Source: an uncultured Candidatus Cenarchaeum sp. (GTDB lineage: Archaea > Thermoproteota > Nitrososphaeria > Nitrososphaerales > Nitrosopumilaceae). Taken from it: a stretch of 64,000 nucleotides of DNA. The notes under the pieces are model-generated. The model saw only the letters and a program-made list of their open reading frames with translations, was not told the origin of the DNA and made no database searches. The translations under genes and the position numbers were made by a program. The stretch spans positions 1,100,161 through 1,164,160 of the forward strand of contig OY282369.1 in assembly GCA_958295735.1 (NCBI GenBank). The letters are read 5' to 3'. How positions within the stretch are numbered: position 1 is the stretch's first letter; each line of letters starts with the position of its first letter. Below, piece by piece: positions 1-64,000 of the stretch.

Positions 1-1
1 C

Positions 2-1408
2 AAGGCCGCCGAGCAGGCGGTCAGGCTTGCCGTGTGCGACGGCCCGAACGCGCCCTCGTCGTCCCTCACCACGTACGGCCCCCGGCGGAACGCCTGGCGC
101 AAGGAGCGGGGCTACAAGGGGAGCGACGGGGCCGGGAGCGACGGCAAGCCCGCTCCGGACGGCGGCGCCCCGCGCAAGATGGGCCCGCCCCAAGGGCACA
201 AGGGCGTCTCGCACTGCAACAAGCCCGAGTTCACCATGAAGTGCGGGATCCTGACGTGCCCCGTGTGCTGCGGCCCCCTGGAGAAGTTCGACAGGTGGCG
301 AAAGCTGGTCAACGACTTCGATCAGTTCTGGCGCGTGGTCACCGCGATGATCGAGGTGGAGACGGGCTGGTGCGGCAAGTGCGAGAAGTACTACGAGGCC
401 CAGGCGCCGTTTCCGAAGGGCACCTCGTGCGGCCCGAGGGCGCTCGGCCTCATAATGGCGCTGTTCGAGATGGGCTGCACGGACGCGAGGATCGCCGGCT
501 TTATCGAGTCCACGTTCTACTTCCGCATCTCGGAGGCGGCCGTGGCGAAGGCCCGGAGGGCCATGGCGGGCGCGTCGAAGAAGCAGCTGGAGGAGATCAA
601 GTGGGCGTTCAGCGAGAGCATGTTCGTGCACATGGACGAGACCGGGTTCAAGATCGGCGTGCTGGGCAAGACCGGCTGCGCCCGGGTGGCCGTCGTGGGC
701 AACGCCGTGTGGGTGCACTTCGCGCCCACCCGGGGGGCGGCGGTCCTGAGGGAGCACTTCGGCTGGCTGTCCCGCAGGGCGGTGGTGGCCGACGGGCTGC
801 CGGCGTACCGCGCGTGGTTCCAGCATCTGCAGAGATGCTGCAGGCACCTGCTCGCCAAGGGCGAGGCCGTCGCCGTGGACGGCGACCCGGGGGACGAGGC
901 GAGGCACGACTGGATGCAGGGGTACTACCACAAGATACGCGGCATCAAGACGCTGGCGCCGTTCACCGTGACGTACCTGGCCAGGGAGTTCCACGACGCC
1001 GTGTCGGCGTACCCCGACGGCAAGCTGAAGACGCACCTCGCCAACGCCGAGCCGCACGTGCTCACGTTCATGGGATTCCGCGGCATGCCGCCCCACAACA
1101 ACCCCGCCGAGCTCGCCATACGCGACCTCATAGTGACGCAGCGCAATGCGCACCACAAGATCTCCACGCCGGAGGGGCGCAAGGCGTTCTCCGAGCTGGT
1201 CACGATCGGGGGCACCGCCCGCATGAACGGCATGTTCCCGGGCAGGGCCTTCACCGAGATCGCCCGCAACTCCGACTGGAAAATGTTCGACCCCGGCCCG
1301 TGGGCCGGGCCCGACTGGTGCGTCTTCGATGACCCCGCATCCGGGCTGGTGCGCCCGCCCGGCTCCGCGGCGGGGCGGGCGCCGGCTCCGGCAGCGGCGT
1401 CCGCCTGA
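2..1408 (+). CDS. IS66-family transposase, 5' end outside window
   Basis: DDE transposase of the IS66 type. The frame is open from the window edge, so the N-terminus is missing; the first internal GTG is at 32, but the upstream codons match the N-terminus of a relic at 7.0-7.5 kb. Visible parts, counted from that GTG: a basic Pro/Gly-rich segment, Cys pairs of a zinc-binding domain (CPVCC near 76-80, WCGKC near 113-117), a first catalytic Asp in HMDETGFK (about residue 202), a second in VVADGLPAY, and the glutamate in NNPAELAIRD. No frameshift or stop is visible, so it may be active. Related degenerate copies lie at 6.9-7.5 kb and 14.7-15.1 kb. Confidence 0.85.
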   Translation, partial: KAAEQAVRLAVCDGPNAPSSSLTTYGPRRNAWRKERGYKGSDGAGSDGKPAPDGGAPRKMGPPQGHKGVSHCNKPEFTMKCGILTCPVCCGPLEKFDRWRKLVNDFDQFWRVVTAMIEVETGWCGKCEKYYEAQAPFPKGTSCGPRALGLIMALFEMGCTDARIAGFIESTFYFRISEAAVAKARRAMAGASKKQLEEIKWAFSESMFVHMDETGFKIGVLGKTGCARVAVVGNAVWVHFAPTRGAAVLREHFGWLSRRAVVADGLPAYRAWFQHLQRCCRHLLAKGEAVAVDGDPGDEARHDWMQGYYHKIRGIKTLAPFTVTYLAREFHDAVSAYPDGKLKTHLANAEPHVLTFMGFRGMPPHNNPAELAIRDLIVTQRNAHHKISTPEGRKAFSELVTIGGTARMNGMFPGRAFTEIARNSDWKMFDPGPWAGPDWCVFDDPASGLVRPPGSAAGRAPAPAAASA

Positions 1409-1517
1409 CCGGCCCCAGCGGATCTGCCGGGCGCGCGCGGGCGGCGTCAGCCCGCGTCAGGCATCGGGACGGAGCGCCGTACCGGGGCGGCCGCGCGCCG
1501 AAAATGCCCCGAACCCT

Positions 1518-1684
1518 GCCGCGATCGCGCGGCGCGCGCCGATCGGGGCAGCCCGGGCGCGCGGGGGGCGGCGCCCGCCCGCCGAAGGATCCCCGCTCCG
1601 GCCGCGATCGCGCGGCGCGCGCCGATCGGGGCAGCCCGGGCGCGCGGGGGGCGCCGGGAGGGGGGGGGGGAGGTAAGTGTGTAC
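1518..1684. repeat. 53-bp duplication and right end of the IS66 element
   Basis: Two identical 53-bp GC-rich units lie at 1518-1570 and 1601-1653, downstream of the transposase. An 11-base G run follows, then GGTAAGTGTGTAC ending at 1684. That end is the inverse of GTACGCACTTACC at 11683 and 14733, so I read it as the terminal inverted repeat. At 1697 a sequence resembling the IS481 end (TGT..TCCCGAAA) follows. No gene is seen in 1409-1899. Confidence 0.55.
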
Positions 1685-1899
1685 CGGTCGGCCTACTGTA
1701 GTCCCGAAACCGTTCCGCTTCCCGGCGTGCGCGGCGCGCTACTCCCGCGGCCCAGCCTTTTGCCGCGCCCGCCGCCGGGCGCGTTCCGCGCGGGCGCCGC
1801 GGGCCGCGCCCCCGGCGCGCCTTGATCCGGGGGCGCGGGGCGGGCCGGTCCCCCTGCCCGGGCGCAAGCCCGAATCAGGGCGCCCGCCGGCCGCCCAAG

Positions 1900-2688
1900 T
1901 CACCCGCGCGGCGCGGCCCCGCACGCCCTGAGCTCGGCCGCCGGCGGCATCCTGCGCTTGTGCTCCGTCCCCGCCATCATGCGCTCGACGCGCTCCACCG
2001 TCCCGGCGGGCGCCCGCGCGGGCCCGGCGCGCCCGCCGTCCACCCACGACAGCACGGCATCGATCTCCCCGTACGGGGCCCCGAGCTCGGCCTCGGCGCC
2101 GTGCCCCGGCCACAGGTGCGGGCTGGGCGGCTTTTCCGTTATCCGGGCCGGCACGCCAAGGTGCCTGCCCAGCGCGCGCACCTGCGTCTTGTACAGGTCG
2201 GCTATGGGCAGCATGTCGGCCGCGCCGTCCCCGTACTTGGTGAAGTACCCCAGGAGGTACTCGCTCCGGTCGGAGGTGCCGGCCACCAGGTAGCCCCTCT
2301 TCTGCCCCTCGTAGTACAGCAGGGCCGCCCTGATGCGGGCGGTGAGGTTGCCCGCGGCCCTCTCATCTGTGGCGCTTCCGGCCGCCCTCCCGCCGGTCGC
2401 GAGGCGCGAGATCTCCCCCACCTGCACCGTCTCGTGCTCCATCCCGAGCGATTTGGCCACCGCCAGGCCGTCGGCCGTCTCCGAGTCCGGAGTAAAGTCC
2501 GAGTTGGGCATCAGCAGCGCCAGGCATTTCCTGCCCAGCGCCCGCCGGGCCAGGTGGGCCACGACGGCCGAGTCGATCCCCCCGCTCAGCCCCAGCACGA
2601 CGCCGGAGGCGCCGGCGGCGGCGACCCGCTCTTCCATGAACGCGGCGGCCCGCCGCGCCACCTCGGGATAGTCCAGATCGGGCACCAC
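1900..2688 (-). CDS. nadE: NH3-dependent NAD+ synthetase
   Basis: Amidates deamido-NAD to NAD with ATP and ammonia, the last cytosolic step of NAD biosynthesis. The adenine-nucleotide alpha-hydrolase (PP-loop) motif SGGIDS is at residues 35-40. The family motifs GTSDRSE, YFTKYGDGAADMLPIADLYKTQV and KPPSP.L follow in order. There is no glutaminase domain, as expected for the short archaeal form (262 aa). I start at GTG 2688, the first of two tandem GTG codons, because a TATA-like box lies about 25 nt upstream and the resulting VVPDLDYPEV matches typical NadE N-termini. A longer reading to 2835 adds low-complexity residues. Its product is the substrate consumed by the SIR2 and TIR defence proteins encoded nearby, which may be coincidence. 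Confidence 0.93.
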   Translation of the reverse strand: MVPDLDYPEVARRAAAFMEERVAAAGASGVVLGLSGGIDSAVVAHLARRALGRKCLALLMPNSDFTPDSETADGLAVAKSLGMEHETVQVGEISRLATGGRAAGSATDERAAGNLTARIRAALLYYEGQKRGYLVAGTSDRSEYLLGYFTKYGDGAADMLPIADLYKTQVRALGRHLGVPARITEKPPSPHLWPGHGAEAELGAPYGEIDAVLSWVDGGRAGPARAPAGTVERVERMMAGTEHKRRMPPAAELRACGAAPRG

Positions 2689-2709
2689 GGAATATGTGGG
2701 ATTCCTGTC

Positions 2710-2717
2710 CTTATGTA
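2710..2717 (-). promoter_or_regulatory. TATA box of nadE
   Basis: TACATAAG on the minus strand, centred about 25 nt upstream of GTG 2688; supports a leaderless start. Confidence 0.6.
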
Positions 2718-2828
2718 CCAGCCGGAGGGCGGGGGGCGGCCGGCGGCCGTGCGGGGGCCGCGGGGTGGCCTTTTGCGAAGCACGGCGCGCCGCGAACGGC
2801 GCGTTGGGTGGTGGGCGTTGTCCGCATT

Positions 2829-2905
2829 CTCCCAAGAGATGACACCTGGTGTCCCCTCAAGGGATTTGGACGTCCCGTCACGGCGTTCCCGCGCCAACTA
2901 TATCA
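2829..2905 (+). repeat. Hairpin-plus-TATA block, copy 1
   Basis: A sequence shared with 5626-5706. It contains a nested hairpin (2830-2864): TCCC pairs with GGGA, GAG with CTC, GACAC with GTGTC, separated by symmetric AA/AA and two-base internal loops. About 27 bases of weaker conservation follow, then CCAACTATATCA, which looks like a TATA box. No ORF clearly follows. It could be an operator-promoter, a small structured RNA, or the end of an unrecognised mobile element. Confidence 0.5.
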
Positions 2906-2939
2906 GGATTACTATCCGGTGTAATCGATTATTATTGGC

Positions 2940-3330
2940 GGCGCTCGGGCTCCGCTCCTCCCCCCAGTCCCCGCGCCCGATCCCTCCCGATGCCGCGCCG
3001 GCCGGCCTGCCGCGCGGCGCTACCTTGAGTTCGGCCTCCCGAACTGCCGTCCTGCCTGCGCGCGCGTCGCTCCCGGAGGGGCGCCCGAATGCCGAAAACG
3101 CGGCCTTGGCTGCCCGGCGCCTGCCATGCCTGCCCGCCTCCTTCCGCGCCCCCAGGCTAGCCGCCTTTTCAGCCGGCCGTGCCAGAGGCGCGCCCGGTCC
3201 CGAAGCCAGACTGCCCCCGCGCCGCTCCCGCCGGTCGCCCCGGCCCTTGCCGGCGGCGGCGTCCTTCTTGACGGACGGGGCGCTCCCGCGCGGGGCGGCG
3301 CCCTTGCGCGGCCCGCGCGCGGCACCGGCG
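2940..3330 (-). pseudogene. Relic of an IS5-like transposase 3' region
   Basis: The plus-strand sequence from GGCTCCGCTCCTCCCCC to about 3330 is recognisably similar, with many changes and small indels, to 59240-59660, the 3' part of a better preserved IS5-like transposase relic. No open frame survives. It fills most of the gap between nadE and the gene at 3453. Confidence 0.5.
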
Positions 3331-3422
3331 CGGGTGACACGGCAGGCATCCGCCGCCGTGACGGGCGCCGACGGTTCCCGCGCCGGAAGTCGCGGGCGCG
3401 CCCCCGCCCCATCCAGGCAACG

Positions 3423-3428
3423 TATTTA
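3423..3428 (+). promoter_or_regulatory. TATA box of the LEA14-like gene
   Basis: TATTTA, centred about 27 nt upstream of GTG 3453. Confidence 0.6.
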
Positions 3429-3452
3429 GTCGGCGCGGCGCCGCCCGCGTGC

Positions 3453-3941
3453 GTGGGGCTCCAGAGCAGGGCTATCCTGTTTGTGGCGATCGCCGGGCTG
3501 CTGGCGATGATGGGAGGGTTCGTCCTGTACGCCAGTTTAGACAACCCCGAGCTGGAAAAGGTCGAGGTCGAGCTGCAGGGCGTGAGGGTGATCAGCGTGG
3601 ACACCGTCTCCGATTCGGCCAAGCTGGAGGTCACGTTCCTGGTGTCCAACCCGTCGGAAAAGACGTTCACGGTCCCCGTCATAACCTACGACCTGTCGGC
3701 GGACGGCGTCCCGCTGGGCGCCGGCACGTACTCGACCGAGGACGTCTCCATGCCAGGCAGGGCCGCGTTCTACGCGGGCGTGGAGATACCGCTCAAGAAC
3801 ACGTTCGTGCTCGCGAGGAGCGCCGTGGACGGCGCCACATACGACGAGATAGTGGCCGAAGGCGGGGCCGGGCCGGACTACGAGGCGACCGGGATGATAA
3901 CCGTGGAGACGTCCTGGTCGATCGTGGAAAAGGAGTTCTGA
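3453..3941 (+). CDS. Membrane-anchored LEA14-like (water-stress fold) protein
   Basis: 162-aa protein. One hydrophobic helix (about residues 7-29, AILFVAIAGLLAMMGG...) is followed by an extracytoplasmic beta-rich domain. The pattern ..VEVELQGVRV..V....SAKLEVTFLVSNPSEKTFTVPVITYDL.. resembles LEA type 2 domains, where an NPS/NPT turn precedes a conserved strand; archaea carry many such small anchored proteins. GTG 3453 is chosen because TATTTA lies 27 nt upstream and the frame before it is low-complexity and overlaps an IS relic. Exact function unknown; a structural or stress role at the cell surface is only inference. Confidence 0.65.
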   Translation: MGLQSRAILFVAIAGLLAMMGGFVLYASLDNPELEKVEVELQGVRVISVDTVSDSAKLEVTFLVSNPSEKTFTVPVITYDLSADGVPLGAGTYSTEDVSMPGRAAFYAGVEIPLKNTFVLARSAVDGATYDEIVAEGGAGPDYEATGMITVETSWSIVEKEF

Positions 3942-4008
3942 GGCGGGCTGCCCGCCGCCTAGCTCCGCGGCACGCCGGGATGCGCATCGGGAAGGGGCGC
4001 GGCCGCCG

Positions 4009-4098
4009 TGCAGACTTGCGCCCGTTGTGATCTAGGCGCGGGATCGCGGAGCAGGTTGCTGCCGCCAGGCGCGGTTTCGGTTCGGACGCAAGCCTGCA
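4009..4098. mobile_element. M1 palindromic 90-bp element, copy c
   Basis: Arms TGCAGACTTGCG and CGCAAGCCTGCA bracket the interior GTGATCTAGGCG...GCGGTTTCGG shared with copies at 11583, 60585 and 63285. Flanks GCGGCCGCCG (3999-4008) and CCGGCCGCCC (4099-4108) match at 8 of 10 positions, as expected for an aged target duplication. It ends 19 nt before the TATA box of the glycosyltransferase gene. Confidence 0.7.
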
Positions 4099-4117
4099 CC
4101 GGCCGCCCCCGCATAGC

Positions 4118-4125
4118 TTCTATAG
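4118..4125 (+). promoter_or_regulatory. TATA box of the GT4 gene
   Basis: TTCTATAG, about 25 nt upstream of GTG 4147. Confidence 0.6.
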
Positions 4126-4146
4126 CGGCGGGGCGGCGGGCCCGCG

Positions 4147-5097
4147 GTGAGGATCCTGTTCGTGGCCCCCTCGTACGTGGGCGGGCTGGGGGCGCACGCC
4201 GCGGCCGTCGCGGGCAAGCTGCGCGGGTGCGGCTTCGAGACGGAGCTCCTGCGGGCCCCGCACGTGCCCGTTAAGAACCTCAAGAACCCCAGCTTCGCGG
4301 TATTCGGCGCCGCCAAGGCCCTGGCCTCGCGCGAGAGGTACGACGTGGTGCACGCCTACAACCCCCCGTCGGCCCCCGCCATGAGGTGCGCCAGGGCGGG
4401 GAAGAGGGCGCTGGCGCTGCACGGGGTGTACTCGCAGCAGATCGGCGCCATGCATTCGGGGGCGGCCGGCAGGCTGGCCGGCGCCGCCGAGGCGCTTGCC
4501 GCAAGGTGGGCCGACAGGATCACGACCGACTCGGAGGACGTCCGGCGCGCGTACCGGGAGAAGCTCGGGGTAGACGCCGAGTTCCTGCTGAGCCCCCAGG
4601 ACGCCGATGACCTGGACCGCATCCCCGACGCGCCGGAAAAGCGCGGCCAGGTGGCGTACGTCGGCAGGGACAGCTACGAAAAGGGGACCGACATACTGCG
4701 CGGGATAGAGGGCCGCGTGGACGGGCGGGTCGTGTACTGCACCGACGTGGGGTGGGGCGAGGCCATGGCGGTCCTGAAGTCCTCCAGCGTCGTCGCGGTC
4801 CCGTCCCGCATGGACAGCATCCCGGCCACCATAAAGGAGGCGCTGTTCCTGGGGGTCCCCGTGGTGGCGGCGGCCGCGGGAGGGATCCCCGAAATAATAC
4901 GGCACGGCGAGACGGGCATACTGGTGGAGCCGAACAGCCCCGAGCAGCTCTTAGAGGCCATAAACGGCCTGCTGGCCGACCGCGACAGGGCCGCCGGGCT
5001 GGCGGAGAGGGGCCGCGAGTTTGCCATGAAGAACCTCACGTGGGACGTCATGCTGCCAAAGTACGCGCGGTTCTACGAGGACCTGGCCGGCTCCTGA
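4147..5097 (+). CDS. GT4-family (GT-B fold) glycosyltransferase
   Basis: Retaining glycosyltransferase that would move a sugar from a nucleotide donor onto a glycan or lipid carrier at the inner face of the membrane. 316 aa. The N-terminal Rossmann domain starts MRILFVAPSYVGGLGAHA. The C-terminal donor-binding domain has VAYVGRDSYEKGTDIL, then VPSRMDSIPATIKEALFLGVPVVA, the typical E-x7-E donor site region of GT4 enzymes, then GGIPEIIRHGETGILVEPNSPEQL. GTG 4147 fits the TATA box. An M1 element lies directly upstream of the promoter. With the nucleotide-sugar dehydrogenase at 28.9 kb it suggests surface glycan synthesis. Acceptor and donor cannot be told. Confidence 0.88.
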   Translation: MRILFVAPSYVGGLGAHAAAVAGKLRGCGFETELLRAPHVPVKNLKNPSFAVFGAAKALASRERYDVVHAYNPPSAPAMRCARAGKRALALHGVYSQQIGAMHSGAAGRLAGAAEALAARWADRITTDSEDVRRAYREKLGVDAEFLLSPQDADDLDRIPDAPEKRGQVAYVGRDSYEKGTDILRGIEGRVDGRVVYCTDVGWGEAMAVLKSSSVVAVPSRMDSIPATIKEALFLGVPVVAAAAGGIPEIIRHGETGILVEPNSPEQLLEAINGLLADRDRAAGLAERGREFAMKNLTWDVMLPKYARFYEDLAGS

Positions 5098-6014
5098 GCG
5101 CGGGGCCGAAAATGCGAGGGGCGGGGCCGCGCGCCCGGCGGAGGCCGCGGGCGCCGGGCGCCTAGGGCCCGGGCAGGCGCGGCGGGGGGCCGCGCGTGCC
5201 AGATGCCGGACGCCCCGGGCCGCGGGTCCCGCCAGGCCCGCGCGCGGCGGGATCCCGCGGCGCGCCGTGCCGGGCAGGCCGCCCGCGCCCGCGCCGGCCG
5301 CCGGCGCAACGCGCGGGCGCAGCATCCCGTGCCGGCGCCGGCGGGCGCGGCGCGCCGGCCTTCGGGTTCCGCCCCTAGCGCCTTCCGGCCATCCATGACT
5401 CGCGCTACGGCGCGTCGCCCGCGGCCAACGACGCCTTCCCGCGCCCTCCGCGCCCGCTTCAGGCGCATGGCGGGGTTAGCCACGCCGGGCCCGCCGCGCG
5501 GCGCCGGGCCCTCGCCCCGGCGAAGGTCATCGGGCCGAGCATAGGCTGCGGCGCGGGACTGCGGGGCGCGGCGTTTTGCAGGGCATGCCCAGTGCCGCGA
5601 TAGTTGAAGGGGTTTCATCCACACGCTCCCAAGAGCTGACACAGAACGGTGTCCACTCAAGGGATTTAGAATACCCCACCAAGATGACATCATGCCAACT
5701 ATATCAACCTTGTTCGCCAGTTCAGTTTAACGCAAAAGCCGCCCGGAACGCCGCTTCCCGCCCGCGGATTCCCGGAAACGCGCCGCCCGGCGGGCCGGGG
5801 CGGCGCGGGAGGATCGCGGCGGTTCCGGCGGCGCGTTTCGGGGCGCGGCGGGCCTCCGCGCGCCGTCCGCTTCCCCGCCCCTCTCCCGCGGCCCGCGCCG
5901 GCCGCGGGCGGGCCGCGGGCGTCCGGTGCCGCCCAAAGCCCGCCGCCCCCGCTCCGCCCGCCCGCCGGCGCGCGCGGCGCCGGAGGCCGCCGGGACGGCC
6001 TCCCGGAACGCGGC
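5098..6014. other. GC-rich gene-poor stretch with two shared repeats
   Basis: No convincing gene. About 5195-5290 resembles 18670-18755, the 5' end of the radical SAM gene region, so it may be a fragment of a paralogous locus. The second hairpin-plus-TATA block is at 5626-5706. The rest is very GC-rich with no recognisable coding content. Confidence 0.45.
5626..5706 (+). repeat. Hairpin-plus-TATA block, copy 2
   Basis: Second copy of the block at 2829. The stem segments TCCC/GGGA, GAG/CTC and GACAC/GTGTC are all kept while the apical loop changes (CTG in copy 1, AGAACG here). Conserved CTCAAGGGATTT and CCAACTATATCA follow. Preserved stems with a variable loop argue for selected structure. 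Confidence 0.5.
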
Positions 6015-6872
6015 CTACCCCGCCCGGGATCGCGCGCCAGCCGCCCCGCGCGCCCCCGCCCCGCGCGCCCCCGCCCCGTGTACGCGGCACGCCTCCGCGA
6101 ATTCGGCCCCGTCAAAGTCTATGCCGGAAAGTTCGTTCCGCCGCCGCAATTCCGGGTACTCGCCGTACTCCCTGCCGCGGATGGTCCGCCCGCCCGATTT
6201 CGGCCGGAACCCGCCCCACTGCTTGAAGAACACCGGCACGCGCTGCTCGATGCACTGGTCTATTATCTCCTCTATCCACTCCTTCTTGACGGGGCGGAAG
6301 TTCCTCCCGCTCTCGCCGCCGATTATGGCCCAGTCCACGTTCCTCAGGCTGATCCTGCCCACGGATCCTATCAGGGGCTCGAAGCTCACGAACCGCGTGC
6401 GGCATCTGACCTTCCGCAGGTCGGATATCCTGGAGGCAAAGTCGCGGTTTTCCACGCTCGTTCCCATCCAGATGAAGTTGGGTATCCGGTGCCCGAAGTA
6501 CTCCTCGAACAGGGCGGAAAACTCCGCCATCCTCTTCGGGCGCTTCGTCAGGACCTGGTAGTCGTGCCAGTCCGCGCGGATCATCGTGGCGAAGCATTTC
6601 CCGGTGAACTCGAATTCGGAGCCCTCGTGGAACAGGTCGGACATGCTGTTCACGAATATCTTCCGCGGCCTGCGCCAGGTCAGCGGCAGCCCCACGTCGG
6701 ACGGATGCTCCGCGTAGCGGAATCCCAGGCGGTATTTTTTCTGGCCCATGGACTTGAGGCGGCCGGCCAGGGCCTCGGCGTAGCAGTTCTTGCAGCCGGG
6801 GGACACCTTGTCGCAGCCGGTGGCGGGGTTCCACGTCGCCTCGGTCCATTCTATCGCCGATCCTGCAGCCAA
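6015..6872 (-). CDS. DUF5131 (phage Gp37/Gp68-like) protein
   Basis: Belongs to the DUF5131 / Gp37-Gp68 family, widespread in phages and mobile elements and thought to resemble radical SAM proteins. IEWTEATWNP, the Cys cluster TGCDKVSPGCKNCYAEA, FVNSMSDLFH, and LTKRPKRM are visible, then FVSFEPLIG and WAIIGGESG. About 285 aa with a TTG start at 6872, about 29 nt below a TTTAAAAG box; no ATG or GTG fits. The C-terminal tail (GAGARGAGARGAAG) is low-complexity and probably not part of the domain, suggesting the original stop was lost. The biochemical role is not established. Confidence 0.75.
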   Translation of the reverse strand: MAAGSAIEWTEATWNPATGCDKVSPGCKNCYAEALAGRLKSMGQKKYRLGFRYAEHPSDVGLPLTWRRPRKIFVNSMSDLFHEGSEFEFTGKCFATMIRADWHDYQVLTKRPKRMAEFSALFEEYFGHRIPNFIWMGTSVENRDFASRISDLRKVRCRTRFVSFEPLIGSVGRISLRNVDWAIIGGESGRNFRPVKKEWIEEIIDQCIEQRVPVFFKQWGGFRPKSGGRTIRGREYGEYPELRRRNELSGIDFDGAEFAEACRVHGAGARGAGARGAAGARSRAG

Positions 6873-6897
6873 CCCGCTTCCGGCTCCTCGCGGGGCG

Positions 6898-6905
6898 TTT
6901 AAAAG
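6898..6905 (-). promoter_or_regulatory. TATA box of the DUF5131 gene
   Basis: CTTTTAAA on the minus strand, about 29 nt upstream of the proposed TTG start. Confidence 0.45.
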
Positions 6906-6924
6906 ATGCGCGCTCGCCCTCCCC

Positions 6925-7640
6925 CGCCGCGCCCCCGGGGCCGAACGGGGCGCCCTCCAGAAACTGCGCCCGGGCCTCGGAGAACTCCTCACACTTGCCG
7001 CACCAGCCCTTCTCCGCCTCGATCATCGCGGCGACCGCGCGCCAGTTCTGATCGAAGTCGCTGGCCAGTTTTTGCCAGCTGGTGATCTTCTCAGGGGGCC
7101 GCAGCATCCGTGGCACATCAGGATCCCGTACGCCTTGGTGAACCGGAGCTTGTCGCGGCGCGGGACGCCCTCGTGCCCCGCGGGCGGGCCCGTCTCGCAC
7201 GGGGCGTCGCCGCCGGCCGGGGGCGCGAGCTCGCCGTCGGATCCGGTCCCGTCGCACCCCCCGTAGCCCCGCGGCTTGCGCCAGGCGTTCAGCCGGGGGT
7301 TGTACGTGGTGAAGGTCGACGGGGGCGCGTTAGGGCCGTCACACACGGCAAGCCTGGCCGCCCGCACCGCGACCTTGGCCTCCAGCCCCGCGGTCCTGGA
7401 ATCCCGCTTCGCGGTCCCGGCCTACAGCATTGCCGCCCAGCCCTCCAGCGCCGCTATCTGTTCGTGCGCGGCTTCCAGATCCCTGCGCGGCAACGTCGAC
7501 TCTTCTCCCATGCCGGTAGCCGCAGACGCTCCTCACACCAATTGACCTAGGGATACTTAGGCCAAGCCAAGATTACGCGGCGTGCAGGACGCTAGGGCGG
7601 CCCCAAGGCTTGGAGGAAGAGGGGGGAGGTAAGCGCGTAC
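6925..7640 (-). pseudogene. IS66 transposase relic, N-terminal third
   Basis: Minus-strand fragments align with the transposase at the left window edge: EESTLPRRDLEAAHEQ, then AVCDGPNAPPSTFTTYNPRLNAWRK, then (other frame) WQKLASDFDQNW and EKGWCGKCEEF. A TAG interrupts near 7422 and there is a frameshift between the last two blocks. The catalytic part is missing. The 5' terminal repeat (GGTAAGCGCGTAC) ends at 7640. Confidence 0.75.
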
Positions 7641-7650
7641 CCCGGCTCCG

Positions 7651-7740
7651 TATGAGGTCACGTACCCGCCAATCACAGGCGTGAAAACGCCTTCGCTGAT
7701 CTGGATTCACGCCTGGGGAGTGGGGGTTGCTGACCTCGTA
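7651..7740. mobile_element. M2 palindromic 90-bp element, copy a
   Basis: Outer arms TATGAGGTCA and TGACCTCGTA; inner perfect 10-bp stem CAGGCGTGAA (7677-7686) with TTCACGCCTG (7706-7715). Flanks CCCGGCTCCG and CCCGGCCCCT match at 8 of 10. The IS66 relic ends at 7640, exactly one 10-bp target upstream. It lies 18 nt before the TATA box of the first SIR2-like gene. Confidence 0.8.
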
Positions 7741-7758
7741 CCCGGCCCCTATGGACAT

Positions 7759-7768
7759 ATTTATATTT
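7759..7768 (+). promoter_or_regulatory. TATA box of SIR2-like gene 1
   Basis: ATTTATATTT, centred about 27 nt upstream of ATG 7790. Confidence 0.75.
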
Positions 7769-7789
7769 CACGATAAGTGGGCAAACGGC

Positions 7790-8800
7790 ATGAATGTCGC
7801 GTTGTTTTTGGGGGCGGGAGCATCTGTTCCGTACGGCAAGCCCACCATAGAACAACTCAAGGTCATCTTATCAAAAGAATCGGATGACATCAAGGACTTT
7901 CTGTCATACTATCCCAGCATTGAGCACGCTCTAACCGCAATCAACGACATCAACAAATTCAATAAAACCGAAGGCGCAAAATGGCGCAACAGAGAAGTAG
8001 ATCCTCAAAAGTACAGCAGTTTGGAAATCATGGATGCAGACCTGCATCGTGCAATCTATAGGATTTGTTCGTGGAGGCGCGACTGCAACAAAATCGCGGC
8101 CAACATATTTTCGCCCATCTTTGGCTTCGTTCAAGAGCAGGGAAGCGAGATTACGGTTTTTACCACAAACTACGATCGGAGCGTAGAGGAATACTGTGCT
8201 CAACCACAGCACAAGATCAGATGCGTAGACGGGTTTTCGCCTCGCAGTGGGCGCTATGCTTGGTCGGGAGACTACACGGGATCAAACGGAAGCGACGGTG
8301 AGCGCAATGTCTTCCTGTACAAACTTCACGGCTCCCTAGACTGGAAATTCGACGGTAAAAATCGCCTTATAAAAATAAATATCGAAGACTCATACATGGC
8401 ATTGCCAAACGTTGGCCAAGATTTTATAATATACCCAACACTGGAAAAAAACAGCGCAGAAAGCGGCAAGGTGTTTGCCGAAATTTTTGGCAAGTTTAGC
8501 GCAAGATTAAAGATGCAGGACGTTTGCGTTGTGGTGGGATTTTCATTCCAGGACGAACAGATCAAAAAACGGTTCATAGAGTTTCTCGATGCCGGAAAAA
8601 AACTCATCATAATAGATCCGAGTAAAAATACGGGTTTGCAGAAAACAATAAAGGCGCTGCCAAAGGACAAACGGGAACGCGTGACTCAAAACGTGCATCA
8701 CATCAAAGAGAAGTTAAGTGTCAGGGCGGTCAATTGCATTATTAATAAGATTCGCGATTCAGAATTCATACGAAAAATTGACAACAGCTCGCGGTTTTGA
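7790..8800 (+). CDS. Stand-alone SIR2-like NAD-hydrolase family protein 1
   Basis: 336-aa SIR2_2-type protein. NAD-binding FLGAGASVPYG is at residues 6-16, TTNYD at 125-129, and KLHGSLDW at 178-185 with the candidate catalytic His. In anti-phage systems such domains degrade NAD+ when infection is sensed, causing abortive infection. No sensor or partner gene is adjacent, so the residues after about 250 may hold the sensing function. ATG 7790 is chosen for its position 27 nt below a strong TATA box; the upstream frame to 7727 overlaps the M2 element. AT-rich compared with its surroundings, so probably transferred. A paralogue with conserved motifs and similar length is encoded at 10562-11533 on the other strand. 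Confidence 0.8.
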   Translation: MNVALFLGAGASVPYGKPTIEQLKVILSKESDDIKDFLSYYPSIEHALTAINDINKFNKTEGAKWRNREVDPQKYSSLEIMDADLHRAIYRICSWRRDCNKIAANIFSPIFGFVQEQGSEITVFTTNYDRSVEEYCAQPQHKIRCVDGFSPRSGRYAWSGDYTGSNGSDGERNVFLYKLHGSLDWKFDGKNRLIKINIEDSYMALPNVGQDFIIYPTLEKNSAESGKVFAEIFGKFSARLKMQDVCVVVGFSFQDEQIKKRFIEFLDAGKKLIIIDPSKNTGLQKTIKALPKDKRERVTQNVHHIKEKLSVRAVNCIINKIRDSEFIRKIDNSSRF

Positions 8801-8814
8801 GGCAGTCTGCCCCG

Positions 8815-10219
8815 CAGCCGTGAGTTCCGTGGACGGGCCCACCCCTCCGCCAGGCGCCGGCCCGGCAGCCGCGCGGCGGGCCGCCTTCGAAGACCCTTCG
8901 CTCAACCACTCGACGCCGAACGCGTAAAAGTCTGCGCCGACTATCTCGCGCGTCTCCCTTACGCTCATTGGTACCGAATTGTTGCGCTCGCCCTTCCGCG
9001 GGCAACTCCCGCCGGTGATTTTCCTTGTGATCACGCCGGGCCGTACTGTCCGGTCCGCCCTGTTGTTGTAGCGCAGAATGCCGGCCCCTATGGACGTGAA
9101 CAGGCGGTCCCCCTCGCGCTACGGTCTCGGCAAACCGTCTGCAGTTGGGCTTGCCGTGTTTTTTGGGTGTCGGCCGGTCCGTTCGCTCCAAGAGCCTGCG
9201 CGTCCCGCGCTTCCAGTTATCTTCGCCCGCGCGCCCAGCTGCACCGTGGGAGTCGGGCAGCATCATAGCAAGCGTGCGCGCGGAGCGGGCCAACTGGAAG
9301 CAGTAGGCCTTGTACCGTATGGTATCGCCGATCTCGCGCAGGTAGTGCGTGTAGCGCCTTCGGTGCGCGCCCCCGACGCGGTCATGTGCGGAGTGCGAGC
9401 CGCATGCCATGGCCCTCGAATCCTTTCAGCACGGCCGTCGGGACGGACTTGCCGCGCGACTCTTTGGCAACAAACACGGCGGGCCGATCGGCGGCGAACG
9501 ATCACAGCCACGAGTTCGCGTTGCTGATCCGCCGCGACATTCCGTCGACGTTGATCGGCTTGGCCTTGCGCAGCTCCTTCGCCATCCCCGCGCATGTGCT
9601 CACCAAAGCCGTGCGCCGCCATATCCGCGTTCAAGTCGAACCCGCTGCCGGGCGGGGCCCCCGAAGTGTGGGGCGTCCGCATCTTGTCGCGTACGGGGTA
9701 GCACCTCCCCGTCTTCCCGCACTCCACGATCTCCGTCACGATCTTCGGTTTTTTCACCGCGTGCGAGCACCTGCCGACGATCCCCACCATCCCGCCGCCG
9801 CACTCCGGGCACGCGCGCGGGTAGACCTTGACAGTCCCGTCTGGCTTCGCGCAGATCCTCCAGACGCGCTCGTGGGCGCCCTCGCCCTTCTCGGTCCGCA
9901 CGCTGGTCTTCGTTCTGATGAGCGTGGCCGAGACGGCAGGGTTGATCTTCCCGACACGTGCGAGATCTTCATTCAGCCGCTTGTTTTATTCTCCGCACGT
10001 GCGCGGGCCGCCGTCGTGCGTCTTCCCGCGCGCCTGTTCCCTCAGCTTTCTGCTCCCCTTGCCGAGCTTCGCGATTTCCGCGTCTCGGGTCAAGTGAGCC
10101 ATGCCACAGGCCCTCTTACGGAGGCGCTTGAACTTCGCCATCCGCACAGGAGCAAACATCAACGGCAACAAACTCGCTGATTCGAACCATTCCGGAACGG
10201 CCTGGAAAACCCGCCCCAA
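8815..10219 (-). pseudogene. Degenerate IS66-like transposase
   Basis: Minus-strand fragments in shifting frames follow the order of an IS66-like transposase: KLGKGSRKLREQARGK, a zinc-finger segment RACPECGGGMVGIVGR with GRCYPVRDKM, a catalytic-core echo NVDGMSRRISNANSW plus SRGKSVPTAVLKGFEG, and the C-terminal LRYNNRADRTVRPGVITRK (compare N-N-x-A-E-R-D-I-R-P) followed by VPMSVRETREIVG. Several stops and frameshifts are present. The first Asp-Glu of the core has become Asp-Gly. A different subgroup from the element at the left edge. Confidence 0.65.
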
Positions 10220-10331
10220 TCAAACACTGTTGCACAACACGGAGTCATACGAGCGCGTGTAGAATGATTGCGGATCTGCTTCAATGGCGCGAGATTTTGT
10301 GGCCTCGCCTAGATCTCAAAGTTGTGGCTGC

Positions 10332-10438
10332 GGGGAAAACCCCCCCAAAATCGTGAGCTGTTACAATTTGGGGCCGTTGCCCACCACCACAACCAGTACT
10401 GGGGAGAAAACCCCCCCAAAATCGTGAGCTGTTACAAT
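10332..10438. repeat. Two direct repeats with a 33-bp spacer, CRISPR-like
   Basis: Copies at 10332-10367 (36 bp) and 10401-10438 (38 bp) are identical except for an added AG, and are separated by a 33-bp unrelated sequence. Each carries GGGG(AG)AAAACCCCCCC at one end and GAGCTGTTACAAT at the other. Size and spacing fit a CRISPR repeat-spacer unit, but two copies are not enough to tell it from a tandem duplication. It lies about 120 bp past the stop of SIR2-like gene 2. Confidence 0.35.
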
Positions 10439-10561
10439 CCTGGCCGTTTCTGCTTCCAGCGCCCTGAGCCGAAGCAGATTTTCATCTTCCGGCGCGAAGC
10501 GGAATTTGGCGTAAACGGTTCGAAAGTCCAAGGATGCCGAGGCCGCGGGACAAAATACGAG

Positions 10562-11533
10562 CTAAATCAAAGCGCGAACTTGGTTGAGGATGGAGTCGAC
10601 TGTGTCGACGCTCAACTCTTTTCGAATGTGGTGTATGTTCTGTTTTGGCTGGTTATTGCCGCCGTCGGGCGATGCATTTAATATTGTTTTTTGAAGATCA
10701 GCGTGTGCTTCTGGATCCACTACGATGAGTGTTTTTCCAGTGCCGGCGAATTTCGCGAATTGTTTCCTGATCTTTTCGATCTGGAATGAAAATCCCACCA
10801 CAATGCAAGCATCCTGCGACTTTAGTTTTGCGCTAAACGCGTCAAAAATCTCAGCAAACATTTCATCGCCATCGTTGTTTTCCGACAGCGTGGGATATAT
10901 AATCAAATCACGGCCCAATCCGGGCGAAAATTCGCACTGGCCCTCGACGTTCGTTTTTATGCGGCCGTGCCAGTTGTGTGTCCCCCAATCCAGGGAGCCG
11001 TGGAGTTTGTACAGGAAAACGCCGCGATCGGCGTCGTTTTCTCTTGGGCCCGCGAAATCCCCCGTCCAGGTATAAAGCCCACCCTCGGGAGAAAATCCGT
11101 CGATGCACTCGTGCTGGCGTTCTGGTTGAGTACAATATTCTTCTACGCTCCGATCGTAGTTTGTGGTAAAAACTGTAATCTTGCTCCCCCGCTCTCGAAC
11201 GAATCCAAAAATGGATGAAAATATCTTGGCTACGTTTTCATCGTAGGCGTGGTTCCACGCATAAATGTTATAGATTCGGCTATGCACGGATTTCTCCAAA
11301 CCTTGCAAAATTGCGCCTATGTCGCTTCTCATGCTCCACCATTTCGCGCCTTCGGTTTTATCGAATTCGACGTTGTCGTGGATTGCGGTTAGAACACGCT
11401 CAATGCTTGGATAGTACGACAGAAAGCTTCTGTGGCCGTCTAATTCTTTTGATAAGATGTCAACGAATTGCTTCGTGGTGGGCTTGCCATACGGGACAGA
11501 TGCTCCGGCCCCCAAAAACAAGGCTATGTTCAT
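10562..11533 (-). CDS. Stand-alone SIR2-like NAD-hydrolase family protein 2
   Basis: 323-aa paralogue of the protein at 7790-8800, sharing FLGAGASVPYGKPT, LSYYPSIE, KTEGAKW, FTTNYDRSVEEYC, DGFSP and LYKLHGSLDW. The central region (about residues 65-105) and the C-terminus differ more, as expected if those parts sense different triggers. ATG 11533 lies about 27 nt below TTTATAT; a longer frame to 11647 runs into the M1 element and is rejected. It is convergent with SIR2-like gene 1, with an IS66-like relic between. Each has its own promoter and its own promoter-proximal palindromic element, so they were probably acquired or duplicated as separate units. Confidence 0.8.
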   Translation of the reverse strand: MNIALFLGAGASVPYGKPTTKQFVDILSKELDGHRSFLSYYPSIERVLTAIHDNVEFDKTEGAKWWSMRSDIGAILQGLEKSVHSRIYNIYAWNHAYDENVAKIFSSIFGFVRERGSKITVFTTNYDRSVEEYCTQPERQHECIDGFSPEGGLYTWTGDFAGPRENDADRGVFLYKLHGSLDWGTHNWHGRIKTNVEGQCEFSPGLGRDLIIYPTLSENNDGDEMFAEIFDAFSAKLKSQDACIVVGFSFQIEKIRKQFAKFAGTGKTLIVVDPEAHADLQKTILNASPDGGNNQPKQNIHHIRKELSVDTVDSILNQVRALI

Positions 11534-11556
11534 GCCAACTGCCCTGTTTTTGTAAG

Positions 11557-11563
11557 ATATAAA
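11557..11563 (-). promoter_or_regulatory. TATA box of SIR2-like gene 2
   Basis: TTTATAT on the minus strand, about 27 nt upstream of ATG 11533. Confidence 0.7.
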
Positions 11564-11582
11564 CGCAGCCCACAGTTCAGTG

Positions 11583-11672
11583 TGTAGACTTACGTCCAAA
11601 CCGAGACCGCGCCTGGCGGCAACAAGCCACTCTCCGATCCCACGCATAGTTCACAATGGACGCGAGTCCGCA
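11583..11672. mobile_element. M1 palindromic 90-bp element, copy b
   Basis: Inverted relative to copies a, c and d. Arms TGTAGACTTACGTCCA and TGGACGCGAGTCCGCA; interior AACCGAGACCGCGCC...GATCCCACGC is the reverse complement of the M1 interior. Flanks CAGTTCAGTG (11573-11582) and CAGTTCGGCG (11673-11682) match at 8 of 10. An IS66-type end (GTACGCACTTACC) begins at 11683, exactly after the outer target copy. It lies 19 nt from the TATA box of SIR2-like gene 2. Confidence 0.75.
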
Positions 11673-11682
11673 CAGTTCGGCG

Positions 11683-11765
11683 GTACGCACTTACCTCTAC
11701 CTACAGGAGGGCGGGAAGCGCGGGCGGGTCAAGTCCAGTCCGCACAGTTCGGCGGTACGCACTTC
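11683..11765. repeat. Duplicated junction: target plus IS66-type end
   Basis: The junction GAGTCCGCA / CAGTTCGGCG / GTACGCACTT occurs three times: across 11664-11692, across 11736-11764 (slightly altered left part), and across 14714-14742. In each case an IS66-type end follows. The middle copy is cut by the ISH3-like element starting near 11766. Confidence 0.5.
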
Positions 11766-11880
11766 AGAAGTTGAAAATGTACTAGTGCTGTGCGTAATGG
11801 GCGATCCTGCAGGCCGGGCGCGGGCCCGGCCGGCCGAAACGGCCGGATGGTTGCCGCGCGCGCGGTTCGGTTCCCCGGAC

Positions 11881-13055
11881 TGTACAATCCCGAAATCATT
11901 TCGCATGCCGATCCACGCCTGGACCGGGGGGTTCGCGGGGGAGGGGCCGGCGGGGTGATTCCGAAATCATTTCGCATCCTGGCCGGCGGGCTGGCCGGCG
12001 GGCTGGCCCGCCGCGCGGCCAGAGTGGAAATGAAGGTGTGTGGGGGTCCCGAGCGCTCCCCATGGCGAAAACGTTACGTAGTGACGCGGCGAAGGAGGTA
12101 CGTAGTGATGGCGAAACTGGATCCCGTCAAGGTGAAGTGGATAGTGGACGAGATGAAGAAGGGGGTCCGGAGCGTCGAGATCGCGGCCCGGATGGAGGTC
12201 TCGCCGCGCCGCGTGCAGCAGATCTACGCCCAGTACCGCAGGACGGGGGAGGTGCCCGCGCTGGGCATGCCGGGAAGGCCGAGGAAGGAGATCCAGGACC
12301 ACGTCAAGATCTCGGTGGAGAGGGCGTTCCTCCAGTGCAGGACGGGCGCGTCCCGGCTGGAGCGGATCATGGCGGTCACGGCGAGGATCCGCATACCCCA
12401 CAACGCCATCCACCGCGTGCTGAAGGAGAAGGGGATGGCGGTGGAGCACCCGAAGAAGAGCAGGAGGCGCAAGTGGATCAGGTACGAGAGGACGCACTCC
12501 AACTCCCTGTGGCACACCGACTACAAGCTGCTCCCCGACGGGAGGTGGTTCATAGCGTACCAGGACGACGCCTCGCGGTTCATCGCGGGCTACGGCGTGT
12601 TCGACGAGGCCACGGGGAAGCACGCCCTGGAGGTGCTAGAGAAGGCCATGGCCGAGCACGGCAGGCCCGCCTCCATCATGACCGACCACGGGTCCCAGTT
12701 CTACGCCAACGAGTCCGAGGCCAGGAAGCGCGGCAGGACGGAGTTCGAGAGGAGGCTGGCCGAGCTGGGCATAAGGCACATCCTGGCGGGGGTGGGGCAT
12801 CCCCAGACCAACGGCAAGCTGGAGAGGTTCCACGGCGAGATCCAGAGGAAGATCAAGTGGTTCAGCGGGATAGACGAGTTCGTCCAGTGGTACAACCGCG
12901 ACAGGCCCCACGACTCCCTTGACCAGAGCACGCCGGGGACGCCCGCCAGGGCGTTCGCGCGGAAGATGCCCGAAAAGGGGCAAACAGTCAAAGACGAGTA
13001 CACGGGGGAGGAGTATCTTGCTAGCTAGGATGCGAAACGATTTCGGGATCGCACA
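11881..13055 (+). mobile_element. IS481-family element with 15-bp target duplication
   Basis: Ends TGTACAATCCCGAAATC (from 11881) and its inverse (to 13055) are near-perfect inverted repeats. The 15-bp sequence TTCGGTTCCCCGGAC flanks it at both 11866-11880 and 13056-13070, identical on both sides, so the insertion looks recent. A further internal copy of the end motif lies at 11957-11977. It sits in the left arm of the ISH3-like element, 51 bp upstream of that element's start codon. Confidence 0.88.
12108..13028 (+). CDS. IS481-family transposase
   Basis: 306-aa integrase-core transposase. The N-terminal helix-turn-helix (about residues 5-50, VEIAARMEVSPRRVQQIYAQYR) binds the ends. The rve core has Asp in WHTDYK, Asp in TDHGSQF and Glu in NGKLERFHGE, the complete DDE triad. 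The C-terminal WYNRDRPHDSLDQSTPGTPARAF is typical of IS481 and IS3 cores. ATG 12108 is chosen because MAKLDPVKVKW fits the family and GGAGG lies just upstream; the frame is open to 11790 without coding character. Intact, and with identical target duplications it may still be mobile. Confidence 0.9.
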   Translation: MAKLDPVKVKWIVDEMKKGVRSVEIAARMEVSPRRVQQIYAQYRRTGEVPALGMPGRPRKEIQDHVKISVERAFLQCRTGASRLERIMAVTARIRIPHNAIHRVLKEKGMAVEHPKKSRRRKWIRYERTHSNSLWHTDYKLLPDGRWFIAYQDDASRFIAGYGVFDEATGKHALEVLEKAMAEHGRPASIMTDHGSQFYANESEARKRGRTEFERRLAELGIRHILAGVGHPQTNGKLERFHGEIQRKIKWFSGIDEFVQWYNRDRPHDSLDQSTPGTPARAFARKMPEKGQTVKDEYTGEEYLAS

Positions 13056-13106
13056 TTCGGTTCCCCGGACAGCAGCGGTTAAAAGGCGACGCTCCGACAC
13101 GCCACT

Positions 13107-14315
13107 ATGTACCACGACAGTGGCGTATCGGAACGCCAACAGTTGCTCGCCGGCGGCGCATTTAACACCTTGCACGCCCTCATAGTAGCGCTCCAGATCC
13201 CCCTGTCGGGCAGGCACAACGCGCTGTACGACGCGCACGCCCTGATCGCGGCGCTGGTGTTCATGTGCGAGAAGGGGGCGTCGGCCAACAGGGCGCTCAA
13301 GGCCATGAAGGGACTCTACGAGGACGAGAGGATCCCGACGGGGCAGTGGCTGCTGGGCATGCTGGCAAAAATTCCGCACGAGCTGGTGGAGGAGTGCGGC
13401 CAGTCCATGCTCGCCCGCACCGCCGCGTCCATGATAAAGAGGGGCCACATACCCGCGAGCGCGGCGATCGCGTTCGACATGCACCTGCATCCGTTCACCG
13501 GCGAGGACGGCGGCGGCTGGACGGTGAGCGGCAGGCCCAAGGGCGGCACCACGCGGTTCGACGGGTACATGACGGCGTACGTGGCGGAGAAGGCGCACAT
13601 GCCGCACGTGGGGGCCATCCGCATGGTCGACGGGGTCAAGGTGGCCGACTACGTCAAACAGATGTTCGGGGAGCTGCGCCGGGCCGGGCTCAAGCCGAGG
13701 CTGTTCCTCGCGGATCGCGAGTTCTGCACGGTCGCCGTGATGTCCGCGTTCGACGGCGCCGGGGAGAAGTTCCTCATGCCCGCCAGGAAGACGGCGGGAA
13801 TCAGGAAGGCCCTGGCGGAATACAAGCGCGGGAGGCGGAATAAGGTGTCGCGGTACACGATGGAGTCGGACGACGGGACGGAGTTCACATTCTGGCTGGT
13901 CATCGAAAAGCGCATGGTGAAGGCCAAGGGCAAGCGGAGGTGGAAGTACCCCGCGTTCGCCGCCAGCGCCAGGCAGGGCAGGATCGGGAGGACCATGAAG
14001 AGGGACATCCCCGGCTTGTACAGGCAGCGCTGGAGGATAGAGAACGCCTACAAGTCGATCAAGCAGATCCTGCCCACGACGAGCAGCAAGAACCTGTCGA
14101 TCAGGACGTTCATGATGTACTTCGCCATGGTCTACTGCAACGCGCGGTGCGCGTCCAACCACGCCGCCGATGCGGATGCCGCGGAATCGGGGCGCCGGCC
14201 GGCGAAGAAGCGCAGGGCGCTGTCCGAGTTCGCGACGCTGATGGTCAAGTTCGCGCTGGAGATCATCAGGACGGACATGGGCAAGCGGGGCTACTACCTC
14301 CAGTGCGTGACCTAG
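13107..14315 (+). CDS. ISH3-like (IS4 superfamily) transposase, copy A
   Basis: 402-aa DDE transposase. Features: N-terminal helical region, first Asp in IAFDMHLHPFTG, second in LFLADREFCTVAVM, and the C-terminal Y-x-x-R-W-x-I-E-x-x-Y-K signature as YRQRWRIENAYKSIKQ with the catalytic Glu. TTAAAA lies 25 nt above ATG 13107. Clearly homologous to the minus-strand gene at 56417-57622 (shared ALIAALVFMCEKGAS, RIPTGQWLLGML, HLHPFTG, LADREFCTVA, and the C-terminus YYLQC.T). Relics of the same family lie at 47.7-47.95 kb and 60.9 kb. ISH3 is the closest family by motif, but another IS4-superfamily group is possible. Confidence 0.8.
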   Translation: MYHDSGVSERQQLLAGGAFNTLHALIVALQIPLSGRHNALYDAHALIAALVFMCEKGASANRALKAMKGLYEDERIPTGQWLLGMLAKIPHELVEECGQSMLARTAASMIKRGHIPASAAIAFDMHLHPFTGEDGGGWTVSGRPKGGTTRFDGYMTAYVAEKAHMPHVGAIRMVDGVKVADYVKQMFGELRRAGLKPRLFLADREFCTVAVMSAFDGAGEKFLMPARKTAGIRKALAEYKRGRRNKVSRYTMESDDGTEFTFWLVIEKRMVKAKGKRRWKYPAFAASARQGRIGRTMKRDIPGLYRQRWRIENAYKSIKQILPTTSSKNLSIRTFMMYFAMVYCNARCASNHAADADAAESGRRPAKKRRALSEFATLMVKFALEIIRTDMGKRGYYLQCVT

Positions 14316-14732
14316 CGCGTTTTAGGCCCTTGCCGCGCGCCGAAGCGGCGCGGCCGGCAGCATCACCCGCGCCCGATGCCGTTCCGGCCCCGGGCGGGGC
14401 CGGTCCCGCTCCCCGATCGCGGCGGCGCGCCGATCCGCGGGCGGGCCGCGCCGCGCAGGTCCTGGTAAGCCGTCCCGCGCGGCGCGCCCGGCGCGCGCGG
14501 TGCAACGAACGCGCTCCCGGCGACGAAAGATCGGCGATCCGGCCCGCCGTTGTCGCGGAACGCGCCGGCGGATCGGGGCGCCGCGGGAACTGATCCGTTA
14601 GCCCGACAAATCCCGGCCGTTTTGGCGCTCGGCCCGGCACGAAACGGGAGTACATTTTCAACATCAGACTTACCTCTACTTCTGGCGGTCTGGCGGGCTC
14701 CGGATCCCCTGGCGAGTCCGCACAGTTCGGCG

Positions 14733-15088
14733 GTACGCACTTACCTCTACCCCTCCCCCCGCCGCCCGCTCGCCGCGCCCTAGGGCCGCTCTAGCTGGCC
14801 CGCACGCCGCGCAATCACTGCCAGACTGTGAGATCACATGATTCGATCGATTTGGTACAGCGCGTTTGTGAGCCGCCACGTAGGAATCAGAGGCGATGTT
14901 GCCGCGCATGAAACGGCGGCCGCGTTCGAAAAGATCGCGGCGCCGGATGCAGGGACCGCAGATCGGGCCGCCAATCTTTCCGGGTACGGGGGTCCGAACG
15001 CGCCCTCGTCGACCGTATTCCGGTACAACCCCAAGCGTAACGCCTGGCGCAAGCGGCGGGCGGGGGGCGGGGAGAGGCAAGCGCGTGC
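14733..15088. mobile_element. Internally deleted IS66 element with N-terminal fragment
   Basis: Bounded by GTACGCACTTACCTC (14733) and its imperfect inverse AGGCAAGCGCGTGC (to 15088). The plus frame from 14838 holds the transposase N-terminal segment GGPNAPSSTVFRYNPKRNAWRKRR, matching the intact copy at the left edge, and nothing of the catalytic core. It looks like a deletion derivative. Confidence 0.6.
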
Positions 15089-15195
15089 CGCAACATGATC
15101 GCATGGGAATCCGCGCAGCGTGGCTACCGCGCGTCCGGCCAGGCCGGCCGCGGCAGGGGCGCGCCGCCGTGCGGCCTTGCGCCAGCGGCCCCCCG

Positions 15196-15285
15196 TGCGA
15201 GGCCGGCAGCCCCCGCCCCGCAGGCGCGGATCCGGATCAGCGAAACTGTTTTCACGCCTGCGGCCAGCGGGCGGCTGGCCCCGTA
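15196..15285. mobile_element. M2 palindromic 90-bp element, copy f
   Basis: Reverse orientation to copy a. Arms TGCGAGGCCG and TGGCCCCGTA; inner stem CAGGCGCGGA...TTTTCACGCCTG. Flanks CGGCCCCCCG (15186-15195) and CGGCCCCCTG (15286-15295) match at 9 of 10, strong evidence of a 10-bp target duplication. It ends 19 nt before the TATA box of the helicase gene. Confidence 0.8.
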
Positions 15286-15304
15286 CGGCCCCCTGCCTGG
15301 TATG

Positions 15305-15311
15305 ATTATAT
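15305..15311 (+). promoter_or_regulatory. TATA box of the helicase gene
   Basis: ATTATAT, about 31 nt upstream of ATG 15339, implying a 5' leader of a few bases. Confidence 0.6.
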
Positions 15312-15338
15312 GCGACCCCGCGATCCCCGCGCCGCCGG

Positions 15339-18300
15339 ATGAAGTTGTCGGAGGAGCAGGAGAGGGCAGTGGCGCACAGGCGCGGCCACCTGAGGATAAT
15401 GGCGTGCCCGGGATCGGGCAGGACGGAGGTGATCGGCAGGCGGATCGCCGGCCTCGTCATGGACGGCGCCGCGCCCATGTCCATAGCCGCGTTCGCGTCC
15501 ACGGAGGGGGCGGCCGCCGAGCTCAGGGGGAGGATCAGGTCGCGGCTGGAGGAATGGCCAGAAAAGCCGGACCTCGGCGGCATGTTCGTGGGAACGGCCG
15601 GCGAGTTCTGCCTGCGCGAGATGAAGAAGCTCCGCCCGGAATACCGCGCGTACGAGGTCCTGGACTCGGCGAGGCGCACGGCCTTCGTGGACCGCTGGTA
15701 CCCGGCGATCGGCCTGCAGGGCCTCCGGAGGGGCGGGGCCGGCAAGTGGAAGACGATCAGGGCGTTCTGCGAGAGCATCGACCGCGTGGCGTGGGAGGGG
15801 ATACCGGCCGACAGCCTCCCCGACGGGGAGTTCGCCGGCTGCTACGGGCGCTACCTCGGCAAGCTGGATGAGGAGCGGTTCTTCGACCGCGCGTCCGTGT
15901 CGCGCGCGCTCCTGCGCGAGCTCGACGGCGGTGGCGCGGCGCTGGCCCGGCTCAACGGCGCCATAAAGCACGTCGTGGTCGACGAGTACCAGGACGCCGA
16001 CGGCCTGCTGGAGAGGCTTCTCGAGCACCTTTCCAAGGGCGCCGAGTCGGTGTGCGTCGCCGGGGACGACGACCGGAGCATATTCCAGTGGCGCGGGGGC
16101 GACGTGGGCCACATACTGGGCTTTCCGGAAAAGTACGGGCGGTACGGCGCCGCGACCGTGAAGCTCGAGACGAACTACAGGGCGACTCCCGGCCTGATCG
16201 CCGCCGCGGCGATGCTCATCTCCGGCAACGATGCGAGGGTGCCCAAGATCGTGCGCGCCGGCCTGGAGCGGGAAGGATCGGGGGGCGGCGACATCGTGCA
16301 CTGCCACTTCGACACGGACGCGGAGGAGTTCGACTACATACTGCGCTGCATCTCGGGGCTCCGCGGCGCGGACTTTTCCGACGGGCGCGGCGGGAGGTTC
16401 GCCCTGTCCTACGGCGACATGGCGGCCATAGTGAGGACCAACGAGGATGCGGCCCGCATCGCGGGGTTCCTGGAAGAGCGCGGCGTGCCGTGCACCGCGG
16501 ACAGCGGCAGCGCGTTCGAGCGGCCGCTGGTCCGGCTCGTCGCGGACTGCATCCTCTACGCGTTCGGCTGCGAGGGGTACGGCTCGCGCGCGGTTCCCGA
16601 ACTAGGGGAGCTCGCGCGGAGGTACGCGGGGATCATGGGGCCCGGCGGGGAGGAGCGGTTCAGGGAGGGCCTGCGGTCCGTGAGGGAGGCGGCCGCCGGC
16701 ATGAGCGAGGACAGGCTTCCGGACCAGGCGCTGCAGGGGTTCTACCGGATGGTGCTCGTGGCGATGGGCATTGAGAGGGCGGCGCTCGGCGATGCCGCCA
16801 TGCACGGCCTGGCGGTGCTCAGCGCGGCCATATCCGACTACGAGCACGTCCACCGCTCGCTCGGGGCGCTGCAGGTGGAGGGCCTCAGGTGGTTCCTGTA
16901 GCAGGAGACGGGATCCGAGTACTCGGATCCGCGCCGCGGGGATCCGGCGCCCGCGGACGCCGTGCGGGTCCTCACCGTGTGGAAGGCGGGGGGCCTCGAG
17001 TTTCCCGCCGTGTTCGTCCCGTCGTTCGTCGACCGGAGGCGCCCCCCTCCCCGGCGCTGCTTCGTCGACGACTCGCTGTACGACAGGGACAGGTACGAGG
17101 GCGGGGACGAGGACGACAGGCGGGCGTACTACACGGCGGTCACGCGCTCGCAAAAGTACCTCTTCCTGACCGGCGCCCGGCGGAGGACCATAGTCGTGAG
17201 ATCCAAAAAGTCCAGGATCGAGATGCTCCCGCACCCGTTCATAGGCGAGATGGGGGGCAGCGCGTTCGCGGGGCCCGCCGTCCCGCCGAGGCGGGAGTCC
17301 GGCCTGGCCCCGCGCGCGGGCCGCGGGGGGGCGCTTTCCGCGTCGTTCGGCAGCCTGGGCGCGTACGGGCGCTGCCCGTACGAGTACAAGATGAGGCACG
17401 TGTTCGGGTTCAGCGCGGGCGCGCCGCCGGCGTCCGGCTACGGCGCCAGCATGCGCGGCGTGCTCGGCAGGATCCACTCGGAATACGCCAGGAAGGGCGC
17501 CGCCCCCACGGACCGGGAGATCGCCGGCATATTCGACGACCTGTTCCGCCTGCGGTTCGTCCCAGGCGGCGCGGGCACCGCCATGAGGAGGAGGGGCGAG
17601 GGGCTGGCGAGGATCTACGCGGAACTGCTCGGGGGCGGCTCCGTCGGCGCGCTCGACGCGGGGAGGCGGTTCGAGTTCGCGCTGGGCGGGGCGCTCGTGA
17701 CGGGGTCAATAGACCTGCTGGATGCCGACGGCGGGACCGAGGCGGTAGACCTGGCCGGGGACGGCGCGGACCTCGGCGAGCTGGCGAGGTTCTACGCGTG
17801 CGCGGCGGGCGGCCCGCCCGGGCGCCGCCCCGCCGTGGCGGCGGTGCGCCGCCTCGGCGGGAAGAGGCGCGGGGTCGACGTTGGCGGCGCGGCGCTGGAG
17901 GGTACCAGGAGGGGCATATCGGAGAAGGTCGGGCGCATACTCTCCCTGGACTTCGAGGCCTCGCCGGGCGACGCCAAGTGCGGGGAATGCGACTTCAAGG
18001 CCCTGTGCAGGCACAAGGGCTTCGAGGTGGGGGTCGGGCCAGGGCCGGGGCGGCCGCCGACGGGGCAGCGGGCGGGGGACGGGCAGCGGCTGAAAAAGCC
18101 CGAGCCGACCCCCGAGACGATCGAAAAGGCGAGAAGGCTGGCCGACGATCCGCGGACGGCCAGGAACGCGGACGGCTCGTACGCCGTCCCGTCGTCGAGC
18201 CCGGGGCAGGCGTACACGGCCACGGCGTCAAAGTGCCACTGCAGGGGGTTCCTGACGTACCACAAGCGCAGGCCCTGGTCCGAGCCGACCTGCTCGCACG

Positions 18301-18353
18301 TGGAGGCCGTCAAGATACTGGAGGGGCGCCGGGCCGCGCGGGGTTCCGGCTAG
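15339..18353 (+). pseudogene. UvrD-type helicase / Cas4-AddB-like nuclease / SWIM fusion with in-frame stop
   Basis: One long frame broken by a single TAG at 16899-16901. Before it: superfamily 1A helicase motifs CPGSGRTE (residues 23-30), VVVDEYQD (212-219), AGDDDRSIFQWRG, LETNYRATPG. After it, in the same frame: TVWKAGGLEFPAVF and YYTAVTRSQKYLFL (motifs V and VI), then a RecB/AddB-like region with YGRCPYEYK, GSIDLLDADGGTEAVDLAG and the Cys cluster CGECDFKALC, then a SWIM-like zinc finger ending CHCRGF...CSHVEAV. Such proteins resect DNA ends. Oddities: the Walker A lysine is Arg, and the nuclease D-x-K lacks its Lys (VDLAG), so both activities look compromised. TAG is a normal stop elsewhere here, so readthrough is unlikely. 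Confidence 0.8.
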
Positions 18354-18645
18354 CCGCGGGGCGCGGGCCGGCGGCGCGCCCGCCCGGCTTTTCGGGCATG
18401 CCGCGCTCCCGGAACCGCGGCGGCCGGCCCACCCCCTTGCCGGCGGGAGAGGGCAGGGGGAGCGCCCCGCCCCGCCCCGCCCCGCCCTATCCTATCCCGC
18501 CGGCACCCCTTCGCGGGCCTCTCCCCGGTGCCGGCGGCCGGGCCAAAAGCTGCCGTCGCAGAATGCGGCAATCCGCAGCGCCGGTACGACAGTCAGGCCT
18601 GCCGGACGCCGGGGGGCGCGGGCCGGCGGCGCGGGTTCAGTCACA
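18354..18645. other. GC-rich intergenic, nothing recognised
   Basis: About 290 bp between the helicase stop and the radical SAM promoter. Low-complexity CCCCGCCCCGCC tract near 18475; no ORF with coding character and no element ends seen. Confidence 0.4.
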
Positions 18646-18652
18646 CATAAAT
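18646..18652 (+). promoter_or_regulatory. TATA box of the radical SAM gene
   Basis: CATAAAT, about 27 nt upstream of ATG 18676. Confidence 0.55.
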
Positions 18653-18675
18653 CCGCGCGGCGCGAAGGGCCGCGC

Positions 18676-19701
18676 ATGCCTGGTGCCGGACGTCCGGGGC
18701 TCCGGGCCGGGCCCCGGCCCGCGCGCGGCGGGATCCTGCGGCGCGCCATGCTGGGCAGGCTGTCCTCGCCCACGCTGGTCGTCGACATAACGTACAGGTG
18801 CAACGCAGCATGCCGGTACTGCAGGTGGGGCGATGCCGGGACGCTGCGCCAGAGATCGCACCAGGGCCTGGGGGCCGTCCTGGTGGGCGGGGACATGCTG
18901 GAAGCGCTGGGCACCAAGAGGGTCGTCCTGTCCGGCGGCGAGCCGCAACTGCACCCGGAAATAGGCAGGATCGCCAGGCACTACGCCGGCCTGGTCGACG
19001 ACGTGATCGTCATAACCAACGGGTACGGGCTGGTCCCGGGCAGGGCGCGCGGGCTGGCGGCGCGCGGGGTCACCGGCATCACGCTGTCGCTCGACTCGGC
19101 GGATCCCGCCGAGTCCGCGGCCGCGCGCGCCACCCCGCCGGCGCAACACCGCGACATACTGCGCAACTTGGGCCGCATCGCCTCCGGGGCCGGCAGGCCG
19201 GAGCTGGGCATAAACGCGACCGTCTCTAGCGCCACCGCGAGGTGGTCCACCGTGCGCGGCCTGCTGGAGCTCGGGAGCGCGCTGGATCTCGACTTCGTGA
19301 AGTTCCAGCCGGTCTTCGACGACGGCTACGCGTCGGCGAACGCGCCGGAGCTGCTCCTGGGAAGCGGCGATGCCGGGCCGCTGCGCGAGATCGCCTCGGG
19401 GGTGGAGGGCGCGATCGCGGGCGGCTGCCCCCTGACCAACCCCCCGGGATTCTGGGAGGACGTGGCAGAGCTGGCGGCCGGCAGGCCCCTCCCCGGCGGC
19501 GCCTGCGGCCTGGGGCCGGGCGCGGCCGCGCTGACGGGCGGCGAGCTGTGCATGTGCTACTGGGTGAAGGAGTCCAGGTACGGCGGGCAGGCGGGGCGCG
19601 TGGGCCGCGTGCAGGACGGGTTCGAGCGCCTGAAGCCCCGGTGCGCCGTCGGGAACCACTGCTTTTGCAACCAGAAGATCGACCACGAGTGGGCGCGGTG
19701 A
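18676..19701 (+). CDS. Radical SAM protein with C-terminal Cys cluster
   Basis: 341-aa radical SAM enzyme. TYRCNAACRYCRWG gives the C-x3-C-x2-C site (Cys 42, 46, 49) for the 4Fe-4S cluster; VVLSGGEPQLHPEI is the GGEP motif; VIVITNGYG and GITLSLDSADP follow. The C-terminal third has more cysteines (CGLGPG, CMCYW, CAVGNHCFCNQK), likely for an auxiliary cluster as in SPASM/twitch enzymes that modify peptides or sugars. ATG 18676 fits the TATA box; an internal ATG at 18748 would begin at MLGRLSSP and is possible because the first 24 residues are low-complexity. The next gene overlaps by four bases (GTGA) and begins like a glycosyltransferase, so a role in making or modifying a surface glycan is plausible but unproven. 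Confidence 0.75.
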   Translation: MPGAGRPGLRAGPRPARGGILRRAMLGRLSSPTLVVDITYRCNAACRYCRWGDAGTLRQRSHQGLGAVLVGGDMLEALGTKRVVLSGGEPQLHPEIGRIARHYAGLVDDVIVITNGYGLVPGRARGLAARGVTGITLSLDSADPAESAAARATPPAQHRDILRNLGRIASGAGRPELGINATVSSATARWSTVRGLLELGSALDLDFVKFQPVFDDGYASANAPELLLGSGDAGPLREIASGVEGAIAGGCPLTNPPGFWEDVAELAAGRPLPGGACGLGPGAAALTGGELCMCYWVKESRYGGQAGRVGRVQDGFERLKPRCAVGNHCFCNQKIDHEWAR

Positions 19702-19760
19702 GCCGCGGCGCCGGCCCCGGCGAGAGGATCTCCATAGACGTCGTGATACCGAGCATTCGT
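19698..19760 (+). pseudogene. 5' stub of a GT2-like glycosyltransferase cut by IS630
   Basis: GTG 19698 overlaps the radical SAM stop (GTGA). The frame reads about 20 residues including ISIDVVIPSI, which matches the start of GT2-family glycosyltransferases (V-D-V-V-I-P-S/T). It runs into the IS630-like element inserted at the TA at 19760-19761. The remainder is not found beyond the element. Confidence 0.55.
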
Positions 19761-19800
19761 AATGAAAACGGCAGAAAAGTGGATTATTCGACAATCCGCG

Positions 19801-19925
19801 GCCGGCGCGCCCGACGGATGCCGCGGCCGGCGCGCCCGACGGATGCCGCGGCCGGCGCGCCCGACGGATGCCGCGGCCGGCGCGCCCGACGGATGCCGCG
19901 GCCGGCGCGCCCGACGGATGCCGCG
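19801..19925. repeat. Five 25-bp tandem repeats inside IS630 copy A
   Basis: Five identical units of GCCGGCGCGCCCGACGGATG plus CCGCG amplify the inner part of the left inverted repeat. Copy B has only one unit, so the array expanded after the copies separated, probably by replication slippage. Confidence 0.9.
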
Positions 19926-20005
19926 GCCGGACGTAAAAAAAACTTGCCATTTTGTAAATTATTCTTGGCATGCACGGTTAACAACCCAGGCCGCGATGCA
20001 GGATC

Positions 20006-21256
20006 GTGGCAAGGCCGGCGATCAAGGCGAAGAGGGGGCCCGGATACCTCCCCAACACCCCCATGGCGTACCTGAAGCGGTGCCACAGGAAGAAGGACAT
20101 CAGGGCGTACGACAGGCTGTCCGCCTACATGCAGAGGAAGGAGGGCAAGACGGTGGCCGAGATTGCCTCCATCGTCAACAGGAGCAAGTCCACCGTGCAC
20201 AACTGGCTGGTTCGGGCCCAGGAGGAGGGCATACGCGCGAGGCACGAGCGCGGGGGGCGCGGGCGGAAATGCCGCCTGGACGGGGCCCAGCTCAAGCAGA
20301 TCTCGGCGGATCTCGACGGCGGCCCCGAGATGTGCGACTTCGAGTCCGGCCAGTGGAACGCCGACCTCGCCCGCCAGCACGTGAAGGAAAAGTTCGGCGT
20401 AGAGTATACCAAGTCGGGGATGCGGGACATCATGAAAGGGCGGAAGTTCTCGTGGAAGAAGCCGCGGCCGGAGAACCCGGGCGCCGCCTCGAAGAAAGAG
20501 CAGGAAGAGTTCAAGGAGCGCGCGGGCGAGCTCGCGCGGAAAAAGGCGGCGGAGGGCTACATGGTGGCGGCCGGCGACAATGCCGGCATCGAGAAGGCCC
20601 GGAACAGGCACGGCTACGGGTGGTTCCGGCGCGGCAGGCCCGCCCGGTCCCACTCCTACCTGACGCGGGAGAAGATGCAGATCTTCGGGATCCTGGTCGC
20701 GGGCGTGTTCTTCTACGAGTTCTACGACAAGGCGAACGCCGACAACTACATAGACTTCCTGGGGCGCGTCCACAAGAAGTTCGGCAAGGCGCTGATATTC
20801 GTGGACAACGCATCGTACCACAAGTCGGCGAAGGTCAAAAAGTACCTGGAATCCCTCGACGGGGAGATCATCCCGGAGTACCTGCCGCCGCACGCGCCGG
20901 AGCTCAACCCCACAGAGATGCGGCGGGGGGCGATCGAGCGCGCGCTCGCCGGCAAGATCTTCAGGACGCTGGACGAGACGGAGGAGTCCGTGCGCGGGAC
21001 GTTCCGCGCGGGGGAACTGAAGCCCGTCAAGCTGTTCGACTACCTGACGTGCCGGCCGCGCCCCCCGCCGCCCCCGTTCCCGCGCGCCCCGCCTTCCGCG
21101 CCGCTTTTCTTCGGCGATGCCGGCCGTTCCGCGCCCTGCCGCCCCGCGAAGTCCCGATCCGCCCCCCGCGCGGCGGTCCGGCCCGCCGCGACCGCGCGCA
21201 AAACCGGCATCCGCAGGGCGCGCCGGCCGCAGATTGTCGAATATTCCATTTCTTAA
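20006..21256 (+). CDS. IS630-like transposase, copy A
   Basis: 416-aa Tc1/mariner-type transposase. N-terminal paired helix-turn-helix (KTVAEIASIVNRSKSTVHNWL, about residues 50-70), a basic linker, and a DDE domain: first Asp probably in VAAGDNAGIEKA (families usually have D-E), second in IFVDNASYHKS, Glu in ELNPTEMRRG. The last ~65 residues after YLTCRP are Pro/Arg-rich and read into the right end, so the functional protein may be shorter. GTG 20006 is the likely start; ATG 20063 is an alternative. A copy with stop mutations lies at 25.0-26.1 kb and a relic at 61.1-61.4 kb. Confidence 0.82.
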   Translation: MARPAIKAKRGPGYLPNTPMAYLKRCHRKKDIRAYDRLSAYMQRKEGKTVAEIASIVNRSKSTVHNWLVRAQEEGIRARHERGGRGRKCRLDGAQLKQISADLDGGPEMCDFESGQWNADLARQHVKEKFGVEYTKSGMRDIMKGRKFSWKKPRPENPGAASKKEQEEFKERAGELARKKAAEGYMVAAGDNAGIEKARNRHGYGWFRRGRPARSHSYLTREKMQIFGILVAGVFFYEFYDKANADNYIDFLGRVHKKFGKALIFVDNASYHKSAKVKKYLESLDGEIIPEYLPPHAPELNPTEMRRGAIERALAGKIFRTLDETEESVRGTFRAGELKPVKLFDYLTCRPRPPPPPFPRAPPSAPLFFGDAGRSAPCRPAKSRSAPRAAVRPAATARKTGIRRARRPQIVEYSIS

Positions 21257-21269
21257 TTGTGCTTGTTAC

Positions 21270-21384
21270 GGCCCCGGCGGGGCCCGTCCCGGCCCCGGCG
21301 GGGCCCGTCCCGGCCCCGGCGGGGCCCGTCCCGGCCCCGGCGGGGCCCGTCCCGGCCCCGGCGGGGCCCGTCCCGGCCCCGGCG
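21270..21384. repeat. 21-bp GC-rich tandem repeat
   Basis: Five full units of GGCCCCGGCGGGGCCCGTCC(C) plus a partial sixth, starting two bases past the IS630 copy A right target. Each unit is itself palindromic (GGCCCCG/CGGGGCC) and would form a chain of hairpins. Confidence 0.9.
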
Positions 21385-21407
21385 CGCCGGCTCGAGCATC
21401 TTTTGAG

Positions 21408-21436
21408 CGTGGCCGGCAAGTGGACGTGAGTCTACA
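21408..21436. mobile_element. M1-type element end upstream of the TIR gene
   Basis: GGCAAGTGGACGTGAGTCTACA is the right arm of M1 without its partner, so the remainder was lost or belonged to a longer element. It ends 20 nt before the TATA box and 49 nt before the start codon of the TIR-APAZ gene, the same spacing as complete copies. Confidence 0.6.
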
Positions 21437-21456
21437 CCGAGATCCCGGCACCAAAG

Positions 21457-21465
21457 TTTTTTAAT
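21457..21465 (+). promoter_or_regulatory. TATA box of the TIR-APAZ / Argonaute operon
   Basis: TTTTTTAAT, about 25 nt upstream of ATG 21486. Confidence 0.7.
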
Positions 21466-21485
21466 GCGAGGCACACACGGCTGTA

Positions 21486-22895
21486 ATGCCTCAAAGTTAC
21501 AGATACGACGTTTTTTTGTCATACAACCACAATGACAGAGAATGGGTGAAACGGCTAGCGTCGAAGATAGAGTTAGAGCAGCATGGTGGGAGGCGGTTGA
21601 GAGTATTCATCGACGACCGCGACATAGAACCCGGCCACAACATGGTGGAAGCGATAGTGCGTGGCCTAGAGCAGTCACGCTATGTCTGTCCGGTCGTATC
21701 ACCAAACAGTGTGATGGCCGAATGGCCTCCAATGGAATGGTCAATTGCAATATCGTCTGATCCTAGTGGGCGCAAGGGAAGAATCATTCCACTGTGGTTG
21801 GGCGGATGCAGTATTCCTGCCGTCCTATTGATCCGGCATGCTCTATACTTTGACAATGACGAACATTCAAACAAATCTTATAAAAAACTAGTCTCAACTT
21901 TGAAAGGAGAATCAAACAGACGAGCCAACATCGTTCTTGATCCAACATCTGCCAATCATGACGAACTGTTTCCAACGACGTGTGAGGACGATGTGGATGA
22001 GCAACTCTTAAGCAACCTTTTTCCAGTCTCTGCTATGCCGGAGACCGTGTGGTATGGGCCAACCAGACGTACAAACGAAGAAGTATACAGACATCTAACA
22101 TCTAAAGTATCGGGAATACTGCCTACTTTTATAGTCAAAAACAGAAAAATTTTTTGCTTCTGGAATCTTAATGCGGCCAAATGTCCATTCAGGGGATTGC
22201 TAAGTGCGGCTGTCATCGAAAATGATAGCGTAAGTAATTGGATTGACAATGTGGACAAGAACCGCTGGCTCATGGAATTGTTAAACAAAGGCATGAAGCA
22301 TCACTGCCGTAATCTAGATTTGTGGTTTGACAACACACATAAACGATATTTGTTCTCACCTCTGTATGGGTCCGACCGCACGATATCTTGGAACACAGGA
22401 CGGAGGAAATCTACGCGCACGGTAGTCAAAAAATACACGAGAGGTGTCAGCGGTGATGTGTTTTGGGCGCACCAGACACTCAAAGCAAAATTCACGACTG
22501 TGGGAAGAGACATATTTCTACAACTAGATCCGGGGTGGACGTTTACAGCAGATGGAAGTATGCCCCTTCCAAAAGAGCAGATCGGTCCTTTGTCTGTAAA
22601 ATGGACTACAAAGGAGCACAACTCCTCGATGCTCTACCACATACGCTTCTGGTCCAGCTACCTGTCGCAACACCACAAATCTATTGTACTGAAACTTGGT
22701 GACTCACCATGCACGATCGACACAACACCAGGAATAGCAAACATGAACAAAGGGTTGGAAGACGACACACTACACATTGACAAGGTGTTTGACATAGCTG
22801 ACGAAGAGAACGCGCATTCGGAAGTACTGAGAGATGTGCTAGCAAAGACCGACGGGATGCCAGAATACGGAACACGAGAAAACAGGCATGAATGA
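21486..22895 (+). CDS. TIR-APAZ protein (SPARTA-type NADase subunit)
   Basis: 469 aa. N-terminal TIR domain (about 1-140): YDVFLSYNHNDREWV, FIDDRDIEPG, VVSPNSVMAEWPPMEW with the candidate catalytic Glu 84 in the usual position before W, and IIPLWLGG. In SPARTA systems this domain hydrolyses NAD+ once the Argonaute partner is activated by guide and target DNA, killing or arresting the cell. The remaining ~320 residues would be the APAZ region that mimics the N and linker domains of long Argonautes; I assign it from position and size, not from a clear motif. The stop overlaps the next start by 8 bases, so both subunits are co-translated. AT-rich, likely acquired. A different TIR effector is possible, but the partner makes SPARTA by far the best reading. 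Confidence 0.85.
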   Translation: MPQSYRYDVFLSYNHNDREWVKRLASKIELEQHGGRRLRVFIDDRDIEPGHNMVEAIVRGLEQSRYVCPVVSPNSVMAEWPPMEWSIAISSDPSGRKGRIIPLWLGGCSIPAVLLIRHALYFDNDEHSNKSYKKLVSTLKGESNRRANIVLDPTSANHDELFPTTCEDDVDEQLLSNLFPVSAMPETVWYGPTRRTNEEVYRHLTSKVSGILPTFIVKNRKIFCFWNLNAAKCPFRGLLSAAVIENDSVSNWIDNVDKNRWLMELLNKGMKHHCRNLDLWFDNTHKRYLFSPLYGSDRTISWNTGRRKSTRTVVKKYTRGVSGDVFWAHQTLKAKFTTVGRDIFLQLDPGWTFTADGSMPLPKEQIGPLSVKWTTKEHNSSMLYHIRFWSSYLSQHHKSIVLKLGDSPCTIDTTPGIANMNKGLEDDTLHIDKVFDIADEENAHSEVLRDVLAKTDGMPEYGTRENRHE

Positions 22896-24441
22896 ACTGA
22901 AATCTAGCCGGTTGAGCAGTGGCAGAACATTTGACAGCTGGCACATACCAGAACCACCACTCATCTTTGGCGACGGTAAGACACACATAGATCCCAAGAT
23001 CGGACTTACTATGTACGGACCACTTCGCGTATCCAATCGGCAGACATCCGCTCCACTTTCAATAACGGTGGGAATAGTAGGAACCGGCAAAACGGTGGGA
23101 CTAGCCAAGCAGTTTCTGCTCAAACTTGAAAGCGCTGTGCACGGGCAAGCCAAAGACCCATTTCAGACCCCGCCATTTCCAGGATTCAAAGAGGCGTTTG
23201 GCTGCGAAATAATCGTGCCAGAAGCTACAGTTGTAAACATACCACAGCGAGAGGTGGACAAGATTTCCAAACATGCGGTATTCGAAACAAGAGTAAACTA
23301 CGCCACCAGATTGTTCGCAGACAAGATCGAGTCTATCTCCGTAGCAACACATCGCCCCAATGTGGTGCTGTGTGCGCTTCCACATGAAGTAGTCGATTAT
23401 TGTGTTGCCAAACGCACAAAGGGCGGCCAGTTGACAGCAAAAACAGAGCATGTAGAGGCGGCGTTTGTGAAAAAACTTCGCCGGTTAAAAAAGTCTAACC
23501 AGACATTTTTTGGCGATTTTGGGGCCGAAGTAGATCACATCCTAGAACAAGATCTAGAAACGAGCAATTTTTGGAGGGGGCTAAAGTCTCAAGCCATGAG
23601 ATCCAGCATGCCAACACAAATCGTGTTGCCAGAAACGATCGCACCCGTCGCTGAACAAAGATCTAAGCGCCGTCAAGACGAAAGCACTATCGCTTGGAAC
23701 ATTTCTGTTGGATTGTATTATAAGGGTAGTGGATTTCCCTGGACTATGACTCGGATTAAGCACGGAACATGCTACGTAGGCATATCATTTTACAAGACGC
23801 GCGGGGGGGATACAATGCGTGCAAGCATGGCTCAAATATTCACATACACGGGAGAGGGGCTCATTCTGCGTGGAGACGAGTTTGAATGGGTAGAAGAAAA
23901 CAAGCCGCCTCATCTGGACGAAAGATCAGCAGAATCGCTCATGGGCAAGGCGATATCTCTCTACTTGTCGCACATGAGTGCTATGCCCTCCAGAGTTGTG
24001 GTTCATAAATCATCAAAGTATTCGGAAGCAGAAAAGCGCGGGTTTGAACGGGCTCTTGCCAACATAACACACCACGATCTAATAGCATTTAGCAAGCGCA
24101 ACATACGCTTCTTCAGATGCGGCAAATACCCACCACTCCGCGGAACCGCGATAAGGCTCAGCGACAAGAGTTTTATCTTGTATACGAGAGGCTACACGCC
24201 ATACCTACGTACGTATCCTGGCGGTCATGTTCCGTTGCCCCTAGACATCACGGAAATGCACGGAGATTCGGATCCAGATACGATCCTCGCCGAAATCCTA
24301 GCTTTAAGCAAAATGAATTGGAATAGTTCAGATTTTAGCTTAGGACAACCCATCACAATACTATTCTCTAGACGTGTGGGCGAAATAATGGCGTATGTGG
24401 ACGATAGAGATCTGAAGCACGAGTATCGCTACTACATGTAG
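22888..24441 (+). CDS. Short prokaryotic Argonaute (MID-PIWI), SPARTA subunit
   Basis: 517 aa. N-terminal FGDGKTHIDPKIGLTMYGPL and the following VGIVGTGKTVGLAK match the conserved start of short pAgos; the MID region follows. The PIWI part runs IAWNISVGLYYKGSGFPW, CYVGISFYK, MRASMAQIFTYTGEG, VVVHKSS, FRCGKYPPLRGT, LYTRGYTPYLRTYPG, LALSKMNWN, ITILFSRRVGEIM and ends YRYYM, the typical C-terminus. Two slicer tetrad positions are lost (VGIS where active Agos have GID; HKSS instead of an Asp), so it should bind guide and target without cutting, as in SPARTA. It forms an operon with the TIR protein. No guide-producing nuclease is encoded alongside, which is normal for this class. Confidence 0.9.
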   Translation: MNELKSSRLSSGRTFDSWHIPEPPLIFGDGKTHIDPKIGLTMYGPLRVSNRQTSAPLSITVGIVGTGKTVGLAKQFLLKLESAVHGQAKDPFQTPPFPGFKEAFGCEIIVPEATVVNIPQREVDKISKHAVFETRVNYATRLFADKIESISVATHRPNVVLCALPHEVVDYCVAKRTKGGQLTAKTEHVEAAFVKKLRRLKKSNQTFFGDFGAEVDHILEQDLETSNFWRGLKSQAMRSSMPTQIVLPETIAPVAEQRSKRRQDESTIAWNISVGLYYKGSGFPWTMTRIKHGTCYVGISFYKTRGGDTMRASMAQIFTYTGEGLILRGDEFEWVEENKPPHLDERSAESLMGKAISLYLSHMSAMPSRVVVHKSSKYSEAEKRGFERALANITHHDLIAFSKRNIRFFRCGKYPPLRGTAIRLSDKSFILYTRGYTPYLRTYPGGHVPLPLDITEMHGDSDPDTILAEILALSKMNWNSSDFSLGQPITILFSRRVGEIMAYVDDRDLKHEYRYYM

Positions 24442-24481
24442 TACACAGCGTAGTAAATCCAACTAATAGGCGATAAAAAAA

Positions 24482-24589
24482 TTTATAGTTTTTTTAAGTA
24501 CAACGTTTGGACCCTAGCACGGTCAACACCATGAATACCGATAATTCCGCAATACCAACAGGCGAGAATTCCTGCCCGGCGCGTCCGCA
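24482..24589 (+). other. Promoter-like region and truncated small ORF
   Basis: TTTATAGTTTTTTTAAG (24482-24498) looks like a TATA region. ATG 24531 opens MNTDNSAIPTGENSCPA..., which runs into the left end of an ISH3-like relic at 24590. Possibly a gene cut by that element; too short to classify. Confidence 0.3.
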
Positions 24590-24909
24590 GATCCAGTACA
24601 TTTCAGGTGTAGGTTTTGAGCGCAGGATCGCACCATCTTAAAACTATTGTGCAAAGATCCACATAGTCAAGCATTCTAATTTCCGCGATGGCGACGCCAG
24701 ACGCCCTACGCGCGCAGCAGCAAGCCGACCACGCGGTGAAGTTCATCAGGACGTTCGAAAGTCTGGGCATCGGGGTGGGGAAGAGACACAACGCGGCGTG
24801 CGGGCCGGGCAACTTCGCGCGCGTGGCGATGAAGGCGGGCCTCGACAACACGGCCACAGAATCCGCCGCGAAAAAATGCGGGTCCGGCAAGAAGCCGAAG
24901 CGCATCCCG
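24590..24909 (+). pseudogene. ISH3-like relic, left end and N-terminal stub
   Basis: Starts with AGATCCAGTACATTTCAGG, like the left end of the element at 31044. ATG 24688 begins MATPDALRAQQQ and aligns with the N-terminus of the intact transposase at 31148 (KRHNA..GP..FARV.MKAGL, CGSG.KPKR). It is cut after KPKRIP by IS630 copy B, and the remainder is missing. Confidence 0.75.
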
Positions 24910-24911
24910 TA

Positions 24912-26339
24912 ATGAAAACGGTAGAAAAATTGATTATTCGACAATCCGCGGCCGGCGCGCCCGACGGATGCCGCGGCAGGACGTAAAAAAAACTCGCCAT
25001 TTTGTAAATTATTCTTGGCATGCACGGTTAACAACCCAGGCCTCGATGCAGGACCGCGGCAAGACCGGCGATCAAGGCGAAGGATGGGCCCGGATACCTC
25101 CCCAACACCCCCATGCCGTACCTGAGGGAGTGCCGCAGGAAGGAGAAGGACATCAGGGCGCGCGACAGGATGACCTCCCACATGCAGAGGAAGGAGGGCA
25201 AGACGGTAGCCGAGATTGCCGCCATCGTCAACAGGAGCAAGTCCATCGCGCGCGACCGGCTGGTTCGGGCCCAGGAAGAGGGCATGCGCGGGGGGCGCGG
25301 GCGCGGGGGGCGCGGGCGCGGGGGGCGCGGGCGGAAATGCCGCCCGGACGGGGCTCAGCCCAGGCAGCTCTCGGCGGATCTCGACGGCGGCCCCGGGCCG
25401 TGCGGCTCCTGGTCCGGCCAGCGTGACTCCGGCCCCGCCCGCCAGCACGTGAAGGAAAAGTTCGGCGCGGAGCACACCAAGTCGAGGATGCGGGACATCA
25501 TGAAAGGGCTGAAGTTCTCGCGGGGAAAGCCGCGGCCGAGGAACCCGGGCGCCGCCTCGAAGAAAAAGTAGGAAGAGTCCAAGGAGCGCGCCAACAAGCT
25601 CGTGAAGGAAAAGGCCGCGGGGGGCCACACGGCGGCGGCCGGTGACAACGCCGGCATCGAGAAGGCCCTGAACAGGCCCGGCTACGGGTGGTTCCGGCTC
25701 GCCGTAGCCGCCCTGTCCCGCTCCTGCCCGACGCGGGAGAAGATGCAGATCTTCGGGATCCTGGCCGCGGGCGTGTTCTTCTACGAGTCCTGCCGCAAGG
25801 CGAACGCCGGCAACTACATAGACTTCCCGGGGCGCGTCCACAAGAAATTCGGCAAGGTGCCGATGTTCGCGGGCAACGCGTCGTACCACGAGTCGGCGAA
25901 GGCCAAAAAGTACCTGGAATCCCTCGACGGGGACATAATTTTGGAGTACCTGCCGCCGCACGCGCCGGAGCTCAACCCCACAGAGATGCAGCGGGGGGTG
26001 ATCAAGCGCGCGCTCGCCGGCAAGATCTTCAGGACGCTGGACGAGATGGAAAAGTCCGCGCGGGGGACGTTCCGCGCGGGGGAACTGAAGCCCGCCAGGC
26101 TGTTCGGCTGCCCGACGTGGTGACCGCGGCGCCCCGCCCGCCGCCCCCGTTCCCGCGCGCCCCGCCTTCCGCGCCGCTTTTCCGCGGCGATGCCGGCCGT
26201 TCCGCGCCCCGCCGCCCCGCAAAGGCCCGATCCGCCCCCCGCGCGGTGGTCCGGCCCGCCGCGACCGCGCGCAAAACCGGGATCCGCCGGGCGTGCGGGC
26301 CGCGGATTGTCGAATATTCCATTTCTTAATTGTGTTTGC
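24912..26339 (+). mobile_element. IS630-like element copy B (degenerate)
   Basis: Flanked by TA at 24910-24911 and 26340-26341. Its ends match copy A, including ATTCGACAATCCGCGGCC, with only one 25-bp unit. Inserted into the ISH3-like relic. Confidence 0.8.
25050..26123 (+). pseudogene. IS630-like transposase copy B, start lost and nonsense mutation
   Basis: Collinear with copy A. The copy A start GTG is GCG here, and at 25569-25571 TAG replaces the CAG (Gln) codon of copy A, in otherwise the same frame. Tandem GRGRGGRGR repeats are inserted near 25300. AAGDNAGIEKA, FAGNASYHES (second Asp lost to Gly) and ELNPTEM remain. Clearly inactive. Confidence 0.85.
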
Positions 26340-26404
26340 TACGGCAGCCCCGCGCCTGCCGGCGCACTGCTTGCCTGCGTGGCGGCCCCCCATCAGGCGT
26401 GGCT

Positions 26405-26427
26405 GGCAAGTGGACGTGAGTCCACAC
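26405..26427. mobile_element. M1-type element end upstream of M2 copy b
   Basis: GGCAAGTGGACGTGAGTCCACA ends at 26427, immediately before the 10-bp target copy CCAGGTGCGG (26428-26437) of the M2 element. No partner arm is nearby. Confidence 0.6.
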
Positions 26428-26437
26428 CAGGTGCGGT

Positions 26438-26526
26438 ATGAGGTCACGTACCCTCCAATCACAGGCGTGAAAGCCACTCCGTCGATCCGGATTCACGCCT
26501 GAGGAGCGGGGGGTGCTGACCTCGTA
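26438..26526. mobile_element. M2 palindromic element, copy b, perfect target duplication
   Basis: Arms TATGAGGTCA and TGACCTCGTA; inner stem CAGGCGTGAA/TTCACGCCTG. CCAGGTGCGG occurs on both sides (26428-26437 and 26527-26536), a perfect 10-bp target duplication. It lies 20 nt before the TATA box of the OLD-family gene. Probably the youngest insertion of the set. Confidence 0.88.
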
Positions 26527-26546
26527 CCAGGTGCGGCGGCGCAAAC

Positions 26547-26553
26547 TTTTATA
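26547..26553 (+). promoter_or_regulatory. TATA box of the OLD-family gene
   Basis: TTTTATA, about 30 nt upstream of ATG 26580 or 24 nt upstream of TTG 26574. Confidence 0.65.
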
Positions 26554-26579
26554 GTGGCAATGCAAGTTGCTCATTGGCA

Positions 26580-28574
26580 ATGGTGCGTCTGGAAAAATTG
26601 ACTTTCGCAGGACTGTTTTCATACGCGGCAGAATCTACAGTGCGGCTTTCAAACCGCACCGTCGTAGTTGGTCCCAACAACGCGGGCAAATCAAACATAT
26701 TCCGGATCATACGCATCCTTGCAGACGCATTTTACCATGGGAAGCGTCTGCTATCTTCAGAGATGTCACAGTTGGTCGACAAATCAAGCATCAGTGCAGA
26801 GATCTCCCTGTCACCGACCGAGGCGGACAGACTCGTAGATGTTTTTGCGTGTAGAGAAGACAACAACCCCAGATTGCGAATGATCCACATGCACAGCCGA
26901 AAAAAAATTGCGGGTTACTTGGACAGGATAACAGTTAATGTTGCGTGGGATAAAATTCACGACGGATCGGGCGACAGTGCAGGCGTGGAGATACAGTTCC
27001 CAAAATGTGGGTTTGGATGCAAAGGCCGGTTAAACGACACGTACTTCGAAGTGGTGCCCTACGATGAGCGTCCTTACACTAAGAATTCTGCCACTACCAT
27101 ACAGCTCAACGAATTCGTGACGCGCATTTTTGAGGACGGAGATCCGAAGGAGGGTGCCGCGTTGTTTTTTAGCGGCCCAGACAACGCAGCCCACAGACCA
27201 GTTTCACGAATCTTAGAAAGTCTAGACGGGCTAGATCCTGAATTGCGGTTAAAAATGCAGAATCTGGTGAGTTATTTGGGGATCGACGAGAGCGCGGCGA
27301 TCAGTCTTCCACGAGTGCTTGGTACGATCCTGACAAGGGGGATCGTGCACGCTACAGAAAATAGAAACCTCTTGCAGGACAATGTCGAGAAGACTTTCCG
27401 GCGCCTTTCGCTTCCCGTACATCAAGAAAATGACTTCGGGCACAAATACAACCTCGCGTTGATAGATCGGCTGCAAGCTGATGGATTGGCACATGCAAGC
27501 GTGTTGAAACACGACGGGAGCAACATTGCACAGTTTCTATTTAGCCTGAAAAATTCACCAAGACGATCGGAGACGGAACTCTACCAGACGATCAAAAAGC
27601 AGTTTGAGCAATTGTTCGATGCCCAAAGATTGACTATCGAGCCGATCTTAAAGCATCACGTCCTCGAAAAATCGTCGACAATTCGCACGGCGGTTCCGAG
27701 GCCGCACATAGCGGTCGTAGACAAAAATCTGCAGGAACACTTGCCGCTAGCACGGGTGAGTTCAGGAGCACGCGGCGTGGTCTACATGCTGGCGGCCGTC
27801 TATGGCACCAAGAACTCCATAGTGATGCTGGACGAGCCGGGGATCAACATGCACCCCACAATGCTCCAAGCCGTCGTGGACATGATGGGCGGGCAGAACT
27901 CGGACAACCAGATACTGGTAGTGACCCACTCCCCGGATCTCTTGCGCTACGAGCTGCTTCGCGAAGATGCCGACATAATATACGTTAGAAACATTGACAA
28001 GCAAAGCAAACCCTTCCAAGCCGGGGCCGCAACAGGGCAGGACGGGAACGATCATGTCGGGATTGTGCTCAAGAACAACCCGGAGGTGTTTTTCGCCGAG
28101 TGCGTTATCCTAGTAGAAGGCAAATCCGATCGTGCCCTGCTAGAACTAGCAAGCGTCATGGAGGCCAAAGATCCCAAATACGACCTGCCGCTTAACAACA
28201 TAGCCGTTGTCAGCGTGGGCAGCAAAAGTGGCTTCCCGTCGTACATGAGACAGCTGGACGAATACGACATCCAGTGGGTGATCTTGGCAGACGAAGATGC
28301 GGAAAAAAACCCGCTCAAACGCTACAAAGCATCATGGATTTCCAAAGACGGAGTCGATGGCGAAGGGCCCATCTACCTCATAAAGGGCGATCTCGAAGCG
28401 CTTATGGAAAAGATCGATCCCGACATATATGATAAAGTCGATAAAAAATCAAAAGTGATCGCGGCGATCGAGTTTATGCAGATGCTTCGGAAGAAAAATC
28501 AGGGTTGCGTTCCTTTTCCTATCGGCGAATTTTTAGATCGGGTTGTGAGGCGTGCAAAGTCGCACGCCCGCTAG
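26580..28574 (+). CDS. OLD-family ATPase-TOPRIM nuclease
   Basis: 664-aa overcoming-lysogenization-defect type protein. ABC-type ATPase halves: Walker A VGPNNAGKS (ending about residue 38), a signature-like ARVSSGARGVVYMLAAVYG, Walker B IVMLDEPGINMHP and VVTHSPDLL. The C-terminal TOPRIM nuclease has VILVEGKSDRALLE and VILADEDAE with the metal-binding acids. Such proteins nick or degrade DNA in anti-phage defence, alone (class 1) or with a UvrD partner (Gabija-type class 2). No helicase gene follows, so class 1 is favoured. ATG 26580 or TTG 26574 may be the start. The last seven codons (AKSHAR and neighbours) and the stop lie inside an M2-like element. AT-rich. Confidence 0.85.
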   Translation: MVRLEKLTFAGLFSYAAESTVRLSNRTVVVGPNNAGKSNIFRIIRILADAFYHGKRLLSSEMSQLVDKSSISAEISLSPTEADRLVDVFACREDNNPRLRMIHMHSRKKIAGYLDRITVNVAWDKIHDGSGDSAGVEIQFPKCGFGCKGRLNDTYFEVVPYDERPYTKNSATTIQLNEFVTRIFEDGDPKEGAALFFSGPDNAAHRPVSRILESLDGLDPELRLKMQNLVSYLGIDESAAISLPRVLGTILTRGIVHATENRNLLQDNVEKTFRRLSLPVHQENDFGHKYNLALIDRLQADGLAHASVLKHDGSNIAQFLFSLKNSPRRSETELYQTIKKQFEQLFDAQRLTIEPILKHHVLEKSSTIRTAVPRPHIAVVDKNLQEHLPLARVSSGARGVVYMLAAVYGTKNSIVMLDEPGINMHPTMLQAVVDMMGGQNSDNQILVVTHSPDLLRYELLREDADIIYVRNIDKQSKPFQAGAATGQDGNDHVGIVLKNNPEVFFAECVILVEGKSDRALLELASVMEAKDPKYDLPLNNIAVVSVGSKSGFPSYMRQLDEYDIQWVILADEDAEKNPLKRYKASWISKDGVDGEGPIYLIKGDLEALMEKIDPDIYDKVDKKSKVIAAIEFMQMLRKKNQGCVPFPIGEFLDRVVRRAKSHAR

Positions 28575-28642
28575 TCGCAGGCGCGAAAACGTCTTCCCTG
28601 ATCCATGTTCACGCCTAGCGGCGGAAGATAGCTGACACCACG
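28553..28642. mobile_element. M2 palindromic 90-bp element, copy g, overlapping a gene end
   Basis: Recognised by the inner part CAGGCGCGAAAACG...TTCACGCCTA and by length. Arms TGCAAAGTCG and TGACACCACG are eroded. It overlaps the last 22 bases of the OLD gene. No target duplication is visible. Confidence 0.5.
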
Positions 28643-28877
28643 CCGCGGAGTGACGCGCCATGCCCCTCGCGCCTGCAAGGAATTTCCCCCAAATGTCGCG
28701 CCCCAGACGCGCGCAGGCGTCGATCCTGCCGGAGCACGCGCAGGTGTACGGACGGCGGCCCCCGATTGGCCCGGCGCTCCAGATTGCAGCCGCGATCGGC
28801 TCGCGCTTCATGCCAGTAGATCCCGCCCCATTGCGCCCGGATCGTAGGTTCCCCGTCCAGGCCCGCGCCCCCGCCCG

Positions 28878-30221
28878 CTACCCCAGGGACACCAGCAGCG
28901 TCTTCGAGCGCGGATCCTCCGCTATCAAGCGCTGGCAGTCGTATATGACGGGGACTTTGGACTCCCTGTAGATCTCCGCTATGCGGCCCCGCGTGGCATC
29001 GTGGTGCTGCACTATGCACAGGCACGAGATACCCTCCAAGTTCCCGTCGCCCAGGCCGTCCAGCACCTCGAAGCCCAGCCGCTCCAGGCCGTTCTCTGCC
29101 AGGTACTTTTCCTCGTGCGCGGGGTCGAAGTGCGGGTCGTGCCCCAGCGCGCGGATCCCCTTGGACGCCAGGGCGGCGGCCACCTTGAACCCCGCCGAGT
29201 CCCTCATGTCCTCTATGTTCCGCTTGTAGGACAGGCCGGACACTATGGCGGTCCTTTCCAGGCCGCACTCCCCCAGCACAGCATCGACGGCGGCGGCCAC
29301 GTAGCCGGGCATGGCGGAGTTGATCCTGAGCGCGTGCTTTATGGTGGCGAACTCCGCGCCGGCCTTCTCGGCCGACCGCAGCAGGAACCTGGGATCCTTC
29401 GGGATGCAGTGGCCCCCGGCCCCCGCCCCCGGGTAGTGCGGCATGAAGCCGAAGGGCTTGGTGGAGGCCGCGCCGATCACGTCCGCGGCGCTTATCCCCA
29501 GCCTGTCGCAGAGGACGGCCAGCTCGTTGGCCAGCGATATGTTGACCAGCCGGAACGCGTTCTCGAACGACTTTACCACCTCCGCGGTCCTCGGGGACGC
29601 CACCCTGGCCAGGTTGCCCCCGTTCACGTCCGCGTACACCTCCTTTGCGATGCGGAAGCTCCGGTCGTCCGAGCAGTATATGACGCGCGGTATGTTCTCT
29701 ATCCCCCACTCCTTGTTCGCGGGGTCGATCCGTTCGGGGCAGTAGCACAGCCCCAGGCCGTCCCCCACCGAGTGCCCCCGGGACTCGGCGAGATCCCGGA
29801 TCCCCTCGGTCGTCCCGACCTCCAGGCTGCTCTCCAGTATAAGCACGTCCCCCCTGCCCGCCGTGCCCAGGAACTCCCCCGCCGCGGACCTGACGAACCC
29901 GTCGGACCGCGCGCCCTCGGCCGCGGGGGTGGGGACGCAGACGAACCCGACCTTCGCGGGGCCGCCGGCGCGCCCCTTCCCGTCCAGGTCCAGCCTGCCG
30001 GCTTCCCTGGCCGTCCCGAAGTCGCGCTTCAAGCCGGCCTCCGAGCCCAGCAGCTCGCCGGCGGCCAGGCGGGCGAGGCGCCCCGCGCTCGTGTCTATCC
30101 CCCTCACCTTCCAGCCGGCCGAGGCCAGCCGGACGGCCAGGGGCAGCCCGATGTACCCCAGCCCGTACACCTCGATCGTGGCGGAGCCCTTCGCGCTTTC
30201 CGGCATGTCGCGCGGCTCCAC
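28878..30221 (-). CDS. UDP-sugar / nucleotide-sugar 6-dehydrogenase
   Basis: 447-aa UDP-glucose/UDP-N-acetylmannosamine dehydrogenase family enzyme. It oxidises C6 of a nucleotide sugar to a uronate with two NAD+ and supplies uronic acids for surface polysaccharide or N-glycans. NAD-binding GLGYIGLPLA (residues 20-29), CVPTPAAEG, LESSLEVGTTEGI, CYCPERIDPAN, SFENAFRLVNISLANEL, and GGHCIPKDP with catalytic Cys 272; the C-terminal domain has SGLSYKRNIEDMRDS. The phrase CPERI.P and the lack of EFLREG favour the UDP-ManNAc/GlcNAc (WecC-like) side, but the substrate is not certain. GTG 30221 lies about 26 nt below AAATAATAG. Confidence 0.88.
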   Translation of the reverse strand: MEPRDMPESAKGSATIEVYGLGYIGLPLAVRLASAGWKVRGIDTSAGRLARLAAGELLGSEAGLKRDFGTAREAGRLDLDGKGRAGGPAKVGFVCVPTPAAEGARSDGFVRSAAGEFLGTAGRGDVLILESSLEVGTTEGIRDLAESRGHSVGDGLGLCYCPERIDPANKEWGIENIPRVIYCSDDRSFRIAKEVYADVNGGNLARVASPRTAEVVKSFENAFRLVNISLANELAVLCDRLGISAADVIGAASTKPFGFMPHYPGAGAGGHCIPKDPRFLLRSAEKAGAEFATIKHALRINSAMPGYVAAAVDAVLGECGLERTAIVSGLSYKRNIEDMRDSAGFKVAAALASKGIRALGHDPHFDPAHEEKYLAENGLERLGFEVLDGLGDGNLEGISCLCIVQHHDATRGRIAEIYRESKVPVIYDCQRLIAEDPRSKTLLVSLG

Positions 30222-30243
30222 GCGCGCGCCCGGCCGGCAATCC

Positions 30244-30251
30244 TATTATTT
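30244..30251 (-). promoter_or_regulatory. TATA box of the sugar dehydrogenase gene
   Basis: AAATAATA on the minus strand, about 26 nt upstream of GTG 30221. Confidence 0.65.
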
Positions 30252-30269
30252 GTATGGCGGGCGCGGGCG

Positions 30270-30359
30270 TGCGAGGTCAGCAACCCCCGCTCCGCAAGCG
30301 TGAATCCGGTTCAACGAGGTCGTTTTCGCGCCCGTGACTAGCGAGTGCGTGACCCCATA
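30270..30359. mobile_element. M2 palindromic 90-bp element, copy d
   Basis: Arms TGCGAGGTCA and TGACCCCATA; interior AAGCGTGAATCC...TTTTCGCGCCCG. Flanks GGCGCGGGCG (30260-30269) and CGCACGGGCG (30360-30369) match at 8 of 10. It lies 18 nt from the TATA box of the dehydrogenase gene. A second element end of the same family starts at 30370. Confidence 0.75.
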
Positions 30360-30369
30360 CGCACGGGCG

Positions 30370-30850
30370 TGCGAGGTCAGCGCTCCTCTTGCGCGCGCGG
30401 ATCGGGGGCGCGGGGCTCCGCCCAGATCAGCTTTGCCGCTTCCGCGGCCACGCTCTTGGCGCGAGCCTTGAGGGACGCGCGCCACGAAGCCGGGCATGCG
30501 CCTCGCGGCCGCCGGGCCGCCCTTGATCTGCCCGCTTGTCCTGCGGAACGGCGCGGCGCGGCGCAGGGCGCGCCCCGGGGAGTTGTCGGTCGGGCCCGCC
30601 CCGGATTCACAGGGAACGCGAGCAGGACGGGCATGGTCATCCCGATCCCGGCCGCCAGCGTTTCCAGCCGCTCGTCGCCCGATCTTCTGCGCCTGCCCGG
30701 CGCATCTCACGGCGCCGCCTCCACGACCCGGCGCAACCGCGCCGGCGGCGGCCTGTCGTCGCGCGGCTACACGGCCTCCGCGTACGCTCGCGGCGGGCCC
30801 CGCGCGGGAGGCGCGCCCACGGATGCGCCCCCTGTGCATTCGCGGAGCGC
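30370..30850 (-). pseudogene. IS66-like element relic, C-terminal end
   Basis: Begins with the M2-type end TGCGAGGTCAGCGCTCC at 30370. The minus-strand remains match the C-terminal part of the better relic at 55.2-56.0 kb: SPGRALR (N-S-P-E-R-A-L-R type), SGQIKGGPAAARRMPGFVARV and the final K-L-I. Frameshifted; no catalytic core. Confidence 0.55.
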
Positions 30851-30960
30851 CCGGCGTTGCGCGGCTCGCGCGCCCGGCGGGGCCTAGCGCTTGCCGCCCG
30901 GATCGGACGCCTCGCGCGGGCGGTGACGGTCCGGGGCCGCGCAGGGGCCGCGCTCAAAAT

Positions 30961-31064
30961 CAACACCTAGGATCTACTGGCGGCTATGCGGAATCCTTCT
31001 TGGCGGAAGCCAAGCGATGCGCATCCCGCGCCGGCAAACACGTCGATCCAGTAGATCCCAGGTG
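30961..31064. repeat. Back-to-back ISH3-like ends
   Basis: CACCTAGGATCTACTGG (from about 30964) is the inverse of CCAGTAGATCCCAGGTG (31048-31064), the left end of the element that follows. A solo right end from an earlier copy therefore lies next to the present left end, giving a 100-bp palindrome. Confidence 0.6.
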
Positions 31065-32728
31065 TAGATTTTTGGGCGCGGGCCCGCGCCGCCCGAAACT
31101 GCCGCGCGATGCAAAGATCTATATAGACAAGTTTTCAGATCTCGGCGATGGCGACGCCAAACGGCCCTGACGCGCAGCAGATCTCCCGCCCCGCGGCGAA
31201 GTTCATGGGAAAGTTGTTCGGGGATCTGGGCATAGGGACGGGGAAGAGGCACAACGCGGTGTACGGGCCGGCCGACTTCGCGCGCGTGGTGATGAAGGCG
31301 GGGCTCGAGAAATCCTCCATAGAGGCCGCCACGAGATCGATGCGGCGGGCAGCGGAGGCGGCCGCGGAGGAATGCGGGTCCGGCGCGAAGCCGAAGCGCG
31401 TCCCGAACTCCGATCTCACCAGGTCGTCCATCCGCGTCGTGGGCGAGGGAAAAGTGGCCGGGTGCTGCAACAAAAAGCTGGGCAGCACCGTCCGGGCGGC
31501 CGGCCGGTCCGGGATGAAGCCCGGCGTGGCGAAGGGCGCGATCGACATCACCGACTACGGGTACCACGGCGAGAAACTGGAGGAGCACACGCGGGATTCC
31601 CGCCCGCGCGGGGGGACGTCCACGGCCATCTCGTACGCGCTGCTCCACGGCATCGGCGAGGACGCGAACGTCATGCTCAAGGTCAAGCGGTTCCCCCGCG
31701 GCTGCAAGCTGGAAAGCATCATGCTGGCGATACTGGCGGCCGCCGCCAGGGCCGGGGTGCTGCCGGAGCTGCTGCTGCTGGACCGCGGGTTCTGCAACGT
31801 GGGCTGCATGCTGGCGGCCGGGCTGAAGGGGAACAGGTGGATCATGCCGATGCTCAAGAACGCGAGGGTCAAGCGCCTCATAAGGGAGCACGACGAGGGA
31901 AAGCTGCCGCGGGCCGTGGAATACACGATGCGCGGCGCCGGCGGCAGGAGCGTGACGTTCACCCTGCTCATAGTGAAAAAAGCCGCGAACAAGGGGAAGG
32001 GGAAAGGCAAGGGGAAAGGCAAGGGGAAAGGCAAGGACGGCGGCGGCGACGGCGACGCGGTGTCGAGGTACGTCGTGTTCGCCACCAACATGCGGGTCGA
32101 GGATGCCGACGCCGCGATCGAGTCGATCCCAGAGGAATACCGCAAGCGGTGGGGGATAGAGACGGGGATCAAGGTGGTCAAGGGCATCACGGGAATCACG
32201 ACCAGCAACTCGATCGTCCTGCGGCTGCTGCTCTTCTTCGTGCCGCTCCTCGCGTACAACCTGTGGAGGATCGCCAGGTTCGCCGCCGACGCGGCGGATC
32301 GCGGCAGCGGGAGAAAGCTGACCGCGAGCATGTTCGTCGGGGGCATCGTGGTGGCCCTGGGATCGTTCGTCATAGACAGGGGCAAGTAGCGCCGGGCGGC
32401 GCCCGGGGATCCGGAGCCCGCCAGACCGCTGGAATTCGAGATGCGCCGGCCGCGGGGCCTCCCCGCCGGCCGCGCTCCCTCCCGCGCGCGGCCCGCCGCG
32501 CCCCCGTTTTTTTTTTTTTGCGGCGCGCCCCGCCGTCCCGCGCCGCCCCGCCGCCCCGCGCAAAAGCCGATCCGGCTCCCGCGCGGCGCCCCCGCTTGCC
32601 GCGGCGTCGAAGCCGGCATCCGCCGGGCGCGCCGGCCGGGGATTGCCGCGTGATGTGCTTATCTACTGTGTTTGCCGCGGGCGGCGCGAGCCTGCGCCAA
32701 AAATCTACACCTAGGACTTACTGGATCG
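31044..32728 (+). mobile_element. ISH3-like element, second subfamily
   Basis: Ends CGATCCAGTAGATCCCAGG (from 31044) and the inverse of CGATCCAGTAAGTCCTAGG (to 32728), both continuing into GTGTAGATTTTTGG, form terminal inverted repeats of about 30 bp. One intact transposase gene. The 3' non-coding part (about 32440-32650) includes a run of 13 T and a segment similar to the right end of the IS630-like elements. Confidence 0.78.
31148..32389 (+). CDS. ISH3-type transposase with Lys-Gly repeat insert
   Basis: 413 aa. ISH3-like core: first Asp in AIDITDYGYHGE, RPRGGTSTAISYALL, second Asp in LLLLDRGFCNVG, and the C-terminal Y-x-K-R-W-x-I-E signature (YRKRWGIETGIKVVKGI). TATATAG lies about 26 nt above ATG 31148. 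Oddity: a KGKGKGKGKGKGKGK tract encoded by tandem AAGGGG/AAAGGC units (32000-32035) lies between the second Asp and the Glu, in a loop that may tolerate expansion. A stub of the same subfamily is at 24.6-24.9 kb. Confidence 0.82.
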   Translation: MATPNGPDAQQISRPAAKFMGKLFGDLGIGTGKRHNAVYGPADFARVVMKAGLEKSSIEAATRSMRRAAEAAAEECGSGAKPKRVPNSDLTRSSIRVVGEGKVAGCCNKKLGSTVRAAGRSGMKPGVAKGAIDITDYGYHGEKLEEHTRDSRPRGGTSTAISYALLHGIGEDANVMLKVKRFPRGCKLESIMLAILAAAARAGVLPELLLLDRGFCNVGCMLAAGLKGNRWIMPMLKNARVKRLIREHDEGKLPRAVEYTMRGAGGRSVTFTLLIVKKAANKGKGKGKGKGKGKGKDGGGDGDAVSRYVVFATNMRVEDADAAIESIPEEYRKRWGIETGIKVVKGITGITTSNSIVLRLLLFFVPLLAYNLWRIARFAADAADRGSGRKLTASMFVGGIVVALGSFVIDRGK

Positions 32729-32805
32729 GCGGATGTCCGTTAGCCGCGAGTTCTGCCCCGGCGGTCCCATGCGGGACGAGCCGCGGCCCGGAACTTGCCC
32801 CGGCA

Positions 32806-34794
32806 TCATGCCCGATCCGCGCGGTTTTCCTGTTTGTCGCAACTGAGAAAGTCTTCGTGCGCGTTTCTGGCCCCCGACAAAAGCTCCTCCCACGTGATTT
32901 GCGTTAACTGCTTTCCATCCACCAGGTGATCGTACGCGCTTTCCGCGAGGCCTTTTACGTTCTTGCTGTCGCAAACGAGCGTCACGTGGCACCGGTCGTC
33001 CACTTTTGCTATTTCCGGGTTTGCTGATATGAACTCGTCTATCGCCCTCACGTATCCGTGGAGCCTTTCAAATTCTTCGTCGACCAGAACGTGCCCAGGT
33101 TTTTTGATCTCGGCCACCTCGATCACGCGGAATGCGGACATCAAGACAAAGTCGGGCCTCTTGTTTGCGCGGCCTATGGCGGTTGTTGTGATATCAACGT
33201 GACGCGTTTTTTTATACCACGCCTGAAACGCTTTCCTGAAATTCTCCAGGTTTTGGTTTGACTGCAATACGGTCCACTGCGGGTTGATCAGCCACGGGGC
33301 CTCTTCCAGTATCTTCTGCAACTCGATCCCGGCGGGGTCGGGATCGCCCCTTATCGCATTCTCGAGCTTGTTCAGGGCGCGCACCCTGGCATCTGCAATC
33401 TGGCCCATCCACGCCGTTTCGGCGGTTTTAGCATCGCCAAAAAGCGACGACATGATCCTGAGGGCATGCGGGCTTTCGTCGTCCGCTATAAGAGCGAGTT
33501 TGTCCACCAGCATCTTGCTTGGCGCGACGGCCAGGATCAGTTCCAGCAGGCCGTCCACGCATTCGGCGTTGTCCAGCATGCCCCTGTCGGCAATTCTTCC
33601 GACCGCCCTTCCCACGGCCGTCGCCGCTTCGTAGACCTCCTTGTCCTTGAACCGCTCTTTGGCCTTCTGCTCGAAGTTCGACTTGTCCGCGAACGTGCGG
33701 TATGTTGCGTTTCGCACGGCTTTTTCGGCATCTCGCCCGAGCCGTCCTACGACTTTCTGCCCCCACTCTTTAAACGCCTCGCCCTTGTCGGACGACCACA
33801 GTATGTCCTGCCTGTCGCTGGCTATCAGATCTTCTTCGCCGTCGAGCCAGTCTGCGCGCATTTCGCCCACGAGGTATGAGCGCATGCTGTGTTCGCCCGC
33901 GAATCCCGCCTTGCGCCCAAAGTCTCTGGTTACTGCCGCCAGCTTTCCCCTCGCGTAGATGCGGATTCCCGCCACCTCCTCGTTTTTGTACGGATGCTTG
34001 GAATATGCGACCCACCCCGCAACGCGGAGCTTTTGCCCGCCGGCATCGAGTTCCTCGTCCAGGGCGATTTTTGTGCCTTCGGCGATGTCTATTTTCATGT
34101 CCGCGATGCTGATCTCCTGCCCTGATTCCGTGTCGTGCACGGCGATTTGGAAGTCGGGCAGCCCCAGGCTGAACTTCCGGGTGATTTGGCTCGCAAGCGT
34201 GTCGCTGTCGGGTATCCTCCCGGTGAGAAAGTCCGACATTATTATCCTCGTTCCGGGCGTCGGTGACCAGCGGCGGTCTTCGCTGCACGGTATTGGCTCG
34301 TAATTGGCATCGATGTCTTTTACCATGTCGTCGTAACACATGGCAAAATGCGAAATCCTGTACCCGTTTTCTCCCTTGGGGCCTCCGGCCGACCGGACTT
34401 CGATCTTTTTGCATATCCCGAACGGCGCAAGCTTTCCTATCCCCTTCCTGCCCATGACGGCCCGGTTTTTTTTCGGGGATCTGGCCCCCCCGCCTCCGCG
34501 GCGCCCGTCCGTTCTTCGATCCGTCCCGACTTTCAGGTAAAACTTGTCGGCTTCGTCTGGATCCATGCCGTGGCCGTCGTCCTCCACGGTGATCACGTGC
34601 CCGAGATCGCGGATCACGCCGCCCTTGCGGGATGCCAGCACCTTTCCTGTTGGGACGCGCACCGTCACGTTCTCCGCATCGGCGTCGTATGCGTTGGAGA
34701 TCAGCTCTGCTATGACGTCCGACACCTTGTCGTACAGCTTGACTCCAAGCTTGTCTGTGGTATTCCCGGAGACGGTCATCGCATACGCCGCCAT
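32806..34794 (-). CDS. GHKL ATPase fused to a PD-(D/E)XK-like nuclease
   Basis: 662 aa. The N-terminal GHKL (Hsp90/MutL/MORC-like) ATPase has the N box IAELISNAYDADA (Glu 30, Asn 34), EDDGHGMD (71-78) and the lid-like GRKGIGKLAPFG (115-126). The middle is helical with no known motif. The C-terminal ~120 residues hold RPDFVLM...VIEVAEIKKPGH: Asp 548, Glu 562 and Lys 564 fit a PD-(D/E)XK site like that of Shedu/DUF4263 nucleases, followed by a conserved-looking VTLVCDSKNVKGLAE strand. Defence is the likely role: an ATP-dependent clamp loading a nuclease. ATG 34794 lies about 26 nt below TTAATAAG. An M1-type end sits 20 nt upstream of that box. Confidence 0.78.
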   Translation of the reverse strand: MAAYAMTVSGNTTDKLGVKLYDKVSDVIAELISNAYDADAENVTVRVPTGKVLASRKGGVIRDLGHVITVEDDGHGMDPDEADKFYLKVGTDRRTDGRRGGGGARSPKKNRAVMGRKGIGKLAPFGICKKIEVRSAGGPKGENGYRISHFAMCYDDMVKDIDANYEPIPCSEDRRWSPTPGTRIIMSDFLTGRIPDSDTLASQITRKFSLGLPDFQIAVHDTESGQEISIADMKIDIAEGTKIALDEELDAGGQKLRVAGWVAYSKHPYKNEEVAGIRIYARGKLAAVTRDFGRKAGFAGEHSMRSYLVGEMRADWLDGEEDLIASDRQDILWSSDKGEAFKEWGQKVVGRLGRDAEKAVRNATYRTFADKSNFEQKAKERFKDKEVYEAATAVGRAVGRIADRGMLDNAECVDGLLELILAVAPSKMLVDKLALIADDESPHALRIMSSLFGDAKTAETAWMGQIADARVRALNKLENAIRGDPDPAGIELQKILEEAPWLINPQWTVLQSNQNLENFRKAFQAWYKKTRHVDITTTAIGRANKRPDFVLMSAFRVIEVAEIKKPGHVLVDEEFERLHGYVRAIDEFISANPEIAKVDDRCHVTLVCDSKNVKGLAESAYDHLVDGKQLTQITWEELLSGARNAHEDFLSCDKQENRADRA

Positions 34795-34816
34795 GATCCC
34801 CCATGCGCCGATTGGC

Positions 34817-34824
34817 CTTATTAA
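34817..34824 (-). promoter_or_regulatory. TATA box of the GHKL-nuclease gene
   Basis: TTAATAAG on the minus strand, about 26 nt upstream of ATG 34794. Confidence 0.65.
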
Positions 34825-34844
34825 CTCCGATGCACGCGGCGGGG

Positions 34845-34873
34845 TGTGGACTCACGTCCGCTTGCCGGCCGCG
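34845..34873. mobile_element. M1-type element end upstream of the GHKL gene
   Basis: TGTGGACTCACGTCCGCTTGCC is the inverse of the M1-type ends at 21408 and 26405. It lies 20 nt from the TATA box and 50 nt from the start codon. The second arm is absent. Confidence 0.55.
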
Positions 34874-34973
34874 CCCGAAAGCTGCCCCGGGCCGGCGCTG
34901 CGGATCCCGCCGCCCGCGCCTTCCCGGTCCGGCCCCCGCCCCGCCGCGGGACCGCCGCCCGGCATCGGCCCGG

Positions 34974-37900
34974 CTAGCAGTTGATCCCGTACGTGACGGT
35001 CTGGGAGATGTAGGCCGCGTCGAGCTCGGGCACCCCCGTCAGGTCCAGCCGGAAGTCGACGCCCACGGAGCCGCCCGCCGGGGTCCCGCCCCGCACGTGT
35101 GCGCCCTCCGCCAGCGGGGCGAACCCTGCCGGGCCCGCCGACATCTCCGTGAGCGAGGGCGGCAGCGTCCCCCCCGTGGGCGTCCCGCCGAGCCCGTACA
35201 GCACCCAGTCCCCGCCCGAGACGGACACGTCCGGCATCGGCACCGTCCCCGTGTTGGTTATGGTCTGCCTCGCCGGCCCGCTAGTCCGCCCCGGGGACAG
35301 GTCGGGCAGGGCCAGCGACGGCTTTTCCAGCTTTATCTCGCACGTGTCTATCCCGCGGAGCAGCCCGGGGGCCCGCTCCCACCCCGCCGATGCGTTCGAG
35401 ACCGACCACACGCCGTACGTTATCGGAAGCCGCAGGTCGCCGTACCTGTCCAGGCCGATGCGCCCGAGCGGGCCGCCGTCCAGGGCGGCCGCCTCTATCA
35501 CGCGCGCGCCCGCTCCCGACGGGTCGCCCCCGGCCAGCGCCACGGCGCCGCCTATCGCCCGCGCGGCCTCGTACGCGGCGTACGCCGGCGTGGGCGAGCC
35601 GGGCGGCGCGCCCGTGATGCGGTCTATGCGGTCCGTCGCGGCGCTGCGCTCCACGGCGAACTGCACCGCCGACAGCCGCGTGTCCCTGGCCAGCCGCACG
35701 GCCGCCGCGTCCGACGCTATGAGGGGGGAGGCGGCCAGCCCGTCGCCGGCCCCCGCGCCCGCGCCGCCGGCCGCGAACCACGCGGCCTCCCGCGCGGGGC
35801 CGCCCGCCCGCGCGCCCCCGGCGATCTCCGCGAACCCCGAGTCCGAGCCCAAGTACACGACGGCCACGCTCCTGCCGCTCCCGTTCCCCGCCGCCCGCGC
35901 CACGGCGGCCTCCACGGATCCGGCGGCGCCCCCTCCCCCCGCGAACTCGACGGGCCGGCCTACATGTATGCCGAGCGGCGCCAGGTACGATTCGAGCGGC
36001 CCCAGCAGGCCGTACTCTTGGCCGCGCAGGCCGGCCTGCGCCACCGGGACCACGGCATCGAACCCGCCCCGCGCCACCGCGTGCGCCAGGGCCTTCGCCA
36101 TGTGCGCCGCGCCGGGCTCCAGCCTGTACACGCCGTCCCCCTCCACGGCCAGCGGGCGCGCCGCGGACGAGTGCGACACCAGGGTAATGCCGTTCTCCGC
36201 GGCGTACCCCGCCATTCCCCGCAGGGCGCGGTCAGAGGCCGGCCCCACGTACAGGACGGGCCCCCGCCCGTTATCGTGCGCGTCCCGGAGCACCGCCTCG
36301 GCGGCGGCCCCGGACGCGCCGGCCGGCACGTCGTATTCCGAGACGTCGAGCAGGAACGCGTGCCCGCGCGCCGCCGCGAGGTCGTTGAAGGCCTCGGCCC
36401 CCAGCCGCGCCGCCCACGCCGAGGGGTCGCCCGGCCCCCGCGCGAGGACCCCCACCTGCACGTGCCGCTTGCCGGCCTCCCGCTCCCCGGTGGACTTTGG
36501 GCCGGGGTTCGCCAGCGGGTTCCCGAAGGAGTCGGTGACGTTCCCGGACAGGCCGAACTCCGCCACAGAGCCGGCCGAGGCGGCCGTTCCCGCGCCGGCG
36601 TTCCACGACACTGTGACGCTGCTCCCGAACGCGGCCGCCGCGGAGGCGCCGCCGCTGTTCCCCGCCACCGCGCTGCCGTCCACCGCCATCCCGGTATAGT
36701 GGGCCGGGACGGTCAGCACCGGCTCCGTATAGACCACGGTGACGGAGTCGTTTCCCGAGACGAAGGCCCGCACGAACGACGGGCCGGCGGAGTCGCGCCC
36801 GGCCTCGAGGGGGGCCGCGGCCGGCGCGGAGCCGGCGCGCCCGTTGGACACGAAGCCGGCCGGCAGCGACACGGTGGCGGACGCCAGGGCGTCGGGCCCG
36901 GCCCCGCCGAGCTCCTCGCGCTTGGCGTCGGACACGAGCAGCCCGAACGCCCTGTCCCCCGTCCGGCCGCGCTCGACGGACGTAATGTCGCCGGCGGAGA
37001 GGGCCGCCGCGGGGGCGGCGGAGCTGCTGGTCCCGGAATCCCCCGCGTGCCGCCGCAGATCCGGCGCCGTCGCCGCCTCGTTGAACACGAGGGTGAGGCG
37101 CCCCGCCCCGGCGCCCTGCGCCAGGTTCACCGTCGCCTTGACGAGGCGCGGGGGGGTCGGATCCTGCACGTACCCCAGCGGGACGGCCGGCGGGTCGTTC
37201 CCCGCGTAGGCGTTGCCGCGCACGTCCGACACGAAGCCGGCCGGCAGCGATATGGTGGCCGATTCCAGGTCGGCCGCGTTGAGCCGCACCCGCGCGGCGC
37301 CCGACAGGTCCAGCCCGAACGCGCGGTCCCCCGCGTGGCCCGACGACACGGACGGGACGTCGCCGGCGCGCAGCGAGATCGTCCCGTTGGCGGTCGCCAC
37401 ATTTACGCTGCCCCCGAACGACTGCGCGTCGGGCGCGGCCGCAGCCTCGTCGAACTCCAGGACGAGCCGGCCGTTCTCTCCCGCGGTCAGGTCGAGCAGG
37501 GCGCTTACAAGCGAGGGGCCCTGGCCGTCCGCGAGCACCTGCGGGTAGACCGCGCCCACCGCGTACACGCGGAAGCCGCCCTCCGGCGCCGGCAGGTCGT
37601 CCGGCCCGGGGTCGAGGGCGTTGCCCGCGGGGTCCGTCACGGCGGTCCGGTTCACGGCGAGGGCGCCCGTGGCGTTGCGCGCGGCGGCATCGCCGGCGAA
37701 TGCTATCGTGTGGACGCCCGTGCCGCCCCCGTGCGCGGCGCCGCTCGCGCGGGCCGCGCCGCCCACGGTGGCCGCGCCGTACGCCGAGATCCCCGCGCCC
37801 GCGGGCTCGCTGTACCGCACGGTTATCTGGTTGGGGCCGGTGATCGCGGCGGACAGTACCGTGGGGGCGGTGCCGTCGTACATGATGGAGAACCGCCCCG

Positions 37901-40900
37901 ACTCGGCGCTGGGGTTGCCTTCCAGGTCCCGCGCCGCGCCCGCCGGTATGTCGACCAGTATCGCCCCGTCCCTCGCGGGCGACACCCCGAACGAGTACGA
38001 TGCGCCCGAGCCGGAAAAGTTGGCCGGGCCGCCGCGCGAGGCGTTGCCGGAAATCACGACGTCGTCCGGCGCGAACCCGGTGACGTTCTCGCCGAACTCC
38101 ACCGTGAAGTCGATCGTCGTGGAGTTGGTGGGGCCGCGCTGCGCGGCTTCCACGACCGGGGTCGGCGCGCCGTCGTATACTACCAGGAACCGCTCCGCCG
38201 CCCTGCTGGGGTTGCCTCCCAGGTCCCGCGCCGCGCCCGCCGGTATGTCGACCAGTATGGTTCCGTCCCTCGTGGGCGAGACGGAAAAGGTGAACGCGGT
38301 GGCGTTGGCGCGCGCGAAGCCGTACGCGCCGCCGTGCGAGGCGTTGCCGGAAATAACGATGTCTTCAGGAGCGAACCCGGTGACGTTCTCGCCGAAGTTC
38401 ACCGTGAAGTTGATCGTCGCGGAACTGGCCTGGCCGTACCGCGCGGCCGAGACGACCGGGGTCGGCGCGCCGTCGTATATTATGGAGAATCGCTCCGCCG
38501 CCCTGCTGGGGTTGCCCGCCAGATCTTCCGCCGCGCCCGCCGGTATGTCGACCAGTACGGTCCCGTCCGACGTCGGCGAGACGGAGAACTCAAACGCCGT
38601 GGCGTTGGCGGCCGCGAAGTCGGCCACGCCGCCGTGGGCCGCGCTGCCGGAAATCACGACGTCCCGGGCCTCGAACCACGTGACGTTCTCGCCGAAGTTT
38701 ACCGTGAACCATATGGTGGTGGCGTTGGTCGTGCCGGACTGCGCGGCTTCCACGACCGGGGTCGGCGCGCCGTCGTATACTATGGAGAACTGCTCCGCCG
38801 CCTCGCTGGGGTTTCCCGCCAGGTCCCGCGCCGCGCCCGCCGGTATGTCGACCAGTACGGTCCCGTCCCTAGTGGGCGAGACGGAAAAGGTGAACGCCGT
38901 GGCGTTGGCGCGCGCGAAGCCGTACGCGCCGCCGTGCGAGGCGTTGCCGGAAATAACGATGTCTTCAGGAGCGAACCCGGTGACGTTCTCGCCGAAGTTC
39001 ACCGTGAAGTTGATGGTCGTGGAGTTGGCAGGGCCGCGCTGCGCGGCTTCCACGACCGGGGTCGGCCCCGTCCTGTCTGTGCCGATGCTCGCGATATTGG
39101 AGGCCTCGTTGGCGTTTCCGGCCGCGTCCTGCACGCGGCCGGCCGGCATGCTTGCCGTGAGGCTCTGCACGCCGGCCGGATTTGCCACGTCGAAGGCGTA
39201 CGCGGGATCGAACACTTGGACGCGGTTGTTGTACGTGTCGGCCACGTAGACGTTCCCCGCGCCGTCGACCGCGACGCCCCCCGGCTGGTAGAACCGGCCG
39301 TCGCCCTGGCCGTAGGATCCTATGGTGGCGGCGTGGTTCAGGGAGGAGTTGAAGACCTGGACGCGGCTGCCGTACGTGTCGGCCACGTAGACGTTCCCCG
39401 CGCCGTCGACCGCGACGCCGTACGGGTAGCTGAACCGGCCGTCGCCCTGGCCGTAGGATCCTATGGTGGCGGTGTGGTTCAGGGAGGAGTCGAAGACCTG
39501 GACGCGGCTGCCGTACGTGTCGGCCACGTAGACGTTCCCCGCGCCGTCGACCGCGACGCCGCGCGGGTAATAAAGTCGGCCCTCGCCCCAGCCGAAAGAG
39601 CTGATGGTACTGGAGTGGTTCCATTCGGGGTCGAAGACCTGGACGCGGCTGTTGTACGTGTCGGCCACGTACACGTTCCCCGCGCCGTCGACCGCGACGC
39701 CATGCGGGTGGTAGAACCGGCCGTCGCCCCGGCCAGGGCCGATAGTACCGGAGTGGTTCCAGTTGGGGTCAAAGACCTGCACCCGGTGGTTGCCCGTGTC
39801 GGCCACGTACACGTTCCCCGCGCCGTCGACCGCGACGCCGCGCGGATCGCTGAACTGGCCGTCGCCCCGGCCGTAAGAGCCGAAGGAGGCGGAGTGGTTC
39901 CGGGAAGAGTCGAAGACCTGGACGCGGTGGTTCCCCGTGTCGGCCACGTACACGTTCCCCGCGCCGTCGACCGCGACGCCGGACGTGTCGTTGAACTGGC
40001 CGTCGCCCGAGCCGTGGGAGCCGAACGTCGCGTTGTGCTGCGGCGCGAACCGCAGGTTCCGCACCGTGCCCGAGGAGGCGTCGATGTAAGATGCGTCCAT
40101 GGCCGAGGCGCCCATGGGCTCGCCGAATCCCACGGCGAACTGCACGGTCCGCAGGTCGGCGGGGCTCGGCAGCACGGGAGCGATCGCCGGTACCGGGGGC
40201 GTGCCGTCGTGCGTGATGAAGAACCATTCCGCCCTGCTGCCGCTACCCGCCGCGTCCCGCGCCGCGCCCGCCGGTATGTGGACCAGTATCGTCCCGTCCG
40301 ACGTGGGCGACACCTCGAACGAGTACGAGGCGCCCGCGCCCGCGAAGTTTTTTGCGCCGCCGTGGGATGCCGTCCCCGACACGGCGACGTCCCGGGCCTC
40401 GAACCCGGTGACGTTCTCGCCGAACTCGGCCGCGAACCGGATCGTGGGGGCGTTGGTCGGGCTGGACTGCGCGGCCGAGACGGCCGGGGTCGGGCCGCCG
40501 TCGTACGCTATGGCGAGCCGTCCCGCTGCGGTGTTGTTGTTGCCAGCCGCATCCTGAGCCGCGCCGGCGGCTATGTCGACCAGTATGGTCCCGTCTCCCG
40601 TTGGCGAGACGCCGAAAGAGTACAAGGAGCCGCCGCCCGCGAACCCTTCAACGCCGCCGTGGGGGGCGGTCCCCGACACGGCGACGTCCCGGGCCTCGAA
40701 CCCCGTGACGGGCTTGCTGAAGTTCACCGTAAACCGGATCGTAGAGGCGTTGGTCGGGCTGGACTGCGCGGCCGAGACGGTCGTGGTCGGTCTGGTCCTG
40801 TCTATGCCGATGCTCGCCGCATCGGAGGCCTCGTTGGCGTTTCCGGCCGCGTCCTGCACGCGGCCGGCCGGCATGCTTGCCGTGAGGTTCTGCCCGCCGG

Positions 40901-43900
40901 CAGGGTCTGCCACGTCGAAGGCGTACGCGGGATCGAACACTTGGAAGCGGGAGTTTCCCGTGTCGGCCACGTATATCGCGCCCGTCGGGCCGTCAACCGC
41001 GACGCCATGCGGGTGGTAGAACCGGCCGTCGCCCCAGCCGGAAGAGCCGATGGTGGCGGAGTGGTTCAGGGAGGAGTCGAAGACCTGCACGCGGTGGTTC
41101 CCCGTGTCGGCCACGTAGACGTTCCCCGCGCCGTCGACCGCGATGCCCCCCGGCTGGTAGAACCGGCCGTCGCCCGAGCCGAAAGAGCCGATTGTGGCGG
41201 AGTGGTTCAGGGAGGAGTCGAAGACCTGGACGCGGTGGTTCCCCGTGTCGGCCACGTAGACGTTCCCCGCGCCGTCGACCGCGACGCCGCGCGGCTGGTA
41301 GAACCGGCCGTCGCCCGAGCCGTAGGAGCCGACGGTGGCCGTGTGTTCCAGGGAGGAGTCGAAGACCTGCACGCGGGAATTGTTCGTGTCGGCCACGTAG
41401 ACGTTCCCCGCGCCGTCGACCGCGACGCCGCGCGGCTGGTAGAACCGGCCGTCGCCCCGGCCGTAGGAGCCGACGGTGGCCGTGTGTTCCAGGGAGGAAT
41501 CGAAGACCTGCACGCGGTGGTTCCCCGTGTCGGCCACGTATATCGCGCCCGTTGAGACGTCGACCGCGACGCCGCGCGGATCGCTGAACTGGCCGTCGTC
41601 CCGGCCGTAAGAGCCGATGGTGGCGGAGTGGTTTCCAGAGTCGAATACCAGGACGCGGGAATTGTTCGTGTCGGCCACGTAGATGTTCCCCGCGCCGTCG
41701 ACTGCAATGCTGGACATGTCTCCGAATTGGCCGTAGCCCCAGCCGTATGCACCGAATGTGGCGTTGTGCTGCGGCGCGAACCGCAGGTTCCTCACCGCGC
41801 CCGAGGAGGCGTCGATGTCGGATGCGTCCAGGGTCAAGGCGTTTACGGGCTCGCCGAATTCCACGGCGAACGGCACGGTCCGCAGGTTGGTAGGGCCGGA
41901 CAGCGCGGGGACGATCGCCGGGACGGGGGGCGTGCCGTCGTACGCGATGAAAAACCGTTCCGCCGCGGTGTTGTTGTTGCCAGCCGCGTCCCATGCCGCG
42001 TTTGCCGGGACGACGACCAGTATCGTCCCGTCGGACTCGGGCGAGATGCCGAAAGAGTACGAGGCGCTTCCGCCCGCGAACCCTTCGACGCCGCCGTGGG
42101 ATGCCGTCCCCGACACGGCGACGTCCCGGGCCTCGAACCCGGTGACGTTCTCGCCGAAGTTCACCGTGAACCATATGGTGGTGGCGTTGGTAGGGCCGGA
42201 CTGCTCGGCCGAGACGACCGGGGTCGGCGCGCCGTCGTATACTATGGAGAATTGCTCCGCCGCCCTGCTGGGGTTGCCCGCCAGATCTTCCGCCGCGCCA
42301 GCGGGAATGTCGACCAGTATCGTCCCGTCCCTCGTGGGCGAGACGGAGAACGTGAACGCCGTGGCGTTGGCGGCCGCAAAGTTGGCCACGCCGCCGTGGG
42401 CCGCGCTGCCGGAAAGCACGACGTCCCACGCCTCGAACCACGTGACGTTCTCGCCGAACTCCACCGTGAACCATATGGTGGTGGCGTTGGTAGGGCCGGA
42501 CTGCTCGGCCGAGACGACCGGGGTCGGCGCGCCGTCGTATACTACCAGGAACCGCTCCGCCGCCCTGCTGGGGTTGCCTCCCAGGTCCCGCGCCGCGCCC
42601 GCCGGTATGTCGACCAGTATGGTCCCGTCCCTCGTGGGCGAGACGGAAAAGGTGAACGCGGTGGCGTTGGCGCGCGCGAAGCCGTACGCGCCGCCGTGCG
42701 AGGCGTTGCCGGAAATGACGACGTCTTCAGGCGTGAATCCGGTGACGTTTTCGCCGAACTCCACCGTGAACCATATGGTGGTGGCGTTGGTAGGGCCGGA
42801 CTGCTCGGCCGAGACGACCGGGGTCGGCGCGCCGTCGTATACTATGGAGAATTGCTCCGCCGCCCTGCTGGGGTTGCCTCCCAGGTCCCGCGCCGCGCCC
42901 GCCGGTATGTCGACCAGTATGGTCCCGTCCGACGTCGGCGAGACGGAGAACGCGTACGAGGCGCCCGAGCCGGAAAAGTTGGCCACGCCGCCGTGCGAGG
43001 CGTTGCCGGAAATAACGACGTCCCGGGCCCCGAACCACGTGACGTTTTCGCCGAACTCCACCGTGAACCGGATCGTGGCGTTGGCAGGGCCGTGCTGCTC
43101 GGCCGAGACGACCGGGGTCGGCGCGCCGTCGTATACTACCAGGAACCGCTCCGCCGCCCTGCTGGGGTTGCCTCCCAGGTCCCGCGCCGCGCCCGCCGGT
43201 ATGTCGACCAGTATGGTCCCGTCCGACGTCGGCGAGACGGAGAACGCGAACGCCGTGGCGTTGGCGCGCGCGAACCCTTCGACGCCGCCGTGCGAGGCGT
43301 TGCCGGAAATAACGACGTCCCGGGCCCCGAACCCGGTGACGCTCTCGCCGAAGTCTACCGTGAAGTTGATCGCGGAGACGCCGGTCGGGCCCGGCAGCGC
43401 GGCCGCGACGGCCGGGATCGGCCCCGTCCCGCCTGTGCCGATGCTCGCGATATTGGAGGCCTCGTTGGCGTTTCCTGCCGCGTCCTGCACGCGGCCGGCC
43501 GGCATGCTTACCGCGAGGCTCCGCACGACGGCCGGGTTTACCACGTCAAAGGCGTACGCGGGATCGAACGCCTGCACGCGGTGGTTTCCCGTGTCGGCCA
43601 CGTATGCCGCGCCCGTCGGGCCGTCGACCGCGACGCCCCCCGGCTGGTAGAACCGGCCGTCGCCCGAGCCGTAGGCGCCGACGGTGGCCGTGTGTTCCAG
43701 GGAGGAGTCGAAGACCTGGACGCGGTGGTTCCCCGTGTCGGCCACGTAGACGTTCCCCGCGCCGTCGACCGCGATGCCCCCCGGCTGGTAGAACCGGCCG
43801 TCGCCCGAGCCGAAAGAGCCGATCGTGGCGGTGTGGTTCAGGGAGGAGTCGAAGACCTGGACGCGGTGGTTCCCCGTGTCGGCCACGTAGACGTTCCCCG

Positions 43901-45137
43901 CGCCGTCGACCGCGATGCCCCCCGGCTGGTAGAACCGGCCGTCGCCCGAGCCGAAAGAGCCGATTGTGGCGGTGTGTTCCAGGGAGGAATCGAAGACCTG
44001 GACGCGGTGGTTCCCCGTGTCGGCCACGTAGACGTTCCCCGCGCCGTCGACCGCGACGCCGGACGTGCCGTTGAGCCGGCCGTCGCCCGAGCCGTGGGCG
44101 CCGATGGTGGCGGTGTGGTTCAGGGAGGAATCGAAGACCTGGACGCGGTGGTTCCCCGTGTCGGCCACGTATATCGCGCCCGTCGGGCCGTCGACCGCGA
44201 TGCCCCCCGGCTGGTAGAACCGGCCGTCGCCCGAGCCGTAGGCGCCGATGGTGGCGGTATGGTTCCAGAATGAGTCAAAGACCTGGACGCGGTGGTTCCC
44301 CGTGTCGGCCACGTAGACGTTCCCCGCGCCGTCGACCGCGGCGCCGCTTGGCCAGGCGAACCGGCCGTCGCCCGAGCCGCGGCTGCCGAGGGCCGCGCCG
44401 TGCTGCGGCGCGAACCGCAGGTTCTCCACATCTCCCGGGAAGGCGTCGATGTCGGATGCGTCCAGGGTCGAGGCGTTCACGGGCTCGCCGAATTCCACGG
44501 TGAACGGCACGGCACGCAGGCCGGCGGGGCCCTGCAGCGCGGGGGCGATCGCCGGGACCGGCGGCGTGCCGTCGTATACTATCAGGAACCGCCCCGCCGC
44601 GCCGGTCGCGTTTCCGGCCGCATCCAGCGCCGCGCCCGCCGGTATGTCGACCAGTATGGTCCCGTCGGACTCGGGCGAGACGGCGAAGGAGTACGAGGCG
44701 CCGCCGCCCGCGAACCCGGCGACGCCGCCGTGGGGGGCGGTCCCCGACACGGCGACGCCGCTGGCGTTGAACCCGGTGACGTTCCCGCCGAACTCGACCG
44801 TGAACCATATGGTGGAGGCGTTGGTCGGGCCGGACTGCTCGGCCGCGACGACCGGGGTCAAGCCGGCTGCCGGGTGGTAGACGTCCGCGTGCGCGTGCGG
44901 CGCGGCGGCGCAGCCCGCAAGGAGGGCCACGGACAGGATCAGGAATGCGGCGGGCGGCGGGCGGCGCCGGGGCGCGGGGCTCCCGCCGCCGCCCCGCCCG
45001 TGCCCGAAACCGCTTCCGCCGTGGGGCCGTTCCCCGCCCCGCCCGCTGCCCTTCACGCCCGCCCCGCCGTGCCCGTTCTTAGGCCGGGCGGCATCGGGGA
45101 GGCGAAGGCCGCCGCCCCGCCCGCCCGCCTCCCGCAT
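34974..45137 (-). CDS. Giant secreted NHL/Ig-like repeat protein with PBP-like C-terminal region
   Basis: Nominally 3387 aa. A basic Gly-rich leader is followed by a hydrophobic segment (about 63-79, [14 protein letters not shown]) that looks like a signal sequence, possibly with a lipobox. Then come three blocks of six NHL repeats each (consensus [35 protein letters not shown]...), encoded at about 43.56-44.40, 40.93-41.76 and 39.20-40.03 kb, which should fold as three six-bladed propellers. Between and around them are about 12 Ig-like (Big_12-like) domains of the [21 protein letters not shown] type, with half domains leading into each propeller. The last ~450 residues resemble a type I periplasmic binding protein ([10 protein letters not shown]...[31 protein letters not shown]). 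N-x-S/T sequons are dense, fitting a glycosylated surface protein. Start uncertain: the TATA box at 45214-45221 points to about 45193, where the ATG is out of frame. Confidence 0.8.
   Translation of the reverse strand: [3387 protein letters not shown]
39200..44400 (-). repeat. Three six-unit NHL-repeat arrays separated by Ig-like repeats
   Basis: DNA-level near-repeats of about 140 bp (NHL) and 290-300 bp (Ig-like). Adjacent NHL units share long identical stretches such as GTGTCGGCCACGTAGACGTT. This degree of identity suggests recent unit duplication or gene conversion. Confidence 0.9.
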
Positions 45138-45213
45138 CCGCCGCGCCGGTTCCCGGGCCCGCGCATCTGGATTCCAAGCTCGGCGGCGCGCATGCCGACG
45201 CCCTGCGCCGTGC

Positions 45214-45221
45214 GTTATTAA
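45214..45221 (-). promoter_or_regulatory. TATA box, probably of the giant surface-protein gene
   Basis: TTAATAA on the minus strand. A leaderless start would be near 45193 (an ATG there is out of frame with the long ORF); ATG 45137 would leave a leader of about 55 nt. Confidence 0.5.
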
Positions 45222-45241
45222 GCATTCATGCGCTGCTCGGG

Positions 45242-45331
45242 TACGAAGTCGGCAACCACCACTCCTCAGGCGCGAATCCGGATCAACAAAGACGCTTTCA
45301 CGCCCGTGACTAGCGGGTGCGTGGCCTCATA
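45242..45331. mobile_element. M2 palindromic 90-bp element, copy c
   Basis: Arms TACGAAGTCG and TGGCCTCATA; interior CAGGCGCGAATCC...GCTTTCACGCCCG. It lies 20 nt from the TATA box facing the giant gene. Flanking 10-mers do not match. GTATGAACTTGCCTCC, an IS66-type end, begins at 45336. Confidence 0.7.
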
Positions 45332-45337
45332 CTTGGT

Positions 45338-46913
45338 ATGAACTTGCCTCCCCCGCCGCCCGGGGCGGGGCGGGGCCTGCTCCGGGAGTCCTGCCGCGGG
45401 ATGCGCGGCATGCAGCCGCCCGCCGCCGCGCGGCCCGCCTGCGAGACCCGCGGCGCCGCGCCGGGATCCGGGCGGCTGGCCCGGCCGGGGCGCCCCGTTG
45501 CCGTGATGCGCGGCGCGGCAGCGGGGGCGGCGCCTCCCGGTCCTGGAGGATGCCCGGCGGGGCGCGGGGCTCCGGGGCGCGGGGCTCCGGGGCGCGGGGC
45601 TCCGGGGCGCGGGGCTCCGGGGCGCGGGGCTCCGGGGCGCGGCGGCCGCGCTACTACGGGGCGCGCGGAAACGGCGAACCTCGATGCCCTCAGCGGGTTC
45701 GAGTTCGAGCGGCTGTGCGGGGAGATACTCGACAGATCCGGAATGGGCAGGGTCGAGCAGAAGGGCGGCGTGGCCGACGGCGGCCTGGACCTGATCGTGC
45801 ACGGGCGGGACGGGAGGACCGGAGTCGAGTGCAAGCACCAGCCGAACGCGTCCGTGGGGAGGCCCGTAGTGCAAAAGCTCCACTCCGCGCTGATAACCCA
45901 CGGGCTGGCCGGCGGGATGGTGATCACGACGGGAAGGTACACCGCGGAGGCGCGGGAGTGCGCGAGGGAGATCTCGCGGGAGATTCCCATCGAGCTGCTG
46001 GACATGGGCCGGCTGGCAGGAATGGCGCAAAGGGCGGGAATCAGGCTCGAGGCGTGGAAGGGGGATCCCGCCGCCCTGTGCCTTCCGGCGGCCGACGCGG
46101 CGGGGCTCCGGGCCATGCTCACCGAGCTGCTGGCCCCCGTCGAAAGCCACCCCGCGCCTGCCGGCGGAACTGCTGGAGATGACCCTGGCCGGCCTCCGGC
46201 TGGAGGCCCACTACGTGGTCACGGCGGACGTCGACCAGGATTTTGGCGCCGGCGCGGGGCCGATGCACTCCGTCCACGAGCACGGCGTGCGCGACGTAAT
46301 CAGCGCGATGGACGGCTCCGCGATGGATCCCGCGCGGGCATCGTTCCTGCTGAAGGGCTCGCGGCTGATCGAGCCGTCGCGGATCCCGGCCGTCGCGTGC
46401 CCCGTGGTCAGGGAGAGGTCCCCGGTGGACAGGGCGTCGGCCAAGCGGATCGCCACGGAGCGGCTGATCCGAAAGCACTCGCCCGCGGCGCCGCGCGCCG
46501 GGCAGGACGGGGCGCCGCGCAAGATGGCCTGCAAGATAGGGCCCAGGAGCGTCCGGATCACGGACATCAGGAAGGTGCTGCTGCCCAAGTACCAGCTGCG
46601 CCTGAAGTTCCTGAAAAGATCGTACGAGTGCACGCTCGTCCAGAACGGAAGCGAGGCCCTGATCACCGAGTCGGACATGTACGAGTGCGGGGCATGCGGC
46701 AAGGACGCGGGCAAGGCCGCCCTGCTGTGCAACTCGTGCGGCGCCATGGCGCACGCCCCGAAGCCTTTCGGCCCGCACAGCCACCGCTGCAAGGACTGCG
46801 GGAAGACCGTATGCGGGAACTGCGCCTTCCGGGCCAAGGGCGCTTTGGTTTTCAAGAAGATGCTGTGCGGGCAGTGCGCCGGCCGCGGGCCCGGGGCCAA
46901 CCGCGCGCAGTAG
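45338..46913 (+). pseudogene. Mrr-like restriction endonuclease with zinc ribbons, frameshifted
   Basis: The first frame carries a restriction-endonuclease (Mrr_cat) domain: LSGFEFERLCGEILDRSGM, DGGLDLIVHGRDG, GVECKHQ (D...E-x-K type site), VVQKLHSA, MVITTGRYTAEAREC. Around the C5 run at 46133-46137 the coding signal moves +1 into the frame containing LRLEAHYVVTADVDQDFG, which ends at 46913 after cysteine pairs CGACGKDAGKAALLCNSCG, CKDCGKTVCGNC and CGQC, likely zinc ribbons for DNA binding. Removing one C from the run would join both halves. Start unclear: ATG 45338 and ATG 45506 are options, and the first ~110 residues are low-complexity. It could be a genuine mutation, a sequencing indel or programmed shifting. 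Confidence 0.7.
45559..45633. repeat. Five 15-bp tandem repeats
   Basis: GGGGCGCGGGGCTCC repeated five times, in frame, encoding a Gly-Ala-Pro-Gly-Arg tract ahead of the nuclease domain. Confidence 0.9.
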
Positions 46914-47336
46914 CCGCGCAGGAGGCCGAAGGCGCGGCGGGCCGCGGGCGCGCCGTCCGGCGGCGCGCGGGCGCGTGGCCGGCCGATCTTCGCCCCGCGA
47001 AAAGGCGCAACCCGGCCGCCGTTGCGCGCACCCGCGGGCCCTACGGCACGGGCAGGGACAGGGCGGGCCGGGAGCCGGAGGTGGAGCTGGAGGCGGCCCG
47101 CCGGCGCGGGGCCGAACGGAAATCCGGGCGCGGCGAGCTTGCCCGCGCGTACGACTCCGCCGGGAGGCCGCTTCGAGACGGCCAGAAAGATGCCCCGCGA
47201 CAACGCCGACTCGCCTCGGGGGACGCGCCCCAGCGGGGGTAATGAACAATTCGCCATCTGGTCGACACAAGCTCACACAACAGGGTAAACCTCCCCCGCG
47301 CGATATTATGGCATACCGAACTCGGCCGAGCGGAAT
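46914..47336. other. Intergenic, nothing convincing
   Basis: GC-rich up to about 47230, then a more balanced stretch with an ATATTATGG box near 47303. Codon patterns are unconvincing in all frames and no element ends are recognised. Confidence 0.35.
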
Positions 47337-47830
47337 ATGGCCATACTCCCGAACGAGAACGAGCGGCTAAGGGCGATGGCGGAGGGCGAAGTGGTGCTCC
47401 GGGCGTCGCCCACCACCACAGCCAGGCTCGCGCGGAATGATCGCAGGCTCATGCACACACTCGAGACGCCGGACGACATCCTGACAGACGACAAGCGCCC
47501 AAAGCCCCGCACCGGACGGACGCGGAAGCAGTTCAACTGCCTGCCGCCTTTGTTCATCAGGGGGATCGAGCGCGGGAAGAAGACCCGCTGTTCGGGGACG
47601 GCGGCCCGGGCGCGTCGGATCCCGGCAACAGGCGCAAGCTTGAGCGCAGGCACGCCCTGCTCCCCACACTCACGCACTGCAAGACCGGCGCGACGCGGGG
47701 GCATCTGGCGGCGAGGGAGCACGGTCTGGCAGTGCCTCCGCCTCGCCGTGCGGCATTCTGCACGGCATGCCCGGCCGCGCCCCGTCGTGATCCTCGTGCC
47801 GCCGTGGATGCGCATCGTGGCCGCGAACGC
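47337..47830 (+). pseudogene. Probable IS5-like transposase N-terminal relic
   Basis: The plus frame from ATG 47337 (MAILPNENERLRAMAE...GRTRKQFNCLPPLFIRGIERGKKTR), then a shifted frame (RRKLERRHALLPTLTHCKTGATRGHLAAREHGL), resembles the N-terminal HTH region of IS5-like transposases (..LL.TL.Y.RTG.TQ..LA..FG.S..). No catalytic residues remain. Weak call. Confidence 0.4.
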
Positions 47831-47957
47831 CTCGGCTGCCCCCTCTTTCGCACACGAACGCCAGCGCTGCGACCGGCGCGTGCAAGGTGTTCAATGCGCT
47901 TCTGGCGACAAGCGATCAGCTCTCCGGTTCGCCGTTGTCGTGGCGCATGCCGGCTGA
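47670..47957 (-). pseudogene. ISH3-like transposase N-terminal relic
   Basis: Minus-strand fragments RHDNGEPES, LVARSALNTLHAPVAAL and AFVCERG match the N-terminus of the copies at 56417 and 13107 (FRDNGGP, FN.L.ALIAALPI, LVFMCEKGAS), with a deletion and frameshifts. It abuts the 3' end of the CRISPR-Cas operon. Confidence 0.55.
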
Positions 47958-48026
47958 TCGAAGCGCCGGCTATGTTGGTTTACCCCATTTCCGCCAGCTG
48001 ACGAAGTCACCATGGCCGTTTACGCA

Positions 48027-50231
48027 TCAACGGTGATCTTTCATCTTGACAAAACGTTCCAATGAGCGTTTTATTTCGTGCGGCTGGATCGGAATTAGCA
48101 TGGATGCTAGAAGTCTTTGCGCTTCAACAGGAGCATGGCCGTAATATGAGTCGCGCATAGGATTATCAATATCATAGCCCGCCGCTCGCAAGCGCTGGCG
48201 GGCAGTATCACACGCCTTTTCTACCTGTCCGGCCTTTAGGGTACTGATTATGCTCGGCTTGAACACAACGGGTTTTATCCCGCACGCACTGGTTTCACTG
48301 TAGTTTTCCGCCGGCAGGAAGTTTGACTTTATAATTGTGTATGCCGCCGGAAGTGGTTCCGTACAGGTCCAGTCGTATTGTTCGTGTATGATACCGGCAT
48401 CAACCCCGGAATAATCTACGAATGTGAGGGGGATCATTAGATCGCGTATCAGATCACAGTCAAGATGACCTCCCAGGAACAGGCGTATGTCGTTAGTCGT
48501 GGCACATATCTTAGAACTCAACGGCACGTGGTTATTCCCAGCAATGCTTCCATCAACGTGTCGTCTATGCAATATGGCCATCATGTCGTTGATTAAATCA
48601 CCCCGGCCTATTGCCGCTCTGCGTTCATCGCGCCATCGGGGTCCTGGCCCGCCCTCATTTTTTACATCTTCAACATTTTCGCGCATCAAGCACGATTTGT
48701 TCGGCGCGGACTCAAACGGTTCTTGAATGCTCGCTAGAGCCAGAGCTATTCTAAATTCCGGCGATGACGTTCCTGGCTCGCATTCTTTGATCCACCCGCA
48801 TGAAATCATCTTTATGGGTTCTACGCACTTCAAACTTTTATGCAGCCTTGAACGCCCTATCTGTAGTTCCAGTTTTCCGACGGCGATCAGCACCTTTTGC
48901 AGCGTTTCTTTGTGCGGCCGCGAACAAAAATCAAATATGGCGTCGTCAAGTCTGTCCAAGCGGCCAACTACTGACGGTGGCAGTTTTCTTCTTAGACGAA
49001 TGTCTGCAATCCACCCGTACAAATCCAGCAACAACTCGGTGCGTTGATCATTGGTCACAAAAATTTTACCAACATGGCATGAAAAATGATCCTTTCCGCG
49101 CCTCTTTAAGATGCTAAATCTCTGAAATGCCGACACGCCGATCTCGCGTCCAAGGTTTAAGACCGCGATCCCGAACTCAACTCCGTTGTTTGGCGTTGTG
49201 CTGCCCATTTCCGCCAGTCCGTTACGGAACAACATCCTGACATCGTGTATTGTGGCAGGATTGTCCCATATGGGAAGCCAGACTTCGTCGTTTAACTCTT
49301 TCTTGCCATTGAGCACAGCTTCCGTACCGCTTGCGGTGCTGTATCCGCCCCACGACGCTTCTACACTGAATGGAAACGCCGCTTTGCCCCCGCGTTTCGT
49401 GCTTCTTTTTGAAACACTTCCCGCCATCAACGTGATTCCTTCCATAGCCAGCATGAGATCCCACGGCTTGGTTCTCACGAATTTTTCTCCCGACGCACTG
49501 GACGATTGATCTTGGTATGCTCCAGGATGTAGGTGTCCGACGCTCTCAATTTTTGTATCGTAAGCAAACTCCTCTCCGAACAGCGCATCTCTCATCATTT
49601 TCTTTCTTACTTCGCGCTCTGTTGTGGAAACACATTCAACGACAGCACGCATGTAATTGTTTGAGCATTCAAATTTGCCGTCGTTTCCACCACTCACCAG
49701 GATTGGCGCCATCTCCAGCGTTGATGAATCACTCCGTGCCATAACCGCCGAATCAATCCAGTGAATCACCTCGTCTGGAAGTGAGTTGTGTAGTTCCACA
49801 ACCAGCATCCTTTTTATTGACACGCCGTTCCTTTCTCCCTTCAATTCTTCTGCGCGCATGCTTGGGTCTTGTGAACCGAATATTTCGTTCAGTTTGTCTT
49901 CCGACTGTTTTATCACTTGGCGATATTTTTCCAATCGGGGCTCGGTTGTATTTTTAATTTTTTGTAAGTTGCCCCTGCCCGTGTTGTAGAATCCGCTACC
50001 GCGATTCCAAGGGGACACAATCGGCGTGGGCGTGTATGAGTCTGCAAAAAAATCCACCAATGATTCCTCACCAACAACATCCGAATTAATCACAAACCGC
50101 TTATCGATCCACATTCCCGTTGCATCAGCGTCAACTTGCTCGTTCAGAATTTTTAGTATGCCCAGCGCTTTCAAGTAGTGAATCATGGAATTTTCTGATG
50201 TCCCATCAAGTCTGATGGAATCTGCCGTCAT
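48027..50231 (-). CDS. csx17: Csx17 / Cas8u2, large subunit of type I-G Cascade
   Basis: 734 aa. The N-terminal IRLDGTSENSMIHYLKALGILKIL..., WIDKRF, LVDFFADSYTPTPIVSPWNRGSGFY is the conserved start of Csx17 (the LDGC..PL..YLKALG and P.VAPWNGGSGF patterns). Large subunits of type I complexes recognise the PAM and stabilise the R-loop. ATG 50231 overlaps the cas3 stop (ATGA), so it is translationally coupled; a longer frame to 50345 lies inside cas3 and is not used. Last gene of the four-gene operon. AT-rich compared with the flanks. Confidence 0.88.
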   Translation of the reverse strand: MTADSIRLDGTSENSMIHYLKALGILKILNEQVDADATGMWIDKRFVINSDVVGEESLVDFFADSYTPTPIVSPWNRGSGFYNTGRGNLQKIKNTTEPRLEKYRQVIKQSEDKLNEIFGSQDPSMRAEELKGERNGVSIKRMLVVELHNSLPDEVIHWIDSAVMARSDSSTLEMAPILVSGGNDGKFECSNNYMRAVVECVSTTEREVRKKMMRDALFGEEFAYDTKIESVGHLHPGAYQDQSSSASGEKFVRTKPWDLMLAMEGITLMAGSVSKRSTKRGGKAAFPFSVEASWGGYSTASGTEAVLNGKKELNDEVWLPIWDNPATIHDVRMLFRNGLAEMGSTTPNNGVEFGIAVLNLGREIGVSAFQRFSILKRRGKDHFSCHVGKIFVTNDQRTELLLDLYGWIADIRLRRKLPPSVVGRLDRLDDAIFDFCSRPHKETLQKVLIAVGKLELQIGRSRLHKSLKCVEPIKMISCGWIKECEPGTSSPEFRIALALASIQEPFESAPNKSCLMRENVEDVKNEGGPGPRWRDERRAAIGRGDLINDMMAILHRRHVDGSIAGNNHVPLSSKICATTNDIRLFLGGHLDCDLIRDLMIPLTFVDYSGVDAGIIHEQYDWTCTEPLPAAYTIIKSNFLPAENYSETSACGIKPVVFKPSIISTLKAGQVEKACDTARQRLRAAGYDIDNPMRDSYYGHAPVEAQRLLASMLIPIQPHEIKRSLERFVKMKDHR

Positions 50232-52741
50232 CGTCTGTTCTCCAGCTCGCTTGCCGTCGAATCGGCTGCGCGCAGTACAGATTCCATGTATGCTAGCCGA
50301 AACGGTCCGTAAGATTGCAACAGCCCGTGACTGATTTCTCCCCACGATTTTACAACATGCCTATTAGTGCCTGTACCGGTTTGCTTGATCCGTCCCAAAC
50401 GCGCAATGCTTCCGTTCACGGCAAATTTATCGTTGTTGCCAAACCACCCGTCTGCCATTCCTTCAGTTTTGAGAAATTCGCCGCCATGGCGCAAAAAGTT
50501 GTCAAATTGATCATCACGCTTGAGGGGCAAGCCTGCCACACAATCACCAACATTTGGCCGCCTCCCCATTCTGTATGCTCTTGGGCTGTTTCTAATTTGC
50601 ATGCGAACTTTACCGTGGTGTGACATGATCAGGTAGGCCGTAAGATGATGCATGTTTTCACGCTCGTTTTTTGCGTACGTGAGATAAGCTATCGCACTAA
50701 ACGCCTCGTGTCGGAAGTCTGGTCTGCCGTAGTTCAATCCCCCACTTCCGCCGCTTTTGGCCAGCAAAATCGGGCTCTTGTTCTCGTCGGTTTCGCTCAT
50801 GTTGGGGGTTGCCTTCCTCACGGCTTTTTGGAATATGTCGTGGGCCTTGCCACTGTCGTGTAGAATGGCTGCCGTCTTGAGGCATTCGCATTCGTCGCGT
50901 TTTAAACGCCCTTCCCCCTCTAAAATTGCCACCAATTCTTCATACACATGTACTGTGTGGTCGATCAATGTCACCGGTTTTGAGCCGCTGCGCTGTGCGG
51001 CCGAATTTGGCCCCTCTATGATCTCCGGAACACGCTCGATGGAATCTGGTTGCCAGCCAACAGTCGGCGTATAGCCCCCACAGTCACAATGCACTAAGAT
51101 CGTCTGTCCGGGTACCACATCGTTTTTGTGCACGCAACTCCATGTTTTCTTCCAACCGTCGCGCCTGTATAATTTTCTGTTAGCTCCGCTCGCAAATTTA
51201 CGTAGGCTCGGTAGGGAAACAGCGCATGTTGCATTGGACGGCCTTATGTGATCTGGCGGTTCGTCGCCCGCCCATGATCTCCACAACACTTGCACATCTG
51301 TCGCATCTTCTGCGTTACGAACATATCTTGCTATATCCGTATGTCCCCCATACAGGTCTGCTGTTGTGTCAAACAAATCGTACATGTATGGAATTCTTAT
51401 GACGTCCTCGAAAAATTTTCTTGTCAATGGAATGTGTTGGAGGTTGGTTGGCTGCACTGATCCGTTAGCCAATTTGTTTATGTTGCGCAGTGACTCATCT
51501 ATGTCGTCCCCGCGGTACGGTGGGCTGTTGTCGCTTCGTTCTGGTTTTATCACCCAAACCGCGGCGTTCTCGTCTCCACCTTTGCGATTGCAGCGCCCAA
51601 AACGTTGAACCATGCTCGACCACGGGGCCACTTCAGTGATCAAAGTTTGCGAGGTGATATCCATTCCCGCCTCTACCACTTGCGTAGATATCAACACGCG
51701 GCCATTTTCTGCATGCCTCTCTTTGATCTTATCCAATATGCTTTCTTTGTCCTTGTGTCTGAACCGCGAATGTAATAGGATGATCTCCGGAACAACATCG
51801 TCGTTTTTCGTTATGCGGCGCAAGGAACCGTATAACTCCCTCGCACGATCGACCGTATTTAGTATCACAATAGTCATGCTGCCTTTCACGTGCCTGCCGT
51901 AGATTTTTTTCGAGGAACTGTCATCGTACGCAACATCGGTGCTGACAACGCCGTCTAGGATGCGAAGGGTTTTGGGAGCGTTTATGATCTGCGCGATTCC
52001 GTACTTTCTGTCCAAGTCAGATTCGCCCAATTCGTACGGTTCTTGATCTTTGATCACCCCATACTTTTCGCCATCTACGGTGTGCAACCACTTGCTATCG
52101 AGAGTGGCCGACATCCAGACCGTTTTGTGCGGGCCATAAGTGTGAAACTTGTTCCTAAATGCTTCCAGTTGTACCGATGTTGGCAGTCCCACCCCCATAA
52201 TCTGTATTTCGTCCATGATCCAGAAGCAGTCGTTGTTTAGAATGCCGAATTCGGTAGGCCACATTTTGGGCTCCAGGGCGTAGCCGCGGTTTAATGCTCT
52301 CGAAAGAAGCATGTCTTGCGTGCCGACAATGATTGCATCTTGGTGCGGCCGCGTCCTGTACTTCTCATATTGCAAACTTCCCATCATCGTTATTACTGAG
52401 ATATTCAGTTTCAGGTTGCTTACAAACCGTCTGGCGCGTTCAGCGGTTTGGATTACGAGCGACCGCATTGGAAGGCAGTATACGAGCCGACGGGGCGTTG
52501 CGGCTCTGATGCTTTGCTTGGGACCAAACCTGCGCCACAGCCACAATGATATGATGGCGGCCTCGGTCTTGCCGGTACCCGTCGGCAGCTTTAGCATGTT
52601 TGGCATGTCGCCTTCTGCCAATTTCTCCTGGTATGGGTAGGGCAGGTAGCCGCCGTGCCTTCCTTCTTGAGCTGTCGCAGCTTTGAAGAATTTGGGAAAA
52701 GTGGAGTATTCGGCGCAGAGTGCCGGTTCTAAATCACTCAT
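50228..52741 (-). CDS. cas3: Cas3 helicase-nuclease, type I-G arrangement
   Basis: 837 aa. N-terminal superfamily 2 helicase: Walker A LKLPTGTGKTEA (residues 51-62), DEIQ (177-180), SATL, and motif VI QRFGRCNRKG. The HD nuclease domain is C-terminal, as in I-G/I-U systems: ILHDSGKAH (His 628, Asp 629), SHHGK (His 708, 709), and RAADS (Asp 827). It unwinds and degrades DNA bound by Cascade. Its ATG overlaps the csb2 stop (ATGA) and its stop overlaps the csx17 start, so the operon is tightly coupled. All catalytic motifs appear intact. Confidence 0.93.
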   Translation of the reverse strand: MSDLEPALCAEYSTFPKFFKAATAQEGRHGGYLPYPYQEKLAEGDMPNMLKLPTGTGKTEAAIISLWLWRRFGPKQSIRAATPRRLVYCLPMRSLVIQTAERARRFVSNLKLNISVITMMGSLQYEKYRTRPHQDAIIVGTQDMLLSRALNRGYALEPKMWPTEFGILNNDCFWIMDEIQIMGVGLPTSVQLEAFRNKFHTYGPHKTVWMSATLDSKWLHTVDGEKYGVIKDQEPYELGESDLDRKYGIAQIINAPKTLRILDGVVSTDVAYDDSSSKKIYGRHVKGSMTIVILNTVDRARELYGSLRRITKNDDVVPEIILLHSRFRHKDKESILDKIKERHAENGRVLISTQVVEAGMDITSQTLITEVAPWSSMVQRFGRCNRKGGDENAAVWVIKPERSDNSPPYRGDDIDESLRNINKLANGSVQPTNLQHIPLTRKFFEDVIRIPYMYDLFDTTADLYGGHTDIARYVRNAEDATDVQVLWRSWAGDEPPDHIRPSNATCAVSLPSLRKFASGANRKLYRRDGWKKTWSCVHKNDVVPGQTILVHCDCGGYTPTVGWQPDSIERVPEIIEGPNSAAQRSGSKPVTLIDHTVHVYEELVAILEGEGRLKRDECECLKTAAILHDSGKAHDIFQKAVRKATPNMSETDENKSPILLAKSGGSGGLNYGRPDFRHEAFSAIAYLTYAKNERENMHHLTAYLIMSHHGKVRMQIRNSPRAYRMGRRPNVGDCVAGLPLKRDDQFDNFLRHGGEFLKTEGMADGWFGNNDKFAVNGSIARLGRIKQTGTGTNRHVVKSWGEISHGLLQSYGPFRLAYMESVLRAADSTASELENRR

Positions 52742-54156
52742 TCCCCCGGCACCTCGTCTTCAGTAGGCACAAACAAGCCAAGACCAAAGTGCGCGCCGTG
52801 CCCGAGGCAGAGCGGACCTTGCAGAACATTCTCGAACAGTATTGTTACCATGAATGCGTTGCGGCTCAAATGGCTTCGCGCATCGGTTCGTCGACAATAT
52901 TTGTGCGCCCTGAATTTGCCCACAACCCCACCCGGTATTGGGCAAATGGCGACGGGTTCTGGCATGTTGCGTTTCCGGACTTCCGCCCTTATGTGCCGCA
53001 CCGCGTTTTCTCCAGCGCTGAGGTTTTTTCGATCGAACCTATTTCCCACGTACGGTGTTATCGTTTTCCATTTTTTTGATCGCTTTAAGAACGATGTGTC
53101 GAAGTTTGCGCTGTCCCCGTGCCCAGAAAATACCACTTGCATCCTTTCGCCGCCGTCCCAGACATAATTTACGGATTCCAAGGCGGTGATTTCTTCGGGC
53201 GAAAAGGCTCCGTGCTTGAACACAGTAAGATGGTCGATCCTGCCATCGTTGTCGTCATCAGTTGGTATGTAGAAAGCATGCGTGTGCCCTTCCACGCTGG
53301 CGCCGTCCTTTTCGTGGCCCGACAACGCGGCAGTTTTTCTGCCGTTGGAGATTGTGCCGTACTGACTTATCGCCGCCTTTCTGAACGACTCGCTGACGCG
53401 CACTGATCTTGTGAGCAGCGGCCTTATTCTTCCACCGATCATGAATCTCACGACATTGATACCGTTCGAAGGCCGCGTTCTGCTCACGAGTGTGTGGTCT
53501 GAGCTGTTCGGTGTTTTGTGACGGGCATATAGGATGTTGTGTGATTTTTTGGGGAACATTTGGTTTTTCTCTAGATCGCGTGTGCGTACGGACAAATCCT
53601 GAATCGTCGCTTTTGCATCTGGAACGAGCACCTCTATAACCTCAGCATCTTGATGCGCCGTATTGTTCGTGGCAGATAATGGCACACAGTTGGGCTCCTG
53701 TTCGCTATTTGACGCATCTGCAGTCACTTCGCATAGCGATTCAGCCCTTCCCAAATATTTCATATCTGAAACTATGTTGTTGAGTGTGTCCAACTGTTCG
53801 GTGCTGATTGTGACGGAGTCCCACACGACTGTCAATCTTGCTTCTCGTTCAATGACGACGAATGGATTCAGCATGAGCGCTTTGCTGTCTTTATTGACAA
53901 GCGGGACGTAATGCCTGACATGGGATTTGGATGCCCGAGGGAGATAAAATTTTGGGGGATGGCGGATTAGTTGCTGTAGAACGGGCCACACGACATCGTC
54001 GACTGTTGCGGGGTGATATGTGCGCCATGTGTGTATTATGGCCCTCATTATGCGCCAAGGGGATGGCGGCCAATCAATCTCACCATCGTTGACGTTCGCA
54101 CCCCATTTTTTTGCGTGGTACCTTCCATAAAGGAACCTAACCCTGAGAGTGAGCAT
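52738..54156 (-). CDS. csb2: Csb2, Cas5-Cas6 fusion of type I-G
   Basis: 472 aa (GSU0054 family). Starts MLTLRVRFLYGRYHAKKW, then IDWPPSPWRIMRAIIHTW, the typical Csb2 opening of a RAMP (Cas5-like) fold. The C-terminal half has HTHAFYIPTDDDNDGRIDHLTVF and ends in the glycine-rich LCLGHGAHFGLGLF, the Cas6-like RNA-processing part; the His residues there are the likely catalytic groups. It would cut pre-crRNA and cap the 5' handle. It starts 10 nt after the csb1 stop. Confidence 0.88.
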   Translation of the reverse strand: MLTLRVRFLYGRYHAKKWGANVNDGEIDWPPSPWRIMRAIIHTWRTYHPATVDDVVWPVLQQLIRHPPKFYLPRASKSHVRHYVPLVNKDSKALMLNPFVVIEREARLTVVWDSVTISTEQLDTLNNIVSDMKYLGRAESLCEVTADASNSEQEPNCVPLSATNNTAHQDAEVIEVLVPDAKATIQDLSVRTRDLEKNQMFPKKSHNILYARHKTPNSSDHTLVSRTRPSNGINVVRFMIGGRIRPLLTRSVRVSESFRKAAISQYGTISNGRKTAALSGHEKDGASVEGHTHAFYIPTDDDNDGRIDHLTVFKHGAFSPEEITALESVNYVWDGGERMQVVFSGHGDSANFDTSFLKRSKKWKTITPYVGNRFDRKNLSAGENAVRHIRAEVRKRNMPEPVAICPIPGGVVGKFRAHKYCRRTDARSHLSRNAFMVTILFENVLQGPLCLGHGAHFGLGLFVPTEDEVPGE

Positions 54157-54166
54157 TGTTGGAATC

Positions 54167-55147
54167 CTAGTCTTGCTGCTTTATGTTGCCGCGGTTGTAT
54201 GTGATCGTACGGATCTTCATATCCGCGTCACATCTAGCTATGAGTGTTTCTAGGTCGTCGAGATGCGCTTTATCCTGCAGCTTTGTGCTTGCTCGTACTC
54301 GTTTGACAACCAAATCACACTTGGTCCTGGGCCGAAACGGCTGTTCTATGAAACGGAGTATTTTCCAAAGCGCTAATCGCTTTAGCAGTTCTGTCTCGGC
54401 CGCACCCAGGTTGTAACTCTCCAACAATCCCTCATCCACGCAGAAATAGGCTGTTATTGCTTCCGCCGTGTGTTCTTCTCTGTGGAATGGTATTGTGCCG
54501 ACTCCGGTTCTAGAATCCCCAACGGTTTCTTCGCCGTCCTGTTGCTTGGTAGACACTGTCACGTGATCGTTCTTTACGCCACCCGTCTCTGCCATCACGG
54601 TGTTGCTCGCTTCCAAAAATGCTGTTATGGCCCTGGTGACCCTGATTGTTCCTCCCCCTATGCGTGACATCCACAGTCCGTGCAACAGAGAATTCGCATC
54701 ATGCCCGAATATCTTTTTGTAGGTATTATGCGGCGCCCGCTTGAACTCCTTGTCACATTCTTTGAACACCTCGGCTATGGGCCCGTTTGGTTTTGGGTGG
54801 CCCAGTATGTATGGAGAGGCAATCCTGTGTCCTTCTCGTACGGAGTTTGTCAACGGTTTGCCATTTTCGTCCGCCACTTTGATCATAGAGATGCCTTTCA
54901 ACTCTCCCACAAACTCTGTTTCGTCCGGTGTTAGTGTTGTCTTTTCTAGCCAGTTGGCCATGGCTTGTTCGGAATCAACCAATATGTTGGTGGTGCCATT
55001 CGGCAGTCTAAACTCGCCGATGCCCCTGTTTGGGTATCCGGTGGATTGGAAGCGATTTCCTTGTACGGGCTCTAAATCAGCTTCAACCAGTATTCGGCCG
55101 CGCGGGGCTGTGAGTTTGTCTTCGTCCCACAGTTGTTGCGTTGCCAT
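54167..55147 (-). CDS. csb1: Csb1, Cas7 backbone subunit of type I-G
   Basis: 326 aa (GSU0053 family). ILVEADLEPVQGNRFQSTGYPNRGIGEF is the diagnostic Csb1 motif. Further on are STKLQDKAHLDDLE and a glycine-rich RIGGGTIRVTRAI. Multiple copies of Cas7 coat the crRNA. First gene of the operon. ATG 55147 is 25 nt below TTATATAT; a longer frame from TTG 55159 is less likely. The end of an IS66-like element lies 21 nt upstream of the TATA box, so the operon reads away from it. No cas1, cas2 or cas4 is present. Confidence 0.9.
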   Translation of the reverse strand: MATQQLWDEDKLTAPRGRILVEADLEPVQGNRFQSTGYPNRGIGEFRLPNGTTNILVDSEQAMANWLEKTTLTPDETEFVGELKGISMIKVADENGKPLTNSVREGHRIASPYILGHPKPNGPIAEVFKECDKEFKRAPHNTYKKIFGHDANSLLHGLWMSRIGGGTIRVTRAITAFLEASNTVMAETGGVKNDHVTVSTKQQDGEETVGDSRTGVGTIPFHREEHTAEAITAYFCVDEGLLESYNLGAAETELLKRLALWKILRFIEQPFRPRTKCDLVVKRVRASTKLQDKAHLDDLETLIARCDADMKIRTITYNRGNIKQQD

Positions 55148-55167
55148 GCGTGCGATCAAGCCTAGTC

Positions 55168-55175
55168 ATATATAA
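55168..55175 (-). promoter_or_regulatory. TATA box of the CRISPR-Cas operon
   Basis: TATATATG/TTATATAT on the minus strand, about 25 nt upstream of ATG 55147; the strongest TATA box in the window. Confidence 0.75.
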
Positions 55176-56074
55176 GTATGGTCACACAGATCAGGTACGA
55201 GGTCAGCACTCCTCCCTCTCCCCCCCCCCCCCCGCGCGGGCGCGGCTCGGGGGCTCGGGGCTCCGCCTAGATCAGCTTCGCCACTTCCGCGGTCGCGCCC
55301 TTGCCGTGCGCCCTCCAGGTCAGGACGCGCGCCACGAAGCTGGACATGCGCCTCATGGCCACGGGGCCTCCCTTGATCTACCCGCTTGTATCGCGGAACA
55401 CCACGGCATACCGCAGGGCGCGCCCCGGGGAGTCGTTGGTCGGCTCCACCTCCGGGTATTCCGCGAACGTGAACGGGGCCGACGTGAACATCCCGATCCC
55501 GGCCGCCAACTTTTCCAGCCGCTCGTCGCCCAATCCCGCGTACCGGTCCAGCACTCCCCACGGCATCACTTCCATGGCCCGGCGTAGCCGCGCCGACGGT
55601 GCCCCCTCGTCGCGCGGCCGCAGGGCCTCCGCGTACGCGCGCGACGGGCCCCCGCGCGGGAGGCGCGAGTCAGGATGCGCCCCGTCCGCGTCCGCGGCGA
55701 GCCCGGGGCCGCGCGGCTCGCGCGCCCGGCAGGCCTGGCGCTTGCCGCCCGGATCGAGCGCCTCGCGCGGACGGTGGCCGTCCGGGGCCGCGCATCCCCC
55801 GTACCCGTCCGCGTGCGCGCCGATCACCCTGCTACCACTGCTCCTGCCGTGCACGACGAACTGGTTGAGGCCCGACTGGACGGCGCGGATCCTGCCCCGA
55901 ATCCCGCCCGGCGACGTGCCCGACTCGCCTACTCCCGCCGCCGGCGAGCCGATTTCTTTCATCACGCCATTCGTCGTCGATTCCAAGGCGTCCCCGACCC
56001 GCGTGAGCACGTCGATCGCCGCGGATTTGGCCATGCCGCGGCCGAACAGCGAGTCCGCGGCCCTCGCGACTCCG

Positions 56075-58079
56075 GCGCCAGAAGATGAAAATGTGCTCCC
56101 GTTTCGGGCCGGGCCGGGCGGCCAAAACGGCCGGGATTTGCCGGGCACGCGGATCGGTCCCAGCCTCGCCGGCGGCCGACGGGCGGCGCCGCGATCCGCC
56201 GGCGCGTTCCGCGGCAGCGGCCGGCCGGAGCGCCGGTTTTTGCCGCCGGGAGCGCGCCAGGCGCCCCGCGCGGGCCGGCCGCGCGCCCGCCGCCCGGCCG
56301 CGCCAGGGCCGGCGCGGCGCGGCACGCGGGAAGGGCGGGCCCCGCCAGGGGCCGGGACGGCATCGGGGGACGGTGATGCTGCCCGCGCCGCCTCGGCGCC
56401 GGGAGTCGGAAGCGTCCTACGTTATGCACTGCAGGTAGTATTCCCGCTCGGCCTTGTCCGTTTTTATGATCTCCAGCGCGAGGCCGAGCATCAGCGCCAT
56501 GAACACGGACAGCGTCACGCGCCTCCGCGCGGGCCGGCCCCCGGATTCCGCCGCATCCGCGCCGGCGGCGCGGTTGGACATGTACCACGCGTTGCAGTTG
56601 ATCATGGCAAAGTACATCAGGAACGTCCTGATGGACTGGTTCTTGCTGGTCGTCATGGGGCGGATCTGCTTGATCGACTTGTAGGCGTTCTCTATCTTCC
56701 AGCGCTGCGCGTACGCGTCCGGCACGTCGCCCATCGTCCGCTCGATCGCGTCCGGCGCGACGTTGGTGGCGAACGTGAGGTGCCGCAGCCTCTTCCTGCC
56801 TTTTACCGTGCGCATGCGCTTCTCTATGACCAGCCAGAAGGTGAACTGCTTCCCGCCGTCGGACTTCATCGTGTACGCTGACGCCCTGCCCCGCTTCCCG
56901 CGCTTGTATTCCTCCAGGGCCCTCTTGATGCCAGTCGTCATCCTGGCCGGCACGAGGAACTTCTCCCCCGCGGCGTCGAACGCGGACATCATGGCGACCG
57001 TGCAGAACTCGCGATCCGCGAGGAACAACTTCGGCTTGAGCCCTATCCGGCGCAGTTCGGCGAGCATTTCCCCAACGTAGTCGGCCCTTTTCACCCCGTC
57101 GCGCACGCGGATGGCCCCGACGTGCAGCGCGTGCGGCGCGCCCGCGATGCACGCCGTCAGGTACGCGTCGAACTTCGTGGCGCCCCCCTTCGGCTTGCCG
57201 CTCACCGTCCAGCCGCCGCCGTCCTTGCCGGTGAACGGGTGCAGGTGGAAGTCGATCGCGACCACGGCGCACGCGCGGACGAGCTTGTTCTCGATCAAGA
57301 ACTTGACGGTGCGGGCCAACGCTTCCCGGCAGCATTTTTCCACCACGTCGTGCGGCATTTTCCCCAGCATGCCCAGCAGCCACTGCCCCGTCGGGATCCT
57401 CACGCCATCGTTGTTCACCTTCATGGCCTTCAGCGCCGCGTGGGCCGACGCCCCCTTTTCGCACATGAACACCAGCGCCGCGATCAGGACGTGGTCGTCG
57501 TACAGCGCGTTGTGCCTGGTCGACAGGGGGATCGGTAGCGCCGCGATCAGCGCCCGCAAAACGTTAAATGCCTTCCCGGAGATGGCAGGTTGGAGCTTCG
57601 GCCCGCCATTGTCTCGAAACATACTGGCGGGTCGAGGCTTCGCCTATTAACCGCCGTTGTCAAGGGGATCGATCCATTCGCTCAACAAGTCTAGGCCGTT
57701 TCGGCCCCTGGCGGGAGCGCGCTCCCGACGGGAGCCGGCCCCTTCCCCGCGGACCCCCCGTCCCGGCCGCGGATCGGCGCGCGGGGCTGTTTCTGGACCG
57801 TGCGGTCGGGGGAACGTCCGAACGCCCGGCAAGCCCCGACCGTTCCGGCCGCCCCCGCCCGCGGCCCGGAACCGGGGCGCGCTTCCGGCCCCGCGGCGGC
57901 TGCCCCGGAGCCGGCGGGCCGGCCCGCGGCCCGGAACCGGGGCGCGCTTCCGGCCCCGCGGCGGCTGCCACGGAGCCGGCGGGCCGGCCCGCGCCCCGGT
58001 TCCGGGGCGCGGGCCGGCCCCGCGGCGCGGATAACGACGTCAATAACGTAACAAATAGTACATTTTCATCTTCTGGCGC
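56075..58079 (-). mobile_element. ISH3-like element copy B
   Basis: Ends GCGCCAGAAGATGAAAATGT (56075) and ACATTTTCATCTTCTGGCGC (to 58079) are a perfect 20-bp inverted repeat. It contains one intact transposase gene. About 400 bp of GC-rich sequence between gene and outer end includes a duplicated unit of about 70 bp (57861-58000). Inserted into an IS66-like transposase gene. Confidence 0.85.
56417..57622 (-). CDS. ISH3-like transposase, copy B
   Basis: 401 aa, collinear with the gene at 13107-14315. First Asp in VAIDFHLHPFTGKDGG, second in LFLADREFCTVAMM, Glu in YAQRWKIENAYKSIKQIRP; the C-terminus ends EYYLQCIT. No stops or shifts. Complete with both ends of its element, so it may be mobile. 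The moderate divergence from copy A shows they are not recent duplicates. Confidence 0.82.
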   Translation of the reverse strand: MFRDNGGPKLQPAISGKAFNVLRALIAALPIPLSTRHNALYDDHVLIAALVFMCEKGASAHAALKAMKVNNDGVRIPTGQWLLGMLGKMPHDVVEKCCREALARTVKFLIENKLVRACAVVAIDFHLHPFTGKDGGGWTVSGKPKGGATKFDAYLTACIAGAPHALHVGAIRVRDGVKRADYVGEMLAELRRIGLKPKLFLADREFCTVAMMSAFDAAGEKFLVPARMTTGIKRALEEYKRGKRGRASAYTMKSDGGKQFTFWLVIEKRMRTVKGRKRLRHLTFATNVAPDAIERTMGDVPDAYAQRWKIENAYKSIKQIRPMTTSKNQSIRTFLMYFAMINCNAWYMSNRAAGADAAESGGRPARRRVTLSVFMALMLGLALEIIKTDKAEREYYLQCIT

Positions 58080-58875
58080 GCGGCACCCGCTGCAAGCGCA
58101 GCTACGCCACGGCGCCCACCAGTTCCTGCCGAACGAGCCCCGCCTCGGCAGGCCGCTCTCCGCCCCGGGCGTCTTGGCGCACTTTCGGCACTGCGCCGTG
58201 CCGGTGTCGTGGAGCGCCCTGCAAGCCTTGACGTGTGGTATGTCCGTGATGTACTTGGTCTTGGCGCCGCCCGGCGCCGCGGGCGGCCGCCCCCGTACTC
58301 GTGGCGCTCGGCGCGCGCCGGGTCGCGCTTCCGCGTCGTTCTCTTGTGGCCCTTCCTGCCTCTGGCTTCTTCCGTTCCGGCCCGTCGCCACCCTTGCTGG
58401 CAGCGGCCTTCTTCCATTACAGCGAGTCGGCCGGGGGCGGCGTGTTGGCATCCTCGTAGCGCGACATCTTTTCGGACAGCGCATCAAGCGGCTTCTTGGA
58501 GTTGTTCGCGCAGGCAAGCTCCTCGCGCTCGGATCTCAGCTCGCTTATGGTGTGGTGGGCTGCATCCAGCTCCGCCTCCAGTTCCCTGTACGTCTTGCGC
58601 CTGCTCATGCCGCAGAGTCTGCGGGTACGCATAACGGCGGCCGAATTGTACTTTTGCAAAAAATTAAAAATCGTCTGACCTCGCACGTCGAGCGCGATCG
58701 GGGACAGGAGGCAGGCAGGGTGCGGGCTGATCGCGCCTGCCTTTTGCGGGACGGCAGGCGATCTAAGCATGCCGCCCCGGAGCGTTCCGGGGAGCGTCCC
58801 ATCAAGATCTGCGCGCATCTGGAACGCGGCATTCGCAAAGAAATTGTTCGTAGGCGCCAGTACTGGTGTTGCCGC

Positions 58876-59169
58876 TCACCGGCGTGTGTTAGTGTAGCCT
58901 GATGAAGTCACGGGGCACGCTAGTCTTCCGTCGCTTTTTCTTTCGTTGTTCTCCCACTGCAGTGGTCGGAGATTGCTTAGGTCATCCGTGCCTCCCAACG
59001 CCTTGGGTTTTATGTGATCCACAGTCCATCCGTAAATTGAGTTTTTGTTGCCGTATTCGTTCCATCGCATCCACGCAACGCAGGCATCTCTTCTGATCTC
59101 TGGACCGCAACCGTGATAGAGCGAGCCTTTTTGCCAAATCAAGGCCAGTTTTTCGTCACTATACGACAC
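58876..59169 (-). CDS. Small HNH endonuclease
   Basis: 97 aa. IWQKGSLYHGCGPEIRRDACVAWMRWNEYGNKNSIYGWTVDHIKP has the W.KG...D..G opening of small HNH proteins; GWTVDHI gives the first His of the HNH, GGTDDLSNLRPLQWENNERK the Asn and following metal site. The second His position is Gln-Trp (LQW) here, as in several members. GTG 59169 is preferred over ATG 59178 because TATAAA lies exactly 25 nt above it. Stand-alone, AT-rich, between IS relics. A role in restriction or as a mobile nuclease is possible. Confidence 0.75.
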   Translation of the reverse strand: MSYSDEKLALIWQKGSLYHGCGPEIRRDACVAWMRWNEYGNKNSIYGWTVDHIKPKALGGTDDLSNLRPLQWENNERKSDGRLACPVTSSGYTNTRR

Positions 59170-59190
59170 ACAGGCCATGACGCCTAGCAG

Positions 59191-59196
59191 TATAAA
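59191..59196 (-). promoter_or_regulatory. TATA box of the HNH gene
   Basis: TTTATA on the minus strand, 25 nt upstream of GTG 59169. Confidence 0.65.
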
Positions 59197-59239
59197 AGCG
59201 TGATCTTGCGCTTGGTTTTTATCTCACAACTATCCCGGA

Positions 59240-60530
59240 CGGCGCCCGGGCTCCGCTCCTCCCCCTTCTTCTCCCCAAGTCCCCCCATCCGATCCCCCCC
59301 CCACGAGGCCATGCCGACCAGCCTGTTGCAGGGCGCCACCTTGAGGCCGACCTCCCAGACTGTTCCCCCACTGAGGCGCGCGCGCCGCTCCCGAACAGGC
59401 GCTTGACGGCCGAAAAGATGACCTCGGCCGCCCGGCGCCGGCCGTGCCTGCTGGCCGCCTTCTACGCCTCCATGCTGGCCGCCTTTTCTCCGGCGGTCAG
59501 GTCCGAGACGTACCTTGTCCCGGAGCCCGGCCGCTTCCGCCCCGCCCCGCCCCGCCCGTCGCCCTTGCCGGCCGTGGTGGCGTTCCTGCTCATCTTGATG
59601 AACGGGACGATCCCGAGCTCCCTGCACGGGGCGACGTTCTTGCGCGACGCGTACGCGCCGTCGGCGCAGGCGGCCTTTTCCGCCCCCTCCGCGGCCTCCG
59701 CGGCCTCCGCGGCCGAGACGGGCGCCTCCGGCTCCCGCTCGCGGGCCGTCCCGCCGTCGTCGGCGGCGACCGCGCGCGCCGCGGCCGCCTCCCCGGGGGC
59801 GAAGCGCACGGCCCCGGCCGCGATCGCCGCGGCCGCCTCTTCCTTCTCCCCCTCCGCCTTCGCCGCATCCATCTCCGCCGCCTTCGCCTCCCTGCCGCCC
59901 GGCGCCTCCCCGCGCGCCGCGGCCCTGTCCGGGGCCGCGACCGCCTCGGTGACTAGCGTCTCGAACACGGGCGCGTCGCCGGTCTTCTCGTCGGTCACTT
60001 TCAGCGCCAGGACGCGGTGCGTGCCCGCCCCCGCCGGCATGCGCGCCCTCGCGAACCCGCGCTTCAGCTTACACTCCTTCGTCATTTACTCCCCGCGGTC
60101 GTTCCGTTGCGGGCCTGGCGAGTCGGCGGCCATCCGCACGGCGCGCTCGTCGCCCGGCGCGCTCGTCGCCCGGCGCCACGACCGTCCCCACGCGGATGCC
60201 CGCCTTGTCACGTTGATCCTCCCGCATGTCAGGGCGTGCCTCGGCGTGCCGTCGTCGCCCGGCGCCTGCCGGGCCAGGCCCTCCGGGGCTCCGTGCGATG
60301 CGCCGGTCAGTCGCCGCATGGCCGCCGGGGCCAGGAACACGGGATCGGCGTACCGGTGCGGGGCCCCGACCTTCTTCCGGTTCATCCTCTCGGGCTCCCC
60401 GCCCTCGTTAGGATCCCTCTGCAGGACGAGCAGCCTGCCGCGCGCGACGTACTCGGATTCGGCCACGCCATGATACGGCCGGCGGGTTTTTCGCCGGCAA
60501 TGTCAACAAAAGTCGCTTTTTCGCGATCAT
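59240..60530 (-). pseudogene. IS5-like transposase with in-frame stop and frameshift
   Basis: The minus strand reads QYNDREKATFVDIAG..., MAESEYVARGRLLVLQR, MNRKKVGAPHRYADPV (IS5-like N-terminus), a TAA at 60086-60088 in the same frame, then HRVLALKVTDEKTGDAPVFETLV, a Glu/Ala-rich insertion of about 80 residues, ACADGAYASRKNVAPCRELGIVPFIKMSRNA (the D-G-A-Y-D/A-S catalytic segment), and in shifted frames AAEVIFSAVKRLFG (Glu helix) and WEVGLKVAPCNRLVGMA. A fragment of the same family lies at 2.9-3.3 kb. Confidence 0.7.
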
Positions 60531-60584
60531 TGTATTGAACTGGGTCGGGTTTCAGGCGTGATTATGGGATAGACTACACGGCGG

Positions 60585-60674
60585 CGCAGACTCGGGTCCG
60601 TTGTGATCTAGGTGTGGGATTGGGGAGTGGTTTGCCATTGCCGGGCGTGGTTTCGGTTTGGACCCGAGCGTGCG
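60585..60674. mobile_element. M1 palindromic 90-bp element, copy d
   Basis: Arms CGCAGACTCGGGTCC and GGACCCGAGCGTGCG; interior TTGTGATCTAGG...GGTTTCGGTT as in the other copies. The arm core differs from copies a and c on both sides in a matching way. It lies about 17 nt from an ATTATGG box that would serve the IS5-like transposase. The flanking 10-mers match poorly (5 of 10). Confidence 0.65.
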
Positions 60675-60879
60675 CGGGCGGCTGGCGCGGGAGACGCGGG
60701 CGGGCGGAAGGAAAACAGACGGCCGGGGAAGGTCCCGCACAGGCCGAGATCGACTCCTCCGCCTCGGCCGGGCGCTTCCGCGCGCGGGCCGGCGCGGAGG
60801 CCGGGAAGGGCGCGGGTCGGAACGGGCGCCGGCGCCCGCAGGCGCCCCCGGAAGGTGCGCCAGATGTTGAAAATGCGCC

Positions 60880-61420
60880 TGGTCACGCACTGGTGGTGGC
60901 AGCCCCGCTTGCCCACGCCAGTCCTGGCGATCTCCGGCGCAAGCCAGGCCATCGGCGGCACGGATGCGGCCACGGCGTGCGCCTCCGCGCCGCCGGCCAC
61001 CGCCGCGTAGCCCTCCGCCGCCCTTTCTTCCGCGAGCCGCTTGGGGCGCTCCCCGGACTCTTGCTTTCCCCGAGGCCGCGCCAAGCCGCACGACTCGCCC
61101 CGCGGCGAGATCCGCCTTCAGTTGCCTGCGCTGGGCCCCGCCCGGGTGGCATTTCCGCCCGCGCCCCTCGCGCCCGCGCCCCTCGCGTGTGCCTTCTTCC
61201 TGCGTGCGCACCACCCGGTTGAACGTGGCGGTCTGGCTCCGCTCGGGGGTTCCCCCGATCTCCGTTGCCGCCGTGCCCCCCTTCCTGCGTGCGTACGTGG
61301 GCAGCCTGTCGCGCGCCGCGTGGTCCGTTTCTTTTTTTCGGCATCATTCCCCGTATGCCGCGCCCGAATTGGGCAGGAGCTCCTATCCCGCCTTCGCTTT
61401 TCTTGCCATGAGCATGCGAG
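60880..61420 (-). pseudogene. Composite relic: IS630-like N-terminus and ISH3-like C-terminus
   Basis: The minus strand at about 61080-61400 reads RDRLPTYARRKGGT...RVVRTQEEGTREGRG...GRKCHPGGAQ, matching the IS630-like transposase N-terminus (YDRLSAYMQRKEGKT..., VRAQEEG, GRKCRLDGAQ). At about 60890-60950 it ends EIARTGVGKRGCHHQCVT, matching the ISH3-like C-terminus (EIIRTDMGKRGYYLQCVT). The parts between are lost. Confidence 0.6.
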
Positions 61421-61536
61421 ACCGGGGGCTAGCCCGCACGGCGCTTGAAAAATATTGGCCGGCCGCTTCGCCTTTCTTGTGCGCGCGCTACGGCACATGT
61501 CTGTTTTAGAATCCGCGCCCAAAAATACCGGTTTTT

Positions 61537-63237
61537 TTAGGCAATCTTCCAGATGCATTTTGCTTTTGCCGCAAAATCTTGTTGCCTGCTTCGTATCTGC
61601 TCATCATTCCACTCGTGCGTGCGCGGCAGTTCTTTTGTCATGCCAACTGACGACTTGCTGTAGAACCGTTCCCATTTTTCCGAATATGGTTTTTTCCCGT
61701 CGTCGTTGCTTATGTTTTCCATCAGGGTGATGTTGCCCAGCCTGGAATGCCATTGCTCAACGTATGATTTGAAATCCTCGTCTTTTTTCTTAATGGACTC
61801 AACCCATTCTGTCCCCTGTATGTTTTTGGGAATTATGTACTCGACGAATGCCTGGTCGGCGTGAGGCACGCCGTGAAGCCGCTTAAGGACATACGTGGCA
61901 ATTTTCTTGCTCAGTCTGGCTTTTGCAAAGGCGCGTTCAAATTCGTCATCCGTGGGATACATGTTAAGATCCAAAAAGTGGCGTTTTTTGACATCGCCCA
62001 GGTTTTCCCCGCCCCGCAGATCCTTTGCAACGGCCACCATCATCGTTTCGAGTTTGGTCGTATGCTTACCACATATGGTTTTGTAGCGAAAGAAGAAGTT
62101 AACGCACGTTTCTGCAAGTTCGGCAAAATCGTCCGCGCTCAATCTGTCCCTGCCGGCCATCAGAGCAACATAGCAGATCTTGCTGTTCAAGATCTTCAGG
62201 GTTTTGAGGCTAGTGACAACCCGATCGTCACCCCATTCTTCCCCCTCGGGATTTACGATTTGGGAGTAAATCGCGGCGTATCTGCTCATTTTGTCCACGA
62301 GTTCTTTTACGCCGCCGGGTGTTGAAACGGTGCCGCTTATCTCGCTGTAGATGTCGCCGCTGCCGATTTTTTTGCGGTTTGCCAGCCAGAAATAGCGCAG
62401 AAACTCGTCTATTTTGATTTTGTCGTGGTTGTCCGGGCTGTCGAGGCTATCCATTATGCCCACCCACGCGTCAAACACACACCCCTGCAGCCTTTCGTCG
62501 TCGGCGCATTTCTCCATGAGGTAGTTTTTTACCAGATCGCCCTCGGACAGCTCCAGTCCGCGATCATTCAGAGTCTCGAATATCCTGTACGCGTCGTTGT
62601 TGGACGAAACGATTACTACTATGACTTTAAAGTTTTTGACGAAGCGATCTCCCAGGCTGATAAGATCGGTGCGGCTTGAATGTTCCTCCGCTAGCGCCTT
62701 GTGGATTATCTTGTAGGCGTTAAAGAGCCCCACGTTTGCCACTTTTACGTCCCCTTCCTCCGCGCGGTTCTTTTCGTCCGGTTTTCCGGCCTTCATGACG
62801 TTGTTCTTGAAAAATTCGCGGTTTCGATCACTTGGTATGATCCTGTCAAAGAACTGCTCGGATTCAAGATCCTTCTCCTGCACGTACCTCCTAAACTCGT
62901 CTGCCGCTTCCACCTCGTTCATGCCGAACAGCATGTCGCGAATCACGGCAATCAGGATTGCCGAAGTGATGAGCCTTTGCTGGCCGTCTACAATCTTGAA
63001 TATGTCCTCAGAGTCGTCGCTGTTGGGCTCCCGCACGAACACCATGGCGCCGAAAAAATACGGCTTCTTTTTGGGCCTGTTCGAACCTACGAGCCCGGAT
63101 ATGTCGGTGACGAAATCGTTCACCTGCTCCTTCGTCCAAGAATACTCGCGCTGGTAGGCCGGTACTTTGTATTTGTTGCCGCCCGAAAAAAGTTCGTGTA
63201 TCGACATCAAACTGGAGGTCAGCTCGCGGTCTGTCAT
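61537..63237 (-). CDS. DUF262/DUF1524 (GmrSD-like) nuclease with altered HNH
   Basis: 566 aa. N-terminal DUF262: VPAYQREYSWTKEQ (25-38) and IVDGQQRL (82-89), the nucleotide-binding site; NDRGLELSEGDLVKNYL follows. C-terminal DUF1524: VEYIIPKN at 465-472 where the family has E-H-I-x-P, then RLGNITLME (GN-T/I-TLL), EKW..FYSKS and the basic end KAKCIWKI. GmrSD-type enzymes restrict modified phage DNA using NTP; here the first HNH His is Tyr 467, so cleavage may be lost or altered. ATG 63237 is about 26 nt below TTTTTAAA; the frame to 63270 is not used. M1 copy a lies 18 nt further up. AT-rich, single gene. Confidence 0.85.
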   Translation of the reverse strand: MTDRELTSSLMSIHELFSGGNKYKVPAYQREYSWTKEQVNDFVTDISGLVGSNRPKKKPYFFGAMVFVREPNSDDSEDIFKIVDGQQRLITSAILIAVIRDMLFGMNEVEAADEFRRYVQEKDLESEQFFDRIIPSDRNREFFKNNVMKAGKPDEKNRAEEGDVKVANVGLFNAYKIIHKALAEEHSSRTDLISLGDRFVKNFKVIVVIVSSNNDAYRIFETLNDRGLELSEGDLVKNYLMEKCADDERLQGCVFDAWVGIMDSLDSPDNHDKIKIDEFLRYFWLANRKKIGSGDIYSEISGTVSTPGGVKELVDKMSRYAAIYSQIVNPEGEEWGDDRVVTSLKTLKILNSKICYVALMAGRDRLSADDFAELAETCVNFFFRYKTICGKHTTKLETMMVAVAKDLRGGENLGDVKKRHFLDLNMYPTDDEFERAFAKARLSKKIATYVLKRLHGVPHADQAFVEYIIPKNIQGTEWVESIKKKDEDFKSYVEQWHSRLGNITLMENISNDDGKKPYSEKWERFYSKSSVGMTKELPRTHEWNDEQIRSRQQDFAAKAKCIWKIA

Positions 63238-63258
63238 GCAAAGATGGATACTAGGCCA

Positions 63259-63266
63259 TTTAAAAA
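63259..63266 (-). promoter_or_regulatory. TATA box of the DUF262 gene
   Basis: TTTTTAAA on the minus strand, about 26 nt upstream of ATG 63237. Confidence 0.7.
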
Positions 63267-63284
63267 TCATTCGCGCCTATCAGG

Positions 63285-63374
63285 TGTAGACTTACGTCCA
63301 TCGTGATCTAGGCGTGAGATCGCGAGGTGGCTTGCCGCTGCTAGGCGCGGCTTCGGTTTGGACGTAAGTCTACA
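63285..63374. mobile_element. M1 palindromic 90-bp element, copy a (perfect arms)
   Basis: Arms TGTAGACTTACGTCCA and TGGACGTAAGTCTACA are perfect inverses; including flanking GG/CC the palindrome is 18 bp per arm (63283-63376). Interior CGTGATCTAGGCGTGAG...GGCGCGGCTTCGG. No clear target duplication (4 of 10). A sequence like the ISH3-type end (GGCGCAGAAGTGA) begins near 63386. Confidence 0.75.
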
Positions 63375-63746
63375 CCGATACAGTTGGCGCAGAAGTGACG
63401 GCAACCGCCTCCGAAGGCGGCCGTAAAGCTCAAGGGACAGGCGTCTGCACTCTCCTCCCCCCCTCGCCCAACGCGCCCTGGAACCGTCCCGGTCGGCCCG
63501 CGCGCGGCGCGATTCTGGCGGCATGCGGGGAATCGTTCGGCGCGCGCCTGCCCCCGCCGCCAGCAGATCCGGCGCCCGGCGCGGGTCGCGCTCTGCCCAG
63601 GCGCTAGCAGGGCCCGTCGCGGCGGCCGCTCGGCCGCCGTTGCCAAAGCCGCCTGCCGCGCGAACCGACGGCTGCGCGGGCTTGGAGCCGCTTTTGGGCG
63701 CGGCGGGGCCGCGGGCACGGGCAGATGCGTGCTGGCCAAACAAACA
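63375..63746. other. GC-rich stretch, no gene recognised
   Basis: Possible eroded element end at about 63386; otherwise very GC-rich with no frame showing coding character. It lies between the divergent DUF262 gene and the gene starting at 63774. Confidence 0.35.
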
Positions 63747-63754
63747 GATATTTG
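63747..63754 (+). promoter_or_regulatory. TATA-like box of the last gene
   Basis: GATATTTG, about 24 nt upstream of ATG 63774. Confidence 0.5.
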
Positions 63755-63773
63755 TCTGGCTGGCTGATTGGGG

Positions 63774-64000
63774 ATGTTGCCTGATCCGAAGGTCACCTCG
63801 CACATAAGAACGGGGCAGAAGGTCAGGATCACCAGGACTGCCGGCAAAAACGACCGCCACCTCGTTGGCAGGGTGACCGACATCCTCGAGACAGAGCCGT
63901 ACAACAAAGACGGGGTAGAGGTCATCATAGACGCAGGATTCAGCGGGTATGTGGTGGATGTCATGGACGACTGGCCAACATCCGAGGAACTGCGGATGAT
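63774..64000 (+). CDS. Small conserved-looking protein, cut by window edge
   Basis: 75 codons without a stop to the edge. It reads MLPDPKVTSHIRTGQKVRITRTAGKN..., then LVGRVTDILETEPYNKDGVEVIIDAGFSGYVVDVMDDWPT. The pattern I-x-x-G-x-x-V-x-I...R-G-x-V-x-D-I-L-T...G-x-x-V-x-L...G-x-V resembles small YwbE/DUF2196-like SH3-type proteins, but I would not insist on it. The TATA-like box and the more balanced base composition support a real gene. Function unknown. Confidence 0.55.
   Translation, partial: MLPDPKVTSHIRTGQKVRITRTAGKNDRHLVGRVTDILETEPYNKDGVEVIIDAGFSGYVVDVMDDWPTSEELRM

Follow-up and report, generated by a model that had tools for sequence, protein, structure and literature searches.

A methylase-less homologue of ATPase-powered restriction enzymes, of doubtful nuclease activity, in an archaeal genome

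A gene that joins a GHKL ATPase to a nuclease-like C-terminus and lies among defence genes in an archaeal genome raises the question of whether it is a self-sufficient defence system or a restriction endonuclease parted from its methyltransferase. The gene is located in a 64-kb stretch of DNA, here called the window, and an initial annotation favoured the first answer, a stand-alone defence gene that could not be matched to a named system. The comparisons described here suggest instead that the gene encodes an already known kind of ATPase-powered restriction-type enzyme that has apparently lost its partner methylase and one nuclease residue, and whose activity is doubtful. The gene joins two separate literatures, that of the HgiDII/BbrUII type II restriction enzymes and that of GHKL-Shedu (VcSduA) defence.

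Domain architecture and conserved residues

The positions of the gene, its domains, and the adjoining insertion sequence are given in Table 1. The N-terminal GHKL ATPase with three nucleotide-binding motifs, as initially annotated, is present: Pfam HATPase_c_3 matches with an E-value of 9.5e-19, and the motifs are E30 and N34 (motif I), D72-D-G-H-G-M77 (motif II), and G115-R-K-G-I-G120 (motif III). From 84,980 scanned prokaryote species, 46 homologues were taken and aligned; their identity to the window protein is 37-46%, and E30, N34, D72, G74, G76, G115, G118, and G120 are invariant among them. The C-terminal D-(x13)-E-x-K site also lies exactly where it had been read, within the motif P547-D548-x13-E562-I-K564; P547, D548, E562, and K564 are present in all 46 aligned sequences, so the motif is not a product of chance; homologues without the D/E/K residues, which would have told against the initial annotation, were not encountered.

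Table 1. Coordinates within the window of the gene, its domains and key codons, and the neighbouring insertion sequence
Feature	Position	Strand	Basis
Complete ORF, 662 aa, ATG start	32806..34794	(-)	GHKL ATPase, middle domain, C-terminal PD-(D/E)XK nuclease
GHKL ATPase module, residues about 1-215	34150..34794	(-)	HATPase_c_3, invariant motifs, Foldseek matches
S5-like transducer and long-helix middle domain, residues about 216-480	33355..34149	(-)	AlphaFold2, Foldseek; S5 presumed
PD-(D/E)XK nuclease domain, residues about 481-662	32809..33354	(-)	AlphaFold2, weak PDB folds, SduA_C in homologues
D548 codon, catalytic motif	33151..33153	(-)	Invariant, 46/46
E562-x-K564 codons, catalytic motif	33103..33111	(-)	Invariant, 46/46
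Codon 489, GGG (Gly)	33328..33330	(-)	Glu in all 45 other homologues
Insertion sequence, DDE_Tnp_1 transposase at 31148-32389	31041..32731	(+)	~55-bp inverted ends

Structure prediction agrees with a nuclease of the PD-(D/E)XK type. AlphaFold2 models the whole protein with a mean pLDDT of 82.7 and the C-terminal 193 residues (470-662) with a pLDDT of 86.9 and a pTM of 0.82. The nuclease model runs through a helix (489-498), two strands (550-554 and 557-563), a second helix (572-591), and a further strand (602-607); this predicted helix-strand-strand-helix-strand order is the PD-(D/E)XK arrangement. The modelled middle domain has helices within residues 336-483. In Foldseek searches the whole model matches Hsp90 types (TRAP1/HtpG), MORC2, SMCHD1, and MutL; the alignments to the MutL, MORC2, and Hsp90 N-middle modules cover 390-470 columns and extend beyond the GHKL domain, with S5 not isolated as a unit. 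The best PDB matches of the C-terminal model are restriction-type (MspJI, AspBHI, and FokI), although weak (E 0.008-0.05), and the nuclease domain finds mainly RPB5-type proteins in a viral library. Sequence searches of solved structures gave only weak Hsp90-type matches for the whole protein (phmmer) and no significant PDB match for the nuclease profile.

One residue of the nuclease sets the window copy apart. Proteins of the family have E489-x3-Q493 in the nuclease helix, and Glu489 is found in all 45 other homologues, the window copy alone having glycine; its codon 489 is GGG, versus GAG in the nearest paralogue. The E-x3-Q pattern occurs without exception in three bona fide SduA_C (Shedu) proteins and is common to the clade to which the window gene belongs, but is absent from the window copy. 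In PD-(D/E)XK enzymes the helix glutamate often assists metal binding, so activity of a copy with Gly489 cannot be assumed; judged from this residue, catalytic competence is in doubt, and cutting may be poor or absent.

Family membership and linkage to methyltransferases

Searches with family models place the protein among named systems, contrary to the initial annotation. The NCBIfam model NF050001 (BbrUII/HgiDII) aligns over nearly its whole length, residues 4-657 with profile positions 1-649 (E 5.6e-66), at a score of 223.4 bits, which is under the 550-bit curated equivalog cut-off. The sole phage relative found, from Escherichia phage PhiR44_1, matches with 98% coverage and is annotated ParaMORC3, and PADLOC type II restriction endonuclease (REase) models match all 46 aligned homologues. 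The proposed likeness of the nuclease to Shedu is borne out in relatives: Pfam SduA_C matches 13 of the 46 homologues and the PADLOC SduA model 10, and an hhalign comparison of the clade's nuclease domain with a three-sequence SduA_C profile gives P 89.5% and E 2e-6. The window protein itself has no match to PF14082 (SduA_C) at E 0.1. Sampling of SduA_C proteins in 116 genomes of the Pseudomonas order added nothing new, leaving the Shedu profile with three sequences. At the level of the clade, the link of the nuclease to Shedu is a real one.

A tree built from 106 relatives places the window gene, together with two paralogues, in a clade of 58 rows (support 100) with members in bacteria and archaea. 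A usable neighbourhood was available for 54 clade loci, 40 outside Nocardia and 14 within it. Outside Nocardia, a C5 methyltransferase gene lies within 500 bp in 39 of the 40 loci, often overlapping, and 671 bp away in the fortieth; the PhiR44_1 ParaMORC3 and plasmid relatives are likewise annotated beside cytosine methyltransferases. No C5 methyltransferase was found beside the 14 Nocardia copies or anywhere in the 64-kb window. The description of the gene as a stand-alone one thus holds for the window copy, but not for most of its clade.

The 14 Nocardia copies all adjoin the same housekeeping-like genes, which we take, reading them by eye, to be serA and leuB. The solitary Nocardia members of the clade (loci L047, L052-L066, L072, and L076) occupy an apparently conserved chromosomal site, which suggests a vertically inherited, methyltransferase-independent role. 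A different arrangement is seen in Pseudomonas, Lysobacter, and Comamonadaceae (L023-L027 and L075), in which a single C5 methyltransferase gene lies between two different REase genes of paraMORC3 type (R-M-R').

Solitary members bear on a tentative reading, possible but on the unlikely side, that the window gene specifies an active stand-alone phage-defence nuclease similar to VcSduA, with an ATPase that would sense a phage feature and turn on the nuclease, and with no methylation-based discrimination of self from non-self. VcSduA, described in 2025 as Shedu type I-D, has the same architecture and acts alone, and its E27A and K557A substitutions, which abolish defence, match E30 and K564 of the window protein (PMC12137116). 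The Nocardia copies indicate that solitary forms persist, and the SduA_C matches among homologues and the abundance of defence genes in the window also fit such a role. The same clade is nevertheless methyltransferase-linked in 39 of 40 loci outside Nocardia, and the window protein lacks both an SduA_C match and Glu489. Since one clade holds this protein with a C5 methyltransferase (in most taxa) and without one (in Nocardia and this archaeon), it can be tested whether stand-alone GHKL-Shedu proteins arose from restriction-modification (R-M) systems by loss of the methyltransferase.

Paralogues, selection, and genomic setting

The host genome, which belongs to the Nitrosopumilaceae (3.17 Mb in a single contig), shows an extreme expansion of REase genes that is not paralleled by methyltransferases. 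It has 11 genes over the NF050001 cut-off, one of them broken; together with the three-member subfamily of the window gene and a further two-member subfamily, about 16 such genes are present altogether. Alongside these are five C5 methyltransferases and 24 matches to N4/N6-methyltransferases. Of the five C5 enzymes, a single one, at C1:2140110, falls within the methyltransferase clade found beside BbrUII-type REases in other genomes; its gene lies immediately next to one of the 11 copies. In a survey of roughly 1,200 genomes, one or two strong matches were the most seen in any other genome, a count based on few scored candidates per genome; the survey took in 250 genomes of the same family, 398 of the same phylum, 297 of the actinobacterial class, and 274 of the gammaproteobacterial class, the phylum sample overlapping the family sample. 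A genome of the same genus (G001) had no such match. This methylase-poor expansion in one archaeal genome is more surprising than the window gene itself.

The two closest paralogues, A45 (C1:45651) and A48 (C1:48195), are 77% and 67% identical to the window protein, and a C5 methyltransferase is encoded near both, at C1:55874. That enzyme groups in an archaeal clade (support 97) with the partners of three window-clade members (L042, L043, and L070), but its closest kin in other Nitrosopumilaceae are paired with another paraMORC3 clade, and it is therefore a candidate partner only, its cognacy unproven.

Compared with A45, the window gene has a dN/dS ratio of 0.26 as a whole and 0.23 for the nuclease domain, which indicates purifying selection on the protein for most of the time since duplication. 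Such values count against the view, an unlikely one, that the gene is a decaying duplicate, its nuclease already crippled, left over from R-M expansion in a genome rich in insertion sequences. What recommends that view is damage within the subfamily: E489G is unique to the window copy, A45 keeps Glu489 but has Q493H, and A48 has Q493W and has had its C-terminal ~38 residues severed by an IS66 insertion (lost end at C1:53387-53503). In addition, an insertion sequence with inverted ends at 31041-31095 and 32678-32731 (87% alike) terminates, on its 32731 side, 75 bp from the stop codon of the window gene. The reading frame is intact, however, with all other catalytic residues present, and the protein departs from the family at seven of 100 strongly conserved positions, which is ordinary for divergent members.

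The genome-wide count has a further, quite doubtful interpretation, in which the paraMORC3 family of this archaeon would have become an expanded set of methylase-less effectors, Shedu-like defence nucleases gated by ATP or, in members that have lost nuclease residues, silencers that clamp DNA. It sets the 11 BbrUII-type genes and the three-member and two-member subfamilies against the five C5 methyltransferases, and the proteins would no longer work as classical R-M pairs. A role for the window protein as a MORC-like DNA-binding or compaction factor, an ATPase clamp silencing foreign DNA with the nuclease dispensable and the loss of Glu489 tolerated, is very improbable: the fold matches include the ATPase modules of MORC2 and SMCHD1, the ATPase motifs show full conservation, and the nuclease helix motif is altered in all three paralogues, but D548, E562, and K564 are kept and dN/dS is as low in the nuclease domain as elsewhere.

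Two other groups of GHKL genes were observed in the host genome. The two-member subfamily is a tandem pair of paraMORC3 genes, 71% identical, with no methyltransferase nearby (L011:7397-11953; C1:826896-831452); these proteins are probably nuclease-dead, as the ExK lysine is Met or Ala in their sequences. The second is a tandem array (L021/L022; C1:2666000-2685000) of about six proteins of ~710-750 aa with N-terminal GHKL domains and, in the one protein scanned, a C-terminal GHKL domain too, with receiver-like genes in between; it resembles the two-component-like elements tied to paraMORC and R-M systems (PMC8011034).

The setting among defence genes that was initially described is confirmed in the window. 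A TIR-APAZ protein and a short pAgo are encoded in tandem (SPARTA-like) at 21486-24441 (+), with a GC content of 46-48% versus about 65% for the window; the pair is flanked by an IS630-type transposase gene (20006-21256) and related remnants (25113-26123) and is possibly carried by a composite transposon. An OLD/GajA-like ATPase-TOPRIM protein with no evident partner gene follows at 26574-28574 (+). Type I-G CRISPR genes (cas8g, cas3g, cas5-6g, and cas7g; GC about 50%) occupy 48027-55159 (-), no CRISPR array being found within 55100-59500, and a GmrSD-type (DUF262 + DUF1524) type IV restriction protein is encoded at 61537-63270 (-). The window gene is adjoined by a gene for a giant 3387-aa protein with many NHL-like repeats (34974-45137, -); giant repeat proteins of similar type are found near other REase copies (L017 and L019). 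A 624-aa ORF at 24603-26477 (-) was set aside as spurious, having no matches and overlapping transposase remnants.

The GC content of the window gene (58%) lies between that of recent-looking acquisitions in the window (46-51%) and that of native genes (about 70%), which fits an origin by horizontal transfer and subsequent partial amelioration. A mobile cassette was considered for the dispersed BbrUII copies, which have in common a 100-400 bp flank with inverted matches, but was rejected, as the piece in common is a ~95-bp genome-wide repeat that is not specific to REase genes. The repeat occurs at 3988-4095, 11578-11675, and 63284-63373 of the window and at most of the host-genome loci analysed, in both orientations and in places as tandem copies (L016:7045-7240), and has the look of a MITE-like or intergenic element.

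Proposed function and comparison with known systems

The preferred explanation, held with moderate confidence, is that the window gene is a copy, without a methylase of its own, of a restriction endonuclease gene of the paraMORC3 type (HgiDII/BbrUII-like), and that it is either protected against in trans or in partial decay. The protein would dimerise through its GHKL ATPase, ATP binding would close the dimer on DNA, and ATP turnover would allow DNA without protective cytosine methylation to be cut by the C-terminal PD-(D/E)XK (Shedu-type) domains. The gene would have been duplicated in the host genome, with protection in trans coming most plausibly from the C5 enzyme at C1:55874. A restriction endonuclease is favoured by the full-length NF050001 match, the PADLOC REase matches, the methyltransferase-linked clade, the intact D548, E562, K564, and GHKL residues, and the overall dN/dS. 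Counted against it are Gly489, the sub-cut-off NF050001 score, the uncertain partnership with the C1:55874 enzyme, and the lack of bias in GTCGAC, the HgiDII site; this sequence occurs 153 times in 316 kb of the host genome versus 156 expected, neither avoided nor enriched, and specificity could thus not be inferred from site avoidance. The case against an active enzyme rests mainly on the E489G substitution, and that against simple decay mainly on selection and the retained motifs.

The BbrUII/HgiDII enzymes are alignable to the window protein over its full length, have the same domain order, and correspond to relatives most of which have a C5 methyltransferase partner; the m5C methyltransferase M.HgiDII, which acts on GTCGAC, has been characterised (PMC5867850). 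The window gene differs in belonging to another clade, in scoring below the cut-off, and in having no partner at its locus. The paraMORC3 family was defined by a GHKL domain, an S5 domain, and a nuclease with an E-D-ExK signature, and stand-alone genes were already noted (Iyer, Abhiman and Aravind 2008, PMC2292703). The window protein likewise combines GHKL with a C-terminal RE-fold nuclease bearing D-ExK (D548, E562, and K564), but has Gly489 in place of the signature glutamate.

By its published description, VcSduA has the same layout, a GHKL N-terminus and a DUF4263/SduA-like PD-(D/E)XK C-terminus, with E27 and K557 equivalent to E30 and K564 (PMC12137116); it acts alone, whereas the clade of the window protein is usually methyltransferase-linked and SduA_C is undetected in the window protein. 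For solitary REases, both distant cognate methyltransferases and fragmentary copies have been documented as explanations (Ershova et al. 2012, PMC3488263). The window gene is likewise an REase gene without a linked methyltransferase, but, in contrast to those cases, it is accompanied by many paralogues of one GHKL-type family in one genome.
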